64,000 bases of DNA from Pirellulaceae bacterium (GTDB taxonomy: Bacteria > Planctomycetota > Planctomycetia > Pirellulales > Pirellulaceae): positions 124,001 through 188,000 of the forward strand of contig BPJV01000007.1 in the NCBI GenBank assembly GCA_026004795.1, given 5' to 3'. The notes under the pieces are model-generated. The model searched no databases, was not told the origin of the DNA, and saw only the letters and a program-made list of their open reading frames with translations. A program made the position numbers and the translations under genes. Position 1 is the stretch's first letter. Each line of letters starts with the position of its first letter. Shown piece after piece: positions 1 through 64,000 of the stretch.

Positions 1-148
1 CGCCTTGAACGCACGATGCCTGGCCGTGTGTACGGGAGCTTTTGATCGTACTCAACTGCAGGGGGCGACCCGCATTGTGCCAGATTTACACGACGTCGAC
101 GAAATAGAATCCTTTTTGCTGTCCCCTGTCCAGGAGAAATGTCGGTGA
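1..148 (+). CDS. HAD-family phosphatase, C-terminal end (partial)
   Basis: A reading frame enters the window at base 2 and stays open to a TGA at 146-148, giving 48 residues. The text resembles the last strand and helix of haloacid-dehalogenase-type phosphatases: a run like NARCLAVCTGAFDR, then QLQGATRIVPDLHDVDEI, where a late-numbered glycine-containing strand is followed by an acidic helix. The rest of the gene, with the catalytic Asp motif, lies outside the window, so the substrate cannot be inferred. Its last 10 bases overlap the start of rsmG (ATG at 139), which suggests translational coupling. It is too short for a firm family call. Confidence 0.6.
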   Translation, partial: ALNARCLAVCTGAFDRTQLQGATRIVPDLHDVDEIESFLLSPVQEKCR

Positions 149-888
149 GTGACCCTTCGATCGAAGCCAGTAGCGGTGGAGCAGGCGGTGTTGAGCCGTC
201 CGGCGAAAGTGCGGATTTGGCCACGGCACTGGAAGCAATCGGAATCGCCGTGGACGGAGCCCAACTCGCTCTGATCGATCGTTACCGAGAACTGTTGTGG
301 GCACAAAACGAGGTGATGAACCTGACGCGTCACACGACGTTCGATTTGTTTGTGCGGCGCGATGTACTTGATGCCGTGCGTCTGGCGGAACTTCTGCAGC
401 CGGGAGAAGATGTTGTCGATTTCGGCACCGGTGGCGGTGTCCCTGGCATTTTGCTAGCAATCCTCAGGCCCGACGTGCAGGTTTCCCTATGCGAAACCGT
501 GCACAAGAAGGCACGCGCTGTGGAACAGTTCGTGCAGCAACTCGATTTGCCGGTTTCCGTGTACCCTATTCCGGTACAGCAATTGTTGGAGGACCTGCGG
601 TTCTCGAGTGTAGTGAGCCGGGCGGTAGGTAGCCTGTCGCGGCAGCTCACGGCCCTCCGCCCGAATTGGATTCATCTCGACCGATTGCTAGCGGTGAAGG
701 GACCAAAATGGTCGGAGGAACGCGGTGAAGCGCGCCATCGTGGTCTACTCAAGGGGCTGGAACTGCGCAAAGTCAGCAGTTATCCCATGCCCGGGACCGG
801 TTCCCACAGCGTCATCCTGCAGATCACTTCCCCGAGAGGTCGTTTCTCGCCATCGGGCGGCTCAGCGGTGCGGCCAGTGGGGCCTTGA
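139..888 (+). CDS. rsmG: 16S rRNA (guanine-N7) methyltransferase RsmG (GidB)
   Basis: RsmG methylates N7 of G527 in 16S rRNA using S-adenosylmethionine. The 249-residue product has the family layout: a helical N-terminus with the LLWAQNEVMNLTRHT segment (about 52-67), the SAM-binding glycine motif DFGTGGGVPG (about 94-103), and the later conserved VVSRAVGSL block. The first 25-30 residues are low-complexity and poorly conserved, so a later start is possible. The ATG overlaps the stop of the upstream HAD gene by 10 bases, and AGGAGA stands just before it, so this start is acceptable. In many bacteria gidB sits next to gidA or parAB; here neither follows. Confidence 0.93.
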   Translation: MSVSDPSIEASSGGAGGVEPSGESADLATALEAIGIAVDGAQLALIDRYRELLWAQNEVMNLTRHTTFDLFVRRDVLDAVRLAELLQPGEDVVDFGTGGGVPGILLAILRPDVQVSLCETVHKKARAVEQFVQQLDLPVSVYPIPVQQLLEDLRFSSVVSRAVGSLSRQLTALRPNWIHLDRLLAVKGPKWSEERGEARHRGLLKGLELRKVSSYPMPGTGSHSVILQITSPRGRFSPSGGSAVRPVGP

Positions 889-1383
889 GCCCGCATCGTG
901 CCCGCGGGCGGAACCAACTAGCGTGACCGTTCTGCTCCTTATCCCGATGGCGTACCCCCGCACAGAAGGGCAGGAAGGTCGAGGATCCGTACTTCGTCCG
1001 CTTCGATTTTTGTTGGCGTCCGTTCGTACCTTTGGCCGACACGTGTTAGCAATAAGGCGAAGCCGTGAACAGGCGGAGGCAGAGGACATCGAATCGGAGC
1101 CATCGCCGCTCTGGCAGCAGCCAGGTGGACGATGGTGGTTGCTGACCAGCGATGCCTGGTCGACGTGCCGCGGGCAATGAAACAGGCTGGGCGAGCGTGC
1201 CGATGGCGGGCCAGCAAGGCACCATGAGGCGACAACGTGGACTTCCCGCCCGGGGATTCGTAGTTACCATGGTGCGCAGCGGTCCGGCGACCAGGTGGCA
1301 GGCGGCCCCGCAGGGCTATTCAGTTTGCGATATCGCAGGTATTACGAAGAGAGACCTCGGACACAAAGTTCATTGTAGAAAAC
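889..1383. other. Intergenic region upstream of cysD with a 12-bp palindrome
   Basis: No convincing gene is seen in these 495 bases; open frames present have no domain character. A perfect palindrome TGCGATATCGCA lies at 1326-1337, about 46 bases before the cysD start, a position suitable for an operator. No clear -35/-10 pair was identified. Confidence 0.35.
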
Positions 1384-2295
1384 ATGTCTGCTTATTCATT
1401 GACACACCTGAAGTTGCTGGAGGCCGAGAGCATTCACATCATCCGTGAAGTAGCGGCCTCCTTTTCCAATCCGGTGATGCTCTATTCGATTGGAAAAGAT
1501 TCATCCGTGATGACCCACTTGGCGCTGAAAGCGTTTTATCCGGCCAAGCCGCCGTTTCCATTCTTGCATATCGATACGACGTGGAAGTTTCGCGAGATGA
1601 TCGAGTTTCGCGAGAATTACGCTCGCCAGGAATTGGGGCTCGACTTGCTTGTTTACATCAACGAGGAAGGTTTAAAACTCGGCATCGATCCGGCCGAGAA
1701 CAGTGAAAAGCACACGGAGGTCATGAAGACCGAAGCGCTCAAGCAAGCCTTAAACAAGTATCGTTTCGATGCGGCGTTCGGCGGTGCACGACGCGATGAA
1801 GAAAAGTCCCGGGCCAAAGAGCGCGTCTTCTCATTTCGCGACCGTTTCCATCGCTGGGATCCGAAAAACCAGCGACCAGAATTATGGAATCTGTACAACA
1901 CCAAGGTGAATCCGGGAGAGAGTATTCGCGTCTTTCCGTTGAGCAACTGGACGGAACTCGACGTATGGCAGTACATCCACTTGGAAAAAATCCCCATCGT
2001 CCCTTTGTATTTCGCCAAGGAGCGGCCGGTGATCAACCGCGATGGAACCTTGATCATGGTCGATGACGATCGCCTGAAACTTCGTCCCGGCGAGAAGATC
2101 GAACATCGGCGGGTACGCTTTCGGACGCTCGGTTGTTATCCACTGACCGGTGCGGTGGAGTCCGATGCCACCACGCTGCCGGAGATCATCCAGGAGATGT
2201 TGCTCGCCAAGACTAGCGAGCGTCAAGGGCGGGTGATCGACCGCGACGCTGGCGGTGCCGGAATGGAGGAAAAGAAGAAGCAGGGCTATTTTTGA
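1384..2295 (+). CDS. cysD: Sulfate adenylyltransferase subunit 2 (CysD)
   Basis: The small, catalytic subunit of ATP sulfurylase makes adenosine 5'-phosphosulfate (APS) from ATP and sulfate, with CysN as GTPase partner. The 303-residue length matches the family. It carries the PP-loop ATP-binding motif [10 protein letters not shown] (about 35-44), the [16 protein letters not shown] block (about 136-151), and the family C-terminus ending in KKKQGYF. The first residues [19 protein letters not shown] match typical CysD N-termini, so the start is well supported although no strong Shine-Dalgarno is visible. cysNC follows after about 80 bases, forming the usual cysD-cysN(C) operon. Confidence 0.97.
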
Positions 2296-2373
2296 TCCTC
2301 CACCCCAACGCACCAAGTGGGCCGACAAGCCTGGTTTGTTCCGATCCGATTTGCAACAACAGACACTTGCGAC

Positions 2374-4317
2374 ATGAATCATCAAAGCGATCTTATTGCG
2401 ACCGATATCGAAGCCTATTTAGCGCAACACGAACGCAAGGAATTGCTTCGTTTTATCACCTGCGGCAGTGTCGATGACGGCAAGAGCACGCTTATCGGCC
2501 GCCTCCTTTACGACTCGAAGATGCTTTATGAAGATCAGTTAGCGCAGCTCGAAGCCGAATCGCGCACGCATGGAACTACCGGCGGCGGGTTCGATCCGGC
2601 GTTGGTTACCGACGGTTTGAAGGCCGAGCGGGAGCAGGGGATCACCATCGATGTGGCCTACCGCTATTTCTCCACCGCCAAGCGGAAGTTCATCATTGCC
2701 GATACCCCGGGGCACGAACAGTATACGCGGAACATGGCCACCGGCGCTTCGACCGCGGATCTGGCCGTGATTTTGATCGACGCGCGACATGGCGTCCTCA
2801 CGCAAACGCGCCGGCATAGCTTTATCGTATCCTTGCTAGGAATACGTCACGTCGTGGTGACCATCAACAAGATGGATTTGGTCGACTACAGCGAGGAGCG
2901 TTTCGAGGAGATCTGTAATGACTACCGCGATTTCGCCCAGCGCCTCGATCTGCCCGATTTGCATTTCATTCCCATATCGGCGTTGCATGGCGATAACGTT
3001 GTCGAACCCAGTCCGCACATGCCGTGGTATCGCGGCAGTACGTTGATGAATTTCTTGGAAACCGTATACATCGGCTCGGATAGAAATTTTGAAGACTTCC
3101 GTTTTCCTGTCCAATATGTCAATCGCCCCCATCTCGACTTCCGTGGCTTCTGCGGAACGATCGCATCTGGAATCATTCGCGTGGGCGACGAAGTCATGGT
3201 GCTTCCCTCGCGCCAAGCGACTCGAGTAAAAGAAATCGTGACCTTTGACGGCCCCCGGCAGGAAGCCTTCACCCCCCAGTCGGTCACCCTGACATTCGAA
3301 GACGAGATTGATTGCAGCCGTGGGGATATGATCGTACGTCCAGGGAATGTCCCCAAGGTAGGGAACGAAGTCGACGCCATGGTCGTGTGGATGAGCCCCG
3401 AACCGATGGTGCCAGGGAAGAGTTACTTGGTCAAACATACGACGCAGACATGTGTCGGTCAGGTCGATTCCTTGCGATACCGGGTCGATGTCAACACCCT
3501 GCACCGAAGTCCCGCTCCCGTGCTGCAGTTGAACGAAATCGGCCGTTGTAGCATTACCTTGAACCAGCCGATCTATTACGACTCCTACCGCCGCAATCGT
3601 GCCACGGGGGCGTTCATTCTCATTGATCGCATCTCCAACGTGACGGTCGGCGCCGGCATGATCACGGCCCGGGAAACGGACAAGAAGACACGCTTGGCGC
3701 CATGGGAAGCTGCCGAGGCGACCGACGAGACGACCTCGTCCGCCGTGCGAGTGGTCACTGCCGAGGAGCGTCAAGCACGGTTGGGGCAACAGCCGGCTAC
3801 CTTGTTGTTCACCGGGCTCAGCGGCAGCGGCAAATCGACCATCGCCCGTGGCGTCGAACGGGCCCTGTTTGATCTCGGCAGGCTGGCCATCGTGTTGGAT
3901 GGAGAACAATTGCGGCGGGGCCTCAGCGGAGACCTTGGATTCTCCACCGAAGATCGCTCCGAGAACCTGCGCCGGGCTGCTCAGCTGGCCCATCTGCTCA
4001 ACGAAAATGGTATCATCTGTTTAGCTGCACTGATCGCGCCGGACGCGCAAACTCGCGCTAAAGCGGCTGATCTGGTCGGGCATGACCGCATGTTGGTGAT
4101 CCACTGCGAGGCTCCACTGGATGTGTGCCGTGAACGCGATCCGCGAGGACATTATGCGGAGGCAGAAAAAGGGGAGATGCCCGCCCTGCCGGGGGCAGGA
4201 GAGGATTATCAACCACCTGAGAATCCCGACTTGGTGTTGCGGACGGCCGAGGACTCCGTCGAGGAGTGCGTCGAACGTGTCCTTCAATTGCTCCGGAAAC
4301 GCAATTTCATCCGGTAA
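2374..4317 (+). CDS. cysNC: Bifunctional sulfate adenylyltransferase subunit 1 / APS kinase (CysN-CysC fusion)
   Basis: This is a 647-residue fusion. The N-terminal EF-Tu-like GTPase half (CysN) has G1 GSVDDGKST (31-39), the DTPGHEQY G3 motif, and NKMD G4, followed by the beta-barrel domains. The C-terminal half, from about residue 470, is an APS kinase with P-loop GLSGSGKST (about 481-489) that phosphorylates APS to PAPS. Together with CysD it gives activated sulfate in two steps. The open frame extends upstream to 2317, but [16 protein letters not shown] at 2374 looks like the true start of the domain. An acidic protein of unknown role begins 6 bases after the stop, so it is probably co-transcribed. 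Confidence 0.96.
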
Positions 4318-4323
4318 ACCGTT

Positions 4324-5499
4324 ATGGTGCGATGCATAGGTCAGTTTGTCGATTACGTCGAGATCGACAACACGGTGCGCAATAGCGTGCTCGGGCGGGT
4401 CACTTTCCTCGACGGAAGCAACGTCGATCTCGACCTGGTGGGCAACTTGCCTCCTGCATTGCGCGGCGCCGCCTGGCAATTCATCAATCCCCATGCTGCC
4501 CCACACCATGAAGACTCCCTGCCAGAGTCCGTGCGCAACCTGCGATTCCAACAAGTAGGGGTCATCGGGCACATCGCCCTGGACTTGCCATGCCCATCCT
4601 CTGCGGATCCAACCACTACCGACGGCAGCCGTACGGCTTCTGGCCATGACGGCTCGCCGGGCCAGTCGCCAAGCGCGACCGACGAATTCTGGTGTTACGG
4701 TTTGCAATGGTTTGGGCAGGACGGCCAAGTGGTTATCGAGGGCCCGTTGGTGGTGCAACGGATCGATGTCCAGGAGGATGAAGGTGACCAGATTTCGTGG
4801 GGGCCGGCCGTCGGTTTGGAAGAGCTGCTCGGTTCTCGTGCCAACGCCTTGCACGACGCCGACGCTGTCAGCGGTCAAGCTGCATCGGTTGACCAAGCCC
4901 CCGAACAACCGCGGCAAGCGGAAGCCAATTTCTTCAAGCAGCTGGTTTGGTACGCGCCCGACGAGGAGGCTCCGCCGAGTACCGGGGGGCCTCATGCGAC
5001 CGACGATACCGCACCTGCGGATGCCGGCGAGTCGGAATTCGAAGAGGCATCAGAGGACTTTACCGGCGGTGAACCGGCCGATGAAGATCTGAACTTGCTG
5101 CATGATGTCGCTGAACAGTTGCAGAAATTCCGTCACGTCTACGAGGAGGAAGAAGAGCCCGTGCCATGGTTGATCCCCGACCCGCTGCAGTTGCCCAAGC
5201 CGCAGCATGTCGAGTCGGAGGAAGAGGCGGAACTATTGGTGCGGCGCGTGCTTGGGCAACTCGCCCGACTGAACATATCTTTGCACGTTTGCTCTCATCT
5301 TGCGAACCGCGATATTTATCGCATGCTTATCGAGCACCTGATCCCTTCTGCTACCGCGCCGGCACGGCTGCCGGAGACCGATGTCATTCTCAACTACGAT
5401 GCCTTTGATTACTGCCCCATCTGCCGCGAGGAGATCGACCTGATGGCCGATGCCGCGATCGATGAAGAGGACTGGGACGACTTGGATAACGAGGAGTGA
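4324..5499 (+). CDS. Hypothetical acidic protein with C-terminal CPIC motif
   Basis: Not recognised as a named family. Three parts can be seen in the 391 residues. The N-terminus (1-90) is folded-looking, with a beta-rich stretch GRVTFLDGSNVDLDLVGNLPP. The middle (about 95-300) is low-complexity and rich in Asp/Glu/Pro/Ala with DEEA and YEEEEEP runs. The C-terminal domain (about 305-391) has VLGQLARLNISLHVC, a motif CPIC at 364-367 that could bind metal with another ligand pair, and a strongly acidic tail. There is no signal peptide or membrane segment. The ATG lies 6 bases after cysNC without a visible Shine-Dalgarno, so translation may be coupled. It converges with the next gene, 9 bases apart. 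Confidence 0.7.
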   Translation: MVRCIGQFVDYVEIDNTVRNSVLGRVTFLDGSNVDLDLVGNLPPALRGAAWQFINPHAAPHHEDSLPESVRNLRFQQVGVIGHIALDLPCPSSADPTTTDGSRTASGHDGSPGQSPSATDEFWCYGLQWFGQDGQVVIEGPLVVQRIDVQEDEGDQISWGPAVGLEELLGSRANALHDADAVSGQAASVDQAPEQPRQAEANFFKQLVWYAPDEEAPPSTGGPHATDDTAPADAGESEFEEASEDFTGGEPADEDLNLLHDVAEQLQKFRHVYEEEEEPVPWLIPDPLQLPKPQHVESEEEAELLVRRVLGQLARLNISLHVCSHLANRDIYRMLIEHLIPSATAPARLPETDVILNYDAFDYCPICREEIDLMADAAIDEEDWDDLDNEE

Positions 5500-5508
5500 T
5501 GCGCGCGG

Positions 5509-8500
5509 TCACTTCACTCCCTTTCCCTCAACTCCTTGTTCATCCGGTGCCAGGAATAGCAGCAGACCGCAATTCTGAGGGAGCAACTCGTCGGTGCGCA
5601 GCAGTCCCCAACTTTGCCATCGATGGTCGGGACCTGCCCGACGGGCGGCTACTGCCCACGCGCTCCCCTGCAGGGATGGGTGACGCGTAAGGCACCGGCG
5701 GTCAATCGCTAATTCGAACCACCACGCATCGTCCCCGTGCCGGACGGCTACGTGCCACCGGGGGTTGTATTGATGCCATCGGTCGCAACGATCGAAGGTC
5801 TGACCGTCTGCGGCGATTCCCAATTGAAAGGCAGTGGCGTAATCGCGATCGACGTCGATACGCAACTCGACATGATCTTCAGCTTCGATTGGTGCATCAT
5901 ATTGTCTCAGGCGTGCTAACTGCGGTGGCGATTGCTGTGGATACCAGGGGCATCTTCCCGCTACGTAGACATATTGCTCGTCGAACGCCCACCACACATC
6001 GCTGGGCGTCCCCTGCGCATCCAGGCGGTGCAGCCGCATCGCTGGTTCCTGCTGCCAGATCGATTCGTCCAAGTGTCCGTCGAGCAGGGGAGGCTGGGAG
6101 GCGGGCACGGCCACAGCATGCCATCGCGGGGGAGGCCCTTGCCGGGTGAGCCACCACTTTTCCTGCGCAGCGATTTGTGGCCACCCAGCCAACTGGCTGG
6201 CGTCCAACAGCCGTTGCAGACGAGCCACAGCCTGGGCTGGTCGCTGCGATTGCCGCTCTTTGCTGGCGGCCTGGGCGATCACGGGGGGCCAAGAGGCAAG
6301 TTCTGGAAATCGTTGCGAGACCGCGGCCAACGTAGAAAACCATGCGGTGGCCTCCTGCGGAAACTGTGCCGCCGCCACTCCCCCCGAGGGCTGATACACT
6401 GCCGCTTCCACCGCTGAGGAATCCCGCCTACCGGAGGTTGCGGCGGCAACTACGATAGGATCACTTTCGAATGGACTGGCTGCCAAAGGATCTACCGTCA
6501 TCCGGTCTGGCGCTCCCTGGGTACCGCGCACCGTTTGCGGCCCGCGGTCAGTCTGGTAGGGTGGCGAATCGGCATTGGCGGGAACCTCCTGGTCCATCGC
6601 CATCGCCTGCCAGACACGGAATTCCTCGCTTCCCGCGGTGCGCAACAGCTCCACCGCCGCGTCGAGAGCGATGTCCGGTTGCAGCCGATAATGGGCGACG
6701 ATCTCCAACACCAGTTGGCGGCGCGCCGACCAGCGCGACGGCGAAAGATCGTCGGCTAGGCGGCGAAGCATGCAACCAACTTCCCGCGCCGGAGTCGACT
6801 GCACCACGAATCGCAAGGACTCTCCCCATGCCGACAGCGGGGCATCGCTGTCCGACAGCTTGGCGATCATCGCCTGCCGATGCGGTCGCCCCATGATCAA
6901 TTGGTAGTTCCCCAACTCCATCGGCGCCAGTTCGCGGCGATGGGATGCTTCCATCCCAATTCCTCCGGCCAACGATTGGACGGCGGCGATGTTGCGGGTT
7001 TGACTCCAGCGAGTCCACATCACGGGCTCGCCGTGGGCCACCGCTTCAGGAGGCATCTCCAGCAACACATCCCATACGGACAACCCCAAGCTGCGCAAGA
7101 ATCGCTGAGGGTTGGTTTGATACCGCTCCACCCCCGGCGGCGGTTGGCCAGTCGCGCGGGAGTAGCAGACGATCTTTTGCGGAAGGTGTCGCTGCAAGCC
7201 CAGCTCTTCAAGCACGGTGAGGATGGCACCAGCCTCTTCGGTAGCAGCCGCAGCCGTGTCGCCAGCGGAAGTGGTCGCCAGGCTCGCCTCCCACACCCCC
7301 ACTGCATCCGCGGGAACCACCACGATCGCCGGTCTCCAGGTAGCACAAAGCACCACAGCCTCCATCGCGCCGCGGATCCCACCATTCTCCGTGTCAGGAA
7401 AAAACCAACGATTGGGCGGTCCCGTTAACGTGATCCCCACCCGCGATACCAGCGATCGGTACCGATGACTCGATGGCGGAAGAAAGTCGGCCGCGGCGAC
7501 AGGTGTCGTATCACCACCAAGGCTCAACACCGTGCGCAGGCGATCGTCCCATGCCGCCGCCACTATCGCCGCCCATGGAGCCTCCGAGGCGCGGCGCGCG
7601 ATGCATAACTGTCCGGCGCGACGGCCGCCTCCCGACTGCGGGTACCACGTGCGGCCACCATCACGAGTGGCGTAAATCCCACCAAATGCGCCAACGGCCC
7701 AGCCTCGCTCCGTGTCCGTAAATTCGAGATCGTAAAGCGGTAGCGCAATACCGGTCCGATAGATGCCCCAGCTGCGTCCCCCATCACTCGAATGGAGCAA
7801 TAGTCCTCCGGGCTCCCCTGCTACCCACACATGAGCACCGCGGGACAGCGCTACGGTCCAAGTTACCCACTGTCGCGCCGAGTCGGATAGCGGTATGGCC
7901 ACTTCGTGCCACTGATGGCCATCGACACTGCTCAACACCCTGCCGTGTCCTCCCACGGCAATCCAACCATGTCCCGTTGCAGCAAGGGAACGAATATCCA
8001 GCAGCGCGCCGTCTCGATGTGGGCTGCCTGTGGTCAAGTTGCCCACGGCGGTCAAGGAATCCACCATGGCGCTCCCCCCGCGTCCCAATCGATCGCAGGC
8101 CATCAGTTCACGCTGGGAACGCCAGGCAGCAGCGGTAGCATGCCCTAACGGAATACGTACCGGTCCCCACGTAATTCCACCATCCCGTGAAATGAAAACG
8201 GAAGCCTGATGGACCGCACTGTAGTCCCCCCAAGCGAGACACTGAGCCCCGTGGTGCGCGATCCCCAGTAGCCGAGGCATATCATGCGGAATCGATTGCC
8301 AGGTTTTTCCCGCATCGTGGGAGATCAGCACGACACCGCGACTGGCCCCTGATCGAGCCCCGATGGTCCCCCCCACGGCAATTGCGCGTGTCTCCGAGAC
8401 GAATACGACTCCGTTCAGATCGGCCACTGTCGCCGAGTCGACGCTTTCCCATCGATGCCCTCCGTCCTCGCTTCGCCACACGGTTCCGGCATCACCGACG

Positions 8501-8856
8501 GCGCAAAGGACATCGGCACCGGCAGCGGCAATGGCCCGTAGCGCTGCGTCCCGCCGACAAGCTTTCGCCAACGACTCTGCCACTACGTCGCCAGCGTCGT
8601 TGTGTCCGTCGGCGAAGGAGGCGTGGTCAAGCGAGGACGTGCCGGTCACCCAACCTCCTTGAGGTGAGGGCAACTGTGCCTGACTGATTGAAGCAACCGC
8701 CACCACGAACATCCCCACTCCCGCTAACCTCCACGCCGCTGTCCTAAGAATGGATGCACGCTGTCGACTGAGAAGGTATCTGCCGCTCAGCCGTCCCACG
8801 ATAGGACGGGCGACTTGATGTCCAGAGGAAAACAATCGCCAGGATTGGAGGATCAT
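5509..8856 (-). CDS. Large secreted protein with YCF48/Asp-box repeats and CBM9-like C-terminal domain
   Basis: About 1115 residues. A hydrophobic stretch, LAGVGMFVVAVASISQAQ, fits a signal peptide after a long basic n-region. Residues about 70-400 hold at least five Asp-box motifs of the S-x-D-x-G-x-x-W kind (RSEDGGHRWES, SHDAGKTWQS, SRDGGITWGP, SSDGGRSWGI, TRDGGRTWYP), implying a beta-propeller like YCF48/BNR proteins. A central alpha/beta region of unknown fold follows. The last roughly 200 residues (VPASQPPLLDGHLDESIW onward) resemble CBM9/DUF1083-type carbohydrate-binding domains. The open frame begins at 8955, but ATG at 8856 has GGAG nine bases before it. Probably exported and polymer- or cell-surface-related; that role is inference. 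Confidence 0.82.
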   Translation of the reverse strand: MILQSWRLFSSGHQVARPIVGRLSGRYLLSRQRASILRTAAWRLAGVGMFVVAVASISQAQLPSPQGGWVTGTSSLDHASFADGHNDAGDVVAESLAKACRRDAALRAIAAAGADVLCAVGDAGTVWRSEDGGHRWESVDSATVADLNGVVFVSETRAIAVGGTIGARSGASRGVVLISHDAGKTWQSIPHDMPRLLGIAHHGAQCLAWGDYSAVHQASVFISRDGGITWGPVRIPLGHATAAAWRSQRELMACDRLGRGGSAMVDSLTAVGNLTTGSPHRDGALLDIRSLAATGHGWIAVGGHGRVLSSVDGHQWHEVAIPLSDSARQWVTWTVALSRGAHVWVAGEPGGLLLHSSDGGRSWGIYRTGIALPLYDLEFTDTERGWAVGAFGGIYATRDGGRTWYPQSGGGRRAGQLCIARRASEAPWAAIVAAAWDDRLRTVLSLGGDTTPVAAADFLPPSSHRYRSLVSRVGITLTGPPNRWFFPDTENGGIRGAMEAVVLCATWRPAIVVVPADAVGVWEASLATTSAGDTAAAATEEAGAILTVLEELGLQRHLPQKIVCYSRATGQPPPGVERYQTNPQRFLRSLGLSVWDVLLEMPPEAVAHGEPVMWTRWSQTRNIAAVQSLAGGIGMEASHRRELAPMELGNYQLIMGRPHRQAMIAKLSDSDAPLSAWGESLRFVVQSTPAREVGCMLRRLADDLSPSRWSARRQLVLEIVAHYRLQPDIALDAAVELLRTAGSEEFRVWQAMAMDQEVPANADSPPYQTDRGPQTVRGTQGAPDRMTVDPLAASPFESDPIVVAAATSGRRDSSAVEAAVYQPSGGVAAAQFPQEATAWFSTLAAVSQRFPELASWPPVIAQAASKERQSQRPAQAVARLQRLLDASQLAGWPQIAAQEKWWLTRQGPPPRWHAVAVPASQPPLLDGHLDESIWQQEPAMRLHRLDAQGTPSDVWWAFDEQYVYVAGRCPWYPQQSPPQLARLRQYDAPIEAEDHVELRIDVDRDYATAFQLGIAADGQTFDRCDRWHQYNPRWHVAVRHGDDAWWFELAIDRRCLTRHPSLQGSAWAVAARRAGPDHRWQSWGLLRTDELLPQNCGLLLFLAPDEQGVEGKGVK

Positions 8857-9473
8857 GCTGGAAAACTCCATGCGTCGCGACGCGAAATGGCGGTCATTCC
8901 ACCAGCACACGATTCCACATTCGCTAAACGTCAATAAGTGCAGCTGAATCGCCATCAGGCCGGAGGCTCCCCCCCGAGCGATACCACGGAGTCTAGAAGG
9001 TCGAAACTACCAATATCCAGCCCAATTCCAGTCTGGCGACCGACGAGAGGCACGATCAGTGGTATCCAACCCCGGCTCGCCACGTCCTCGTTGTCATGGG
9101 GGAAGTTTGCAGCGACCGATGGCCCATACCGACTGTGGCAGCGATTCCCTGCTGGCATCGAGCAGGACCAGCGGTTACCGCATAACGGGGCCGCCGAGCC
9201 GCCGAGCGGAGAAACGAATCGCTCTTGCCTCGGTCTTCGGCGATGACGTATTTTGCCTGCATCAGCACCGGGAAACGCGTTGGGCGGCTAGGTAGGGTGT
9301 AACGGTTGTTCCGGTGAACCGCTGAGGTGAATCGTTCCAATCATCACGTTTTGATTGTCGTATACGATTCAGGCCGTTCGATGAACATCGTAAAGGACCA
9401 TGGTGCAGAGCGGTCATCTGTCCTTGCGATGCTAAAACCAACGGAGTCAGTGAATCCCATGGAGGGTGATGGA
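8857..9473. other. Divergent intergenic region
   Basis: These 617 bases separate the minus-strand YCF48 gene from the plus-strand DUF1571 gene, so both promoters should lie here. No coding frame looks real, and no convincing -35/-10 pair, operator or hairpin was found by eye. Confidence 0.3.
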
Positions 9474-10358
9474 ATGCGAACAGCCAATCGACGTCAGTTT
9501 CTTTTCGTGTCTTCAGCCTTGGGAGGTTCCTTAGCGCTGTCCGCATCTGCCCTGGGACAAGAACCGCGAACTGGGTTGACCGAGCCGGTTGTCCGGACCG
9601 CCAAAAACCAACCGGTCGCCACCCCGGACGGCGTACCGCATCCGCTCGACCCCGCGTTGAAACTCGCCTACGCCAGCTTGAATCACATTCGCGCTACCAT
9701 CCATGACTACACCGCCATTCTCATCAAGCGAGAGCGGATCGATGGCGTCTTGGGCGACTACGAATACATGGGCGTCAAGGTACGAAACCGTAAGGTGCAG
9801 GACGGCCGCGTGGTCGTGCCGTTCAGCGTTTACATGACCTTCCTGAAGCCTGCCAGCGTCAAAGGTCGCGAAGTCATCTACGTCGAGAATCAAAATGATG
9901 GCAAGCTCGTCGCGCACGAGGGGGGAATGAGTGGGCGATTCTTACCCACCGTCACTTTAGACCCAAACGGCGCGCTGGCCATGCGCGGCCAACGATATCC
10001 CATTACCGATCTCGGTATCGAAAACCTCGTCGTCAAGTTGATCGAGAAGGGAGAGCGAGACCGTCGTAACGGCATGTGCCAGGTCCAGTTCCACCAAGGA
10101 GTCAAGGTCGGAGGACGTCCCTGCACGCTGTTGACGGTTACCCACAACGACCGTCAACCCTACTACGACTTCCACAAAGCACAGATTTTCATCGACAGCT
10201 CATTGAATATCCCCGTGCGGTACTGCGCCTACGATTGGCCCAAAGTTCCAGGAGGCGAGCCCGAGGTGATCGAAGAGTACACCTATCAAAACATCCGAAT
10301 CAACGTGGGGCTGACCGACGAAGACTTCGATCAAAACAATCCTAAATACAACTTCTGA
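9474..10358 (+). CDS. DUF1571 domain-containing exported protein (Tat-like signal)
   Basis: A 294-residue protein. The N-terminus MRTANRRQFLFVSSALGG has the twin arginine and F-L pattern of a Tat signal, ending near ASALGQ. The remainder matches the planctomycete DUF1571 family as I know it: the conserved blocks DYTAILIKRERIDG, PFSVYMTFLKPASVKGREVIY, a central GLGI-like segment, and YYDFHKAQIFIDSSLNIPVRY near the end. Its function is unknown; the fold may be related to outer-membrane-lipoprotein-sorting-like barrels, which is inference. The frame is open from 9327, but ATG 9474 has GGAGGGTGATGGA before it. It is followed by a strong terminator, so it is probably monocistronic. Confidence 0.88.
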   Translation: MRTANRRQFLFVSSALGGSLALSASALGQEPRTGLTEPVVRTAKNQPVATPDGVPHPLDPALKLAYASLNHIRATIHDYTAILIKRERIDGVLGDYEYMGVKVRNRKVQDGRVVVPFSVYMTFLKPASVKGREVIYVENQNDGKLVAHEGGMSGRFLPTVTLDPNGALAMRGQRYPITDLGIENLVVKLIEKGERDRRNGMCQVQFHQGVKVGGRPCTLLTVTHNDRQPYYDFHKAQIFIDSSLNIPVRYCAYDWPKVPGGEPEVIEEYTYQNIRINVGLTDEDFDQNNPKYNF

Positions 10359-10410
10359 GGCTGATACCCCTCGTCGACAACGCTTTTTCCGTGCCGATTC
10401 TCCGCCCACA

Positions 10411-10435
10411 GCCCATCCAACGATGGGCCTTTTTT
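10411..10435 (+). terminator. Rho-independent terminator after the DUF1571 gene
   Basis: A perfect 7-bp stem GCCCATC / GATGGGC with a CAAC loop (10411-10428) is followed by C and six T residues. It lies 52 bases after the stop codon. Confidence 0.88.
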
Positions 10436-10843
10436 ATCCAGCGAATCTGGCCAGCCCTATCGGCGCTGTTCGCCGACCAAGCCATGGTCAAAGGGGTTAT
10501 TGGATCCGACGCGCCTGAGCCTCGCTGGCGGGCGGGGGATGCAGGAAGCGATGGGAGCAGAAGGGAACATACGGTGAGCCACTCCCATTCGGACCGCCGC
10601 TCAGGCAACCCGATTGGCCGCCGTTTGGTTATTAAACACAGAGGACGCATAGCCCCTCGCGCGGTCGCAATTCCGTGACCTCAGTGCCCTTGGTGTCTCA
10701 GGCGAAGCTTTTCTCGTTCCCAGGAATTTTTCTTTTTCCCACGCTCTTCTTGGGAAGGCGTTGCCCGAGAGGCTCTGCCTCGCGACGTGTAGGGGAGCCC
10801 GACAGGCATGCGGCCCCCAGGCAGAGCAAGAGAACCAGAAGAC
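10436..10843. other. Non-coding stretch with decayed short repeat
   Basis: No gene seen. At about 10716-10790 it holds a decayed version of a motif (CGTTCCCAG..., AGAGGCTCTGCCTCGCGA) that recurs at about 47525-47580, suggesting an old dispersed repeat. Confidence 0.35.
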
Positions 10844-11010
10844 TTGGCCGAGCGCTCGAACGACGCATCGCGCCGTGATTGGTAATCCCAGCCCATCTCA
10901 CCCAGCAACATAATGGCTTGGTCGACCGAATCGTAATGCTGTTGGTAATCGACCGCCGAAGTGGTGGAAGAGGAAGCCGAGCCGTTCCACGTGAACCTGT
11001 CATCAGCGGT
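10844..11010 (-). pseudogene. Fragment of the polymorphic-toxin protein found at 54.9-56.1 kb
   Basis: The minus strand reads DDRFTWNGSASSS, then VDYQQHYDSVDQAIMLLGEM and GWDYQSRRDASFERSA. It closely matches the start of the truncated toxin at about 55850-56013, at both DNA and protein level. Nothing of the gene's pretoxin or toxin part follows; the frame runs into unrelated sequence. It is a 167-base orphan piece separated from its parent by 45 kb, lying beside a broken transposase and a hairpin mosaic, as the parent does. Confidence 0.75.
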
Positions 11011-11141
11011 CAGGAAGGGGGGCATGTCAGGGTTTGCAGCGTTTGACGAGGTGGGAAAAAGATCAATAGCAGATTTTCGGCTTTTTGCGTTAAGCTGTGG
11101 CAGTTGGCATGTACCTGGTAACCCCTTAGGAGGCCTTCGCA

Positions 11142-11520
11142 TGGACGCAAAACGCGAGCAGCTGAAGAAAAAGTTCGAACATCATTTCGAGCAAGCTACA
11201 CGGTTAGCGGCGGAGATTCAGGCATTAGAGCAAGGCGACCAAGTGCCGCATTTCGACGACATCGAACTGCCGGCCCACGAGCTGGGGCAACGCTTCAGCA
11301 GGGGCATCCAGGAAAAACGGGCTCGCGAAGTGGCGCTGAAAAAACCGGACAAGGCCAGCTGCCCGCACTGTCGACGCAAGTATCCGGTCGAGATTGAGGT
11401 GCGGACGGTCCATTCGATGGACGGCCCCATCGAATTGGCCGAGCCGGTCGCTTACTGCCGTCGATGTCGACGGCGTTTTTTTCCCTCAGCGTTTTGCAAT
11501 GGGGTTCGATAGGCGCGAGT
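11142..11520 (+). pseudogene. ISKra4-type transposase, N-terminal fragment with frameshift
   Basis: From ATG 11142 (AGGAGG 8 bases upstream) the frame gives MDAKREQLKKKFEHHFEQAT, a helical segment and a zinc-ribbon-like CPHCRRKYPVEIEVRTVHSM followed by YCRRCRRRFFP. This is the layout of the N-terminus of ISKra4-family transposases as I know them (CxxC, RTVHxxDG, CxxCxRxFFPQR). A run of seven T (11476-11482) breaks the frame: removing one T restores FFPQRFAMGFDRRE, the expected continuation. The catalytic DDE part is absent, and the sequence runs directly into the hairpin mosaic at 11519. It is a dead remnant. Confidence 0.8.
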
Positions 11521-12113
11521 CCAGAGTTGCATTCCCTTCGACTCTCGTTTTTAGCCGCGAAGCGGCGGGATGATCTAGCTCCGGGCGTGAGCCCGGAGTT
11601 TGGATGGCGCATTGTTTCCCAACAGTCCCGTAGGGACGGCATGAGCCCTCAGGTCACGCACTACCCCAGGATGGAGGTGCGCATCAAGGTTGTTGGCTGG
11701 CAGCCAAATGCACCGCCACCGACGCGTCGACGTGGGGGCTTGTCATGGAGCCCGGGTGTTGTCATGGATTCTTCGACGTGCCTCATGGTTGAGCCGATTG
11801 CCTCGGGGCCGAGCCGTCCACCGTGCCAGTGAATTTGGCCTTCGGCCAAAAAGGGCCTATTGCGACTCCAGTTCCCGGGGCGTTGCCGCCAGGCGACGGT
11901 GCCCGCTGGGCTTCGCCCAAACTCCACACTCGCTTGGATCTACGTGGCGAGCGAGTCCGATACCGACAGCCGCTCGAACACCCCGGCCAGCCGCCGCACA
12001 GCCTCACAGGGACGGCCGGACCACGCTGCCGAACAGTCCTGAAAACACAGCATGCCGAAGTCACGGAGCACCAACACGCAGGTCCTAACTTTTAGTTGCA
12101 GATGCACTTGCGT
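11519..12113. repeat. Hairpin-rich mosaic repeat, copy A
   Basis: It begins with CCAGAGTTGCATTCCC and ends with CACTTGCGT, boundaries shared with copies B (47720) and D (56489). It is made of short palindromes with fixed spacers: GCCGCGAAGCGGC, CCGGGCGTGAGCCCGG, GTCCCGTAGGGAC, TTTGGCCTTCGGCCAAA and a CTGGGCTTCGCCCA type. The spacer GATGATCTAGCT is conserved between the first two hairpins. Open frames inside it are accidental by-products of the repeat. It joins the end of the broken ISKra4 gene without a gap. Confidence 0.8.
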
Positions 12114-12149
12114 AAATAACATTAGCAAGAAAACTTGAGTGCCACCCAC

Positions 12150-12558
12150 TGTTTGGATTCGATTTGGTGCTGCCCTGTGGCTGGCTGGGCTTTTGTAGGT
12201 GGGGTTGATTCACGGCCAGGGTAATAGCAGCTCACGGCAGGGCCGTCCTCCGGCAGGCCGGTTCCGTGGGAGCTGGCAATTTGATTTGAGGGCGTGGAGG
12301 CGGAAGGGAGACTGGGAGGGGAGAATGCTGTGAGGGGTGGGGGTGGATGGAGGCCGATAAGGGGGAGACGGGGGGGGAGGCTGGCCGGAATGCCGCGGCT
12401 GGCTGGCAAGATGCTTCTTTGGTGAGCCAGCGGCCTGCAGTGAGATCGGTACAATCTAGCAAGCAAAGAAACCTATCCGCATTTCGCTCCTTGGTGAGCC
12501 GGGGCGGCTCGCCGCGCGATTTGGGGGAAGGGCGAAGGGATTAACTGGGCAGTTGCGC
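12150..12558. other. Non-coding part of the RAYT unit
   Basis: No gene is seen between the left inverted repeat and the transposase stop. The stretch is G-rich, with several imperfect GC palindromes (for example around 12236-12270, GGCAGGGCCGTCCTCCGGC), but no clear terminator. Confidence 0.35.
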
Positions 12559-13797
12559 TCAGGTCGGCGGGGAGGAAAAACACTGATCGGCCAGCCGCTG
12601 GCCTCGAGCCCAGCGGCGACCAGTCCGCTCGGCATGCCGACTCATGCTCTCGGAGCGACCGGCACACGTGCTGCGGCCGAAGTAGCGACCAAAGTTCCAC
12701 ACCACGTCGCACCACAACCCAGCGTCTATCCCCAGCTTCGCCAACACCCCCTGCACACCAGCAGGCGGCTTGCCAGACGCTTCGCCGCTGTTGACCGCCG
12801 ACTCGGCTGACTTGGTCGAATCGGCCGACTGGCGGCCATGGCCACTGAGCGGGCTCTTCTGCGCGGCAACCCACTCCAACAGCTTACGGTACTCCTCCCA
12901 GGAGAGCATCAAAAACCCCTTGTCGCTGGCTCGCACACCGCCACGGTGCACTTGCGGGTCGGCCGCCGAAATGCTCGCATCGGCCGACAACGGCGCTAAC
13001 CAACCGTCGCGGGCAATACGCTGGCCGGTCGGATTGCGTCGCTGACGCTGCTTCCTCTGCTTGATCTGCGCCGAGGTGTGCGTGCGGAGAATCTCCCCCG
13101 CCTGCTCGGTAGGGATCGATCGGATCGGATAAGCGGCCGAGGCTATCGTCTGGCCCTGCTGCGCTTGGATCCGATCGTAGGCCGAAGTGAAGGGGGCCTG
13201 GGAGGGCTGGCTGGCCATGGCAGCACGCACAGGGTTGAGGTCCACGTACATCGCGCAGGCCAATAGACCGGCTTCGTCGGTCAGCCGCTGCGCCTTGAAT
13301 CGCCCCTCCCAAAATCGTCCGGTGACGTTGTCCTGGCGATTGGCCATGCGGGCGATCGGCTCGCACAGGGCACGCATCAGCCAGGAGATGTCCGACAGTC
13401 GCCGACGCACGGTGTCCAGCCGCTGTGGATCGGCCAGCAGGGCCGCCACGTCGCTGTCGGTCGGCTCTCCCAGATGCTCTTCCAAGCGGTGCCCGGGGAA
13501 CAGCCGTAGCCACCGGATGGCCACCTCCCGGTCGCTCCACTGAGCGACGACGTCGGGGCGGGTGCGGAGGATGACGTGCAAGTGGTTGGACATGATGGCA
13601 TAGGTGAGTACGTCGATGCCGAAGACCGAGGCGAGGGCCTCGAGGCGGCGTCGGATCCACTCGCGGCGGTAGCTGTAGTCTTGGCCGGAGAGGGGATCGA
13701 CCCCAGCGAGAAAGGCACGGCGGACACAGCGTTGGACGCAGTGGACGATGGCGATTTCGTCGGGAGTCCACTGTTCGGCACGTTTGGGTCTTCCCAT
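12559..13797 (-). CDS. REP-associated tyrosine transposase (Y1/IS200-like, RAYT)
   Basis: A 412-residue protein of the Y1_Tnp superfamily, which cuts and joins single-stranded DNA through a tyrosine. The HUH metal motif is seen as SNHLHVIL (His72/His74), and the Y1 helix region as CAMYVDLNPVRAAM (about 195-210), which also carries the family NPVRA signature. The long C-terminal extension after about residue 230, basic then Ser/Ala-rich, is typical of large planctomycete relatives. The frame is open from 13995; ATG 13797 has AGGAG 8 bases upstream and starts MGRPKRAEQW. It is the only gene between the 12-bp inverted repeats. It is probably intact. Confidence 0.88.
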   Translation of the reverse strand: MGRPKRAEQWTPDEIAIVHCVQRCVRRAFLAGVDPLSGQDYSYRREWIRRRLEALASVFGIDVLTYAIMSNHLHVILRTRPDVVAQWSDREVAIRWLRLFPGHRLEEHLGEPTDSDVAALLADPQRLDTVRRRLSDISWLMRALCEPIARMANRQDNVTGRFWEGRFKAQRLTDEAGLLACAMYVDLNPVRAAMASQPSQAPFTSAYDRIQAQQGQTIASAAYPIRSIPTEQAGEILRTHTSAQIKQRKQRQRRNPTGQRIARDGWLAPLSADASISAADPQVHRGGVRASDKGFLMLSWEEYRKLLEWVAAQKSPLSGHGRQSADSTKSAESAVNSGEASGKPPAGVQGVLAKLGIDAGLWCDVVWNFGRYFGRSTCAGRSESMSRHAERTGRRWARGQRLADQCFSSPPT

Positions 13798-14231
13798 GGG
13801 GGCAACTCCTGGGGGAGGAGACGAAACAGGGCAGCAAATACCGTTGGCTGGCTTCCCCGCCACGGCAGGGCACCTCGACCGACGCAGGGCCACCAGGCCA
13901 ATGGGCACAAGGCACCCCGCCCAAGCGGGCGGCAAGCGGGCAGACACCATTAGAGCAGATCGGCCGACCGATGGCAAGAGAAAGGTGGGTGGCACTAATG
14001 GGATGGGGGTGGGAGACAGGTAGCTTTCCTGGGAGTTGGCGGTCAGAGGGTGGTTCGCGAGGAACGGTCAGCCGGTATAATCCGCTTCGTTTGCGAAAGA
14101 GCGCCGCTTGCGAAGTCATGCTCCGCCGATGGTGATCCGAGCACCCTGAAGTTGTTCCTAACGGTGGATATTTCGCCTTGACCGAGGCGCGAACGATGCA
14201 ACCACAGATGTCCTAGGGAGGAGAAAGACCA

Positions 14232-15227
14232 ATGCCACGACCCGTTACGCTGTTTACTGGACAATGGGCTGATTTGCCACTGGAACAGATGGCCAAGCTG
14301 ACGAAAGAATTCGGGTACGATGGTATCGAGCTGGCGTGCTGGGGAGATCACTTCGAAGTGGATCGAGCCATGTCAGAGGACGATTACTGTGCCAAAAAGC
14401 GCGAGTTTCTTGACTCGCTCGGCCTGCAGTGTCATGCCATCAGCGCTCACTTGGTGGGGCAAGCCGTGTTGGATCGCATCGATGCCCGGCATCAAGCGAT
14501 CTTGCCCGATTATGTATGGGGTGATGGTGATCCGGACGGGGTCAACCAACGGGCAGCAGAGGAGCTAAAGCAAACGGCTCGCGCCGCCCAACGGTTTGGA
14601 GTCTCTGTAGTCAACGGTTTTACTGGGTCGAGCATTTGGCACTTGCTGTACTCCTTCCCGCCAACGCCGCAAAGCATGATTGACGATGGCTTCAAGCTAT
14701 TGGCGGAGAGGTTCAATCCCATCCTCGACGTGTTCGGTGAATGCGGCGTTAAATTCGCCCTGGAGGTCCATCCAACGGAAATCGCGTTTGACCTGTACAC
14801 TGCCGAGAAGGCATTGGAAGCGCTCGATTATCGTGAAGAGTTCGGATTCAACTTCGATCCGAGCCACTTAATGTGGCAAGGTGTCGACCCAGTTGAATTC
14901 ATTCGTGCTTTTCCTGATCGGATCTACCACGTGCACATCAAGGACGCCATTCAAACGCTCAATGGTCGCAGCGGCATTTTGGCCAGCCATTTGAATTTTG
15001 GTGATCCGCGTCGTGGTTGGGACTTCCGCAGTCCGGGGCGCGGCGGCGTGAACTTCGAGGAAATCATCCGCGCCCTTAATGCCATTAACTATCAGGGGCC
15101 TCTGAGCGTAGAATGGGAGGATAGCGGCATGGACCGGCAGTTTGGTGCTCGCGAAGCGTGCGAGTTCGTTCGCCGCATGGACTTCAGCCCTAGTGACCGA
15201 GCTTTTGACGCAGCATTCGATGAATAG
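14232..15227 (+). CDS. Sugar phosphate isomerase/epimerase family protein (TIM barrel)
   Basis: A 331-residue xylose-isomerase-like TIM barrel (AP_endonuc_2 superfamily). Visible landmarks are the N-terminal [16 protein letters not shown], the metal-ligand segments [12 protein letters not shown] (about 174-185) and [22 protein letters not shown] (about 234-241), and [13 protein letters not shown] near the end. These are the Glu/Asp/His positions that hold the divalent metal in the family. The substrate cannot be read from the sequence; members act on inosose, tagatose or similar sugars. GGAGGAG stands 8 bases before the ATG. The stop overlaps the proposed thiS start by 8 bases. Confidence 0.9.
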
Positions 15228-15495
15228 TCCCATTCCGAATCGGCAGGTCATGACTTCTACACCGGACAGCTCCTCGTCGAATCAGGCCGCGGGAGCTGTC
15301 GAGGTAGTGCTCAACGGTCGCCGTGCCGTTGCTCCTCAGGGCAGCCTCATCGGCTTGCTGAGGGAGGCAGACGTTCGTCTGGAGGTAATCGCCGTGGAAG
15401 TCAATGGTGAGGTCGTCCCCCGAGAGCAGCTCGAAGTCTTACGACTTCAAACTGGTGACACGGTGGAGGTGGTGACGCTGGTGGGAGGGGGCTAG
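15220..15495 (+). CDS. thiS: Sulfur carrier protein ThiS
   Basis: ThiS carries sulfur as a C-terminal thiocarboxylate for thiazole synthesis by ThiG. The conserved part begins at about residue 27 ([20 protein letters not shown]) and ends with the required di-glycine (VTLVGGG). The ubiquitin-like fold pattern is clear, including [13 protein letters not shown]. Two starts are possible: ATG 15220, which overlaps the upstream gene and gives 91 residues, or ATG 15250, giving 81; the family is usually 65-75 residues. thiG begins 8 bases downstream, so the two are co-transcribed. Confidence 0.9.
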
Positions 15496-15503
15496 GTCCG
15501 TAG

Positions 15504-16370
15504 ATGTCCACGAAGCAAGATCCGTCACTATCGCCATTGGGTGCATCGCCGATTGATCGGCCGTTGCGTATTGGGGTCCATCGGTTGCAAAGCCGGCTAA
15601 TCGTCGGCACGGGAAAATACGATACGTTGGAGATCATGCGCGACTCACTTTTGGAGTCGGGTGCCGATGTCGTCACCGTGGCGGTGCGGCGCGAGCGGAT
15701 GTATGATCGATCTGGGCAGAACATTCTGGATTACATCGATCCAGATCGTTTTCTACTGCTTCCTAATACGGCAGGATGTTACAACGCGCAGGATGCCGTT
15801 CGTGTCGCCCGATTGGGGCGTGAGATTCTGAGGGTACTGGGGAATCCCGGCGCCGACTGGGTCAAGCTTGAGGTGCTCGGGGATAGCAAGACCTTGCTTC
15901 CAGATCCGATGGCTACGGTCGAAGCGTGTGAGCAATTGGTCGCCGATGGTTTCCAAGTCTTGTGCTACACGAGCGACGATCCGATCACGGCCCTGCGACT
16001 GAAGCGTGCCGGAGCGACCAGTGTCATGCCGGCAGGCAGCCCGATCGGCAGTGGTCAAGGAGTGCTCAATCCCAATAACTTGCGGATTATCTTGGAGTAC
16101 TGCAAAGAGGATGACCCGGACTATCCAGTTATCGTCGATGCGGGAGTCGGCACGGCCAGTGACGTGTCGATTGCCTTCGAGTTGGGAGCCGATGGGGTAC
16201 TGTTGAACTCTGCTATCGCTCATGCTCGAGACCCGGTGCGTATGGCCCGGGCAATGAGGTATGCCGCACTGGCTGGTCGAGAGGCGTACCTTGCCGGCCG
16301 AATTCCGAAGCGTCTGTATGCCACCGCCAGTAGCCCAGAAGAGGGCGTCATTACTACCCGCCCCTGGTAA
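15504..16370 (+). CDS. thiG: Thiazole synthase ThiG
   Basis: ThiG makes the thiazole phosphate moiety of thiamine from deoxyxylulose phosphate, dehydroglycine and ThiS-thiocarboxylate. The 288-residue product has the family hallmarks: [10 protein letters not shown] near residue 32, the [11 protein letters not shown] block, the Schiff-base lysine segment [10 protein letters not shown] (about 117-126), and the phosphate-binding [11 protein letters not shown] (about 179-189) with [10 protein letters not shown]. The first 20 residues are a variable leader. It directly follows thiS. Other thi genes (thiH/thiO, thiC, thiE) are not in the window. Confidence 0.97.
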
Positions 16371-16650
16371 ATGGGAAGGCATGAAGTGGATGTGTCGGTA
16401 GACTGATGCGGGGTTTACTACGCGTGCTGCATTGCTGAGGCCTGCGACGAGGTAGCCAGCCGTCGCTTTCGCCTGCCGTCCTCGTCCTGACGAAACGCAA
16501 TCGGCACTGCACCGGCGACCAGATGACAACGTACCAATGGTGTAGAAACTGGCCGAGAGACATCATTTCGTCTCGCAGAGCGAGTACCATAGTCGGTGAA
16601 GAGTGGGGACCTGCATTGACCAGACACAGTTTCCAAGTAGGAGTCCATCG

Positions 16651-17361
16651 ATGGGAAGGTTCGTGTCATTGGCCATCTTGCTTCTCTGCTGCCAAGCGAG
16701 CGACCCGGTGGCCGAGTATCGCGATGAGGCGATGAAGAAGTGGGGTGAAGACATCCGCCAGCTCGAGAAGCTCGATGCCACGGAGAAAGATCCCGAACAT
16801 GCTCTCCTCTTCATCGGCAGTTCGAGTATCCGTTTGTGGGAGACGATTGCGGAAGACATGGCTCCGTGGCCTGTTATCCGGCGCGGCTATGGAGGGGCTC
16901 GGTTTTCGGATTTGGCTGTGTTCATTCGTCGATTGGTCGATCCTCACCAGTTTGACGCACTGGTGATCTTTGTGGCCAATGATATTCGTGGCCGAGAAGA
17001 TGATAAGACACCGGCGGAGGTACTACGATTGGCAAGGTATTGCGTTGACGAAGTGCGAAAGAAGCACCCCTCCGAACCGATTTTCTTCATCGCCATCACT
17101 CCGACCAGCAGTCGCTTTTCGGTGTGGGATCAGATCCAGGAAGTCAACCGCTTGATTGCCGACTATTGCGAGAAGACCGACGGACTGTTCTTCATCGATA
17201 CCGCACGGCACTACCTCGACGCCACAGGGCAACCGCGCGATGAACTGTTTCGCGATGACAAGCTGCATCTGAATCGTGAAGGTTACCGACTATGGGGACG
17301 CTTGATTCGTGAAGCGGTTGGCAAGGTACTACACACGGTCGCCGATTCGCCAGGGCGTTGA
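16651..17361 (+). CDS. SGNH/GDSL-type hydrolase, exported
   Basis: A 236-residue SGNH-hydrolase-like protein. A short hydrophobic N-terminus (VSLAILLLCCQA) suggests export; one of its cysteines could be lipidated. Block I is LLFIGSSSIRLWE with the nucleophile serine near residue 57-59, block II GYGGARFSDL supplies the oxyanion glycine, block III is IFVANDIRG, where Asn-Asp is kept, and block V is DDKLHLNREGY with the catalytic Asp and His. Such enzymes cleave esters of sugars or lipids; the substrate here is unknown. ATG 16651 is preceded by AGGAG at 8 bases; the open frame begins earlier, at 16603. Confidence 0.88.
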   Translation: MGRFVSLAILLLCCQASDPVAEYRDEAMKKWGEDIRQLEKLDATEKDPEHALLFIGSSSIRLWETIAEDMAPWPVIRRGYGGARFSDLAVFIRRLVDPHQFDALVIFVANDIRGREDDKTPAEVLRLARYCVDEVRKKHPSEPIFFIAITPTSSRFSVWDQIQEVNRLIADYCEKTDGLFFIDTARHYLDATGQPRDELFRDDKLHLNREGYRLWGRLIREAVGKVLHTVADSPGR

Positions 17362-17602
17362 GCCCTCGACTGGCAGCGCTACGACCTACCCGGCTTCGGC
17401 TGGCCCCCTGTACCGCAACAAAGAGATCGCTGCTTGCCTCCCTATTTCCCCTGCATGTTGCGATCACCTACCACTACTTCGACGGACCAACGCCACCGGT
17501 CAAGAAACGGTGAAGTAGACTTTCGTTGGGCCCCCCTCTTCTTGGCAAATTCTTGGCAAACAGGCAGCCCAGCGCAACTGCCCAGCCGGTCGGCTGCTGC
17601 GG

Positions 17603-19045
17603 CTAAGCCAGCACCTCATGCACGACCTCGCCGTGGACGTCGGTCAAACGGTAGCGGCGGCCCTGGTACCTGAAGGTCAACCGCTCGTGATCGATACCGA
17701 GCAAATGCAAGATCGTCGCGTTGAGATCGTGGATATGAACGGGCCGCTCGACGATGTTGTAGGAATACTCATCCGTCTTGCCGATGGTGACGCCGGCACG
17801 GACTCCGCCCCCGGCCATCCACATGGTAAAACATCGGGGATGATGATCGCGTCCGTAGTTGTTAGCGGTCAATTTCCCTTGGCTGTATGCTGTCCTGCCG
17901 AATTCTCCGCCCCACACTACCAAGGTGTCTTCTAAGAGTCCCCGCTGACGCAGATCGTGGATCAGAGCGGCGGCCGGTCGGTCGGTTTCCAAGCACTGAC
18001 GACGAATGGCGGCCGGCAAACCGCCGTGTTGGTCCCAGCCTTTATGAAAGAGTTGCACACAGCGCACGTCGCGTTCCAGCAACCGTCGGGCCAACAAGCA
18101 GTTAGCAGCAAAGGTTCCCGGGTTGGTGACATCCGGCCCGTACCTATCCAAAACATGTTGCGGTTCATCCGCGATGTTTGCCACCTCAGGAATCGAGGCC
18201 TGCATGCGAAAGGCCATTTCACTTTGCGCAATACGAGCCTCGATGGCGGGATCCAACCGCTGCTCCAATTCCATGTGATGCAATTCGTTGATGCGGTCGA
18301 GCTGTTTGCGGCGGGCGGCGCGGCTAATTCCGGGCGCATCGGTTAGATAAAGCACTGGATCGCGACCAGCCCGTAACTGGACCCCTTGATGGCTGGCCGG
18401 CAAAAAGCCGCTGCCCCATAAGCGGGCGTAGAGAGGCTGCCCCCCCTTGTTCTTGGTTACCATCACGCAAAACGACGGCAAGTTTTCATTGGTACTCCCC
18501 AGGCCGTAATCGAGCCATGCTCCCAAGGACGGTCGACCGGCGATCTGTGATCCGGTCTGAATGTAGGTGATCGCCGGATCGTGATTGATCGCCTCGGTGT
18601 ATACCGATTTGATAACACAAAGTTCATCGACCACCTTCGCCGTGTGCGGCAGCAATTCACTAAGCCATGCACCGCTTTGGCCGTGCCGTCGAAACTTGAA
18701 TACCGAGCCGGCGATCGGAAGTGATGCTTGATTTCCCGACATGCCTGTCAATCGCTGCCCCCTGCGAACAGAGGCAGGAAGCTCCAGGCCGTGGTCCCTG
18801 TTCAATCGCGGCTTGTAGTCGAACAAATCCATTTGCGATGGACCACCACTCATGAACAAATAGACGATCCGCCTGGCGCGAGGCGGGTGATGAAACGCCT
18901 TCAGCACACCACCGTGCCCTGGATTCTCGCTCCTCATGGCGGAGGCCAGTTCCTGCCCGAACAAGCCAGCCGCCGCAAAGGTCCCCACTCCCAAGCTCGA
19001 CCTGCCAAAGAAATACCTTCGCGTCATCTGCTCGTAGATGGACAT
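17603..19045 (-). CDS. DUF1501 domain-containing protein (Tat-exported, sulfatase-like fold)
   Basis: 480 residues. The N-terminus [21 protein letters not shown] is a Tat signal with the RR-x-F-F motif. The family blocks are readable: [23 protein letters not shown], the [16 protein letters not shown] region, [25 protein letters not shown], and [22 protein letters not shown]1501 proteins belong to the alkaline-phosphatase/sulfatase superfamily; their substrate is unknown. In planctomycetes they are nearly always paired with a PSD1/DUF1553 cytochrome-like protein, as here: that gene lies 144 bases upstream on the same strand, so an operon is likely. Confidence 0.95.
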
Positions 19046-19189
19046 GGTTGACTACCTCATCAATAGCGTTGCGCAAACTGCATTCCGCTGAGAGTCCCTC
19101 GTCACGGAAGGGTGTTCCCTGAGTGGTGATTGTCCTCGCAGCATGGGACTGGCAGGCATTGCGGTGACGACTGCTCAGGATACCGGGAC

Positions 19190-22100
19190 CTACCTTTTCA
19201 TCACCACTTCATCGTAGTTCATCAAACCATTGGCCACCAACGCCAGGGCGGCCAGATGAAGTTTGCTGAGCGTGTGCGGCGGACGATAATCACCGATATT
19301 CAATAATGCATCAATTTGCTGGTCGGCATCGGACAACCGCTCCAGTTCATCCATTTGCTCTTCAAGCATGGCCGCGATCACTGCCAGCTCCCGTGCAGTC
19401 GGCTGGCGGGAAACCAAGGCTTGAAATACTTGCTTCAGCTGCTGGTCAGGATCGGCATGGACCTCGATCGCTCGCGCGGCCAGCGCCACCGCCGCCTCCA
19501 GAAACTGCGGATCATTCCACAGGACGAGCGTCTGCATGGGAGTCAGCGTTGACTGCCGCCGTACCATGCACACCTCTCGGGTGCCGGCGTCGAAAGCCAT
19601 CATCGAGGGCGGTGGTGAAGTGCGTTTCCAGAACGTATACAGGCTGCGTCGATGACTGGCCGCTCCCGGTTGGCGGCGATACTCCTCCCCAGACTTTTCC
19701 TTCCACAGTCCCGGTGGCTGATAGGGCTTCACAGGGGGGCCACCGATATCGAGGACCAGCAGGCCGCTGGCTGCCAACGCACTATCACGCACGACCTCGG
19801 CAGATAACCTCACCGCAGGCCCACGCGCCAAAAGTAGATTCTGTGGATCACGCGCCAACAATTCCGGCGTCAAATGACTGCGCTGACCATAGGTGCGTGA
19901 GGTGACGATCAGCCGGACCAAATGCTTGAGGTCCCAGTCCGACTCGATCAGTTCCATCGCCAACCAATCCAACAACTGGGGGTGGGTGGGAGCCGTACCC
20001 TGCACGCCGAAATCCTCGCATGTTTCCACCAAGCCGCGTCCAAAGAAGGTTTGCCACACCCGATTCACCACGACTCGCGCCGTCAGCGGATGACGTGGAT
20101 GACAAAGCCAGCGGGCCAAGTCGAGCCGATCGAGCCGATCGTCTGTTGGCTGATCATTCGGGAAGTCAGCAAACAGATGCGTCGGAAAATCCCGCTCCAC
20201 GCGTTCGGCCGGTTGATCGTACGCACCGCGTGTGAGAAGAAACGTCTCCCGCGGCTTGTCCATTTCTCGCATGACCATGATTTCCGGGATCGGATCGCGT
20301 AGTGCCGCCAGTTCACGACCGATTCGTTGCATGTGCTCTACCAGGTCGTGGCGGTGGGCCGAGACGGTGCGGAAGTGTTCTGCCAACTCTTCCTCCGTCA
20401 CTTGAGCGAGCAATCGGTCGATCGGTTGCCCCAGGTCGACCGCCCGCAGGTAAGCCACCTCCAATCGACTGAGATCGCGGGAGAAGACGCGCAGTTCATC
20501 GATACGGCCATCTTTCAATCCCTTGTCGCGAAAGCGGTGCGCCAGGGCCAGTTCTCGCACGTCGCCACCAGGAAAACCATCGGAGCCGATGATGTGCTTG
20601 GTCAACTGGTCACGCACTACATCGACGGCAACCTGGCGCCCATCCACCAACAGCTGCAGGCCCTCGGCTTGCCATGATCCGTCGTATACCATGGCCACAT
20701 GGACCCAACGGTCGAGCGGTAACTTTTGACGAGTTCTGACACGCACCGCGTTACCCGGCCAGAAGTGAATGAGGGCAGCGCTCAGACGTCCATCCTCGAT
20801 GAGTAGCTCGTAACCGCGGCTTCCCGAGTCGGTCCAGGCACGCGAACGATGCAATACTACGGCGCGGTCGTACTCTCGCGGAACATTCAGCCACAGTACG
20901 ATGGCGAATCGATCATTGCGCGTGAACTCACCGCCGACTGCCGTAACCATGCCATTGTCGCCGCTGAACCGCAGCCCTTGACCACGAACCCCCTCGGTTG
21001 CCACCGGCCCTTCAATCAGCTTTCCTGCCATCGTGGTGTCGGTCAAGTTCGTCACGGTCTGGCTACTGCCGGCCTCATCAAAAGAAAAATGTCCGAGCGT
21101 CACTGCCCGCAGTCCCTGCTCCAGTTGGTCAGCCAACGATAATTGCGGTGCCGGTGGCAGTTCGGCGAGCGGCGCCCGCGCACCGACATCGCTTAGACCG
21201 CTGCGCCACGAAGCATAGACCGCCTCGTTCGGACGAAACCGACGTACGGCTTTTCGCGCGTTATCGAATTGGCTAGCGAGTTGTGCCAGGACGGCTTCTT
21301 GATCGGCCGTCGGCAGCAGCAGCGTCGGTGTCGGCGTGGCTTCCGTAAAGTGAGAATACAATCCCGATTCGTCAATGCTATTGAAAAATGCTGCCAGTTG
21401 ATAGTATTCACGTTGCGAGATCGGATCGTACTTGTGGTCGTGACAACGAGCGCATTCCAGCGTCATTCCTAGAAAAGCCGCTCCGAACGTGTTGACGCGA
21501 TCGGCAACGTATTCCTGCCGAAATTCCTCTTCGACACTTCCTCCCTCATTGGTTTGTCGATGCAAGCGATTGAACGCCGTGGCAAGAATTTGTTCGCGGG
21601 TCGCTTGGGGCAACAAATCGCCGGCTATCTGCCACGTGATGAATTGATCGTAGGGCAAGTCATTGTTCAGTGCCTCAATCACCCAGTCGCGCCACGGCCA
21701 CACGGCGCGGTATCGATCATTTTGATATCCGTAGGTGTCGGCATATCGAGCGGCATCCAACCAGTCCACGGCCAGACGTTCTCCAAAGCGAGGCGAGGCC
21801 AGTAGTCGGTCGACGACCCGCTCCAAGGCGCCGGGAGAGGTGTCCGTCAGGAAGGCCGCAACCTGCTCCGCTGTCGGCGGTAGGCCTGTCAAGTCCAACG
21901 ACAGGCGTCGCAGAAGTGTCGCTCTATCGGCCGGAGGGGAAAACGGCAATCCCTCCTGAAGCAACCGCGCGCCGACAAAGGCATCGATCGCATTGTTTAA
22001 TGGCCCGATGCCCACTGTCACGGGGAGCGGATGCCGTTGAGGGGCAACGAACGCCCAATGTTGTTGATATGGTGCCCCCTGAGCTACCCAATTTCGCAAT

Positions 22101-22426
22101 AACTCGCGCTGGGCAGGAGTTAGCGACAGGTTGCTACTGGGGGGAGGCATCACCAGATCGGGATCTTCACTGAATATCCGTTCGATCAGGGGACTCTCCT
22201 CCGGACGGCCCGGCACGATGGCATATTCGTACGCCTCCTCGGCTACATCCAATCGCATCCCTGCTTCCCGCGTCCCTTCATCGGGCCCGTGGCACAAGAA
22301 GCAACGATCGGACAGCAACGGCAAGATGTCGCGGCTGAAATCAATCCGCTCGGCTCCACGAAGATGAGCCACGGTTACAGCCACGAGCCCACAAAGCACT
22401 ACCACCGTAAGACGTGAACTATGCAT
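19190..22426 (-). CDS. PSD1 and planctomycete cytochrome C (DUF1549/DUF1553) protein with LamG-like insert
   Basis: About 1078 residues from ATG 22426. Domains in order: a signal peptide (LTVVVLCGLVAVTVAHLRGA), a planctomycete cytochrome-C-like domain with heme-binding CFLCHGPD, DUF1549 (about 125-330, with LDLTGLPPT and ECARCHDHKYDPIS, a second CxxCH), a LamG/concanavalin-like domain (about 445-640), and DUF1553 toward the C-terminus (NRVWQTFFGRGLVETCEDFG). It is probably periplasmic and redox- or carbohydrate-related; no activity is established for the family. The open frame extends to 22597, but the signal peptide places the start at 22426. It is the partner of the downstream DUF1501 gene. 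Confidence 0.93.
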   Translation of the reverse strand: MHSSRLTVVVLCGLVAVTVAHLRGAERIDFSRDILPLLSDRCFLCHGPDEGTREAGMRLDVAEEAYEYAIVPGRPEESPLIERIFSEDPDLVMPPPSSNLSLTPAQRELLRNWVAQGAPYQQHWAFVAPQRHPLPVTVGIGPLNNAIDAFVGARLLQEGLPFSPPADRATLLRRLSLDLTGLPPTAEQVAAFLTDTSPGALERVVDRLLASPRFGERLAVDWLDAARYADTYGYQNDRYRAVWPWRDWVIEALNNDLPYDQFITWQIAGDLLPQATREQILATAFNRLHRQTNEGGSVEEEFRQEYVADRVNTFGAAFLGMTLECARCHDHKYDPISQREYYQLAAFFNSIDESGLYSHFTEATPTPTLLLPTADQEAVLAQLASQFDNARKAVRRFRPNEAVYASWRSGLSDVGARAPLAELPPAPQLSLADQLEQGLRAVTLGHFSFDEAGSSQTVTNLTDTTMAGKLIEGPVATEGVRGQGLRFSGDNGMVTAVGGEFTRNDRFAIVLWLNVPREYDRAVVLHRSRAWTDSGSRGYELLIEDGRLSAALIHFWPGNAVRVRTRQKLPLDRWVHVAMVYDGSWQAEGLQLLVDGRQVAVDVVRDQLTKHIIGSDGFPGGDVRELALAHRFRDKGLKDGRIDELRVFSRDLSRLEVAYLRAVDLGQPIDRLLAQVTEEELAEHFRTVSAHRHDLVEHMQRIGRELAALRDPIPEIMVMREMDKPRETFLLTRGAYDQPAERVERDFPTHLFADFPNDQPTDDRLDRLDLARWLCHPRHPLTARVVVNRVWQTFFGRGLVETCEDFGVQGTAPTHPQLLDWLAMELIESDWDLKHLVRLIVTSRTYGQRSHLTPELLARDPQNLLLARGPAVRLSAEVVRDSALAASGLLVLDIGGPPVKPYQPPGLWKEKSGEEYRRQPGAASHRRSLYTFWKRTSPPPSMMAFDAGTREVCMVRRQSTLTPMQTLVLWNDPQFLEAAVALAARAIEVHADPDQQLKQVFQALVSRQPTARELAVIAAMLEEQMDELERLSDADQQIDALLNIGDYRPPHTLSKLHLAALALVANGLMNYDEVVMKR

Positions 22427-22746
22427 GGCAAGGGTCGTTCCACGAGCAAGCGGGAAGTGAGCGTCAGGGGACACGCGAGCAGATAGGAAGGAAATGGCAT
22501 GGCGGACGCTCATGGCCGAATCGATCGTTATCGGATCGCTAGCCAGCGTCGCCCCCAGGATCGGCAACGATGAGGCGACCGGACATCCTGGGGCCATGGA
22601 ACCTCCCTGCAGCGAAGTGTTCCTTGTCCGTTTGCCCTAGTCCGCTCATCCACCTCAAACGCGTCCAGAACCGTTGGGGCTGGATCCGTTCGGCATGGCA
22701 ATCACCGCCCATGAAGCTAACTTCATCTTACCTTGGCTGATAAACC
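22427..22746. other. Intergenic region between the PSD1 gene and the radical SAM gene
   Basis: About 320 bases on the upstream side of the PSD1 operon. A small 6-bp-stem palindrome, ATGAAG CTAA CTTCAT, is present at about 22709-22724. No gene is seen. Confidence 0.3.
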
Positions 22747-22765
22747 ATGGAAACATAGTTTCCAT
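22747..22765 (-). terminator. Hairpin touching the stop codon of the radical SAM gene
   Basis: A perfect 8-bp stem ATGGAAAC / GTTTCCAT with a 3-base loop, one end of which overlaps the TGA stop. There is no T-run after it, only GGTTTATC, so it may be a processing or mRNA-protecting hairpin rather than an intrinsic terminator. Confidence 0.4.
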
Positions 22766-23985
22766 CAGAAAGCGTGGTCGGTTCGCCCGGTCAGAGGTGC
22801 CACCTGCCGCGCAAACTCGGCTAGCCGCACGGCCACACGTTTGCTGCCCCAGGAGCCCGGTTGCGGTTCGAAGACTCCGGCACAGCGAGTTCCACAGTGG
22901 GGGCAGGTCCCTTCGGGGGTGAGATTCCATTGCACGATGTCGTAGTTGACTCGGCCTATGAGCAGGTGATTGCATACGTGGCAATAAGTGGCCTGCCCTT
23001 CCGGATCATAGATGTTCCCCGTATAGACGTAGCGAAGACCGTTCTCCCTGGCGATCCGGCGGGATCGCCGCAGGGTCTCTGGCGGTGTTCGCGGTTTATC
23101 CATCATGCGGTAGTCGGGATGAAAGGCCGTGAAGTGTAGCGGCACATCTGGCCCCAGCTCTTCCACGATCCACTTGGTCATGGCATCGATCTCCTCCGGC
23201 GAATCGTTCTCGTCGGGGATCAGCAGATTGGTGATCTCGAACCAGACGTTGGTCTCATGCTTGAGATATCTCAGCGTGTCCAGCACCGGTTCCAAGCGGC
23301 CGAGGCAAATGCGCCGATAGAAATCGTCGGTAAACGCTTTCAGATCAACGTTAGCGGCATCCATATATCGGTAAAACTCCGCGCGCGCTTCCGGACAATG
23401 TTCGCCCGCCGTGACGGCCACGGCGCGAATGCCACGTCGTTGACAAGCTTGCGCCACATCGATGGCGTACTCTTGGAAAATCACCGGATCGTTGTAGGTG
23501 AAGGCCACGCTTCGGCAGCCCAAGCGTTCCGCCGCCAACGCGATGGCTTCCGGCGGCGCGTAATCGGAGAGCGTCTCCACTTCTCGCGACTTGCTGATGT
23601 CCCAGTTCTGGCAGAATTTACAGCCCAGATTGCATCCAGCCGTCCCGAAGGAAAGAACTGGAGTTCCCGGTAGGAAATGATTGAGAGGCTTTTTCTCGAT
23701 GGGGTCGATGCAGTATCCACTGCTACGTCCGTAGGTCGTCAAGACAATCTGGTCGTTCACGCAGGCACGCACGAAACAGAACCCCCGTTGCCCGTTACGC
23801 AGCTTGCAAAGACGTGGGCACACATCGCATTGGATCCTACCATCGTCCAAGCGATGCCAATGCTTGGTGGGTACGACGAACGGAGAATCCATCGACAGAT
23901 CTGGATCCGCGACAATGTTCTTCTCGATTTCCGACGCCAATTCCTCGTCGGGTTGGGACTCCTTGCTAGGAAGCTGCTCGGCCAT
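22765..23985 (-). CDS. amrS: AmmeMemoRadiSam system radical SAM enzyme (AmrS)
   Basis: A 406-residue radical SAM protein. The [4Fe-4S] cluster motif CNLGCKFCQNWDIS is near residues 117-130, preceded by a cysteine-rich segment CDVCPRLCKLRNGQRGFC and followed by VAFTYNDPVIFQEYA. These are diagnostic of the AmrS family (formerly PflA-like). The C-terminus has two more CxxC pairs (CHVC, CPHC) that resemble a zinc ribbon. The family is usually found with Memo and AMMECR1 proteins; neither is in the window. The frame opens at 24090, but MAEQLPSKES at 23985 has AGGGG upstream. The biochemical reaction of the family is not settled. Confidence 0.93.
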   Translation of the reverse strand: MAEQLPSKESQPDEELASEIEKNIVADPDLSMDSPFVVPTKHWHRLDDGRIQCDVCPRLCKLRNGQRGFCFVRACVNDQIVLTTYGRSSGYCIDPIEKKPLNHFLPGTPVLSFGTAGCNLGCKFCQNWDISKSREVETLSDYAPPEAIALAAERLGCRSVAFTYNDPVIFQEYAIDVAQACQRRGIRAVAVTAGEHCPEARAEFYRYMDAANVDLKAFTDDFYRRICLGRLEPVLDTLRYLKHETNVWFEITNLLIPDENDSPEEIDAMTKWIVEELGPDVPLHFTAFHPDYRMMDKPRTPPETLRRSRRIARENGLRYVYTGNIYDPEGQATYCHVCNHLLIGRVNYDIVQWNLTPEGTCPHCGTRCAGVFEPQPGSWGSKRVAVRLAEFARQVAPLTGRTDHAF

Positions 23986-24319
23986 CGCACACCCCTTTGC
24001 AGTAACCCTGATCCCCAGAACTCCACGAACATTCCAGGCTGCTGCATGCGACGCAAGGATTCGCCCTACCGCGGCCTCCCTCCGCGTCACAGCCGCAAAT
24101 TTTCATGGAGCAAAAAACAGACCAATCAGGCGTGTTCGAGCAGGTGCGGACATTTCGTCCATCGCCTTAGCACGGGGGGGGGCGCCTTTTGTCGCCAGCG
24201 GGCCGGATCGCCATCGCACCGGCGTCCCGACGGTCACAGTCGGGAGCCGGAGCGAGGCAGTGGTGTGGAGGACACGAGTAGGGACAAGGCCGCGGCGATT
24301 CCACGGAACCGGCGAGGGG
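23986..24319. other. Intergenic region downstream of the sigma factor gene
   Basis: 334 bases between two minus-strand genes. A run of nine G (about 24175-24183) and a GCGCC/GGCGC-like palindrome are visible. No gene or convincing terminator was found. Confidence 0.3.
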
Positions 24320-25990
24320 TTAATCGAGCGTGTCCAGGGACTGTTCATTAGCGACAGCCCGCAACTTGCTCAACGCTCGCGCTTCGATTTGACGGATGCG
24401 TTCTTTGGTTACCCCCAATTCGGCGCCTACTTCCTTGAGCGTCAGCGGCTCGACATTGGGATCCAAGCCGTACCGGCGGATAATGATTTGCTGCTCGCGG
24501 TAATCGAGCTTACTGAGAATCTGGTTGATCTGGCTTCTGCGCCGATGCTGCTCTCGTTCTTCGGCATAGTGATCGGCACGATAATCCTCGCGATCCAAGA
24601 GCAATTCATCGCTGATGGGGCGAAAACGATCGCGATGCTTGAACTCATTTGGAATCGAGCGCGCGTAGTTCTTCATGATCGACCAACTCGCGTAAGTGCT
24701 GAACTTGTTGCCGCGAGCATAATCGAACTTCTCCACAGCACGGAACAAGCTCATGTTCCCATCGCTGACCAGAGCAAAGAAATCATCCGCACTATCCATG
24801 TGCCGCTTGGCAATGGATACGACCAACCGCAAGTTGGCTTGGATGATCTTGTTCTTCACCGCCACGGACTCGCGGTACAATCGCTCGATCTCATCCATCA
24901 ACGCGGCTTTGGGGTGCGAGAGGTCCAACTGATCGCGCAGTTTGCTCGCGCGATACTTGAGATAGTTCATTTTGCGGAACAGGTGCATTTCCTGTTCCCG
25001 CGTCAACAAAGGTACATCGTAGAGGGACGCCAGATAACTGGGCAGGCCACTCGGCGGCCGCATCTTCCGCGGGGGAATCATGGCCTCCGGCATGTCGCCG
25101 AGAATCTCTGCCTCTTGGGCCGGCGTTACCTTTTCGAAGCTGGGGTTGGGAATGTGATCCAAGGGCAATTCCATAATCGCCTTGGCACGCTGCTCATTAA
25201 GAATTCGGGCAATGGTCACCCGCGGCCGTCCATATTGGCGGGCGATCGCCGAGACGCTTACTCCTCGCTGATAAGCCTCGTACATGGCTTGGCGATCCTC
25301 CGGCGTAAGCTCCGGTCGCGCATCGGGAAAGACCGCCTGTTCGGGATGTTTACGGTCATGGTTCTTGATGGTGTAGCGAACGGTTTCCGTCGAGCGGCCC
25401 ATCGCCTGCGCCACGCTGCGAGTTACTTCCGACAAATTGGCACCCGCGGCAGCCAACGCTCGCGCCCGCTCGATGATCTCCGTCCGTTCGTCATCGGTCA
25501 ACTGGCTGAACCGCTCACTGCGACGGATCTTCATCCGATTTCGCGCGACGAACCGTTCCACGCTGCTGTGCAAAAACCCCACTCGTTTGCGGCCGCCGGC
25601 AATGAAACGACGACTGACCAACCCCTGATTGCGCCACCGGGAGATCGTTTTCGTCGATACATTGAACATGCGGCTGAGATCCTCAACCGTATGCACCGGT
25701 TCCTTCACCTCCTCGATGCGGAGGTCGAGCGAGTCGGTGACGTCCTCGACGAACAACCGCAGATCGTGAGCCGCATCCTCGCCCTGAATCAGTTTCCGAG
25801 AGTTCTCCTGCGGCCGGAAATCGGTAATCCGATAGTAGATGAATTCGAACGGATAGGAGCGTTTGGCGTCAAGTTCTTGCAGCAGGCGTTCCGCCCGATC
25901 TGCCTGCTCCAATCGCTTTGCCCGTGGTGCGTACCGCACTTGCTGGTCGCGCAATTCACGAATCAATCCGATGCGATAATCAGTGTGCAT
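24320..25990 (-). CDS. Sigma-70-family RNA polymerase sigma factor with N-terminal HTH domains
   Basis: 556 residues. The C-terminal half is a clear sigma-70: region 1.2-2 (LLTREQEMHLFRKMNYLKYR, NLRLVVSIAKRHM, FDYARGNKFSTYASWSIMKN) and region 4 with its HTH (LTLKEVGAELGVTKERIRQIEARA). Region 3 looks short or missing. The N-terminal 280 residues are unusual: a MerR/excisionase-like HTH (VEDLSRMFNVSTKTISRWRN, about 101-120) and two resolvase-like HTH segments (VTRSVAQAMGRSTETVRYT; VSAIARQYGRPRVTIARILN). The start at 25990 is preceded by AAAGGAACGACG; the frame is open from 26098. It may be a regulated alternative sigma; this is inference. Confidence 0.9.
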   Translation of the reverse strand: MHTDYRIGLIRELRDQQVRYAPRAKRLEQADRAERLLQELDAKRSYPFEFIYYRITDFRPQENSRKLIQGEDAAHDLRLFVEDVTDSLDLRIEEVKEPVHTVEDLSRMFNVSTKTISRWRNQGLVSRRFIAGGRKRVGFLHSSVERFVARNRMKIRRSERFSQLTDDERTEIIERARALAAAGANLSEVTRSVAQAMGRSTETVRYTIKNHDRKHPEQAVFPDARPELTPEDRQAMYEAYQRGVSVSAIARQYGRPRVTIARILNEQRAKAIMELPLDHIPNPSFEKVTPAQEAEILGDMPEAMIPPRKMRPPSGLPSYLASLYDVPLLTREQEMHLFRKMNYLKYRASKLRDQLDLSHPKAALMDEIERLYRESVAVKNKIIQANLRLVVSIAKRHMDSADDFFALVSDGNMSLFRAVEKFDYARGNKFSTYASWSIMKNYARSIPNEFKHRDRFRPISDELLLDREDYRADHYAEEREQHRRRSQINQILSKLDYREQQIIIRRYGLDPNVEPLTLKEVGAELGVTKERIRQIEARALSKLRAVANEQSLDTLD

Positions 25991-26899
25991 CGTCGTTCCT
26001 TTCCCTGCGGGTACCAACCATCCCAAACCTCCTTGCGGCTTCCTAACCGCGGACGGTTGATACGGCCGGGTTGCAACCCCCTCCTGGGGTTGGTCCATTC
26101 CATTTGGTTATTCTGTTCGTGCCCCCGAAGCTTGGCGTGATCACCCGCCATCGATGCGTTTTTTCGGGCGGGCCGCCGGTAGTGGCCCTGCTCATCCTAC
26201 GCCTGCAGCCGCCCGCTAGTTCAATCTCGCCTGCCGTCTCGACATCGTAGCTGGCCCCTGATGGCACTTCCACTGGGACACGATCCTTCTTCGGTGGCTC
26301 ACGCTTAAGATGCAAATGCCAGGCCAATAGTTCGCTCGCCATACCAGCGACGTGGCAACTTAGCCCATAAGTCTATTGCCGTCAATGAATTAGAGAAATG
26401 AAAGGCAGTTGTCCCGCCAAGTGGCAGCGCCTCGAGATGAGAAAAATCGAAACAAGGGCTGGTAATTTTTGGTCACCGGCAAGCCACGACGCGCGGTGCA
26501 CGCCATGGCGCGAAGACAGATAGGCCATGGGGGAGTTGCCAAATTGGCAGATCGGGCGGGGCCTGCTGGGCACCGGTCAGAAGAATGACGAGTGGCTCAC
26601 CTCAGAACGAACATAAGTTTGTCGCACTGGCCCTGGGAGGAGTTCCACGGCGGCGCGATGTCAGAGCCAGGATGGCGGGGCCAAAACGCAAGGAAGGCTT
26701 GTCGAGGATCACCGACCTGGCCCAGATGTGCGGGCAACGCGAGCTGTGGCACACGCTTTGCTGTCAGGGTGTCTCCAAACAAACGGTGCCTTTTTGACGC
26801 GGGACGCAGTGCGCGATTTCCCGTCTCGCGAGTATCGGAAGTTCACAGTCTTGAGGGTGTGAGTGCAAACCACTTTTTCATGGAAAGGAGCGCCTGTAG
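25991..26899. other. Long intergenic region between sigma factor and groES
   Basis: 909 bases with divergent genes at both ends and no convincing reading frame. A perfect 13-base palindrome TGCCAAATTGGCA lies at 26537-26549. No CIRCE element (TTAGCACTC-N9-GAGTGCTAA) was found, so groESL is not obviously HrcA-controlled. A GGAAAGGAG ribosome-binding site precedes groES. Confidence 0.4.
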
Positions 26900-27220
26900 A
26901 TGGCCACGGCAACGAAAAAGCAATCGAAGATCAAGCTACAACCGCTTGGGGACAAAATCGTCGTTCAACGCGAGCAGTCGGAGGAGAAGACCGACGGCGG
27001 TATTTACCTCCCGGACACTGCCAAAGACAAGCCAACACGGGGTACGGTCGTTGCGGTTGGTGAAGGGCGGCTGCTGGACAACGGCAACCGAGCGGAAATG
27101 CAAGTCAAGGTAGGCGATCGCGTGTTGTTCACCAGCTACGCGGGCGAGACGATCGAGATTGGGGACGAAGAGTACGTGCTCATGGGAGAGAGTGAAGTTC
27201 TCGCCGTATTGGAGGACTAA
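26900..27220 (+). CDS. groES: Co-chaperonin GroES
   Basis: A 106-residue co-chaperonin that caps GroEL. The core reads IKLQPLGDKIVVQREQSEEK, then the mobile loop TDGGIYLPDTAKDKPTRGTV, and the family end GDEEYVLMGESEVLAVLE. The N-terminus has a short lysine-rich extension (ATATKKQSK). GGAAAGGAG stands 12 bases before the ATG. groEL follows after 129 bases in the same direction, the usual pair. Confidence 0.97.
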   Translation: MATATKKQSKIKLQPLGDKIVVQREQSEEKTDGGIYLPDTAKDKPTRGTVVAVGEGRLLDNGNRAEMQVKVGDRVLFTSYAGETIEIGDEEYVLMGESEVLAVLED

Positions 27221-27343
27221 TGCCACTGCTGCCGGTGGGGCAGTTGCGAGGAGGCGCTGCGCAACGTCACGGGTTCAGCCGGCGGGCGGCACCTCCGACT
27301 GCGGATGTATCTTGCCACAGAACAAATATTCGAACGGGAGTAA

Positions 27344-28969
<1,626 letters not shown>

Positions 28970-29009
28970 GCCGTCGGTTTCCTGCAGAGAACACCGAGGA
29001 AGTGTTTCT

Positions 29010-29048
29010 GGGCTGGCCGATCGTTGAGATTTGGCCAGCCCTTTTTTT
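29010..29048 (+). terminator. Rho-independent terminator of the groESL operon
   Basis: A perfect 9-bp stem GGGCTGGCC (29010-29018) / GGCCAGCCC (29033-29041) with a 14-base loop and seven T residues immediately after. Confidence 0.93.
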
Positions 29049-29433
29049 GGCCTCCCTGTGGCGCGTGACACGACCGGACGCGATACCAGCAATCGCCTCC
29101 TCCCACTAGGCACCCCCCTAAAGGTGCGGAAGAAACGCCAGAGATCGGCAAACGGAGACGCTGGTGAGCCAGCTAGACGGCACGTCCCGAAGCCCCTAAG
29201 CGGTTTAGTTGCCCTATTTTTCCAGAATTCGTTGACAGCCGAATTCGCTGGCAATTATATTGCATGGACCTAGGATGTTTGGCATCGGCCATGAAGGCTG
29301 CGAGAAGTAGCACCATCGCCACGATCGTAGCCTATACTAACTCGTGTCTCCTTCCACCATGCTGTATCTCGTCTTTGAAGGTTCCATTTCTTTGTGACCG
29401 TATCGGTACACAAAAGACTCTCAGGAGTATCGT
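29049..29433. other. Intergenic region upstream of the coiled-coil gene
   Basis: 385 bases without a gene. It contains the promoter listed at 29232-29261 and, near the start of the next gene, an AGGAGT ribosome-binding site at about 29422. Confidence 0.5.
29232..29261 (+). promoter_or_regulatory. Sigma70-like promoter
   Basis: TTGACA (29232-29237), an 18-base spacer, then TATATT (29256-29261). It is one of the few AT-rich places in the window and lies about 170 bases before the coiled-coil gene at 29434, leaving a moderately long leader. Confidence 0.6.
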
Positions 29434-30255
29434 ATGAGTCTGCTGGGTCGCGTGTTCATTGCTATCGTCTTCGTGCTAAGCATCATCTTTTTTACCGTTT
29501 CGGTGATGGTGAATGCTACGCACATCAATTGGAAAGAACAGGCAGATACGTTCAAACAACGAGCCGATGATGCAACACGAAAGAACGGGGAATTGACCGA
29601 ATTGTTGGAAGAGGTCAAGACGGAGCTGGCCATCGAACAGGCCGCTCGGGTCTCCGCCTTGGCTGCGCTGCAAACCCAGTTGGATGAAGCCAAAGCCGAG
29701 TTGTCGAGCAAAGAAGCGGAGTTGATCGCTCTCCAAGCCGCCCATACCAATCTGGTGCAACGCGAAGCGGAGACGCAACGCGAGTTGAACAATCGTACGG
29801 AAGAGAACGAATTGTTGCGTCAGCAGTTGGTCGATGCGCGGGCCAATCGCGACCAATTGTTCCAGCGTCTGGTTGCCGCCAAAGACGAGTACAATCGTCT
29901 CCAAGGGGCCTACCAGTCGCTTCGGGAACGGGAACAGCAGCTGGCTGCCGATTACACCATGGCCAAAGAAAAGTTGGACATTCTGGGAATCAAGCCGGAA
30001 ACGCAGCTGGAGGCTCCTCCTCCGGTCAATGGCACGGTGTTGGCCGTGGCCAGTGACGGTCTGGTGGAGATCTCCTTGGGGCGTGATGACGGAATCCGGG
30101 AAGGTTTCACCCTGGAGGTCCATCGGGACGGACAATACCTGGGCAGAGTCAAAGTTCGCAGCGTGCGTGATGACAAGTCGGTAGCAGAAATCCTTACCAG
30201 CTACCAACGAGGGTATATCCGTCCCGGCGATCGGGTCGATGCGCGCCTTTTTTGA
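29434..30255 (+). CDS. Membrane-anchored coiled-coil protein
   Basis: 273 residues of no named family that I recognise. The N-terminal segment GRVFIAIVFVLSIIFFTVSVMV (5-26) is a membrane anchor. Residues about 33-185 are a long heptad-rich coiled coil (Glu/Gln/Leu/Ala-rich). The C-terminal domain (about 195-273) is beta-rich: NGTVLAVASDGLVEISLGRD, DGIREGFTLEVHRDGQYLGR and the end GYIRPGDRVDARLF, reminiscent of MreC-like or flagellar-assembly-like beta barrels. That would fit a periplasmic structural role, by inference. AGGAGTATCGT precedes the ATG. A tiny membrane protein follows. Confidence 0.85.
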   Translation: MSLLGRVFIAIVFVLSIIFFTVSVMVNATHINWKEQADTFKQRADDATRKNGELTELLEEVKTELAIEQAARVSALAALQTQLDEAKAELSSKEAELIALQAAHTNLVQREAETQRELNNRTEENELLRQQLVDARANRDQLFQRLVAAKDEYNRLQGAYQSLREREQQLAADYTMAKEKLDILGIKPETQLEAPPPVNGTVLAVASDGLVEISLGRDDGIREGFTLEVHRDGQYLGRVKVRSVRDDKSVAEILTSYQRGYIRPGDRVDARLF

Positions 30256-30386
30256 CCCTATTCAACAATGGCGCATGATCGCCAAGAAAAAACCTATTCG
30301 CACGGCAATGCAGCAGGAAGCAACGTGGTGCACGCATGCTGTGCCCCCCGAAATTGATTTCCGCGTTTTTGAAAGACTCTCGATTC

Positions 30387-30497
30387 ATGGCAGAGCAAAA
30401 ACACCCCTATAACGTCTACACAGTAATGCTGATCTGTTCAGCGCTGCTGATGTTGGTGGCGTGTATCTTGATGGGCATTGAGTGGGCGCGATTCTAG
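30387..30497 (+). CDS. Small single-pass membrane protein (36 aa)
   Basis: The frame encodes 36 residues starting MAEQKHPYNVYTVMLICSA and continuing through a hydrophobic stretch (LLMLVACILMGIEW) to a C-terminal RF. It looks like the tiny membrane proteins with a Y-N-V/I-Y-T-V-M-L-I start that I associate with planctomycetes. No strong Shine-Dalgarno is visible (GAAAGACTCTCGATTC precedes the ATG). It lies 131 bases after the coiled-coil gene and may share its transcript. Its function is unknown; it is easily missed by gene finders. Confidence 0.6.
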   Translation: MAEQKHPYNVYTVMLICSALLMLVACILMGIEWARF

Positions 30498-30759
30498 GTG
30501 CTAAGGCCCGATGGCTGCCCATGGTTCCCGCTCTAAGCGATCAGGTTACAACTGACGTGGCGGGGGCTCACTTGATAGCCAAGAGGGATCGTTTCCGTGC
30601 CATAAGCTTTGCTCGCCATTTGCAGGAGTGTTCCCCCCGCCCCTTGATCGTCGTTTTCTGAGCGCGAGCAGCAGCCACCGCGCCGTGGGCTTGGCCTCGG
30701 CGGCGTCCTCCAGTCGTGGGTTGGTGCCTTGGCCCCGACCGGGGAGCGAGCGGTATTGG

Positions 30760-31650
30760 CTACGCCATTTCTGCTGATGACGACTCATCGGGAACTTGCA
30801 ACCGCGCACTATGAGAGGGGTCGACGATCAGTTCGCCGCCGGCACGAGCGAAAAGATGCTGACTCAGAGGAGCAAAGCGGTGCAAGTTGTCGAAAAACAT
30901 ATAGTGCGTGATGCGGATACGATTGCCTTCAACCTGTACCAAGTTGAAGGAGTTCTTTTCACGCTCCCGACCACGACCTCGACGTGAGGTACTGGTCCCC
31001 GATTGCACGATGATGATTCCTTTGTCGCGGTGGTTGCCCGGATAGAAATCGAGGGAGTTGCCGATGTAGGCTCGATGCAGATGACCGCCGAGAATCATGT
31101 CGACTCCCAAGTCAACGAAACGCTCGATGGCTCGCCGCGCTTTCGGCATCGTCTGGTCGTGAAGGTAATCGGGCGCCGGAGCGAAATGATGGTGAGCTAC
31201 CACGATTCGAATGGCACCTGGCGGGGCATCGGCAAAAGCCCGGGAACAAAAGTCGAGCTGCTTTTTCGTCAGCCGTCCATTGGTAATGGCGCTTCGCGGG
31301 GCCGTAGAGTCCAAGCCAACGATCACTGCCTCGTCCAGCCGCAGCACCTGATTGAGCTCTTCCGAGATATACTTGCGGTAAAGCCCATGAGGGTCTTTGA
31401 ATCTTTCGACCACACGCAGTAGCGGCACATCATGGTTGCCAGGGATTACCACGCGAGGAACGGGAGGCAGATGAGAGAGGTACTCGGCCGCATCCCGAAA
31501 CTGGTTCTCCTTGGCGCGTTGCGTCAGATCGCCGCTGACGACAATTACATCTGGTTGCAGCGCGGGGGCAATGTCCAACAGGGCTTGACCTACGCGCGGC
31601 ACGTAGGGAGGGCCAAAATGCAGATCGGATATATGCAGAATGTTCAACAT
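30760..31650 (-). CDS. Calcineurin-like metallophosphoesterase
   Basis: A 296-residue metallophosphoesterase with all five metal-binding blocks: HISDLHFG (6-13), VVSGDLTQRA (about 37-46), VIPGNHDV, VAHHHFAP (about 150-157) and GGHLHRAYIG (about 190-199). These supply the His/Asp/Asn ligands of the dinuclear centre in the cAMP-phosphodiesterase-like (CpdA/Icc) branch. The region after 205 is beta-strand rich and closes the fold. The substrate is not readable; cyclic nucleotides or phosphodiesters are typical. It is transcribed divergently from the lipid kinase, 57 bases away, so the two may share a regulatory region. Confidence 0.92.
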   Translation of the reverse strand: MLNILHISDLHFGPPYVPRVGQALLDIAPALQPDVIVVSGDLTQRAKENQFRDAAEYLSHLPPVPRVVIPGNHDVPLLRVVERFKDPHGLYRKYISEELNQVLRLDEAVIVGLDSTAPRSAITNGRLTKKQLDFCSRAFADAPPGAIRIVVAHHHFAPAPDYLHDQTMPKARRAIERFVDLGVDMILGGHLHRAYIGNSLDFYPGNHRDKGIIIVQSGTSTSRRGRGREREKNSFNLVQVEGNRIRITHYMFFDNLHRFAPLSQHLFARAGGELIVDPSHSARLQVPDESSSAEMA

Positions 31651-31707
31651 GGATTAACCTCACCCTCGCGTCGGCTGGCGACTTGAAATACCCAATGAAA
31701 CTATGCT

Positions 31708-32688
31708 ATGCGCAGTGTATTAATCTTCAATCCTCAGGCCGGTACGGCAGACCGTATCAAGGACTTTCTGCTTCACCTTACCAGCGGCACCCGATGCGAA
31801 CTACGCCCGACCGGCAGTGCGCAGGACGCGCGGCGGTTCGCACGTGAGGCGGTAGAGGAAGGGATCGATCGCTTGATTGTAGCTGGCGGGGACGGCACCA
31901 TCGGTTTGGCCATCGAGGGAATTGCCCCCCATTTTGATCGCATCGAGTTGGCGGTCTTGCCCTTTGGAACCGGAAACGATTTGGCCCGGTCTCTGGGGTT
32001 CACGCCTGATCAGATGGAACAGGCCTATGAGGCTGCGTTCGGACCGCATACTGTACCCATCGATATCATCCGCATCACCGAGAAGGAGGGGGTGCAGCAT
32101 TGCATCAACGTTGCCAATGGAGGATTCGGAGGGCGGGTCGCTCTCGATGTGCAGTCGATTGACAAACGGCGCTGGGGACCGATGGCTTATTGGATTACCT
32201 CTGCTTCCCGTTTGGTCGATCTGCAGCCCTATGAGGTGCGGATGGAGTTGGATGGCCAGCATGATGAGCACATCTCGTCGTTTGGGGTCGCAATCGCCAA
32301 CGGACGTTTTGTGGGTGGCGGATTTCCCATCGCCCCCCAAGCGCTACTGGACGATGGTTGGATGGATATCACGGTGATTCCGGTGTTACCAACGATCGAG
32401 TTGATGGTGGCCGGGTTGAATTTTACTCTCAACCCCCAATCGGAAGAACGAATCAGGACGTTTCGCGCGCGACGGCTACGCTTCGATTCCACGCCAGAGA
32501 TGCCCTTCAGTGTCGATGGCGAACCGATTCGCCACATGTCGTTCACCTGCGAAACTCTGCCACGCGTGCTGCGGGTCGTGGCCAGCAAAGAGGCGCCCGG
32601 TCTGTCGAGAACTTCGGCCGGTTCAGCGACAGAATCCGCGACAAAAACCGCCACGCTCCCCTCCGCGGAGGAGGAAAACGATTCTTAA
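31708..32688 (+). CDS. Diacylglycerol/lipid kinase family protein
   Basis: A 326-residue lipid kinase of the DAGK catalytic/YegS/BmrU superfamily. It has an N-terminal beta-alpha unit VLIFNPQAGTADRIKDF, the glycine motif VAGGDGTIGLAIEG (about 51-64), and LPFGTGNDLARSLG (about 85-98), which bind ATP and lipid. The C-terminal beta-sandwich shows the family segment FSVDGEPIRHMSF (about 270-282). The last 35 residues are low-complexity Ser/Thr/Ala. It probably phosphorylates diacylglycerol or a similar lipid, which fits cdsA and the CDP-alcohol transferase nearby, though the exact lipid is unknown. Confidence 0.92.
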   Translation: MRSVLIFNPQAGTADRIKDFLLHLTSGTRCELRPTGSAQDARRFAREAVEEGIDRLIVAGGDGTIGLAIEGIAPHFDRIELAVLPFGTGNDLARSLGFTPDQMEQAYEAAFGPHTVPIDIIRITEKEGVQHCINVANGGFGGRVALDVQSIDKRRWGPMAYWITSASRLVDLQPYEVRMELDGQHDEHISSFGVAIANGRFVGGGFPIAPQALLDDGWMDITVIPVLPTIELMVAGLNFTLNPQSEERIRTFRARRLRFDSTPEMPFSVDGEPIRHMSFTCETLPRVLRVVASKEAPGLSRTSAGSATESATKTATLPSAEEENDS

Positions 32689-32927
32689 CCACCAGCCCGG
32701 CAGTGGCAATCCCTCGCCCACCTGCCGGCCAGGGGAACGTTATATTGTTTAGCCATCGGCACTTCCACATCGTGGCACAGAATTTGCGTCCAAGTGGTCA
32801 GTCGCCTCGAAAAACGGCCAGCCGTGCTCACCGAATGGTCGGGTGATGCGCGAGGAGGATTGAGGACGCTTTCCAGGTCTTTCCAGGTCAATGCTTCGCA
32901 AGAAAGATTCGAGGAGGATGGGAACGC

Positions 32928-33323
32928 ATGAAACGGGAAGAATTCTTACAGCGCGCGGAGAAGTTGTTGCGTCAGCGGCGTGATGAGCTGAGGCGACGCG
33001 TGGGGAGCGGGATCAGTGAACTGCAATCCGGTGACCAAGGGAACGTACAGGATCATGCCGATGCAGCGGCAGAAGACGAGTTTCAGTTGTTCATGTGCAG
33101 CTTTGCCGAGCTGGGAAGGCATGAGTTGGCAGAAATCGAATCGGCCTTGGAACGACTGCGGGAAGGGACCTATGGAATCTGCGAGTCGTGTGGCAAGAGC
33201 ATTCCCATCGCTCGTTTGCAAGCCATCCCTACGGCGAAGATGTGTGTCAAGTGTCAGCAAGAGTGGGAAAAGCGAAAGGCGTCTGGTGGGGACGATGAAG
33301 AGGAGGACGAGTTCGCGGCTTAG
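32928..33323 (+). CDS. TraR/DksA family zinc-finger protein
   Basis: A 131-residue DksA-like protein, expected to bind RNA polymerase and alter promoter response, usually with ppGpp. It has an N-terminal coiled-coil arm (residues 1-80) and the C4 zinc finger GICESCGKSIPIARLQAIPT then KMCVKCQ (about 87-113): cysteines in two CxxC pairs 17 residues apart. The C-terminus is acidic (DDEEEDEFAA). A GAGGAGGATGGGAAC site precedes the ATG. The family includes DksA, TraR and YteA-like proteins; the length and spacing resemble short DksA-like members. The next gene follows 68 bases later. Confidence 0.92.
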   Translation: MKREEFLQRAEKLLRQRRDELRRRVGSGISELQSGDQGNVQDHADAAAEDEFQLFMCSFAELGRHELAEIESALERLREGTYGICESCGKSIPIARLQAIPTAKMCVKCQQEWEKRKASGGDDEEEDEFAA

Positions 33324-33391
33324 CTTTCCACGAAGTTCGCTTCCTCACGGAGGGCGGGCCGCTGGGTAGCCGAAGAAGGAAGGGGAGTGCG

Positions 33392-34111
33392 ATGAAATGG
33401 AGATTGCTGGTGCTCGTCTTCCTGATCATCGCCCTGGCCCTGGCGGCTTGGAGTCTGAGCCACCACCTCCACCTGCAGCAAATCGCCTCCCACGAACAGG
33501 AGCTGCGGCAAACAATTGAGCGCCATCCTATCACCGCTTTCGCGATTGCCCTGGTAGTCAATTACGTGCTGTGTTTGGTGCCGGGGACCAGTGGCAAAAC
33601 GATCGCCATGGGGTGGTTTTTCGGGTTTTGGCGTGCCTTGTTGATTGCCGAAGCTTCCTTGGTATTGGCAGCCGTTACGATGTTTACCTTCTCGCGATTC
33701 TTGTTCGCCGGTTATATTCGCCGCCGGTGGCAACGATGGATGGCCTTGATGGACAACCAAGTGCGCAAGGAAGGAGCGTTTTACCTGTTGACCCTACGCC
33801 TGATGCACGCCCCGTACACGGCGATCAATTACCTTGCGGGGGCCAGTTGCATGCCGCTGAAAACGTTTGTGTGGACGACCGCCCTGGGGATGCTGCCCGG
33901 CAACGTGGTCTTCGCTCTGTTAGGAAGCCACCTGCCGACACTGCGCGAAGTGGCCAAACATGGCCCTCATAGTTTATTGAGACCTTGGTTGATCGTCACT
34001 TTGGGAGCGACCGCAGTACTACCCTACGCCGGGCGGTGGATAGCAAAGAAGTGGTTGAAACGACGGGCTAGGCTCGCTGGAGAACCTTCCGCGGCGAAAA
34101 CGTCTGCCTGA
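33392..34111 (+). CDS. TVP38/TMEM64 (VTT-domain) membrane protein
   Basis: A 239-residue multi-pass membrane protein. It has a first TM segment (LVLVFLIIALALAAWSL), a second around FAIALVVNYVLCLVPG, and the VTT-domain signature GTSGKTIAMGWFFGFWRALL followed by LLTLRLMHAPYTAINYLAGA (about 137-156) and TALGMLPGNVVFALLG. VTT proteins act as lipid scramblases or in membrane homeostasis in some organisms, so the neighbouring cdsA and lipid-kinase genes give a consistent context. GGAAGGGGAGTGCG precedes the ATG. The C-terminus is basic. Confidence 0.88.
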   Translation: MKWRLLVLVFLIIALALAAWSLSHHLHLQQIASHEQELRQTIERHPITAFAIALVVNYVLCLVPGTSGKTIAMGWFFGFWRALLIAEASLVLAAVTMFTFSRFLFAGYIRRRWQRWMALMDNQVRKEGAFYLLTLRLMHAPYTAINYLAGASCMPLKTFVWTTALGMLPGNVVFALLGSHLPTLREVAKHGPHSLLRPWLIVTLGATAVLPYAGRWIAKKWLKRRARLAGEPSAAKTSA

Positions 34112-34181
34112 TCGCCAGCAATCATGGGGAACCGTGGGACGAACACCGGCCGTTGCGCGACTCTTGCCAGAGGAATATTCC

Positions 34182-35156
34182 ATGACGATTGAACGTAACG
34201 TCGCCATTACGCTGGGGGTTCTGGTGGCCACGTTGGTGATCGGCTCCATCGTGCGATTCGTCTCGCTGCGGCGGGCCGATCCGGAAACTCGCCATCAACG
34301 CATGGCCAGTTTGCGCACCTGGTGGGTGCTGGTGACACTCACGGTGGTATCGGTGGCCCTGGGGTCGACCGCCGTGGCATTGATGCTTGCCATTGCCACC
34401 TGTCTGGGACTGCGAGAACTGGAGGCGTTGAGTGTCGAGCGGGCGGACCGGTGGCTCCCCAGGTATGCCGTACACGGCCTGAGCCTCCTATGGTTCGGTT
34501 GGCTGTCCGTGGCGGCCCCTCAGCAGTTTCCCGGTGAACTGTTCTATGCCCTCATCCTGCTGCTGACAGCGATTCATGTGTTCTTTGGTACCCTATCCAG
34601 TTTCACGCGCCGTGTCAGCATTCACACCTGGGGTTGGATCGTCGTCGCCGGTGGTCTCGGGCATTGCGTGTTGCTGACCAGTTTGCCGGCGGCGGAAAAT
34701 GAAACCGCGGGTACGATGGGGTGGTTCCTGTTCGTGCTCATCCTGACGGAGATAAGCGACATTTCCCAGGCGCTCGTCGGACGACAGTTGGGAAGGCGCC
34801 GTTTGGCCCCGATCCTGTCCCCCAAGAAGACGTGGGAAGGTTTCCTCGGAGGGCTGGTCGCTACGCCGATGGTAAGCATGTTGTTGGCCCCATGGTTGAC
34901 TTCCTTGGCAAGCGGAGCGCCCGCTTGGGCCCCTGAGACCAATTGGCCAACGTGGACTGGCCCGCTACTGGCGGGGGTAATGGTCACTTCCGTGGGGTTG
35001 ATTGGAGATCTCAATATGTCTGCGGTGAAACGTTGCGCGGGCGTCAAGGACAGTAGTCAACTGTTGCCTGGCATGGGGGGAATGCTCGATCGCGTGGATA
35101 GCCTCACCTTTACCGCTCCGGCGTTCTATGCGTTTGTCCACTGGTGGTGCATCTGA
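34182..35156 (+). CDS. cdsA: Phosphatidate cytidylyltransferase (CdsA)
   Basis: A 324-residue integral membrane enzyme making CDP-diacylglycerol from phosphatidate and CTP. The diagnostic C-terminal signature S-x-x-K-R-x4-K-D then P-G-x-G-G-x-x-D-R-x-D-S is present as SAVKRCAGVKDSSQ and LPGMGGMLDRVDS (about 286-315), just before the final hydrophobic helix. Seven or eight membrane segments can be traced, and LSPKKTWEGFLGG (about 223-235) is also typical. The start at 34182 is preceded by AGAGGAATATTCC; the frame is open from 34134. It lies directly upstream of a CDP-alcohol transferase, its likely pathway partner. Confidence 0.95.
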   Translation: MTIERNVAITLGVLVATLVIGSIVRFVSLRRADPETRHQRMASLRTWWVLVTLTVVSVALGSTAVALMLAIATCLGLRELEALSVERADRWLPRYAVHGLSLLWFGWLSVAAPQQFPGELFYALILLLTAIHVFFGTLSSFTRRVSIHTWGWIVVAGGLGHCVLLTSLPAAENETAGTMGWFLFVLILTEISDISQALVGRQLGRRRLAPILSPKKTWEGFLGGLVATPMVSMLLAPWLTSLASGAPAWAPETNWPTWTGPLLAGVMVTSVGLIGDLNMSAVKRCAGVKDSSQLLPGMGGMLDRVDSLTFTAPAFYAFVHWWCI

Positions 35157-35269
35157 GATCGCAGTTGACTGGTCAGCCAGGCAATGGCGCACCGTTTGCC
35201 GCGGCAAGAATTGCGATGGGAGTGGACAGGGGATGTAATTTTGCTGGTCCCAACCAAGGAACCTGGTTA

Positions 35270-35938
35270 ATGAATAACCGAGACACCAGAATCATCCACG
35301 AAGGGAACGACCGAAGGGGCCCTTCCACCGCTGCGCCCGCATCTTCTGCTCGTTTATGGACCATCCCCAATGTACTGTGTTTCGTTCGATTGTTCGGTGC
35401 ACCGGTCCTGCTTGCCTTCGCCTGGTGGGAGCAGCGAACGTGGTTCGTGGTTTGGTACCTGATACTCACCGGTACCGATTGGATCGACGGGAAGCTCGCC
35501 ATTCTCCTCAACCAGCGATCGGTGTATGGGGCACGAATCGACAGCTGGGCCGATGCCACGATGTACGCGTGCCTTCTTCTGGGAGGGGGATGGCTGGCCT
35601 CCGAGGCCCTGCTGCAAGAGTGGGCATGGATCGCCTCGGCCGTGGGAAGCTACGCCGTGAGCACCATGGCTGGGCTGTGGAAATTCGGCAAGTGGCCGAG
35701 TTATCACACTCGAGGAGCCAAGATTTCGTGGTTTCTGGTCCTGTTGGGCGCTGTTTGCCTCCTACTGGAGTTCAGCCGGTGGCCGCTGCGCATCGCCATG
35801 GTTTCGGTCACGTTGACCAATATTGAAGCCACCATGATTACTTGGGTCTTGCCCCAGTGGCATGCCGATGTGTTGAACCTTTTTCGGGCCCGGAAACTTG
35901 CCAAGGAACAAGAACTAAAAACGAGTAAGGTAAACTAG
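35270..35938 (+). CDS. CDP-alcohol phosphatidyltransferase family protein
   Basis: A 222-residue membrane enzyme that would move a phosphatidyl group from CDP-diacylglycerol to an alcohol. The motif normally D-x2-D-G-x2-A-R-x8-G-x3-D-x3-D reads DWIDGKLAILLNQRSVYGAR then IDSWAD: the Asp, Gly and Ala positions are kept, but the Arg after Ala is Ile. This may weaken or change activity. Five or so TM segments follow. The N-terminal 30 residues before RLWTIPNVLCFVRL are soluble. The frame opens at 35144; ATG 35270 with AAGGAACCTGGTTA upstream is chosen. Which alcohol (glycerol phosphate, serine, inositol) is used is not readable. Confidence 0.88.
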   Translation: MNNRDTRIIHEGNDRRGPSTAAPASSARLWTIPNVLCFVRLFGAPVLLAFAWWEQRTWFVVWYLILTGTDWIDGKLAILLNQRSVYGARIDSWADATMYACLLLGGGWLASEALLQEWAWIASAVGSYAVSTMAGLWKFGKWPSYHTRGAKISWFLVLLGAVCLLLEFSRWPLRIAMVSVTLTNIEATMITWVLPQWHADVLNLFRARKLAKEQELKTSKVN

Positions 35939-36118
35939 TCGACACCGACGGCGATTTTCCACCAGCGCAACTTTTCAGCTAGCCGCTTCCATCCCTCGCT
36001 CGACAGGTGGTTGTCGTTGCTCGCTAGATCCCATCGGCCGCTGTTGTTCCCCGCGCCGTGTGGCGGTCCTTGACAGCAGCCTTGCGCGGTGATAGTTTTC
36101 TAACCACACAACCGTGAC

Positions 36119-36181
<63 letters not shown>

Positions 36182-36191
<10 letters not shown>

Positions 36192-37297
36192 CTGGAATTC
36201 TCTTGCAGCGATGGACTCGGCGGCGCCATGCCGCTTGCGGATCTGCTTGGCGCGTCACGAGGGACAGCAGGTAATTGCCGCCAAGGGCGAATCTGCTGAG
36301 AAAAGTCCGGGTCGCCTGCATGGAGGTGGGCGAGATAATTGATCTTGCATGCCGCTCGAATCTGCTCGAAGGGGCCGTCCATGGCGATCAGGCCTAGTTC
36401 GTAGGCCAAGCGGTCGGAGTTGCCGGGTAGCAAAACGCGAATGTCGCGCTGGATTAGCCCTGGCTGCAGCCGGTCGATCAAGTCGACGATATTGGTAGTG
36501 CAATTGTTGGTGAACAAGTCATAGTGTTCTGGTCGTGCCGCAATCTCGTTCACGCGCTCGACTGCCGCTAAGAATACTTTCTGAACTTGCTCTGGGGTAA
36601 TGCGCAAGGGATAAAGGTAGACGTCCACGTCGCGCACGTCGGTACGCAGTTGGATCAGATCCCGTTCGGTCCCCACCACCCACATGAGTTCATACTGCCC
36701 GGTGGCGCTGGGAACCAAGGCGTAGCTTTCGCCATGTTTCAAGCGTGCTTCCGCCGAGAAGACGATCTGCTCGCCGTCGACCAATCCGAAACTGAGCATC
36801 GTGTGAGCCAATGCCCCGGCCTCTTTGAATGGCACGACCACAAAGTCGAGGCTTTGGACATCGCACAATTGGAGGCGGCGATCGAAATGGCGAACGTCAT
36901 AATCTTCTTCAGTGCGGTACACGCAATCTCGGATGTTGTGCAGATGGATCTGATTTCCAGTGATCTCCGCATACGGCAACACCATCAAGTCGGGGCGCCA
37001 ATTACCTTGATGCGATGGCGGACGACGGCCGCTCCACCGCACTGGCAACTCCAATCGCCTCGATAAGGCGCCTTGATCGGCCGCCAGGCGGGGCGATCGA
37101 TTCCATAGGCTGGTGCAACCACTAGCAAAACAGAGGATAATCAGGGCCCATGCGAGGTGCTCCCATGGCGGTGGGCAGCCGGCCGGCGCGCCATCAGCTT
37201 CGTGATCCCTGGCGGTACCACATCGTTCCGATGTCCCGATGCGACTCCTGGCAACCAAGGCACAGCGATTCATCGGTGGTACGGAATGAATCACCAT
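36182..37297 (-). CDS. DUF4105-like lipoprotein/membrane protein
   Basis: 371 residues. A hydrophobic stretch ending in a lipobox-like LIILCFASGC (about 52-61) implies a lipoprotein, though it lies unusually far from the start; no closer start codon was found. The main domain (about 115-330) resembles DUF4105/Lnb-type periplasmic proteins: QSLDFVVVPFKEAG, GESYALVPSATGQYELMWVV, and the conserved cysteine segment YDLFTNNCTTNIVDL (about 262-276) that would hold the active-site Cys. The last codons lie in the tRNA-Ala acceptor stem on the other strand. It is the last gene of the HlyD/M50 operon, 36 bases after the M50 gene. Its function is unknown. Confidence 0.78.
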
Positions 37298-37333
37298 GAC
37301 TGTGGCTTCCTCTTCGCGTTTCCTACTGCGTAC

Positions 37334-39640
37334 TCAGTTGGCCAGAAAACGGGCGTTCGCATTGAACCATGCCACCAAGCGTCGAAGTATCGACCGCGGG
37401 GGAGTGTGAAATACGACGGCCACGGAACTACCTGCAGCAACGTCGGCGGGAAGCTCTACGGAGCAAAGCGCTGCCCATTGAGCAGCGACAGGAGAACTGG
37501 AGTGGTGGCCCAGCGTCGCCCCCCCCTGTCCGACACCCGGTAATGTCGAGAATGCGGCGCGCCACACTCCACTTATTGTCTCCACATGCCCGATGTGCAT
37601 CACCCGTCCGGAGCAGACTTCATGCCTGTCCTGCAAAGTTAGCTCCACCGGGATTCCCACGGCAATATCGGCCAGTTGCTTTTGTCTCAATGGAACGACA
37701 GCGACGGGCCCTCCCTCCCCGATCACTCCCAATAACGTCCCCCGACGCACCCAGCGACCAATGTCGCCGGACGTTCCCCAACGGTGGTGCACCGCGCGCA
37801 TGGGAGAGGCGTCGTGTGATTGCCGGAGCGCCCTGTAAAAGTCGCCCTCTCTGGTGACGCGAATCGTCAGATCCGCCAACTGCTGCTCCGTGGATTGAAG
37901 CAGCGCTCGGGCTGCTTCCAACTCAGCTTCGAATCTTTGCATATCGACGTCTTCGGCGTACAGGTCGCGCCTCACTCGGGCAGCCTGTAGTCGCTGCTCG
38001 GCCTGAGCTACTGCTCGTAGACGGTCGAGTCGTTCAAGTTCCAACTCCGGATTGTGCAGACGAAATAATGTCTGATCGCGAGAGACGCGTTTTCCGTCGG
38101 GCACCCGATAGGAAATAAGCCGGCCATCGGAAAGAGCATACACACCTTGCGTATGCAGTGGTTGTAGCCACCCCAGCCCCACACGACGCGAGGGGAGAGG
38201 TGTCCATAGGATGGCAACTCCCAACACCGATAACAGGGCCGAGGCTCGCAGTCGTTGCTTCCACGACGTGCCACGTTGCACCATGTTCCACGCTCCAGTA
38301 ATCAGCGGCAGGCCTAACCAGCTAAGCAACAAGGCGCCTGCCATGCCTCGCCCCATCCATGTCATATTCCAATTCTCGGCCACTACGACAATGGCCATCG
38401 CCAACGCTCCTGCCAACGTGGCCCGATAACACCAACTAGCGACAGATAGTCCCGCCCATCCGATCTCGCGCCAATTCCGGAAGATGGGCTGGGCGGGCAT
38501 GCCGCACAAGAGACGCTGCAGGAGGCGATCCCGTGCTGCGTCGGCCCGCCCCCGAAGGTTCGTCACGTTCAGAAGATCGGCAAGCAGGTAGTAGCCATCG
38601 AACCGCATCAGTGGATTCAAGTTCACTGCCAATGTGCTGATGGAACAGACAACCATCACTTGCAAAGCGATCATATTGGCCTGTCCCGTGGTGGTAAGCA
38701 ACCACACCCACGCGGCCAGGATGGCGAGCAGGAATTCGGTGTAGACTCCTGCAGCAGCCACCGCTGCCCGGCCTCGGCGACCGGGCAGCCGCCAGCTCTC
38801 GCTCACGTCGCAGTAAACACACGGCGCGCCGCAGACTAGGAAGAGGCCAATGTCGGGGCAACGGCACCCCCAGCGCTTACAAACAATCGCATGGCCGAGT
38901 TCGTGCGCCGCACGCGTAAGCAGCAGGATCACCAGCAGTTGCAGCGTCTGACGTGGCTGCATCAGCCATTGAAGACTGGTAGTCTGCTCCACGAGGCGAT
39001 GGAAATCCAGCATCAGTCCCATCAACGTGAAGACCCCCACGGCACACCACCGCCGCACAGCAGATGGCGAGTAGATCCCATTGGTGTACGGTGCCACGGT
39101 AGCGAGCCAACGATCCGGATTGACGCCCCGGACACGGAAGACGACCCAGCGTGTTGAAGCGGCTAGCCATGTGGCCGCACTGCGAATTCCTCCTCCCATG
39201 CGGCCCCAGCCTGACAGTTCATGCACCACATTGCCCGCCGGGCTCCCCGTGGGGCACAGCCACCCGGCGACCAACAGCTGGTGCAATGCCATATTCGCGC
39301 GCTGCCACGCTTCTTCAGGAGGAAGTTCGGCCTGTTGAGCGAACTGGGCGACGAGCCTAGGCAAAGGCTGGCGACCGTCGAGACGGCTCAACCACCAGTG
39401 CAACTCCAAGCCAATGCGGGCGCTACGCCGGGTCACGGGATCGAAGACGATCCATCGGGCCGCCGCCGGCACACTATCATCCGCCAGGTCCTGGTCGAGG
39501 TGGATTTCGAGTTCGGGACGAGCGCGCAAGACATGGGACGCGGCAAGGGGCGTGAATTCCTCGCCCGTGGGTTGCTGGCGGTGGCGGACCGCCTCCATCT
39601 GTAGCTGCGATGTCGCGGCGATCGCGTGGCCCCCATCCAT
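37334..39640 (-). CDS. M50-type membrane peptidase-like protein with PqqD-like and HlyD domains
   Basis: 768 residues with three parts. (1) Residues about 45-135 resemble a PqqD-like wing: VFDPVTRRSARIGLELHWWL and YLCP-like ends. (2) An intramembrane segment carries HELGH (about 243-247), the zinc motif of site-2 proteases, with the second M50 motif LNPLMRFDGYYLLAD (about 340-354). (3) The C-terminal third is a HlyD/membrane-fusion portion: a coiled coil (LERLDRLRAVAQAEQRLQAA) and beta segments (GTLLGVIGEGGPVAVVPLRQ). AAAAGGTGACTACCC precedes the ATG. It resembles bacteriocin or peptide export partners; the true substrate is unknown. Confidence 0.88.
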   Translation of the reverse strand: MDGGHAIAATSQLQMEAVRHRQQPTGEEFTPLAASHVLRARPELEIHLDQDLADDSVPAAARWIVFDPVTRRSARIGLELHWWLSRLDGRQPLPRLVAQFAQQAELPPEEAWQRANMALHQLLVAGWLCPTGSPAGNVVHELSGWGRMGGGIRSAATWLAASTRWVVFRVRGVNPDRWLATVAPYTNGIYSPSAVRRWCAVGVFTLMGLMLDFHRLVEQTTSLQWLMQPRQTLQLLVILLLTRAAHELGHAIVCKRWGCRCPDIGLFLVCGAPCVYCDVSESWRLPGRRGRAAVAAAGVYTEFLLAILAAWVWLLTTTGQANMIALQVMVVCSISTLAVNLNPLMRFDGYYLLADLLNVTNLRGRADAARDRLLQRLLCGMPAQPIFRNWREIGWAGLSVASWCYRATLAGALAMAIVVVAENWNMTWMGRGMAGALLLSWLGLPLITGAWNMVQRGTSWKQRLRASALLSVLGVAILWTPLPSRRVGLGWLQPLHTQGVYALSDGRLISYRVPDGKRVSRDQTLFRLHNPELELERLDRLRAVAQAEQRLQAARVRRDLYAEDVDMQRFEAELEAARALLQSTEQQLADLTIRVTREGDFYRALRQSHDASPMRAVHHRWGTSGDIGRWVRRGTLLGVIGEGGPVAVVPLRQKQLADIAVGIPVELTLQDRHEVCSGRVMHIGHVETISGVWRAAFSTLPGVGQGGATLGHHSSSPVAAQWAALCSVELPADVAAGSSVAVVFHTPPRSILRRLVAWFNANARFLAN

Positions 39641-39704
39641 GGGTAGTCACCTTTTCCAAGCATAGCACCAGTAGCCCGCCCGTGACGCCAGACCGTCGGC
39701 TGGA

Positions 39705-40724
39705 CTAGAAATCTTTCTGGTCGAAGTCTTTCTGGTCCAGATCGGCGGGAACCAATAGTTCGACTGTCATTCCAGGTAAGAACCTCCAGTGCTCTCCCTG
39801 GCGGGAATTATCCAATTCAACGTGAATACGAACCAAGCCTTGGGCACTGACTTGATGGTCATAATGGATGATGTGTCCGTCGAGCCGATGGCGGCCGTCG
39901 GCCGTAACTACTTCGGCGACCACCGGTTTTCCGGGCAAAGCGGTCAGGTCGCATTGTCCCAGTGGCACGATCCAGTCCAATCGCAGTTTGCGCAAGTCTT
40001 TGATTTCAGCGAGCGGTTCCCCGACCTCAACCCACTCTCCGGCATGCTTCAGGATTCTGGACACGACCCCAGGCACTTTGGCCCGCACCGTGTGCCGTTG
40101 CAGGCGGAGAAGCGCCACGTTGTACCTGGCTTGGGCTAGTTCTAAATTGAGTCGAGCTTGCTCCAGGGCGCGTTGGGCGTGATGGAGGGCCACCTCCGCT
40201 TTGTCGACGCTCAGTCGTCGACTGCGGATCTCCGATTGGCTTACGCTGCCACCAATCGCCAGGTGATTCTCCAGCTCCGCTTGCAGCTCTTGCAACACCA
40301 GCCGTTGGTGATCGACATCGCTGGTATCCTCTGCCATGACCTTGGCGCTTGCCAGTTGCGAGGCGGCCACCTGCAACTCGGACTGCGCTACCGAAGCATC
40401 GAGTCGGGCAAGTATCTGACCTTCTTCCACCGGCATATCCTCCTCGACGAGGATCTCCGATATCATCCCTCGCTCCACGGCAGGTACCACTACGACACGT
40501 GCCGGGCGGAGTGGATACTGCCCGACTTTGGTCCAGCCTCTCCGCGAGAGGGAGGCATCGGCGCGAGTGGCGGGAGGTGATGGGTCCGCTGCCTGCGTTG
40601 GGCAACAAGGCATCGTTACCAAGCACATGATCGTCAATATCGGCAACACCGTTGCCTCGACAGGCCAGGCATGGCGGCGGTGGCCACGATGCCGTTCTTC
40701 CCATAGTTCCTTATCGCCGATCAT
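39705..40724 (-). CDS. HlyD family efflux adaptor (membrane fusion protein)
   Basis: A 339-residue periplasmic adaptor. It has a hydrophobic N-terminal anchor (VLPILTIMCLVTMPCC), a biotinyl-lipoyl-like part (ISEILVEEDMPVEEGQILARL, about 88-108), a long coiled coil (about 110-225), the second lipoyl half (HTVRAKVPGVVSRILKHAGE) and a beta-barrel domain (VHVEL-type). This is the HlyD/AcrA arrangement. The tail is a direct duplication, DQKDF DQKDF (DNA copies at about 39709-39739). GGGGAGGAACCTT precedes ATG 40724; the longer open frame from 40856 is rejected because it overlaps the upstream gene. No ABC or RND transporter gene is adjacent. Confidence 0.9.
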   Translation of the reverse strand: MIGDKELWEERHRGHRRHAWPVEATVLPILTIMCLVTMPCCPTQAADPSPPATRADASLSRRGWTKVGQYPLRPARVVVVPAVERGMISEILVEEDMPVEEGQILARLDASVAQSELQVAASQLASAKVMAEDTSDVDHQRLVLQELQAELENHLAIGGSVSQSEIRSRRLSVDKAEVALHHAQRALEQARLNLELAQARYNVALLRLQRHTVRAKVPGVVSRILKHAGEWVEVGEPLAEIKDLRKLRLDWIVPLGQCDLTALPGKPVVAEVVTADGRHRLDGHIIHYDHQVSAQGLVRIHVELDNSRQGEHWRFLPGMTVELLVPADLDQKDFDQKDF

Positions 40725-40774
40725 AAGGTTCCTCCCCTGCATGCCTGCATGGCCGCTGCCATTACCTGTCCGTT

Positions 40775-42949
40775 CTACCATAGCATGCGAATCCAGGAGG
40801 AGACGGCCCAAAATGCATCGCGGCATACCAACCACACCAGCGGTTGATGGCCACATTCGACGACGACCCGCGCCACGGCACCTTCCTCCTGGACCGGGAG
40901 AGCATCGTCCGTGATCTGAGCAACGGCAGGAACGACTGCTTGAAAATCTGGCGCGTCGCTCTGCAGGTGAATCGCTTCCGCCGCCACGTTGACCAACCGT
41001 CCTTCGCGAATTCGATCCGGCTGACTATTCAACACGATTTGGCAGGCCAAACCTTCCCCATGCTGGGCAAGTGCTTGACGGATTCTTCCTGCCTGTCGAT
41101 CTGCTATCGTGAATTCGACGTGCCACCCTTGATCCGGCGCGAAGGTTTCCAACAGCAGTTCACCACTCCCGACCGGCCGATTGGTCAGACGCTCGACCAT
41201 GCGCCAGGTGAGCACTTGACCGGGCGCGATGGCGCGAATCTCCAGTTCATCACGCTGCTCGAGCAACAATTGCAGTTGCTGCTGTAGGGCGGCCACATCC
41301 CCCTCTAATTGATATATCTCTCCTTCGAGTTGATCGACTTCGGCATCGCTCAATTCACTGGCCCGACGATGCCAGGCCCGCGCGGTCTGCAATCGGCGCG
41401 TCTGCACCTCGATTTGCCCCTGTACCGCGGCAATCTGCCGGTCGAGTTCCCGCGACTGAAGTTGGAGCAACAGCGTGCCAGGCTGGACCTCATCCCCGGA
41501 GCGGACGACGACCTGCTGTACCGTTGCAGCTCGCGGCGCGTAGTAGGGAACTTTTGCCGCCGCCCGCATCGTACCGATCGCGGTGAGCTGATCGGGTATG
41601 GGAAATGCAGCGATGGCGGCCAGGAGTGCTACCCCGACCAACGCTCTTACTCGGGACGATGAGGTTGCGCCGAGTCCCTCCGGCCTCCGCCACAGGCGGA
41701 TCCCCCCAACAGATCGTTGATGGTACTGCTGTTGGGCGACCAGCAACCGGGCTATCGATTCGGCAATCGACCACGGCCGGTTCTCCGCTGGCGATCGCTC
41801 ATCGGCATGCTGGGCCACCATTTCCTGGGCGTCGTCCAGAAGCTTGTAACCGAGAAGAAAGGCGATGTCGTCCTCGGTTTTCGTACGATAGAACAGCAGG
41901 CCGCGACAATGCAGGGAAGTTGCCACCGCCTCCACCGCCTCCGTCAACAACGATTCGTCGAGCTGGCGCAGCGTCGATGCCTGACTGGCGACAGCACTTT
42001 CCGCCCCCACCGCGTTCGCGCTGGTTCGACCTTGTTCCACCGGACCAACTCGACGTTCCCGCGTTGGCAGCAGCACCACCTTGCCGGGCTCAGGAAATCG
42101 ATTCATCCTTTTCCATCGTCGCAGCAGGTTGCGCAGCTGCAGCGCCAATTCGCTGCGAGGATCGGGCGTCGGTGTTCCACGCACGGCGAGAAGAGGTCGA
42201 CGCGAGCCTAGTCGTAAAACAGCCGCATTGTCGGCAGCGGTCAACAGGCAAAAGCCATCGATGGCTCGCCGACACGCTCGGTCGAAGTCGGCTGCCTGCG
42301 CCAGCTCGAGGAGCAAGTTCTCCGTGTGGGCAAACTCCTCGACTCGACATTCCCACTGTCGAAGGCGATGACGCCGCAAGAAATCAGCAACGATTTCGCT
42401 CATCTGCGCCATGAAGCGCAAATACCCTTTCTGAGCGGTCGGCCCACCGGTGTGGGGCATGACCACTTCCAACACGCCGTCGATGCGGTCGTCGACACGG
42501 TAGGGGGCGACGAGCAAGGTCTGCGATAGCGGGTTTTGCAATCTCGTTCCACTGGTATCTGTGCTGCACCGGGGAGGAACAAGTACCGGTCGACCCTCAG
42601 CGGCGACTGCGCGGAGAATGGCAGCATGCGCCTCGCTCGGGGAAACACCATTGTAAAGCACGGAGGGGAGTTCGAGTTGGGCCACGAGCGAACAGCTGCC
42701 GTCGAGATCCGTACTCCATGCCGCCGCTCCACTCGCCGCTACGGCGGTGCACAGTCGGGGAAGGAACGCTTCCCAAAACTCTCCTGGTTCGAGGCGAGCG
42801 GATGCCAGCTGAGCCATCTCGGCGGCCAGCATGCGGATGTCGCTCTTGACCTGCTCGACCGTCGATTGTCCCGCGAGAGGCGAAGCGAAACTATCGCCCA
42901 CCGAGGCGGAATCGTAGGCAGCACCTGAATCGAAAGCCACAGCCCGCAC
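40775..42949 (-). CDS. GAF-domain/HlyD hybrid adaptor protein
   Basis: 724 residues. The N-terminal 380 residues look like one or two GAF-type sensor domains: LCTAVAASGAAAWSTDLDGS, QTLLVAPYRVDDRIDGVLEV, and FCLLTAADNAAVLRLGSRRP. A TM helix follows (VRALVGVALLAAIAAFPI, about 426-443). Then come HlyD features: YYAPRAATVQQVVVRSGDEV, a coiled coil (about 495-565), and beta-barrel segments. Fusing a sensory GAF module to an adaptor is unusual. The start is GTG 42949 with GAGGA very close, or GTG 42940 with better spacing. It is the first gene of the four-gene operon. Function is inferred only: regulated export. Confidence 0.82.
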   Translation of the reverse strand: MRAVAFDSGAAYDSASVGDSFASPLAGQSTVEQVKSDIRMLAAEMAQLASARLEPGEFWEAFLPRLCTAVAASGAAAWSTDLDGSCSLVAQLELPSVLYNGVSPSEAHAAILRAVAAEGRPVLVPPRCSTDTSGTRLQNPLSQTLLVAPYRVDDRIDGVLEVVMPHTGGPTAQKGYLRFMAQMSEIVADFLRRHRLRQWECRVEEFAHTENLLLELAQAADFDRACRRAIDGFCLLTAADNAAVLRLGSRRPLLAVRGTPTPDPRSELALQLRNLLRRWKRMNRFPEPGKVVLLPTRERRVGPVEQGRTSANAVGAESAVASQASTLRQLDESLLTEAVEAVATSLHCRGLLFYRTKTEDDIAFLLGYKLLDDAQEMVAQHADERSPAENRPWSIAESIARLLVAQQQYHQRSVGGIRLWRRPEGLGATSSSRVRALVGVALLAAIAAFPIPDQLTAIGTMRAAAKVPYYAPRAATVQQVVVRSGDEVQPGTLLLQLQSRELDRQIAAVQGQIEVQTRRLQTARAWHRRASELSDAEVDQLEGEIYQLEGDVAALQQQLQLLLEQRDELEIRAIAPGQVLTWRMVERLTNRPVGSGELLLETFAPDQGWHVEFTIADRQAGRIRQALAQHGEGLACQIVLNSQPDRIREGRLVNVAAEAIHLQSDAPDFQAVVPAVAQITDDALPVQEEGAVARVVVECGHQPLVWLVCRDAFWAVSSWIRMLW

Positions 42950-43005
42950 ACTCCTCGATCTCGTGCCGTCGCGTCACGCACCTTGATAACGTTAACACGG
43001 TCCTA

Positions 43006-43470
43006 CTAGTTCGGTGGCTGCCATTGCAAACTGCTGGGTGGTGAGTTTGGCGGGCTGGCTGGCGTGGTGGAATAGGACGCACCGGAGCTGTTACCGTAGT
43101 TGGCCTTGGGGGCCGCGGCAGGAGGCATCGTCCCCCACCCAGCTGCCGATGCTCCGTTGCCGGAGTAGGTGGCCGCCCCAGCAGCCGAGTAGCTCGCCGG
43201 TTGCACCGCAGACGAACTGGCGATACCCGGTGGTGCGTAGCTCGTCGTAGCACCAACTCCCGGCTGCGGCGTTTGTGGGGGTTGCACATTGTTGTAATAT
43301 CCAGGAGGCAATTGATAGGTTCCCGTCCCCGGCGGTGGCACGCGGACCGGATTCATCCAACCCCCGCCCCATCCCTGGCAGCCGGCGAATGTTACCAATC
43401 CGGCCATGGTCACCAGAATCGACGTGGCAATACTGAGTGGACGGCGCCGTAGGTTGACGGAGCGCTTCAT
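43006..43470 (-). CDS. Proline/glycine/serine-rich lipoprotein
   Basis: 154 residues. A signal sequence with lipobox, ILVTMAGLVTFAGC, places the lipidated Cys near residue 31. After GWGGGWMNPVRVPPPGTGTY, the rest is low-complexity, rich in Pro, Gly, Ser, Tyr, Ala, with PPGYYNN-like and SYS repeats. No catalytic motif is seen. AAAGGAACACCAGC precedes ATG 43470; the open frame goes to 43500. It is likely cell-surface or outer-membrane associated. It lies just downstream of nothing on its strand and is divergent from the BamA pair. Confidence 0.75.
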   Translation of the reverse strand: MKRSVNLRRRPLSIATSILVTMAGLVTFAGCQGWGGGWMNPVRVPPPGTGTYQLPPGYYNNVQPPQTPQPGVGATTSYAPPGIASSSAVQPASYSAAGAATYSGNGASAAGWGTMPPAAAPKANYGNSSGASYSTTPASPPNSPPSSLQWQPPN

Positions 43471-43760
43471 GCTGGTGTTCCTTTCTTGGGAAGCGAACAA
43501 TGACTAGGGTAGGTCTGCAGGCTACACAAATACCGAGGTCAAACTCCAGTCCACTTGGCGAGGCAATATGGGAAAAACGCAAACGCTCCCCGACTAGCCA
43601 AGCCCATCCTTGATCCATGATTCCCTCCGACACCGCCGCAGCCCAAACGAGGCGGAATCCGGGTTGTCCTCAGCATGAAGGTTCGAGTAATTACCAAGGG
43701 GCTCGTGAACTTATTCCGACGCATTACAGGCAGTGCTTGCAGGTCAGGGAGGACCTTGGA

Positions 43761-45191
43761 GTGACAGATACGAGGCAACAGCGCGGTTTCTTCCTGGGGG
43801 TGTGCGCACGATGCCTGCTCGTCGTGCTGACCGTTCAGGAAGCAACGATGCTTCCCACCTCGGCGCAGGGGCCGCCCGGAGCTGGCGGAGGCGGTCCGGG
43901 GGGCGCGCCAGCGATGGTCGATCCCAGCTTTCGTGACCGATTGTGGGAAGCTGGGGGCCCGCGTCTCAGCGGTCTGAACGATGGCAAGCTCGTCGCCGAC
44001 GTGCAGATCACCGGCAATCGTTCGGTCAGTAATCACAAGATCCTCTCGCACATGCAAACGCGGAAAGACCGCATCTTCGACGACAAACAGTTGCAGCAAG
44101 ATATCCACGAACTTTATCGCACGGAACTGTTTCGGAAGATCACTCCCCGCATCGTCGAATCGGGAGAGGCGGTCATCGTGCGACTGGAGGTGGTCGAGCA
44201 ACCGACCGTGACCAGCGTTGTTTACCACGGCAATCGCCGGCTGGACGACCGCATGCTGGCCAAACACTGTGGCATCGAGGTAGGAGAACCGATCAACCCC
44301 TTTGCGGTCGATATGGCCCGTCAACGCTTGATCGATCTCTACTTGGAAAATGGATTCAATCAGGTAGCTATCGAAGTGAAATCGGGTAACCGAGTTGGAG
44401 ATCGCGATGTCATCTTCGAGATCGCCGAGGGACCATTGGAGCGCATATGGTCCATCGAATTCGTCGGTAATCAGGCATTCAGTACCGCCCTGCTGCGCAC
44501 TAAGATCAAATCCCGAGATGCCCGCTATGGTTTGACTTCGTACCTATTCAATAAAGCCAACATGCAGCAGATCGATAACGACGCCAATCTGATCCTGGCA
44601 TATTATCGCTCGCTGGGGTACTTCAAAGCGCGAGTCGACCACCGGATTACCTACCATGACGACAGCGACTTCATCGATGTGACGTTCTTCATCGACGAAG
44701 GGGAACGATTTCGCGTACGCAATGTCACCACCGTGGGGAACAAATTCTTCTCGACCGAGTTGCTGACCGCCGAACTCGATTTGAAGCCGGGAGACTACTT
44801 CAATCTGGCGAAAATGTCGCGCGATCAGCGACGCTTACGCAACGATTTCTATGGTCGTGAAGGCTTCGTTTTTGTCGATGTGGTCGCCGAACCGCGGTTT
44901 CTTACCGAACCCGGAATGCTCGACTTGGTTTACCGCATCAATGAGGGAGATCGCTATCGAGCAGGCGAGATCAATGTCCATATCTTGGGTGATTCAAGCC
45001 ACACGCAGCACAATGTAGTACTGAATCTTATCGGCCTCCGCGAGGGGCAGTACATCGATTTGCAAGAACTGGAGAACAGTGAGCGACGGTTACGGTTCTC
45101 GCAGATTTTCGAAACCAATCCGGCCATGGGAGAACCGCCGCGTATCGAAGTTCGACCACCGGATGCAGATCCAGATCAGTTTGGCTACTAA
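43761..45191 (+). CDS. POTRA-domain outer-membrane assembly protein (BamA N-terminal half)
   Basis: 476 residues from a GTG start at 43761, which has a perfect GGGAGG eight bases upstream; the annotated open frame from 43617 lacks such a site. It has a signal-like FFLGVCARCLLVVLTV and a Gly/Pro-rich linker, then repeated POTRA domains: VADVQITGNRSVSNHKI, TSVVYHGNRRLDDRMLAK, IWSIEFVGNQAFSTALLRTK, VRNVTTVGNKFFSTELLTAE, and a last partial domain ending RRLRFSQIFETNP. The beta-barrel half of BamA is absent; the next gene supplies it after 9 bases. The protein would recruit outer-membrane substrates in the periplasm. Confidence 0.9.
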   Translation: MTDTRQQRGFFLGVCARCLLVVLTVQEATMLPTSAQGPPGAGGGGPGGAPAMVDPSFRDRLWEAGGPRLSGLNDGKLVADVQITGNRSVSNHKILSHMQTRKDRIFDDKQLQQDIHELYRTELFRKITPRIVESGEAVIVRLEVVEQPTVTSVVYHGNRRLDDRMLAKHCGIEVGEPINPFAVDMARQRLIDLYLENGFNQVAIEVKSGNRVGDRDVIFEIAEGPLERIWSIEFVGNQAFSTALLRTKIKSRDARYGLTSYLFNKANMQQIDNDANLILAYYRSLGYFKARVDHRITYHDDSDFIDVTFFIDEGERFRVRNVTTVGNKFFSTELLTAELDLKPGDYFNLAKMSRDQRRLRNDFYGREGFVFVDVVAEPRFLTEPGMLDLVYRINEGDRYRAGEINVHILGDSSHTQHNVVLNLIGLREGQYIDLQELENSERRLRFSQIFETNPAMGEPPRIEVRPPDADPDQFGY

Positions 45192-45200
45192 GGATACCTC

Positions 45201-46766
45201 ATGAGACAGGATGTCATGTTGCTGGATCACCCCCTGGGGAGGCGACGAAAAAACCGAGCGGTCCCGATGCTGGTCCTCCTGCTTGTTGCCAGTACGGGTT
45301 GCCAGTTGGGGGCGCTGAGAACCCAGGCCCCCCAAGGGCTCGAGGATGTCGCTCAGTCGCCATCGCTGCAGGGCTCCCCAGCGCGCACCACCGACTGGGA
45401 GCCACCGATCGTTCGCGGCCAATCCCCCGGTGGTACTCCCAATCCCGGAATCTATCCACCAGCTACGGCGGCGCCCTACGGATCCCCTTCCACCAATCCC
45501 AGCATTTCCTCGGCGGACACCTCCTCCACTCCACCCTTGGTCGTTCCGCCACCACCACCGGCCAGTTATGACAGCACGCTGGTCCCGGGAGCAACGCAGT
45601 ACGCCCCCACTACGGTTCAACCAACTCCATGGATTGACCCCAACCTGGGAATCACCGCGCCCGGAGTGACCGGCTATCAGCCACGAGAACGGGTGGCCCC
45701 CATCGACGTTTGGGTTCAAGAGGCACGCACCGGCAGGATCATCCTCGGAGGGTCCGTCAACAGCGATTTAGGAGTCGCCGGCCAACTGATCATCGATGAA
45801 CGCAATTTTGATATCCGCCGCATCCCACGTAGTTGGGATGACCTCTGGAGCGGCCGGGCGTTTCGCGGGGCCGGCCAGAACTTTCGCCTGGAGTTGATGC
45901 CCGGTAGCCAGGTCGAACGCTACACCGTCACCTGGTCGGAACGGAACCTGTTCGGCTACCTTCCTTATAGCCTTTCTGTCGGGGGCTTCCTCTACACACG
46001 ACAGTACCGCGATTGGTCGGAACAACGCCTCGGCGGTAGGATTGCCCTGGGGTACGAAGTTACCAAAGACCTTTCGGTCAGCACAGAATTGCGACTGGAG
46101 GATGTCAAATTGTTCGACCCTCGCATCGCCGGGGTGCCAGAACTCGATTCTGCGCTCGGCAGCAACGATCTATATACGGCACGATTCCGCGTCGCTCACG
46201 ATACAAGGGACAGTCCGTTCATGTCGACCGAAGGAGGAATGCTGGAACTTGTATTCGATCAGGTCTTCGGTGAGTACGACTACTCTCGCGGAAACGTAAG
46301 TTACTCGCGCTACTTTTTGCTTCGCGAACGTCCCGATGGAACCGGTCGACATGTCCTGGCTTCCACCTTCCGCGTGGGAGTTACCGGGGCACAAACTCCG
46401 ATATTCGAGAATTACTTCGCGGGGGGATACTCCACTCTCCGCGGTTTTCGTTTTCGAGGCGCCAGCCCGAAAGTCAGTGACGTGCAGGTCGGTGGTGAAT
46501 TCTTGATGCTCGGTAGCGTCGAATACGTCTTTCCGCTCACTGCTGATGAAATGCTCCGCGGCGTAGCCTTTGTCGATTACGGAACGGTGGAACGCGATAT
46601 CGAATTGAACAGCGAAAACTTTCGCGTATCGCCCGGTCTGGGGTTGCGAGTCAGTGTGCCCGCACTTGGACCGGCGCCGTTGGCATTCGACTTTGCCTAT
46701 CCGGTCAATCGTGCCGACACGGACGAGACTCAGGTCTTCAGTTTCTTCATGGGATTTACCCGATAA
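45201..46766 (+). CDS. BamA/TamA-type outer-membrane beta-barrel protein (lipoprotein-like start)
   Basis: 521 residues. N-terminal lipobox MLVLLLVASTGC (about 23-34), then a Pro/Ser/Thr-rich linker to about 160, then a D15/BamA 16-strand beta-barrel region. The conserved L6-loop motif is FAGGYSTLRGFRFRGASP (about 409-426), and VEYVFPLTADEMLRGVAFVDYG and the final FFMGFTR, an aromatic-ended strand, are also typical. There are no POTRA domains. Together with the previous gene it makes up one BamA; the pair is 9 bases apart. Either BamA is split in this lineage or this is a second, dedicated barrel. Confidence 0.9.
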   Translation: MRQDVMLLDHPLGRRRKNRAVPMLVLLLVASTGCQLGALRTQAPQGLEDVAQSPSLQGSPARTTDWEPPIVRGQSPGGTPNPGIYPPATAAPYGSPSTNPSISSADTSSTPPLVVPPPPPASYDSTLVPGATQYAPTTVQPTPWIDPNLGITAPGVTGYQPRERVAPIDVWVQEARTGRIILGGSVNSDLGVAGQLIIDERNFDIRRIPRSWDDLWSGRAFRGAGQNFRLELMPGSQVERYTVTWSERNLFGYLPYSLSVGGFLYTRQYRDWSEQRLGGRIALGYEVTKDLSVSTELRLEDVKLFDPRIAGVPELDSALGSNDLYTARFRVAHDTRDSPFMSTEGGMLELVFDQVFGEYDYSRGNVSYSRYFLLRERPDGTGRHVLASTFRVGVTGAQTPIFENYFAGGYSTLRGFRFRGASPKVSDVQVGGEFLMLGSVEYVFPLTADEMLRGVAFVDYGTVERDIELNSENFRVSPGLGLRVSVPALGPAPLAFDFAYPVNRADTDETQVFSFFMGFTR

Positions 46767-47005
46767 CCGGCCGACCGGGAGGGAGATACCCGCAGGTCTA
46801 CATGACCTAGCCGTCGTCCGTTTCGTAGGTGGCTCGATTGGATAGGTTGGGGAGGGCGACCTCGGCCCAATTCTCTAGGGAGCACGATCCGCCATTATTT
46901 TTTGGGTCTGGTCTGTGGGGTGTTGGCGGCAGGGCCGGCCATCGACCACAAGTGCCCTGTAGGAAAGGAATTGCGGCGCAGCATGGATGGCGCAGCTGGA
47001 TGGGT

Positions 47006-47411
47006 AGTGTCTTAGGGGTAGTGTCTTAGGGGTAGGCCCTCCTTGTTGCGTTCGTCGGAGCCAGCCGTCGGTCGCTCGCCCGGTTCGAGCGCAGCGAGTT
47101 GGCGACCGACGCTGGCGACAGACAAGGCAACCGTTGCCTTTGTGGGTGAAGCCCGAGGGAGCGTCGCCGCAGCCCATCGGCTGGCCGAGCCAACATCCGC
47201 CAGGTCCTCTACACGGCGGCCATCGTCGCTGTACGCCACAACGAAACCATGAAGGCGTTCTCCCAACGGCTACTGGCCAAAGGAAAGCCAAAGAAGGTTG
47301 CCGTGGTCGCCGTCATGCGCAAACTCCTCCTGATCCTCAACGCCATGGAGAAAAACAAGCAAAACTATTGCGAGCCATCAGTCGCTCTTGACAATCCCTA
47401 AGACAGCCGAT
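47006..47411. mobile_element. IS110 remnant (both ends, inside deleted)
   Basis: The left end AGTGTCTTAGGGGTAG (47006; the 14-base unit GTGTCTTAGGGGTA is duplicated) and right end CCCTAAGACAGCCGAT (47396-47411) match those of the intact element at 57256-58554. The transposase is reduced to its C-terminus, and about 100 bases of unrelated sequence are inserted near the left end. Flanks read GGATGGGT / GGCACCAA. Confidence 0.8.
47192..47401 (+). pseudogene. IS110 transposase, C-terminal fragment
   Basis: In-frame 70 codons: [20 protein letters not shown] through to VALDNP, almost identical to the last 69 residues of the intact transposase at 57588-58544. The catalytic N-terminus (DEDD) is deleted; similarity in DNA continues upstream to about 47161. 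It cannot be functional but its ends might be mobilised in trans. Confidence 0.85.
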
Positions 47412-47719
47412 GGCACCAAGTTTCCATTAGCCCGGCACTTGACCGTTGGTGGGTACTTGCGGGCGACGTCCACGCTCTTCGTGCTCCATTTAAGCCGTGG
47501 AGCGGCACAATGATCTAGCTCGTTTCGTTCCCAGGCTCTGCCTGGGAATGAACTGCAGCAGAGGCTCTGCCTCGCGAGGTGCTTTGTCATCTTCGTTGTT
47601 TGTTTTTCTCTTCGTCGTCTATCCATCTTCGTCGCGAAGCGACGCGTTGAGGCTCCTTCCCCTCTTCGATACCGATTCAAACCGTGAAGTGGCGCGATGA
47701 TCGCCCTTCAGGCGTGAGT
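47412..47719. repeat. Degenerate hairpin-repeat modules upstream of copy B
   Basis: It contains decayed copies of the GCCGC-GAA-GCGGC / GATGATCTAGC module at about 47492 and 47680, a TCGTCGCGAAGCGACGCG hairpin near 47631, and a CGTTCCCAGGCTCTGCCTGGGAA palindrome at about 47525. No gene is seen. Confidence 0.6.
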
Positions 47720-48572
47720 CCAGAGTTGCATTCCCAGTTCGAGTCTCGTTTTCAGCCGCGAAGCGGCGCGATGATCTAGCTTCGGGCGTAAGCCCGGAGT
47801 TGACTTTCGAGTCTCATATCAGCCGCGAAGCGGCGGGATGATCTAGCTTCGGGCGTGAGCCCGGAGTTTGAATGCCGCATTATTTCCCAACAGTCCCGTA
47901 GGGACGGCATGCGTACGCCTTCCCGTAGTGGAATTCGCCAGAGCCCCCAAATACCCACCCGCAGTGGAATTCGCCAGAATTCCCAAATGCCACAATTCAC
48001 CCCGAAGGGGCAGCGCCATATAAGCCTAGGGCAGAGCGCCAGCGGCGTAGCCGCTGAAAGCGCCGCCCTGGGAACACGAACGACCAACCATCCAAGCCCT
48101 GAAAGGGCGATCCAATTCTGCCCCAGGATGGAGGTGCACATCGAGGTTGTTGGCTGTAAGCCGAATTCACCGCCGCCACAGCCACCGACGCGTCCAAGCT
48201 GGGGGCTTGTCATGGATCTGGGGTGTTGTCATGGATCTGGGGTGTTGTCAAGGATTCTTCGACGTGCCTCGGGGTCGAGCGGACCACCGCGCCAGTGAAT
48301 TTGGCCTTCGGCCAAAATGGGCTTATTCCGACTCCAGTTCCTGGGGCGTTGCCTCCAGGCTACGGTGCCGCCAGGGCTTCGCCCAAACTCCACACTCTCC
48401 TCAACTTCCCTGGCGAGCGAGGCCGATTCCGACATCCGCTCGAACACCCCGGCCAGCCGCCGCACAGCCTCACAGCGACGGTCGGACCACGCTGCCGAAC
48501 AGTCCTGTAAAGACAGCATACCGAAGTCACGGAGCGCCAACCCGAAGGCCATAACTTACAGTTGCAGAAGCA
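47720..48572. repeat. Hairpin-rich mosaic repeat, copy B
   Basis: It starts CCAGAGTTGCATTCCCAGTT and ends CAGAAGCACTTGCGG, as copies A and D. The leading double-hairpin module is present twice (47753-47801 and 47820-47869). Then come GTCCCGTAGGGAC, two direct GTAGTGGAATTCGCCAGA units, CCCCGAAGGGGC, CGGCGTAGCCGC, CCCTGAAAGGGC, and TTTGGCCTTCGGCCAAA. GGGGTGGCACCAAA follows its end. Confidence 0.82.
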
Positions 48573-48689
48573 CTTGCGGCAATACAATTCGTGGGGTGGC
48601 ACCAAAATACTCTGCCCCTGGCCCCACCACCCGGCCCAACTTGCCATTGGCCGCGTATCGAGCCGCATGGGCACGCAGTGAAGCACTCA

Positions 48690-49300
48690 CGATTGGCGAG
48701 CTGGTTGATCCCAAGGTTGGATCCGGCCCGTTGCAATCGCTGCTTGCACCTTTCGTTTCAGATCGTGCGATTCTGCGCCGATTGGCCACACCCGATCAAA
48801 CACCGCTTGAATAACCGGGTCACGGTAATCCGCAGGACACCACTTTGCGTTCGGCACTTGTAGTTCGAGTTCCGACCAAAGTAAGTTCTGGAAATTACGC
48901 CAGTCATCGCACGGAAAAACCCACGGAATAGGAACCGTACAGCCTAGGCACGGGCCAGTGTGCCGCCGCTCGGATTCGCTGCTGACGAGTGTGCTTGCCA
49001 ACGCCCCCAGCCTTTAGGAAGGAACTGTCGGAGCGCCCTTACAAGCGCCTCCGCCAAACGCGTCTCGAAGGCGCCCGGCTCGATCACCGTCCAGGTAGAA
49101 CACTTCTGAAATCTGGGAGAAGGCTGGTGAGAATTCATCCTCGCGAGACACTTGTCGCAGCCGCTCATAAAGCTGGCCGAAGTTCTCTCCCGGATTCCGC
49201 ATGACGTAATCAAATAGGTCGGTGTAACCGAGCCTGGTTCGCTAACTCGCGAACCTTATCTGGCCAGTTCTTGCACCACGTTGTCGGCATGTTACCCATA
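48690..49300 (-). pseudogene. Immunity-like gene E, frameshifted paralogue of the gene at 52837
   Basis: Minus-strand segments spread over different frames match the 52837-53430 protein: WCKNWPDKVRELA, GENFGQLYERLRQ, FSPAFSQISEVFYLDGDR, and AKWCPADYRDPVIQAVFDRV with WPIGAESHDLKRKVQAAIAT. Several single-base shifts and a changed middle part break it. It is probably a decayed copy of the same immunity gene. Confidence 0.7.
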
Positions 49301-49782
49301 CTTGTCGTCGCTAATAAGGCAGGAATGGAAGTCCTCGCAGTTCTTGTTCCCGCATTTAAAACGGTACCCTATTTCCCAAATCTCGCGGACGGTCAATGTG
49401 GCGCCTTTATCCGCCTCAGCCTTAAAGAGTCGGCTCATGATTTCACCGTTCCAATCCATCGTGTGGTAAAGCACTATGCGTCCCTTGGTCAAGTTCCACC
49501 GTGACTTTATCGATGTCAAATCCCCGTTCTGCGAACCACTGACGATGCTCCTGCGGAAAGATGTGATGGCGGGGCGGCCTTGCCGCTCCAGCCCGTACCT
49601 TGTCGACGACCGTCAAATCGCCAATGTCATCGTAGCACGTATTATGCACCAGCACGCCGCTGGTGGCGACGCGGTAGAGGTGTTCGCCCTGGACGGTCAG
49701 GTTGTAGACGCGGTGGGTGCCGGGGAGTGTGTGCTTGCGCTCGACCGTAACCAGACCGCCAACGCCGTCGAGCTGTTCGCCC
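49290..49782 (-). pseudogene. HINT-nuclease toxin module E, decayed
   Basis: On the minus strand: the end of a HINT domain (LTVQGEHLYRVATSGVLVHN), then a nuclease-like toxin RHHIFPQEHRQWFAERGFDI, DKVTVELDQGTHSAL, then a frameshift near 49470. The last part resumes as EIWEIGYRFKCGNKNCEDFH in another frame to a stop at 49290-49292. Compared with the module at 53.4-54.4 kb it lacks most of the HINT domain: homology starts abruptly near 49782. The toxin resembles HHIFPQ-type (DUF2380-like) nucleases. Confidence 0.72.
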
Positions 49783-49895
49783 CGGGTGGGCGAAGCTCGC
49801 GCGCAGCCGGATCACGGACATCGTTCTACGCTAACCGATTGCGCCTAACGTTGTCGAACTTATGGTTTGCGGGCTGTGCCGGAGGGGGCAGCCAA

Positions 49896-50141
49896 TTAGC
49901 GTTCTTTGTCACAATCGCTGGCCTGTGGCTCATACCTCTCCAGCCAGGTTATACTATTCCAATCCTCTGGCAGCTGGCGCGACTTCATGAACGCGGAGAC
50001 GTTTGTTCCAGTATTGCTGCTGATGACTTCCACCGATAACCACAACGAATCGCACTCGTCGCAGATGAAACACTCACCAGAAATGCCGCGTATGGTGCAG
50101 CGCCAAATGTTCCCCTGCTCGCAATACGGACAGACAGTCAT
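49896..50141 (-). CDS. Immunity-like protein D with two CxxC motifs
   Basis: An intact 81-residue frame starting MTVCPYCEQGNIWRCTIRGI and continuing GECFICDECDSLW. Two CxxC pairs (CPYC, and CICDEC-type) imply a zinc ribbon, as in small immunity proteins found next to polymorphic toxins. GAGGG stands 7 bases before ATG 50141 (a GTG at 50144 is also possible), and the restored stop of the upstream toxin lies about 15 bases before it, the usual toxin-immunity order. It appears undamaged although its toxin has several frameshifts. The immunity role is inferred from position. Confidence 0.68.
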   Translation of the reverse strand: MTVCPYCEQGNIWRCTIRGISGECFICDECDSLWLSVEVISSNTGTNVSAFMKSRQLPEDWNSITWLERYEPQASDCDKER

Positions 50142-50154
50142 CACAACGCCCTCG

Positions 50155-51100
50155 AATCACGGGAACAACTTTGGAAAAGCAGTAATCAGCATCGCTGGTC
50201 CCATCCTTTATGACGATTTGAATCAATCGCTCTCCGTTCGTCCCGATCGCTCGCCCCATGTCAACGATCCATACGCGGTTTCCATTACTTTGGAGGATTC
50301 CAGGCCCGACGCGTCGCAGCCACGCCTCGTCGATCAGCCCGATAAGTTCATTGCGATTGACATTGAACACGGTATGCGCTCGTTTTGTCGGATCAGGCGA
50401 TAGGTGCGCCAAGACATGCTTGACCCGATTTCCATGTTTGGATCCCTGGCCATAAATCAGCCCTGCGTTGGAACGCCAAGTCTTACCTTACGTGGTCGTA
50501 GACCAGCTTGCCGCAGTTATTATGCACCAGGACGCCGCTGGTGGCGACGCGGTAGAGGTGTTCTCCCTGGACGGTCAGGTTGTCAGACGCGCTGGGTGCC
50601 GGGGGAGCGTGCGTTTGCGCTCGACCGTAACCAGGCCGGCCACGCCGTCGAGCTGTTCGCCTTCGACCAGTTCCGCCGCGCTGAGCCACTCGTTGCGGGT
50701 GACGCTGTAGAACTTGTGGTTGCCCGTCGGACGCAGCGTTTCCAGCTTACCGTCCAGGCCCCGCAGATCCAGCTCGATCACGTCCCGGTTGAGGTGATTG
50801 ACGGTCGTGAGAACCAACCGCCCCGGGCCGGGTGGCGGCTGTGGGCACTCCTGGATCGACAGCACGCGTGCCCGGTCAACCCCTTCCGGCAGACCCATGT
50901 CGACCAGATCCAGCGGCAGCGGCACTTCGGCGCCTTCGCGCGCTCCGACCAGCTCACACCACTGGTTTGACTGCACCGTGCGCACGTTGATGTCGTCCAC
51001 TGTGCCGCCTTCCCAGATTTGGTCGGAGTGGATGGTGAGCAGTTGATGCGTTTCAAAAGGACTTGGCTCGGTCAAGTCGACAGCAGCGCAAGGATGCGGC
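50155..51100 (-). pseudogene. HINT polymorphic toxin module D, multiply frameshifted
   Basis: The HINT part is continuous from about 51100 to 50610: VLSIQECPQPPPGPGRLVL, GNHKFYSVTRNEWLSAAELV, EGEQLDGVAGLVTVERKRTL. Small insertions near 50583 and 50606 break it; it resumes as LTVQGEHLYRVATSGVLVHN then NCGKLVYDHVR. After another one-base insertion near 50493 the toxin continues: GLIYGQGSKHGNRVKHVLAH, FNVNRNELIGLIDEAW, VWIVDMGRAIGTNGERLIQI. A last shift near 50195 is needed to reach ITAFPKLFP and the stop. The HGNRVxHVLxH pattern and final TAFP are typical of one class of small RNase-like contact toxins. Confidence 0.72.
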
Positions 51101-51478
51101 AACACCAACGTGTTTCCAAGACTGCAGTCAAACGTAAGAAGACGAAGCGTGTGTGACTTGCTCGGCTCGGCGATTGTTCTGCTGGGTTTGTCGGAGCGGA
51201 TGGATCAGCCGAGGTATCCTGCGCGAGCTGGACCTGAGCAGCGGTGTGGCGGTATGGACCGGCATCGGGCGCAGCCAGCGGAGTGTCGATAAGGACGTCA
51301 ATGGCGAAGTCTGCTCAATGGGTTCGTTCGCGATGGACGAGGATAGGGGAGCGCGACGGTTGTTCCGGCGGCGGAGAACAAGCTAAAATGCCAATAGGGA
51401 GTCGTGCAAGTCCAACCCTACATAGACGCCGCACTACGTGCAGTTAGTCGATCCTCATTGCGGCAAAAACCAGAGGTC
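51101..51478. other. Unassigned stretch before the PIN toxin-antitoxin pair
   Basis: 378 bases. Plus-strand segments such as LRELDLSSGVAVWTGIGRSQ hint at a decayed gene, but no family was recognised and no complete frame exists. Confidence 0.3.
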
Positions 51479-51730
51479 ATGATGGTTGTTCAAGGTCGAG
51501 TTCAAAACGGGGTTATTGTCTTGGATGGTGATGTCTCGTTGCCAGAAGGCGCCGAGGTGGAGATCGTGGTGCGCGTCGAGCCGAAGGAGGCGAGTGATAC
51601 AATGACGCACGAGCAGCGGAGACGTTTAAGCGATGCATTGGCCAGAATCGACGCGCTCCCCAACGAAAACCCAGGCGATACGTTTAGCGGTGCCGACCAC
51701 GATCGAGTGCTCTACGGAGGTGACGTTTGA
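51479..51730 (+). CDS. Antitoxin of a PIN-type toxin-antitoxin pair
   Basis: 83 residues (ATG 51479, or ATG 51482). VVQGRVQNGVIVLDGDVSLP then EGAEVEIVVRV is a beta-hairpin N-terminus of the AbrB/DUF104-like antitoxin type. The C-terminal half (TMTHEQRRRLSDALARIDAL, then a GDTFSGADHDRVLYG tail) would wrap the toxin. AGAGG precedes the starts. Its stop TGA overlaps the TTG start of the toxin gene, so they are coupled. It would bind the PIN toxin and the operon promoter. Confidence 0.78.
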   Translation: MMVVQGRVQNGVIVLDGDVSLPEGAEVEIVVRVEPKEASDTMTHEQRRRLSDALARIDALPNENPGDTFSGADHDRVLYGGDV

Positions 51731-52119
51731 TCTTTGTTGATACCGGGATCTGGTTCGCACGATTTGCACCCGATGATCCGGCTCATCAACGAGTAGTGGC
51801 CTGGTTTGCCGCGAATGACCAGACGCTTGTGACGCCGGACTATTGCGTCGACGAAACTCTGACCCTGTTAGTTGCCCGGCATCACATTCGACGGTCGATT
51901 GAAGCAGGAAGACATTTCTTTGACCGTTCGTTGGCGGATTTGCATTATTTAACCGTCGACCAACTTCACCGTGCCTGGATTCTGTTTCAGCAGCGCGCGG
52001 CGGCTGGTTGGAGTTTTACAGACTGTACAAGCAAGATTGTGATCGACGAATTGGGGATCAAGACAGCAGCCGTTTTGGACGAGCACTTTCGCCAATTCGG
52101 GATCGAGGTGGTGCCGTAA
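51727..52119 (+). CDS. PIN-domain ribonuclease toxin (VapC-like)
   Basis: 130 residues beginning at a TTG that overlaps the antitoxin stop. The PIN acidic residues are readable: IFVDTGIWFARF (Asp near residue 5), TPDYCVDETLTLLVAR (Glu near 43), GWSFTDCTSKIVI (Asp near 98), and a late Asp or Glu in AAVLDEHFRQFG. The length and order match VapC-type ribonucleases that cleave tRNA or other RNA. The pair is oriented opposite to the surrounding toxin modules and lies between two truncated HINT pieces, consistent with insertion there. Confidence 0.86.
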   Translation: MIFVDTGIWFARFAPDDPAHQRVVAWFAANDQTLVTPDYCVDETLTLLVARHHIRRSIEAGRHFFDRSLADLHYLTVDQLHRAWILFQQRAAAGWSFTDCTSKIVIDELGIKTAAVLDEHFRQFGIEVVP

Positions 52120-52210
52120 CTTATGGCAGCGCCCGGCTGGTGTTGGCTGACAACTCGGAAGTGTGTCGCGACCTTCCAGGCCCAGCATACTTTCCAAGGG
52201 TCCGTCACCC

Positions 52211-52683
52211 ATGTCGACCAGATCCAGCGGCAGCGGCACTTCGGCGCCTTCGCGCGCTCCGACTAGACTCGCACCACTCGTTCGACTGCACCGTGCGGAC
52301 GTTGATGTCGTCCACCGTGCCGTCTTCCCAGACCTGGAACCGCTGAATCGTCAGCAGCTTGTGCGTTTCAGGTCCCGGTTCGGTCAGGTCGAGCGAACCG
52401 GAAGCATACGGATCGGCATCCAGCGCATTCTGCGGCGCATCAACCAGCACGCGATCGAGCGGCCGCAGCTCTTCGATCGGCCGAACGGCCGGCGGCGTGG
52501 TGCGTGATACGGACGTCAGACGAACGTCGGGCTGCTGAGCGAGGACGTCAGCCGTGGCAACCGGAGCCGTTGGAAGGCTGGCCAGCTGTCTGTCGGGCGC
52601 GGATATGCCCGAACCGGAAATCTCGGGCCGCCACATCAGCAGCAACGAGGCAACCAACGCCAACCACCAGCCGATCTGATGTC
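52211..52683 (-). pseudogene. HINT/pretoxin fragment C
   Basis: It begins with a hydrophobic segment (LALVASLLLMWRPEI) and a spacer, then the start of the same HINT module as B and D: IEELRPLDRVLVDAPQNALD, ETHKLLTIQRFQVWEDGTVD, DINVRTVQSNEWCE. A one-base insertion near 52265 shifts the frame; the module stops abruptly at LDLVDMG. It lacks the rest of HINT and any toxin. Confidence 0.7.
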
Positions 52684-52836
52684 TCTAAAGTGGCTGGCCC
52701 CATGGATCTTCCCATGGATCTTCCCCGTTTTCACTCCAAGAAAACACGTCCTGCTACACAAGCAGTCGCTCGCACACCACCGGCCCAACTTGCCAATGGC
52801 CGCGTATCGAGCCCACATGGGCACGCAGTGAAGCAC

Positions 52837-53430
52837 TCACGATTGGCGAGCTGGTTGATCCCAAGGTTGGATCCGGCCCGTTGCAATTGCTGCTTGCACC
52901 TCTCGCTTCAGATCGTGCGATTCTGCGCCGATTGGCCACACCCGATCAAACACCGCTTGAATAACCGGATCACGGTAATCGGCAGGACACCACTCTGCCG
53001 CAGGCGACTCACGTTCCAACTCGTGCCATATAAACTCTTGCAAGTTGAACCAATCCTCGTGCGACATCTTTATAGAGTCAACAAGGCTGGGGGATGGCCA
53101 GTGCGTTTGTGCCTGGATTCGCCGTTGACGCAACTGTTTGCCCACACCCCACCCCTTTTTCAAAAACTGCCGAATTGCACGAACCAAAGCCTCCGCAAAT
53201 GCGTCGCGAAGTCTTCCTTGCCGGTCTGCATCCAGGTAGAACACTTCGGCGATCTGGGAGAAGGCCGGGGTAAACTCCGATTGCTCAGATGCACTTTGCA
53301 AGCGCTTGTACAACTGCCCAAAACTCTCGCCCGGATGGCTCATCACGAAATCAAATACGTCCGTGTAACCCTGCCGAGTCGCTAACTCGCGAACCTTATC
53401 CGGCCAGTTTTTGCACCAGGTTCTCGACAT
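52837..53430 (-). CDS. Immunity-like protein B (intact)
   Basis: An intact frame of about 197 residues (ATG 53430, MSRTWCKNWPDKVRELATRQ; a longer start at 53445 exists). The family is not recognised. Segments: GYTDVFDFVMSHPGESFGQL, EFTPAFSQIAEVFYLDADRQ, LVRAIRQFLKKGWGV, and the C-terminal CPADYRDPVIQAVFDRVWPI with GAESHDLKREVQAAIATGRI. It overlaps the natural end of toxin module B, as immunity genes usually do, and a decayed paralogue lies at 48690. It is intact while its toxin has two frameshifts. The immunity role is inferred only from position. Confidence 0.72.
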   Translation of the reverse strand: MSRTWCKNWPDKVRELATRQGYTDVFDFVMSHPGESFGQLYKRLQSASEQSEFTPAFSQIAEVFYLDADRQGRLRDAFAEALVRAIRQFLKKGWGVGKQLRQRRIQAQTHWPSPSLVDSIKMSHEDWFNLQEFIWHELERESPAAEWCPADYRDPVIQAVFDRVWPIGAESHDLKREVQAAIATGRIQPWDQPARQS

Positions 53431-54420
53431 GCCAACCGTTTCCACCGTCGCTAATAAGGAAGGAACGGGAGTCCTCGCAGTTTCTGCTGCCGCATGAATC
53501 GGTACCCGTTTCTCCAGATTTCGCGAGGCGTCAGTTTTTCACCTTTCGCCAACTCTGCTTTATACAGTTCCTTCATGAGTTTCTCATTCCATTTCATCGT
53601 GTGGAGTGCCGAGTGCGTCCCTTGGTCAAGTTCCACCGTGACTTTATCGATGTCAAATCCGCGTTCTGCGAACCACTGACGATGCTCCTGCGGAAAGATG
53701 TGATAGCGGGGCGGCCTTGCCGCTCCAGCCCGTACCTTGTCGACGACCGGCAAATCGCCAATGTCATCGTAGCACGTATTATGCACCAGGACGCCGCTGG
53801 TGGCGACGCGGTAGAGGTGTTCTCCCTGGACGGTGAGGTTGTAGACGCGGTGGGTGCCGGGGAGCGTGCGCTTTCGCTCGACCGTGACCAGGCCGGCCAC
53901 GCCGTCGAGCTGTTCGCCTTCGACCAGTTCCGCCGCGCTGAGCCACGCATTGCGGGTAACGCTGTAGAACTTGTGGTTGCCCGTCGGACGCAGCGTTTCC
54001 AGCTTACCGTCCGGCCCCGCAGGTCCAGCTCGATGACGTCCCGGTTGAGGTGATTGACTGTGGTCAGAACCAAACGCCCCGGGCCGGGCGGCGGTTGCGG
54101 GCATTGCTGGATCGACAGCACCGTGCCGGTCAGGCCTTCCGGCAGGCCCATGTCGACCAGATCCAGCGGCAGCGGCACTTCGGCGCCTTCGCGCGCTCCG
54201 ACCAGCTCGCACCACTCGTTCGACTGCACCGTGCGGACGTTGATGTCGTCCACGGTGCCGTCGTCCCAGACCTGGATCCGCTGAATCGTCAGCAGCTTGT
54301 GCGTTTCCGGCCCCGGTTCGGTCAGGTCGAGCGAACCGGAAGCATACGGATCGGCATCGAGCGCATTCTGCGGCGCATCAACCAGCACGCGATCGAGCGG
54401 CCGCAGCTCTTCGATCGGTT
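53396..54420 (-). pseudogene. HINT-nuclease polymorphic toxin module B, two frameshifts
   Basis: The HINT part runs VLVDAPQNALDADPYASGSL, DINVRTVQSNEWCELVGARE, then VLTTVNHLNRDVIELDLRG. A one-base loss near 54012 shifts the frame; the next frame gives GNHKFYSVTRNAWLSAAELV, LTVQGEHLYRVATSGVLVHN. The toxin part is RYHIFPQEHRQWFAERGFDI then LDQGTHSALHTMKWNEKLMK, a HHIFPQ/H-x-x-LH nuclease pattern (DUF2380/SHH-like). A second shift (two bases missing near 53490) leads to a premature stop at 53451; corrected, it would continue CGSRNCEDS and HVENLVQKLAG to a stop at 53396. Confidence 0.75.
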
Positions 54421-54541
54421 TTTGGGCCAGCGTCAGGTTTTTTAGCGCAGTGGTGTGAACCCACGAGGTCCGCTACTCTCCGCCCATACGCTCCCGTTCC
54501 AAATTCACCTTACCTCCAGTGGCGAACGCTGCCAGCTATTG

Positions 54542-54940
54542 TCAATTCGTAATACCAAGACGTAATGCTGCGGCTTCGGCGGCTATTTTCACTCCTTCGT
54601 TTTCATCATTTTGCATACGTGCGATCAAATTGATCGTGCGTGTATCTCCGCCACGGAGGAACGGATACAGTGCGCTCAGTGAATGAATGCGAATAACTGG
54701 GCTTGGGTGTGCCGTAAGCTCGTGGAGCCTGTCCAAGAATTCGCCGGTATTGTATCTTTCAGGTCGAATTTCGGACAGAATCCAAGCACCAATCTCTATG
54801 AATTCGTCAGAGGTCGAATTGATTAACTCAAGTAACTCGGTGGGGTCTCGGTCTTCACGAAATTGATCAACCAAGTGATTCAGTTCGGCAGCTGCTTCGT
54901 CGCCGGTATCTAGAATCTGACGTAGTTGCTCTGCGATCAT
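54542..54940 (-). CDS. Immunity-like protein A, HEAT-repeat type
   Basis: 132 residues. Helical repeats are visible: HPSPVIRIHSLSALYPFLRG, RTINLIARMQNDENEGVKIA then AEAAALRLG, the HEAT-like pattern of helical pairs. The ATG at 54938-54940 overlaps the stop of the upstream toxin gene by four bases (ATGA), a strong sign of coupled translation and of a toxin-immunity pair. HEAT/ankyrin-like proteins are a known immunity class in polymorphic toxin loci. It appears intact. Confidence 0.76.
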   Translation of the reverse strand: MIAEQLRQILDTGDEAAAELNHLVDQFREDRDPTELLELINSTSDEFIEIGAWILSEIRPERYNTGEFLDRLHELTAHPSPVIRIHSLSALYPFLRGGDTRTINLIARMQNDENEGVKIAAEAAALRLGITN

Positions 54941-56070
54941 TTTCGGTTCTCCAGAGCTTTGAAGAGCGACGCTAAGAATGCCTCTTCCTCGGTGATTCGA
55001 CGGGCATGAGCCAACCTCTTAGTAGCGCTTCCCGATCCTGAAAGATCAAAAGCCTGCAGTTCTGCCTTGCGTGTGGCGATGCTCGCGCGGTAGTCGTCGA
55101 TTGCGTCTTGAATATCCTCTCGACTCCAGTTCTTGGGCACTCCGTTCGTCGGCACTGGGTCTGCAATTCTGGGGCCAAACTGCGACGCTTTGACGGCTGG
55201 CGTCGCTACCTTGTTCGAGGCCCTATGGACGAGCCGCTGGCCGGCCTCGGCGGCTTCGTCGCCGTATTTTGCAGCGTAGCGAGCAACTTTTCCACCCTTG
55301 CCGACGATGTCGCCGTAGACTGGGATCATGGATGCGAATGCAAGGCCGGCGCCCACATGATCGCCGCGAGCCAATAAAATCACTCCGTTGACTCCATCGG
55401 CCGCTTCACCGATTACGGGAATGCAGCCCACTACGTCTAGCCCCAGTTGGACTTTGTCCCAAAAGCCACCCCAGCCGGATTTATTGTTCGAGCTGCTTGA
55501 ATATGAAGTCGATTGCCCCGAGCCAGAGTACGCGGTGTAGTAGACGCTGCCGGACGAGCCGCCTTGCTCCTCGCCGAACAGATCACCTTGGTAGTCCCCG
55601 GCGTAACCATCGAGATCGCCGCCGTCGGATTGGTCACTTGCGGAGGGATCGGTGCTGCTAGGTGGATCGCCAGTGGTGTCGAGGTAGTCGAGCGGGAAAA
55701 GTTCTTCAAGAGCTTCTTCCAGCGGGGTTTTCCAGAGGTTGGTGTTGGTCGGATGGTATTCGTAACCGCTCAAGTGGACTTCATCGTCGCCGGAGACCGT
55801 GAACGACTCGTCGAACTGGCCGGTCGATGGATCGAAGAGGGCGTTCCAGTTGGCCGAGCGCTGGAACGATGCATCGCGCAGCGATTGGTAATCCCAGCCC
55901 ATCTCGCCCAGCAACAAAACGGCTTGGTCGACCGAATCGTAATGCTGTTGGTAATCGACCGACGAGCTGGCCGAGGAGGATGCCGAACCGTTCCACGTGG
56001 ACGTGTCATCAGCGGCCGAACTGGCCGATGCGATGCCGTTGCGGGGCGGAGCAATACGTGCTGTTGCGGC
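54937..56070 (-). pseudogene. Polymorphic toxin A, C-terminal part; N-terminus truncated
   Basis: An open frame of about 377 codons with no good start: translation reads in from about 56070, where a TGA precedes it, and the hairpin mosaic begins just upstream. Parts: a Ser-rich N-terminal piece (VDYQQHYDSVDQAVLLLGEM, also seen at 10.9 kb), an acidic DPPSSTDPSASDQ linker, a hydrophobic pretoxin block LDVVGCIPVIGEAADGVNGV with ARGDHVGAGLAFASMIPVYG (PT-TG-like), then a C-terminal toxin domain (VPKNWSREDIQDAIDDYRAS, ATRKAELQAF) of unknown activity. The stop overlaps the immunity gene by four bases. The missing N-terminus would have held the secretion and core parts. Confidence 0.75.
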
Positions 56071-56149
56071 TCACAGCGATAGTTCATGCTGTGGCTCATG
56101 GGCGCGATGGATTCAAATACCTTGCCTGCATCGATAGGTCGCCCCTTCA

Positions 56150-56455
56150 GGGCGATCAGGGATCGTGGCGATCTTCTGCCACCCGGGGCGGCGGCCGCGA
56201 GCGAGCGGTGCTCGCTTGACGGCCTTGCCCCGGGCTAGTTTGGTCTGGCCCCTGCGGGGCGTTGCCGCCGGGCTATGCTGCGGATGGGCTTCGCCCAGAC
56301 TTCACACTCGCCTGGACCTGCGTGGAGCGCGATTTCGATGCCCCCAGCCGCTTGAACAACCCGGCCAACCGCCCAACAGTCCCGCAGGGACAGCATGCTG
56401 AAGCCACGACTCGCCAACCCGAGGATCCTAAGTGCCTATCGCAGAAGCACTTGCG
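56150..56455. repeat. Hairpin-rich mosaic repeat, copy C (partial)
   Basis: It begins with the GCCCCTTCAGGGC hairpin, has GGGCGTTGCCGCCGGGC, the GGGCTTCGCCC hairpin, and AACAGTCCCGCAGGGACAGCAT, and ends CAGAAGCACTTGCGTCAA as other copies. The leading double-hairpin module is missing. It replaces the 5' part of toxin gene A. GATGGGTGGCACCAAA follows its end. Confidence 0.75.
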
Positions 56456-56488
56456 TCAAACCCGGTGATGGGTGGCACCAAACTGGCC

Positions 56489-57240
56489 CAGAGTTGCATT
56501 CCCAGTTCGAGTGTCGTTTTCAGCCGTGAAGCGGCGTGATGATCTAGCTTCGGGCGTAAGCCCGGAGTTTGGATAGCACATTGTTTCCCAACAGTCCCGT
56601 TGGGACGGCATGCGTACGCCTTCCCGTAGTGGAATTCGCCAGAACCCCCAAATGCCCACCCGCAGTGGAATTCACCAGAATTCCCAAATGCTTCAATTCG
56701 CCCCGAAGGGGCAGCGCCATGAAAGCCCAGGGCAGAGCGCCAGCGGCGTAGCCGCTGAAAGCGCCGCCCTGGGAACACGAACGACCAACCATCCAAGCCC
56801 TGAAAGGGCGATCCAATTCTGCCCCAGGATGGAGGTGCACATCGAGGTTGTTGGCTGGGAGGCAGAATTACCGCCACCGACGGGTCGAAGATGGGGGCTT
56901 TGTCATGGAGCCGGGGTGTTGTCAAGGATTCTTCGACGTGCCTCGTGGTTGAGCCGATTGCCTCGGGGCCGAGCGGACCACCGCGCCAGTGAATTTGGCC
57001 TTCGGCCAAAGGGGGCGTGTTGCGATTTCGCTTCCTGGGGCGTTGCCGCCAGGCTACGTTGCCGCCAGGGCTTCGCCCAAACTCCACACTCTCCTGGACT
57101 TGCCTGGCGAGCGAGGCCGATTGCGACAGCCGCTCGAACACCCCGGCCAACCGCCCAACCGTCCCGCAGGGACCGCCTGCCGAAGCCACGACTAACCAAC
57201 CCCCGGATCCTAAGTTCTGATCGCAGTGGCACTTGCGTCA
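56489..57240. repeat. Hairpin-rich mosaic repeat, copy D
   Basis: A near-full copy matching B: starts CAGAGTTGCATTCCCAGTTC, module GCCGTGAAGCGGC/GATGATCTAGCTT/CGGGCGTAAGCCCG at 56521-56570, GTCCCGTTGGGAC, two GTGGAATTC-type direct units, CCCCGAAGGGGC, CGGCGTAGCCGC, TTTGGCCTTCGGCCAAA, GTCCCGCAGGGAC, end GCACTTGCGTCAA. The IS110 element is inserted 15 bases after it. Confidence 0.82.
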
Positions 57241-57257
57241 ACCAAATGGATGGGTAG

Positions 57258-58544
<1,287 letters not shown>

Positions 58545-58635
58545 GACAGCCGATGGCACCAACTTTCAATTAATGGGTGGCACAGTCTTTACCTTTATTG
58601 ATTGTTGGGCAGTCTAAGGAGAAGAAAGAAGGGAA

Positions 58636-59541
58636 TCAAATGCTGCCGTGACGAAGTTTTTCGAGTTCCGTAATAATCTTGCCTTCGCGAAATACGGTCA
58701 CGGTGCCGGTGGATTCACTTACCGCGACAGCGACGGAGTCGGTTACGGCGGTGATCCCAGCAGCGGCATGGTGTCGTGCTCCCAAGCCACGTGGGAGGGC
58801 GTAATCGTCTTCGTCCTGAAGTGCGGTTTTCAAATAAGCTCCGCAGGTTTCGATGGTACCATCGCCGTCGATGATAAAGGCGCCGTCAATGGTGGATAGC
58901 TCCTTGACGGTTTCTTCCAACGCGGGATCCAGCACGTTGCGTTCTTCGCGTGCATACCCACGAAATGGGTTGATGATTAATTGGCGCGTAAGCGACATCA
59001 CCCGCTGGCTGTCGCCGATCACGAAGAGGGCCCCGACGGGCTTTCCCTCGCGCCCTTCACTTCCTAGTTCGGCCGCGATGTCGATTACCCGTTCGACGAC
59101 CTCAGGCTTAATGCCCGGGGGCACAAATGTCTCATCGCGCATAGGAATAAGGCCATCGGCGTCGGTGCCAACCTCTGTGACAAAGAGAGTGTCGAGCTGG
59201 GGGGTGTTGGGTTCGCCGAGGAGGAAGGCAACTATTTCGCCTTTCTGCACGATCCCTTTGGACACCGCCAGGAATAGAGCAACTTTGGCTTGCCCCAAGC
59301 GGTTCAGTCGGACATCCGGCACTCTAACGAAACGTCTTCCTCCAAGTTCTGCCGCATCCTGTTCGCGGTCAGTTTTCAGCGCCAGCACCACTCGGTCCGA
59401 AACGCGCTCCAGCTCTGCACGCAACTCATCGGTCACCGCATGTGCGTAAAGAAAGAATTTCGAGGCATTGCATTCCAGGACCACGTCCACGGCATGTCGA
59501 ATCAAGGAGTAAGAGATTCGCTGTTGTGTTGGCGATTCCAT
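58636..59541 (-). CDS. Diadenylate cyclase, DacZ-like (c-di-AMP synthase)
   Basis: 301 residues. The C-terminal DAC domain (about 170-301) has the DGA motif STIDGAFIIDGDGTIE (about 190-205) and the RHxxA motif LGARHHAAAGITAVTDSVAV (about 240-260), which bind ATP and make c-di-AMP. The N-terminal 165 residues (SLIRHAVDVVLECNASKFFL, then VALFLAVSKGIVQKGEIVAF) resemble the pyruvate-kinase-C-like domain found in DacZ. AGGAG lies 9 bases before ATG 59541; the longer frame to 59817 is rejected. An AsnC-type regulator lies 101 bases upstream on the same strand. Confidence 0.87.
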   Translation of the reverse strand: MESPTQQRISYSLIRHAVDVVLECNASKFFLYAHAVTDELRAELERVSDRVVLALKTDREQDAAELGGRRFVRVPDVRLNRLGQAKVALFLAVSKGIVQKGEIVAFLLGEPNTPQLDTLFVTEVGTDADGLIPMRDETFVPPGIKPEVVERVIDIAAELGSEGREGKPVGALFVIGDSQRVMSLTRQLIINPFRGYAREERNVLDPALEETVKELSTIDGAFIIDGDGTIETCGAYLKTALQDEDDYALPRGLGARHHAAAGITAVTDSVAVAVSESTGTVTVFREGKIITELEKLRHGSI

Positions 59542-59642
59542 GTGGTGAACTCCTGGCCCCGCTAGGGGGCGTAGAGGCAGCGATGGGACGATTCCGAACT
59601 TACCGATCCCTACCGAGAGAGATCCTGAGCAGTTCGACGCGG

Positions 59643-60125
59643 CTACCGTAAAGGCAGGCCGCAACTCGGTTTGACAGTGCGCAGCGACAATACCGACTGG
59701 ATGCGGGTTACGCCCGGAAGGCGGCTGATCGATTGGCGAAGAATCCGCTCGTAATCTTCCGCATCGAGGGCGATCACCCGCAACAGATAGTCGTATTGCC
59801 CCCCCACGAGGTAGCATTCGAGCACTTCAGGGATCTTGAGCACTTCGCGTTCGAACTCTTCGAACGCTCCTTCCGCCTGAGTTGCCAGGGAAAGCTCCAC
59901 GAAAAACTCAATCGAATACCCGAGCCGTTTGGAGGACAGGCGAGCAACATAGCCGGTGATCAGCCCACTTTCCTCCAGTGCCTTGATGCGACGATGGCAG
60001 GCGGAAGTGGAGAGTTTGGCTTTGACTGCAATCTGGGCGACCGTCTGGCGACAATCCTTTTGCAACTCTTCGAGAATGACGATATCGGACTCGTCTAAAG
60101 CAATCTCAGGTTGTTTCTGTCTCAT
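59643..60125 (-). CDS. Lrp/AsnC family transcriptional regulator
   Basis: 160 residues: a winged HTH (LDESDIVILEELQKDCRQTV, AQIAVKAKLSTSACHRRIKA, about 10-50) and the RAM/AsnC ligand domain (about 75-150: EFFVELSLATQAEGAFEEFE, LECYLVGGQYDYLLRVIALD). This is the typical Lrp/AsnC layout, responding to amino acids. It probably shares a transcript with the diadenylate cyclase downstream. The ligand is unknown. The Lrp signature Y-L-x-G-x-x-D-Y-L is fully kept. Confidence 0.94.
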   Translation of the reverse strand: MRQKQPEIALDESDIVILEELQKDCRQTVAQIAVKAKLSTSACHRRIKALEESGLITGYVARLSSKRLGYSIEFFVELSLATQAEGAFEEFEREVLKIPEVLECYLVGGQYDYLLRVIALDAEDYERILRQSISRLPGVTRIQSVLSLRTVKPSCGLPLR

Positions 60126-60474
60126 GGAATATCAGCTTCTTCAACCGTGCGATGGCAATTCAACCAGATACTGGATTTGCTCTGTGTACTTCGTGGTCGA
60201 CACGAAGATCTAGGAAAACCAAGCAGGTTCCACGTGGAGCAAAGGGGCGGATAAGCAAGGCGGGCTCGGGGGAGGGCAGTCGACGCGCGCAGGCGGGAGG
60301 TGGTCCAGGTGGTGTTCCACGGCAGGTGATGATGCTCCATGTTCCCAAACGGTGAACCCCGGACGGGAATTATCGCCAATCGTGCCCATCTCGCAAGAGC
60401 AAGAGAGGACGACGGGCAAGGGGAGCCGAGGTGGCGCTGTCCTGGGCAACAGCAAAGATTAAGAAAAGGTAAAA
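60126..60474. other. Intergenic region between the TatD-like gene and the AsnC-type regulator
   Basis: 349 bases, probably holding the promoter of the regulator operon. No gene or clear hairpin with T-run was seen; a purine-rich stretch lies at 60390-60475. Confidence 0.3.
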
Positions 60475-61311
60475 CTAGCTGGCAGTGTTTCGTTTTTCTG
60501 GAGGAACAAAGCTGAACTTGGCGCCACTTTGCGAGAAAAACTGTACTGGCAGGTCGTAGACGGTACGACGAATCGTCGCTTCCGGATGCCCGCGCCGGCG
60601 CATTTCCATTATGAAATCGGGCACCGCTGTTGGCTTGCTCGGTCCCCAATCTCCCGCCGAGTTCACCATTAGTCGGGCGTTCGGTCCATAGCGTTCTACC
60701 ATATCGGCCGCCCGGGCAGGTGTGCACTTGGTAATGGGATAGAGGGTCATTCCGGCCCAGAAACCGGCTTCCAACACCAATTCGACCGTGTGTTCCTCCA
60801 CGTGATCGATCAACACGCGCGCAGGATCGATGCGCCGGTCCGCAGTAAGCATATCCAAGATCATTCGCGTGCCTTGGTATTTGTCTTCCAAATGCGGCGT
60901 GTGGATAAGTATTTGTTGATTATGTTTTATTGCCAGTTCCACGTGTTCCAGAAACACGGTAGCCTCATTCTTGGTATTCTTGTTCAGGCCGATCTCGCCT
61001 ATGCCCAGCACGTTAGGGCGATCCAAGAATTCGGGGATCATCGCCAAGACTTCACGACTGAGATCCACATTCTCTGCTTCTTTGGCATTGATGCACAGCC
61101 AAGTAAAATGCTGGATGCCAAACTGCGCCGCCCGTCGCGGTTCGACCTCCGTCAGCTGGCGGAAGTAGTCGCGAAATCCGTCGACGCTGCCGCGATCGAA
61201 TCCTGCCCAAAAGGCTGGTTCACTAACCGCCACGCAGCCCATCTTCGCCAAAGTTTCATAGTCATCGGTCGTGCGTGACACCATGTGGATGTGCGGATCG
61301 ATGTAATACAT
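60475..61311 (-). CDS. TatD-family-like metal-dependent hydrolase
   Basis: 278 residues of the amidohydrolase/TatD TIM-barrel type. Metal-binding landmarks: [12 protein letters not shown] (HxH near residues 8-10), [14 protein letters not shown] (Glu near 118), [13 protein letters not shown] (His near 150), and [13 protein letters not shown] (His near 178), with [18 protein letters not shown] holding the last Asp. GGAG lies 7 bases before ATG 61311. Proteins of this shape occur in EboB-like and other secondary clusters; the substrate is not known. The small gene at 61422 is just upstream. Confidence 0.86.
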
Positions 61312-61421
61312 GTCGATGCTCCAAGTTGTCCGTGCCCCGCCGGGGGCTGGTTGTCGGTCTCTGCCGTCCCTTTCAAATTCGCGACCATCCTCTGAGGCCG
61401 CTCTTGAGTCGCGCGGGACGT

Positions 61422-61679
61422 TTACACTCCCCACTCAGATCGCCAGTCTTGATCGTAGGGGCGACTGAATAGAAGCTGCAAGCGGGCTGCCTTCTCTGGT
61501 TCCTCATCATTCAACAGGCGACACCCTTGGCGCAGCAGATCGAGCTGTTGATCAGAAAGCGGCTCGTTACCAGCTCGGTGCAAGCGGTCGAAAAACGCGC
61601 CGATCTCCAGCAACTTGGCACGAACCTCTAGAAATTCTTGCTTGAGTATCTCGTCGGCGGTGCGTGTCATCTGGTCCAT
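61422..61679 (-). CDS. Small hypothetical protein (85 aa)
   Basis: 85 residues: [60 protein letters not shown], then a C-terminal [14 protein letters not shown]. It is helical and charged, with no membrane segment or known motif. It sits between the FAD-dependent oxidoreductase and the TatD-like gene on the same strand, 110 bases before the latter, so it is probably part of one operon. The start may be the second Met (61670). Its function is unknown. Confidence 0.72.
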
Positions 61680-61833
61680 CCCATGCCATGAAGTTCAACG
61701 ATGCGTTGGACGAAAGCCAAAACCCCTGAGCTGCCCGAAACAGGAATCCGCATGCCACGTACCGTCACCAGAGGTGGACCGCGAACAGACCAACTGGGGC
61801 GTCGCTGGGGGGAGGTAGTCGCGGCAGGCAAAG

Positions 61834-63084
61834 TCACTGCGATGGTGTTGTTGCCAGCCGAGCCCGGTCAACTTCCGGATCCATCGCTTCGAAGATTCGA
61901 CCAGCTCCGTCGTAAAAGATACGACCAATGAGCAGATCGGTCAAATTGCCGCGGTACTCAGGGTGATTTCGGATGAAGCCGCCGAAGCTAAATTCTTTGG
62001 TGTAGAACGCTTCGACAAGCTTGCGAATCAACGTGGAGCCGCGGCGGAAGTGTTCACACCATTTGCCCAGTTGGGCCGCCGAGAAGTCCTCCTTGTGGAA
62101 CGCTTCGATCACGGCTTCCGCCGCCCACTGTCCAGTCGTCAGAGCGAAGTAGACCCCGGACGAGTACAAGGGATCAATGAAGCCGAAGGCATCACCGATG
62201 AGCACCCACCCCTCCCCGGCCGGTTGGCGAGTCCAGTAAGAGTACTCCCTGGCAACTCGAACTTTGTCCACTCGTTCGGCATGCTCCAGACGCGATTGCA
62301 ATCCCGGGCAGCGACTCAGTTCCAGCGCAAAACGTTCCTCGGTCGACAGGCCAGACTTGAGCATATAATCGTAATCGCCAACACATCCAATGCTGGTGAT
62401 GTCATCCTGCAAAGGGATGAACCAGATCCAGCTGTCTTTATTGATGGTATGCATGATGATCGTCGCCCCACCATTGTCGCCTTCGTCTCGTTTGGCGTTC
62501 TTGAAGTAGGACCAAATGGCAGCCTTCTTCAAATTGGGGATATCCTGTTTCAAGCTGAGTTTATTGGCGATCAAGGACTGGAGGCCCGAACCGTCGATGA
62601 CGACTCGAGAGTGTACTGTCTGCGTCTGGCCATCAGGCTGACGCAGCTTGACCCCGGCACAAGCTTGGGTCGATTCCTCGATCAGCACATCCAGCACCCG
62701 AGTCTCATCGAAGCATTCGGCCCCCAGCTCGGCAGCCCGCTTCCACAACAGGTAGTCGAATTCTGCCCTTTCGACTTGCCATGTCGTACTACACTCACGT
62801 GGATCATGTTCCTCGAAATAAAACGGAGCGGACTCTTTGCCCGACGCCGCAACAAACTGCACGCTCTTTTTTTTCACAAACGAACTCTGCTTCATCTGCT
62901 CTAGAACGCCCAGCCGCTTCAGTGGCCAATAGCATTCAGGCATGAGCGACTCGCCGATGTGGTAGCGCGGCAGCTTCTCACGCTCTACCAGAAGGGTTGA
63001 TAAGCCTGCTTCGGCCACCAAGCCGGCGGCGGTGCACCCGGCTGGGCCCCCGCCAATGACAATCACGTCGTAAGCGTCGCGCAT
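61834..63084 (-). CDS. FAD-dependent oxidoreductase (tryptophan-halogenase/geranylgeranyl-reductase type)
   Basis: 416 residues. N-terminal Rossmann motif VIVIGGGPAGCTAAGLVAEA with LLVEREKLPRYHIGESLM just after (about 9-45), the VIDGSGLQSLIANKL block, and the second FAD motif GWVLIGDAFGFIDPLYSSGV (about 287-306). The H-I-G-E-S and GDAFGFIDP combination is typical of the flavin halogenase / GGR group. The halogenase Lys and W-x-W-x-I-P motif show as WIWFIPL but no diagnostic halogenase lysine was verified, so a reductase or hydroxylase is as likely. It heads the operon with the small protein and TatD-like gene. Confidence 0.87.
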   Translation of the reverse strand: MRDAYDVIVIGGGPAGCTAAGLVAEAGLSTLLVEREKLPRYHIGESLMPECYWPLKRLGVLEQMKQSSFVKKKSVQFVAASGKESAPFYFEEHDPRECSTTWQVERAEFDYLLWKRAAELGAECFDETRVLDVLIEESTQACAGVKLRQPDGQTQTVHSRVVIDGSGLQSLIANKLSLKQDIPNLKKAAIWSYFKNAKRDEGDNGGATIIMHTINKDSWIWFIPLQDDITSIGCVGDYDYMLKSGLSTEERFALELSRCPGLQSRLEHAERVDKVRVAREYSYWTRQPAGEGWVLIGDAFGFIDPLYSSGVYFALTTGQWAAEAVIEAFHKEDFSAAQLGKWCEHFRRGSTLIRKLVEAFYTKEFSFGGFIRNHPEYRGNLTDLLIGRIFYDGAGRIFEAMDPEVDRARLATTPSQ

Positions 63085-63420
63085 CAGGTCTCGTTCCCAT
63101 TCGTGGTTAAGCTAGCGTTGTTGACGGCGGTAGCCATGACGATGCTCCGCAGTGAGGCCGAGACAGCCAGTCCGTGGCGCCACGGCATCCCCTGCAGCAG
63201 CCATCTTTCTACATGCTACCGTCAACCATTCTAGTCGGCTTGCAAGTGCCAGGTATCGGCGAGCGGCAGGTGGGCTTGTAGGTGCCAGGTATCGGCGAGC
63301 GGCAGGTGGAGCAGCACGGCGATGCTTAGGCCATCTTAGCCACAGTACGGCGGGCTGAATAGATCGCCGATTCGGTGTCTCCCGAGGGGGATTGCGTTGT
63401 ACCAAGCGATCGAACCGGTG
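63085..63420. other. Intergenic region with tandem repeat
   Basis: 336 bases between two minus-strand genes. It contains the 36-bp tandem repeat listed at 63237-63307. No gene seen. Confidence 0.4.
63237..63307. repeat. Two-copy 36-bp tandem repeat
   Basis: The unit GGCTTG(C/T)A(A/G)GTGCC followed by AGGTATCGGCGAGCGGCAGG occurs twice with two or three mismatches, at period 36. Confidence 0.85.
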
Positions 63421-64000
63421 CTATCTATCATGGCCGTTGAGCCGATCGATGATGGCGTCCACGTCATAGACGCAGCCCCCCCAGGTGCCACCTCCTACTT
63501 GTTGAAGTGCGGCCCACAGGCGGGTATCGTCGGGAAGGCGTGGATCGGGGGCCAAGTCCGGATGGGGGGGGCGTTGCGCGAGCTTCCGTTCGGCATCTTC
63601 TCCCACCAGGTTGACCGATCCGGTAAGTTGGCGGGGATCGATGATTACTTCAATCATATCGCCGTCACGCACTTTACCGAGTGGGCCTCCCGCCAGGGCT
63701 TCCGGGCCGACGTGTCCAATACAGGCCCCGGTACTAACTCCCGAAAAGCGGGCATCGGTAACAATGGTAACGTGCTTTCCCCAGGGAATGTACTTCAAAG
63801 CGGAAGTGAGTTGGTAGGTTTCCTCCATGCCGGTACCCAATGGTCCGCAGCCGGCCAGCACCAGGATATCGCCGGGTTGGACTTGGCGATCCGATTGCCC
63901 TTTGATGGCAGCGATGGCCGATTTCTCGGAGGTAAAGACTTTGGCTGGCCCCCGGTGCCGGAACACGCCGTCGGCATCCAATACGCTAGGATCGATGGCG
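63421..64000 (-). CDS. IlvD/Edd-family dehydratase, YjhG/YagF type (partial, C-terminal)
   Basis: The frame enters from beyond the window at 64000 and ends at TAG 63421-63423, giving about 192 residues of the C-terminal beta-barrel domain. Conserved blocks: [78 protein letters not shown]. The G-P-L-G-x-G-M-E-E and [24 protein letters not shown] runs fit the YjhG/YagF sugar-acid (D-xylonate-like) dehydratases better than classical IlvD. The Fe-S-cluster N-terminal half is outside the window. Confidence 0.88.

Follow-up and report, generated by a model that had tools for sequence, protein, structure and literature searches.

Type I secretion systems (T1SS) for giant adhesins and RTX proteins combine an ABC transporter, a HlyD adaptor and TolC, and their signals are typically C-terminal. 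The accessory Sec (SecA2) systems of Gram-positive bacteria employ a second SecA for large adhesins. In planctomycetes, an N-terminal signal, RRLxxExLExRxLLA (PF07595), was proposed in 2004 by Studholme (as cited in PMC8567305); the relevant excerpt of PMC8567305 regards the motif as an N-terminal signal for export, notes it in 8 of the 10 longest proteins of T. immobilis and names no exporter.

The window (the whole 64,000-nucleotide stretch of Pirellulaceae DNA that was analysed) contains a cluster of four ORFs, all on the minus strand, within positions 36182–42949. The gene furthest upstream (40775–42949) encodes GAF-HlyD, which consists of a cytosolic GAF region, one transmembrane segment (approximately residues 431–458 by hydropathy) and a periplasmic adaptor with an alpha-hairpin. 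In Pfam this protein matches HlyD_3 (2e-7) and, slightly below the cut-off of 22.4, GAF (6.3e-4, 20.7 bits); GAF (PF01590) is matched at E<=0.05 by 30 of 35 aligned GAF-HlyD members, the window protein included. The first domain is GAF-like in the AF2 model (pLDDT 75.9, pTM 0.44), and the cytosolic region probably contains a second GAF-like part. MacA, MexC-like and AcrA adaptors take the top Foldseek ranks (best E 1.4e-13). The adjoining gene (39705–40856) encodes a HlyD/RND-type periplasmic adaptor (Pfam HlyD_3, 5.7e-10; NCBIfam RND_mfp, 3e-23, under its cut-off). The ORF overlaps that of GAF-HlyD by 82 nt only when the first HlyD start is used; judging from the sequence, the true start is probably the ATG at 40724, which is preceded by the ribosome-binding-like GGGGAGGAACCTT and gives a HlyD gene of 39705–40724.

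The third ORF (37334–39640) encodes a PqqD-like wing, an M50 intramembrane metalloprotease and a HlyD adaptor domain. The protease domain matches Peptidase_M50 (Pfam, 2.7e-10) and carries the signature of the family, HExxH plus a distal Asp in NPxxxFDG, of the site-2 protease type: a HELGH zinc-binding motif (residues 246–250, positions 38891–38905, minus strand) and NPLMRFDG (residues 342–349, positions 38594–38617, minus strand) with the third ligand, D348. All 47 aligned proteins, that of the window among them, share H246, E247, H250 and D348, and N342, P343, L344 and G349 are likewise invariant in the alignment. The adaptor part has no Pfam HlyD match at E<=0.1 and a weak NCBIfam match; the domain is clear in the predicted structure (AF2, pLDDT 82.6, pTM 0.74), where Foldseek matches it to MexA, ZneB and MacA. 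Pfam likewise reports no PqqD match in the window protein. Among the 47 aligned members M50 is matched by all, HlyD_3 by 45 and PqqD by 27 (the last at E<=0.05, best 3.1e-5), and in the AF2 model the wing is a beta-hairpin/three-helix domain with compatible secondary structure. A PDB search with the wing-domain profile returned no chain at E<=10, and one with the M50-HlyD alignment (A3) returned adaptors, biotin/lipoyl-type carrier proteins and one M50 entry. The fourth ORF (36182–37297) encodes an Lnb_N (DUF4105) protein with a putative lipoprotein N-acyltransferase-like domain. No ABC or RND pump was found with Pfam among 29 window proteins (a 164-aa lipoprotein and 28 of the 53 ORFs that reach 200 aa), and SecA, TolC and a recognised tagged protein were not found in this scanned part of the window. 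The original prediction, made from the sequence of the locus, was borne out in its four ORFs and their domains (by Pfam, NCBIfam and AF2), in the GAF-type module of the first adaptor, in the HELGH-bearing M50 protease and in the lack of an ABC or RND pump among the window proteins scanned; its PqqD-like wing is matched in part of the aligned family and is compatible with the model, and is not matched by Pfam in the window protein itself.

Of the described systems, T1SS have in common with the cassette and its relatives the HlyD adaptors, an operon-encoded giant repeat protein and, in the relatives assigned to subtype B below, TolC. The cassette differs in that an ABC ATPase was not seen in its operon (the 29 scanned window proteins include HlyD-type adaptors and no dedicated ABC transporter), the inner-membrane place being filled by the PqqD-M50-HlyD protein, and in that its candidate signal is N-terminal. 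The adaptors of RND/MacAB tripartite efflux systems (MexA, MacA, ZneB) have the same fold by Foldseek, whereas the cassette has no RND or MacB partner among the window proteins scanned and its adaptors are fused to GAF or M50. In NCBIfam the M50 protein is matched best by the daptide intramembrane metalloprotease (NF041824; 2.5e-41, residues 164–442), and also by the YydH/LiaK protease (3.8e-7, residues 206–362); both scores are below the curated cut-offs (142.1 bits against 300 and 30 against 225, respectively), the window protein has an extra periplasmic HlyD domain, and a short precursor was not noticed. The SecA2 systems would offer a parallel, in that a further SecA paralog is devoted to large surface proteins, but the hosts of the cassette are double-membrane bacteria, with adaptor and M50 partners. 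The PF07595 signal and NCBIfam LEPR-XLL/LEPR-8K (NF012209) represent the same tag on candidate substrates, that is, a signal and not a machine. No description of a machine of this kind was found among the titles and abstract openings returned by searches of the open-licence PMC literature, and excerpts of PMC3482391 and PMC1569441 contain nothing on one.

The M50-HlyD query matched 59 of 60 genomes, including that of the window. Among the 74 planctomycete loci with at least 3.6 kb of upstream sequence (24 others were set aside because of contig ends, and one without an M50 call), 55 have GAF-HlyD and HlyD genes upstream of the M50 gene on the same strand; L041 (genome G003), which is of the window type, shows neither of them there. 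GAF-HlyD, HlyD and PqqD-M50-HlyD form a conserved three-gene cassette, and the GAF fusion belongs to it regularly and is not an oddity. A lack of conservation in other genomes had been named as the outcome that would count against the original prediction; for the trio, which is conserved, this outcome did not arise. Partners with a constant position are SecA and DUF3467 and, elsewhere, TolC, which also lies beside the cassette in loci L184 and L185. Of 92 planctomycete loci, only 8 have SecA near the cassette, and a Ser/Thr-kinase family is found near nine, on either strand.

Thirteen of 71 proteobacterial records were viewed as loci, two of them unannotated and compared with selected queries only. 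Over almost its whole length, the Pseudosulfitobacter GAF-HlyD shows homology to the planctomycete profile (hhalign 99.3%, 5.4e-20), and the Pseudosulfitobacter M50-HlyD matches that of a second cassette copy in the window's genome (BLASTP 7e-79). TolC adjoins the cassette in 8 of the 13 loci and a SecA-like ATPase in 3. Eleven of the 13 encode, within the operon or close to it, a large protein with an N-terminal LExRx(L/M)(L/F) motif; the motif carrier is the giant ORF adjoining the cassette in eight and a nearby upstream ORF or gene fragment in three, and in the Phyllobacterium and Magnetospirillum loci no tagged protein was found next to the cassette. Two subtypes are distinguished. Subtype A, the cassette with a SecA-like ATPase, is that of LEPR-XLL Alphaproteobacteria and of Planctomycetota outside the class Planctomycetia. 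Subtype B is that of Azospirillum, Burkholderiales, E. coli plasmids and others, with TolC in most of the loci viewed and no SecA seen beside the cassette in them.

The proteobacterial motif resembles the planctomycete signal. PF07595 has 13 matches in the window's genome (E<=0.01), one of them in a 6330-aa protein; the motif is N-terminal in all 13, and nine fit the strict pattern. This pattern was found in 4 of 12,350 shuffled N-termini. Among actual ORFs it was found in 3 of 169 from the proteobacterial loci and in 2 of 247 from the phylum loci, and these five are candidate substrates. Non-overlapping window ORFs of at least 200 aa gave no strict match, and the two lenient matches in the window are both without signal context. 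NF012209 has a single match in this genome, below its cut-off. PF07595 proved too short to serve as a phylum-wide profile, since it matched 16 of 199 genomes and just 7 of these have the M50 protein; it was replaced by a signal profile of 34 columns (A7), trained partly on the window's genome.

The phylum sample of 199 genomes comprised 46 with and 153 without the M50 protein. Among the matches listed, accessory SecA is present in 28 of the 46 versus 2 of the 153 (p 9.5e-20, by a Fisher test that ignores relatedness), in 11 of the 12 sampled Planctomycetia genomes and, outside this class, in 17 of 34 genomes with M50 versus the same 2 of 153 without. Accessory SecA was sorted by hand according to ORF length, match completeness and, for a few, adjacency; 18 of 38 places among the matches listed are at most 8 kb from M50, 17 of these on the same strand. 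The accessory SecA gene of the window's genome is on a contig other than that of the window, at a distance of about 55 kb from the second copy of the cassette. With A7 at E<=1e-3, the signal is found in 17 of 46 genomes with M50 versus 2 of 153 without, relatedness again being ignored; at E<=1e-2 the contrast is weaker (21 of 46 versus 20 of 153). All 13 genomes with at least two A7 matches have both M50 and accessory SecA. Genomes with M50 and no signal number 29 of 46 at E<=1e-3 and 25 of 46 at 1e-2. Signal without M50 occurs in G243 and G113 at E<=1e-3 and in 20 of 41 signal genomes at 1e-2, mostly as single weak matches. Accessory SecA and the signal follow the cassette across the phylum sample.

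We consider it rather probable that the trio forms the envelope-spanning core of an undescribed exporter, mostly for large surface proteins with an N-terminal signal. The export signal would consist of a basic stretch and then ExLExRxLL-A/S-x-D, or else the related LExRxMFDA. Because PqqD/RRE domains bind leader peptides, the wing of the M50 protein may, by analogy, recognise this signal at the inner membrane, and the M50 site, whose catalytic residues are intact, may cleave or release it. The predicted adaptor folds, and the TolC genes beside the cassette in some relatives, are the basis for a model in which the three HlyD-type domains would build a mixed periplasmic adaptor tube docking on an outer-membrane channel. 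The paralogous SecA-like ATPase, seen in association with the cassette, would drive translocation in subtype A and probably also in Planctomycetia, since nearly all sampled genomes of that class carry an accessory SecA, and the cytosolic GAF region might sense a ligand and gate the tube. More tentatively, the system could represent a new secretion class common to Planctomycetota and Proteobacteria, in which a SecA paralog feeds tagged giants to a PqqD-M50 receptor-protease within a mixed three-HlyD, GAF-gated tube; the copy in the window would then be a second, specialised one that has a lipoprotein of its own. The trio is a concrete candidate exporter for a planctomycete signal carried by many very large surface proteins; the analysis connects this signal with the LEPR-XLL motif of Proteobacteria and suggests that one secretion route can be built, without an ABC transporter, from a SecA paralog, an intramembrane protease and adaptors of the efflux type. 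The protease–adaptor secretion machine lacking an ABC or RND pump that was first suggested from the sequence is favoured by the conservation of the trio, by proteobacterial operons that join TolC or a SecA-like ATPase to a large tagged protein and by the co-occurrence of the signal; its DUF4105 component is not.

The resemblance of the M50 protein to the daptide and YydH/LiaK proteases would fit a peptide-maturation exporter of the RiPP kind, in which a leader bound by PqqD is cut by M50 and a small peptide travels by way of the adaptors to an ABC exporter encoded at a distance. The daptide score, however, is far under its cut-off, the scanned window proteins include no ABC exporter and the proteobacterial neighbours are mostly giant proteins; such an exporter is unlikely, and peptide processing, also raised in the original prediction, is less likely than large-protein export. 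The likeness of the HlyD domains to MexA, MacA and ZneB would equally suit small-molecule efflux adaptors working with a pump encoded elsewhere, M50 then being an accessory quality-control protease. Outer channels do exist in this genome (20 OEP match pieces, the genes lying elsewhere than in the scanned window), and a pump acting in trans is conceivable because 7 of 92 cassettes have a member of one ABC-ATPase family nearby, its strand, distance and place varying. Against this, the annotated proteobacterial loci, whose gene tables are incomplete, list no RND, ABC or MFS pump inside the adaptor–M50 run, and in Phyllobacterium a separate T1SS is encoded about 3 kb away on the opposite strand, with an MFS gene about 6 kb upstream of the adaptors; we regard an efflux role as quite improbable. 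A cytosolic GAF region fused across the membrane and an intact S2P-type active site could also point to regulated intramembrane proteolysis, with GAF-HlyD sensing a signal and M50 cleaving a membrane-bound regulator. This is very unlikely, as no recurring sigma/anti-sigma pair was found among the neighbour clusters (inspected by eye, part of them Pfam-scanned), and the fixed-place partners are instead those named above: SecA, DUF3467 and, elsewhere, TolC.

Within the preferred reading, that of an exporter for large tagged proteins, the place of the window copy has to be considered separately. Its M50 type forms a genus-only clade with a stem of 0.91 and end branches of 0.48–1.25, compared with about 0.15–0.2 for the C10 type of the same genus in the same tree, and neither DUF3467 nor SecA lies beside it. 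On this phylogenetic evidence the window copy is a fast-evolving, derived, genus-restricted paralog, which probably serves a narrower substrate set. The long branches and missing partners might also mean a duplicate with a lost or changed export role, only the other copy of the genome (G000:C10) exporting tagged proteins, but the catalytic residues, the three-gene order and a clade-specific lipoprotein are all kept, and such a loss or change is considered doubtful.

The fourth gene matches Lnb_N (formerly DUF4105) at 2.2e-34 (Pfam, 119 bits, cut-off 22.2). Lnb has a C-terminal membrane domain, whereas the window protein, of 371 aa, has a single hydrophobic segment (residues 47–66) and no C-terminal membrane domain by hydropathy. 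In Bacteroides, Lnb is a lipoprotein N-acyltransferase (PNAS 2024, cited in excerpts of PMC12994826 and PMC12345273); the window's genome also encodes Lnt. Lnb_N genes are present in 43 of 60 genomes and adjoin the M50 gene in only 2 of 60, among the matches listed, and Lnb_N was rejected as a working partner on this count and on the presence of Lnt. It is a co-directional passenger outside the conserved machine, and of the four-gene operon originally proposed the trio stands. The suggested survey for a fifth gene gave no pump in a fixed place and pointed to a small lipoprotein gene (43006–43500, minus strand; hydrophobic N-terminus, FAGC lipobox, GTYQLPPGYYNN) that lies 56 nt upstream of GAF-HlyD in the same direction. 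The lipoprotein has no other match in its own genome (E<=0.1), and a homologue was not seen in L037. Homologues lie directly upstream of GAF-HlyD in L036, L038, L040 and L042; this gene is probably the first of the operon and a clade-specific fifth component, and it is a better fifth partner than Lnb_N.

The four genes of the original prediction were confirmed, all on the reverse strand and with domain assignments supported by Pfam and NCBIfam: GAF-HlyD (40775-42949), HlyD (39705-40856), M50-HlyD (37334-39640) and Lnb_N, formerly DUF4105 (36182-37297). A small lipoprotein gene (43006-43500) has the same direction and lies 56 nt upstream of the GAF-HlyD gene. The intergenic gaps are 56, 64 and 36 nt, and the GAF-HlyD and HlyD ORFs overlap by 82 nt, an overlap that disappears when the ATG at 40724, preceded by a Shine-Dalgarno-like GGGGAGGAACCTT, is taken as the HlyD start. 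The predicted GAF domain scores just under the cut-off in the window protein (20.7 against 22.4 bits) and is detected in 30 of 35 aligned members, while the predicted PqqD-like wing is detectable in 27 of 47 aligned members and not in the window protein itself. In the M50 protein the HlyD part is weak by NCBIfam and is also visible by structure.

The AlphaFold2 model of the M50 protein, built from a 47-protein alignment (pLDDT 82.6, pTM 0.74), has a beta-hairpin/three-helix wing at about residues 63-131, a membrane bundle that contains the HELGH and NPLMRFDG motifs, and, on the periplasmic side, an adaptor part whose alpha-hairpin spans 531-561 and 567-589. None of the M50 ligands varies among the 47 aligned proteins. 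The GAF-HlyD model (pLDDT 75.9, pTM 0.44) consists of a GAF-like first domain, a poorly predicted region (275-390), one membrane helix and an adaptor. For both proteins, Foldseek searches of the PDB returned adaptors of the MexA, ZneB, MacA and AcrA types among the 50 best matches.

The cassette, comprising the GAF-HlyD, HlyD and M50-HlyD genes, is conserved in planctomycetes, and no pump was found among the proteins scanned. The M50 protein matched 59 of the 60 genomes searched (its own included), with up to 8 matches in each. The comparison covered 99 planctomycete loci (the window and L032-L131, minus two duplicates); leaving out one without an M50 call and 24 with a contig end less than 3.6 kb upstream, 55 of the remaining 74 carry both GAF-HlyD and HlyD ahead of M50 and on its strand, 7 have no called HlyD, 4 no called GAF and 8 neither. 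Among the best 80 of 555 confirmed M50-HlyD loci, which include Rhodopirellula baltica, Roseimaritima, Thermogutta, Gemmataceae, Fuerstiella and one labelled Candidatus Kuenenia, the named loci are labelled planctomycetes, save two named only 'bacterium'. Among the places listed, relatives have as many as 8 M50-HlyD paralogs in one genome, a few of them with one in-frame stop (e.g. contig C56 of G023 and contig C10 of G032). An ABC-ATPase family, named by eye, occurs in the vicinity of 7 of the 92 cassettes, with no constant strand or distance (L053 14952-15707 and six other loci).

A second cassette copy is present in the window's genome, on contig C10. Behind it comes a DUF3467 gene, an arrangement shared with 19 more of the 92 loci; such a gene (8101-8556 in L032) follows M50-HlyD in C10-type loci, and it precedes the cassette in 4 further loci. 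In a tree of 59 M50 proteins, the 11 window-type proteins, every one from the window's genus, are separated from the rest by a branch with a long stem and support of 100/100. The C10 type is slow-evolving and common to the wider family, which makes the window copy a derived paralog. In one window-type locus, L041, no adaptors were seen upstream of M50. The lipoprotein is the sole match in its own genome; four other window-type loci (L036, L038, L040 and L042) have a homologue (32-47% identity) immediately before GAF-HlyD and none was seen in L037, a comparison that leaves out L033, L034, L035 and L039, which end before or inside GAF-HlyD.

The placing of Lnb_N in the export machine was rejected: the gene is present in 43 of 60 genomes and adjoins M50, among the places listed, in two (the window's own and G002). 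In the single-contig genome G009 some 2.9 Mb separate it from the closest M50 place listed. Lnb_N is a passenger. PMC12994826, with a reference in PMC12345273, identifies DUF4105 as the Bacteroides lipoprotein N-acyltransferase Lnb; the window's genome also encodes Lnt (G000:C2:715931-717364; 214.4 bits with neighbours in frame).

Searches of plasmids with tblastn revealed M50-HlyD relatives in 71 records, of which 13 proteobacterial loci were viewed. TolC adjoins the cassette in eight (Variovorax, E. coli, three Azospirillum, Magnetospirillum, Thalassospira and Indioceanicola), a SecA-like ATPase in three (Pseudosulfitobacter, Rhodobacteraceae M382 and Sinorhizobium), and neither was seen beside it in Eleftheria and Phyllobacterium. 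In the annotated loci no ABC, RND or MFS pump was seen within the adaptor-M50 run; their gene tables are incomplete, and two further loci are unannotated. In the M50 tree, 11 proteins from these loci split into two subtypes, with the class Planctomycetia on the other side. Subtype A (LEPR-XLL giant, GAF-HlyD, M50-HlyD) groups with the SecA-bearing loci of the phylum; in Pseudosulfitobacter and Sinorhizobium M50-HlyD is followed by SapC, SecA-like and HlyD genes. Subtype B comprises a giant repeat protein, TolC, an RND-type HlyD, a ~450-aa HlyD and M50-HlyD, and includes the phylum loci L184 and L185. Thalassospira is subtype A by tree, yet has TolC and DUF3467, and neither a GAF hit nor a SecA was seen there. 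The Pseudosulfitobacter gene annotated 'prepilin peptidase' is SecA-like (PF07517, 8.5e-99). Against the planctomycete GAF-HlyD profile, Pseudosulfitobacter GAF-HlyD aligned over nearly the whole profile (hhalign 99.3%) and the 450-aa adaptor of subtype B over the last two thirds (98.8%). SapC-family genes of the LEPR-XLL giant and SecA subtype lie at 9642-10463 (L139), 10642-11463 (L194) and 12069-12848 (L200) in Rhodobacterales and Sinorhizobium. Among 5426 complete E. coli genomes, 24 have the subtype B M50-HlyD gene (query L135:7398-9530), at 25 places of which 21 are on plasmids.

The N-termini of the proteobacterial loci share, by eye, a motif (MEALEPRFLLSAD, VEPIEPRILLSAD, MALEPRFMFDAA, ALEARLMFDAA, MALEARYMFDAA, ALESRQLFDGA), carried by 11 of 13 loci when later-fetched N-termini are included and not found in those of Phyllobacterium and Magnetospirillum. 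It lies within the giant ORF adjoining the cassette in 8 of the 11; one of these is Azospirillum TSA2s, where the motif stands 395 codons ahead of the annotated start, in the same frame and with no intervening stop. Of the other three, Indioceanicola has it in the large ORF that comes next upstream, A. thermophilum in the leading piece of a gene that is split, and M382 in a LEPR-XLL gene that lies some 16 kb upstream, on the far side of the record's start. PF07595, the extracellular signal of planctomycetes, is a motif of this kind. PMC8567305 describes RRLxxExLExRxLLA, citing Studholme 2004, as a putative novel export signal, and states that 8 of the ten longest proteins of Tuwongella immobilis bear it. 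The literature searches turned up LEPR-XLL in two papers, PMC9611531 and PMC10868602, the latter mentioning a giant of ~8000 residues. All 13 PF07595 matches (E ≤ 0.01) in the window's genome, including proteins of 6330 and about 5057 aa, show an N-terminal motif, usually after a basic stretch and starting within the first 111 ORF residues. A strict pattern fits 9 of these 13 (background, 4 of 12,350 shuffled N-termini).

Across a sample of 199 Planctomycetota genomes, M50-HlyD (E ≤ 1e-20) was called in 46, comprising 12/12 of the class Planctomycetia and 34/187 outside it. A short accessory SecA, hand-sorted among the matches listed, occurs in 28/46 genomes with M50-HlyD against 2/153 without (17/34 against 2/153 outside the class), and lies within 8 kb of M50 at 18 of 38 listed places, 17 on the same strand. 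In 20 phylum stretches viewed, 19 with the M50 gene, SecA is beside M50 in 11 (weak in L180) and TolC in two; in four (L182, L184, L185 and L187) the N-terminus of a large protein resembles the motif, and two of these, L182 and L187, also fit the strict pattern. A 34-column signal profile (E ≤ 1e-3) matched 19 genomes, 17/46 with M50-HlyD and 2/153 without (p = 1.3e-10; like all these co-occurrence statistics, this ignores the relatedness of the genomes), or 9/34 against 2/153 outside the class. At E ≤ 0.01, 21 of 41 signal genomes have M50-HlyD, the rest mostly having single weak matches, and all 13 genomes with at least two matches have both M50-HlyD and accessory SecA.

The cassette is associated with a SecA-like ATPase, TolC, DUF3467 and large proteins that bear the tag. 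It probably exports the tagged proteins: the wing would bind the tag, the M50 protease cleave it, SecA power export and the GAF domain regulate it. The window copy is linked to this proposed export by homology only, since the window contains no recognised tagged gene and its genome's SecA sits elsewhere. The parts are known, and to our knowledge their combination fits no secretion system. Because of this, and because the ABC transporter that defines type I secretion was sought and not found among the proteins scanned, it is put forward as a candidate for a new one; no description of such a machine was found in the open-licence literature searched.

Several other features of the window were observed. 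Divergent from the export operon, BamA is apparently split into two adjacent genes (43617-46766, forward strand) encoding a 524-aa POTRA protein (PF07244, 5.8e-51) and a 521-aa Omp85 barrel (PF01103, 4.5e-46) whose N-terminus resembles that of a lipoprotein. A tRNA-Ala(GGC) gene on the forward strand (36119-36192) and the oppositely oriented Lnb_N ORF share 11 nt at the 3' end of the latter. Convergent to Lnb_N are phospholipid-synthesis genes of the CTP_transf_1 (CdsA-type) and CDP-OH_P_transf families (33392-35938, forward); a hydrophobic ORF in the same interval is presumably DedA-like. A DacZ-like diadenylate cyclase gene (58636-59817, reverse; DAC 2e-22, DacZ_P 5.6e-7) is adjoined by an IS110-type transposase gene (57279-58544).
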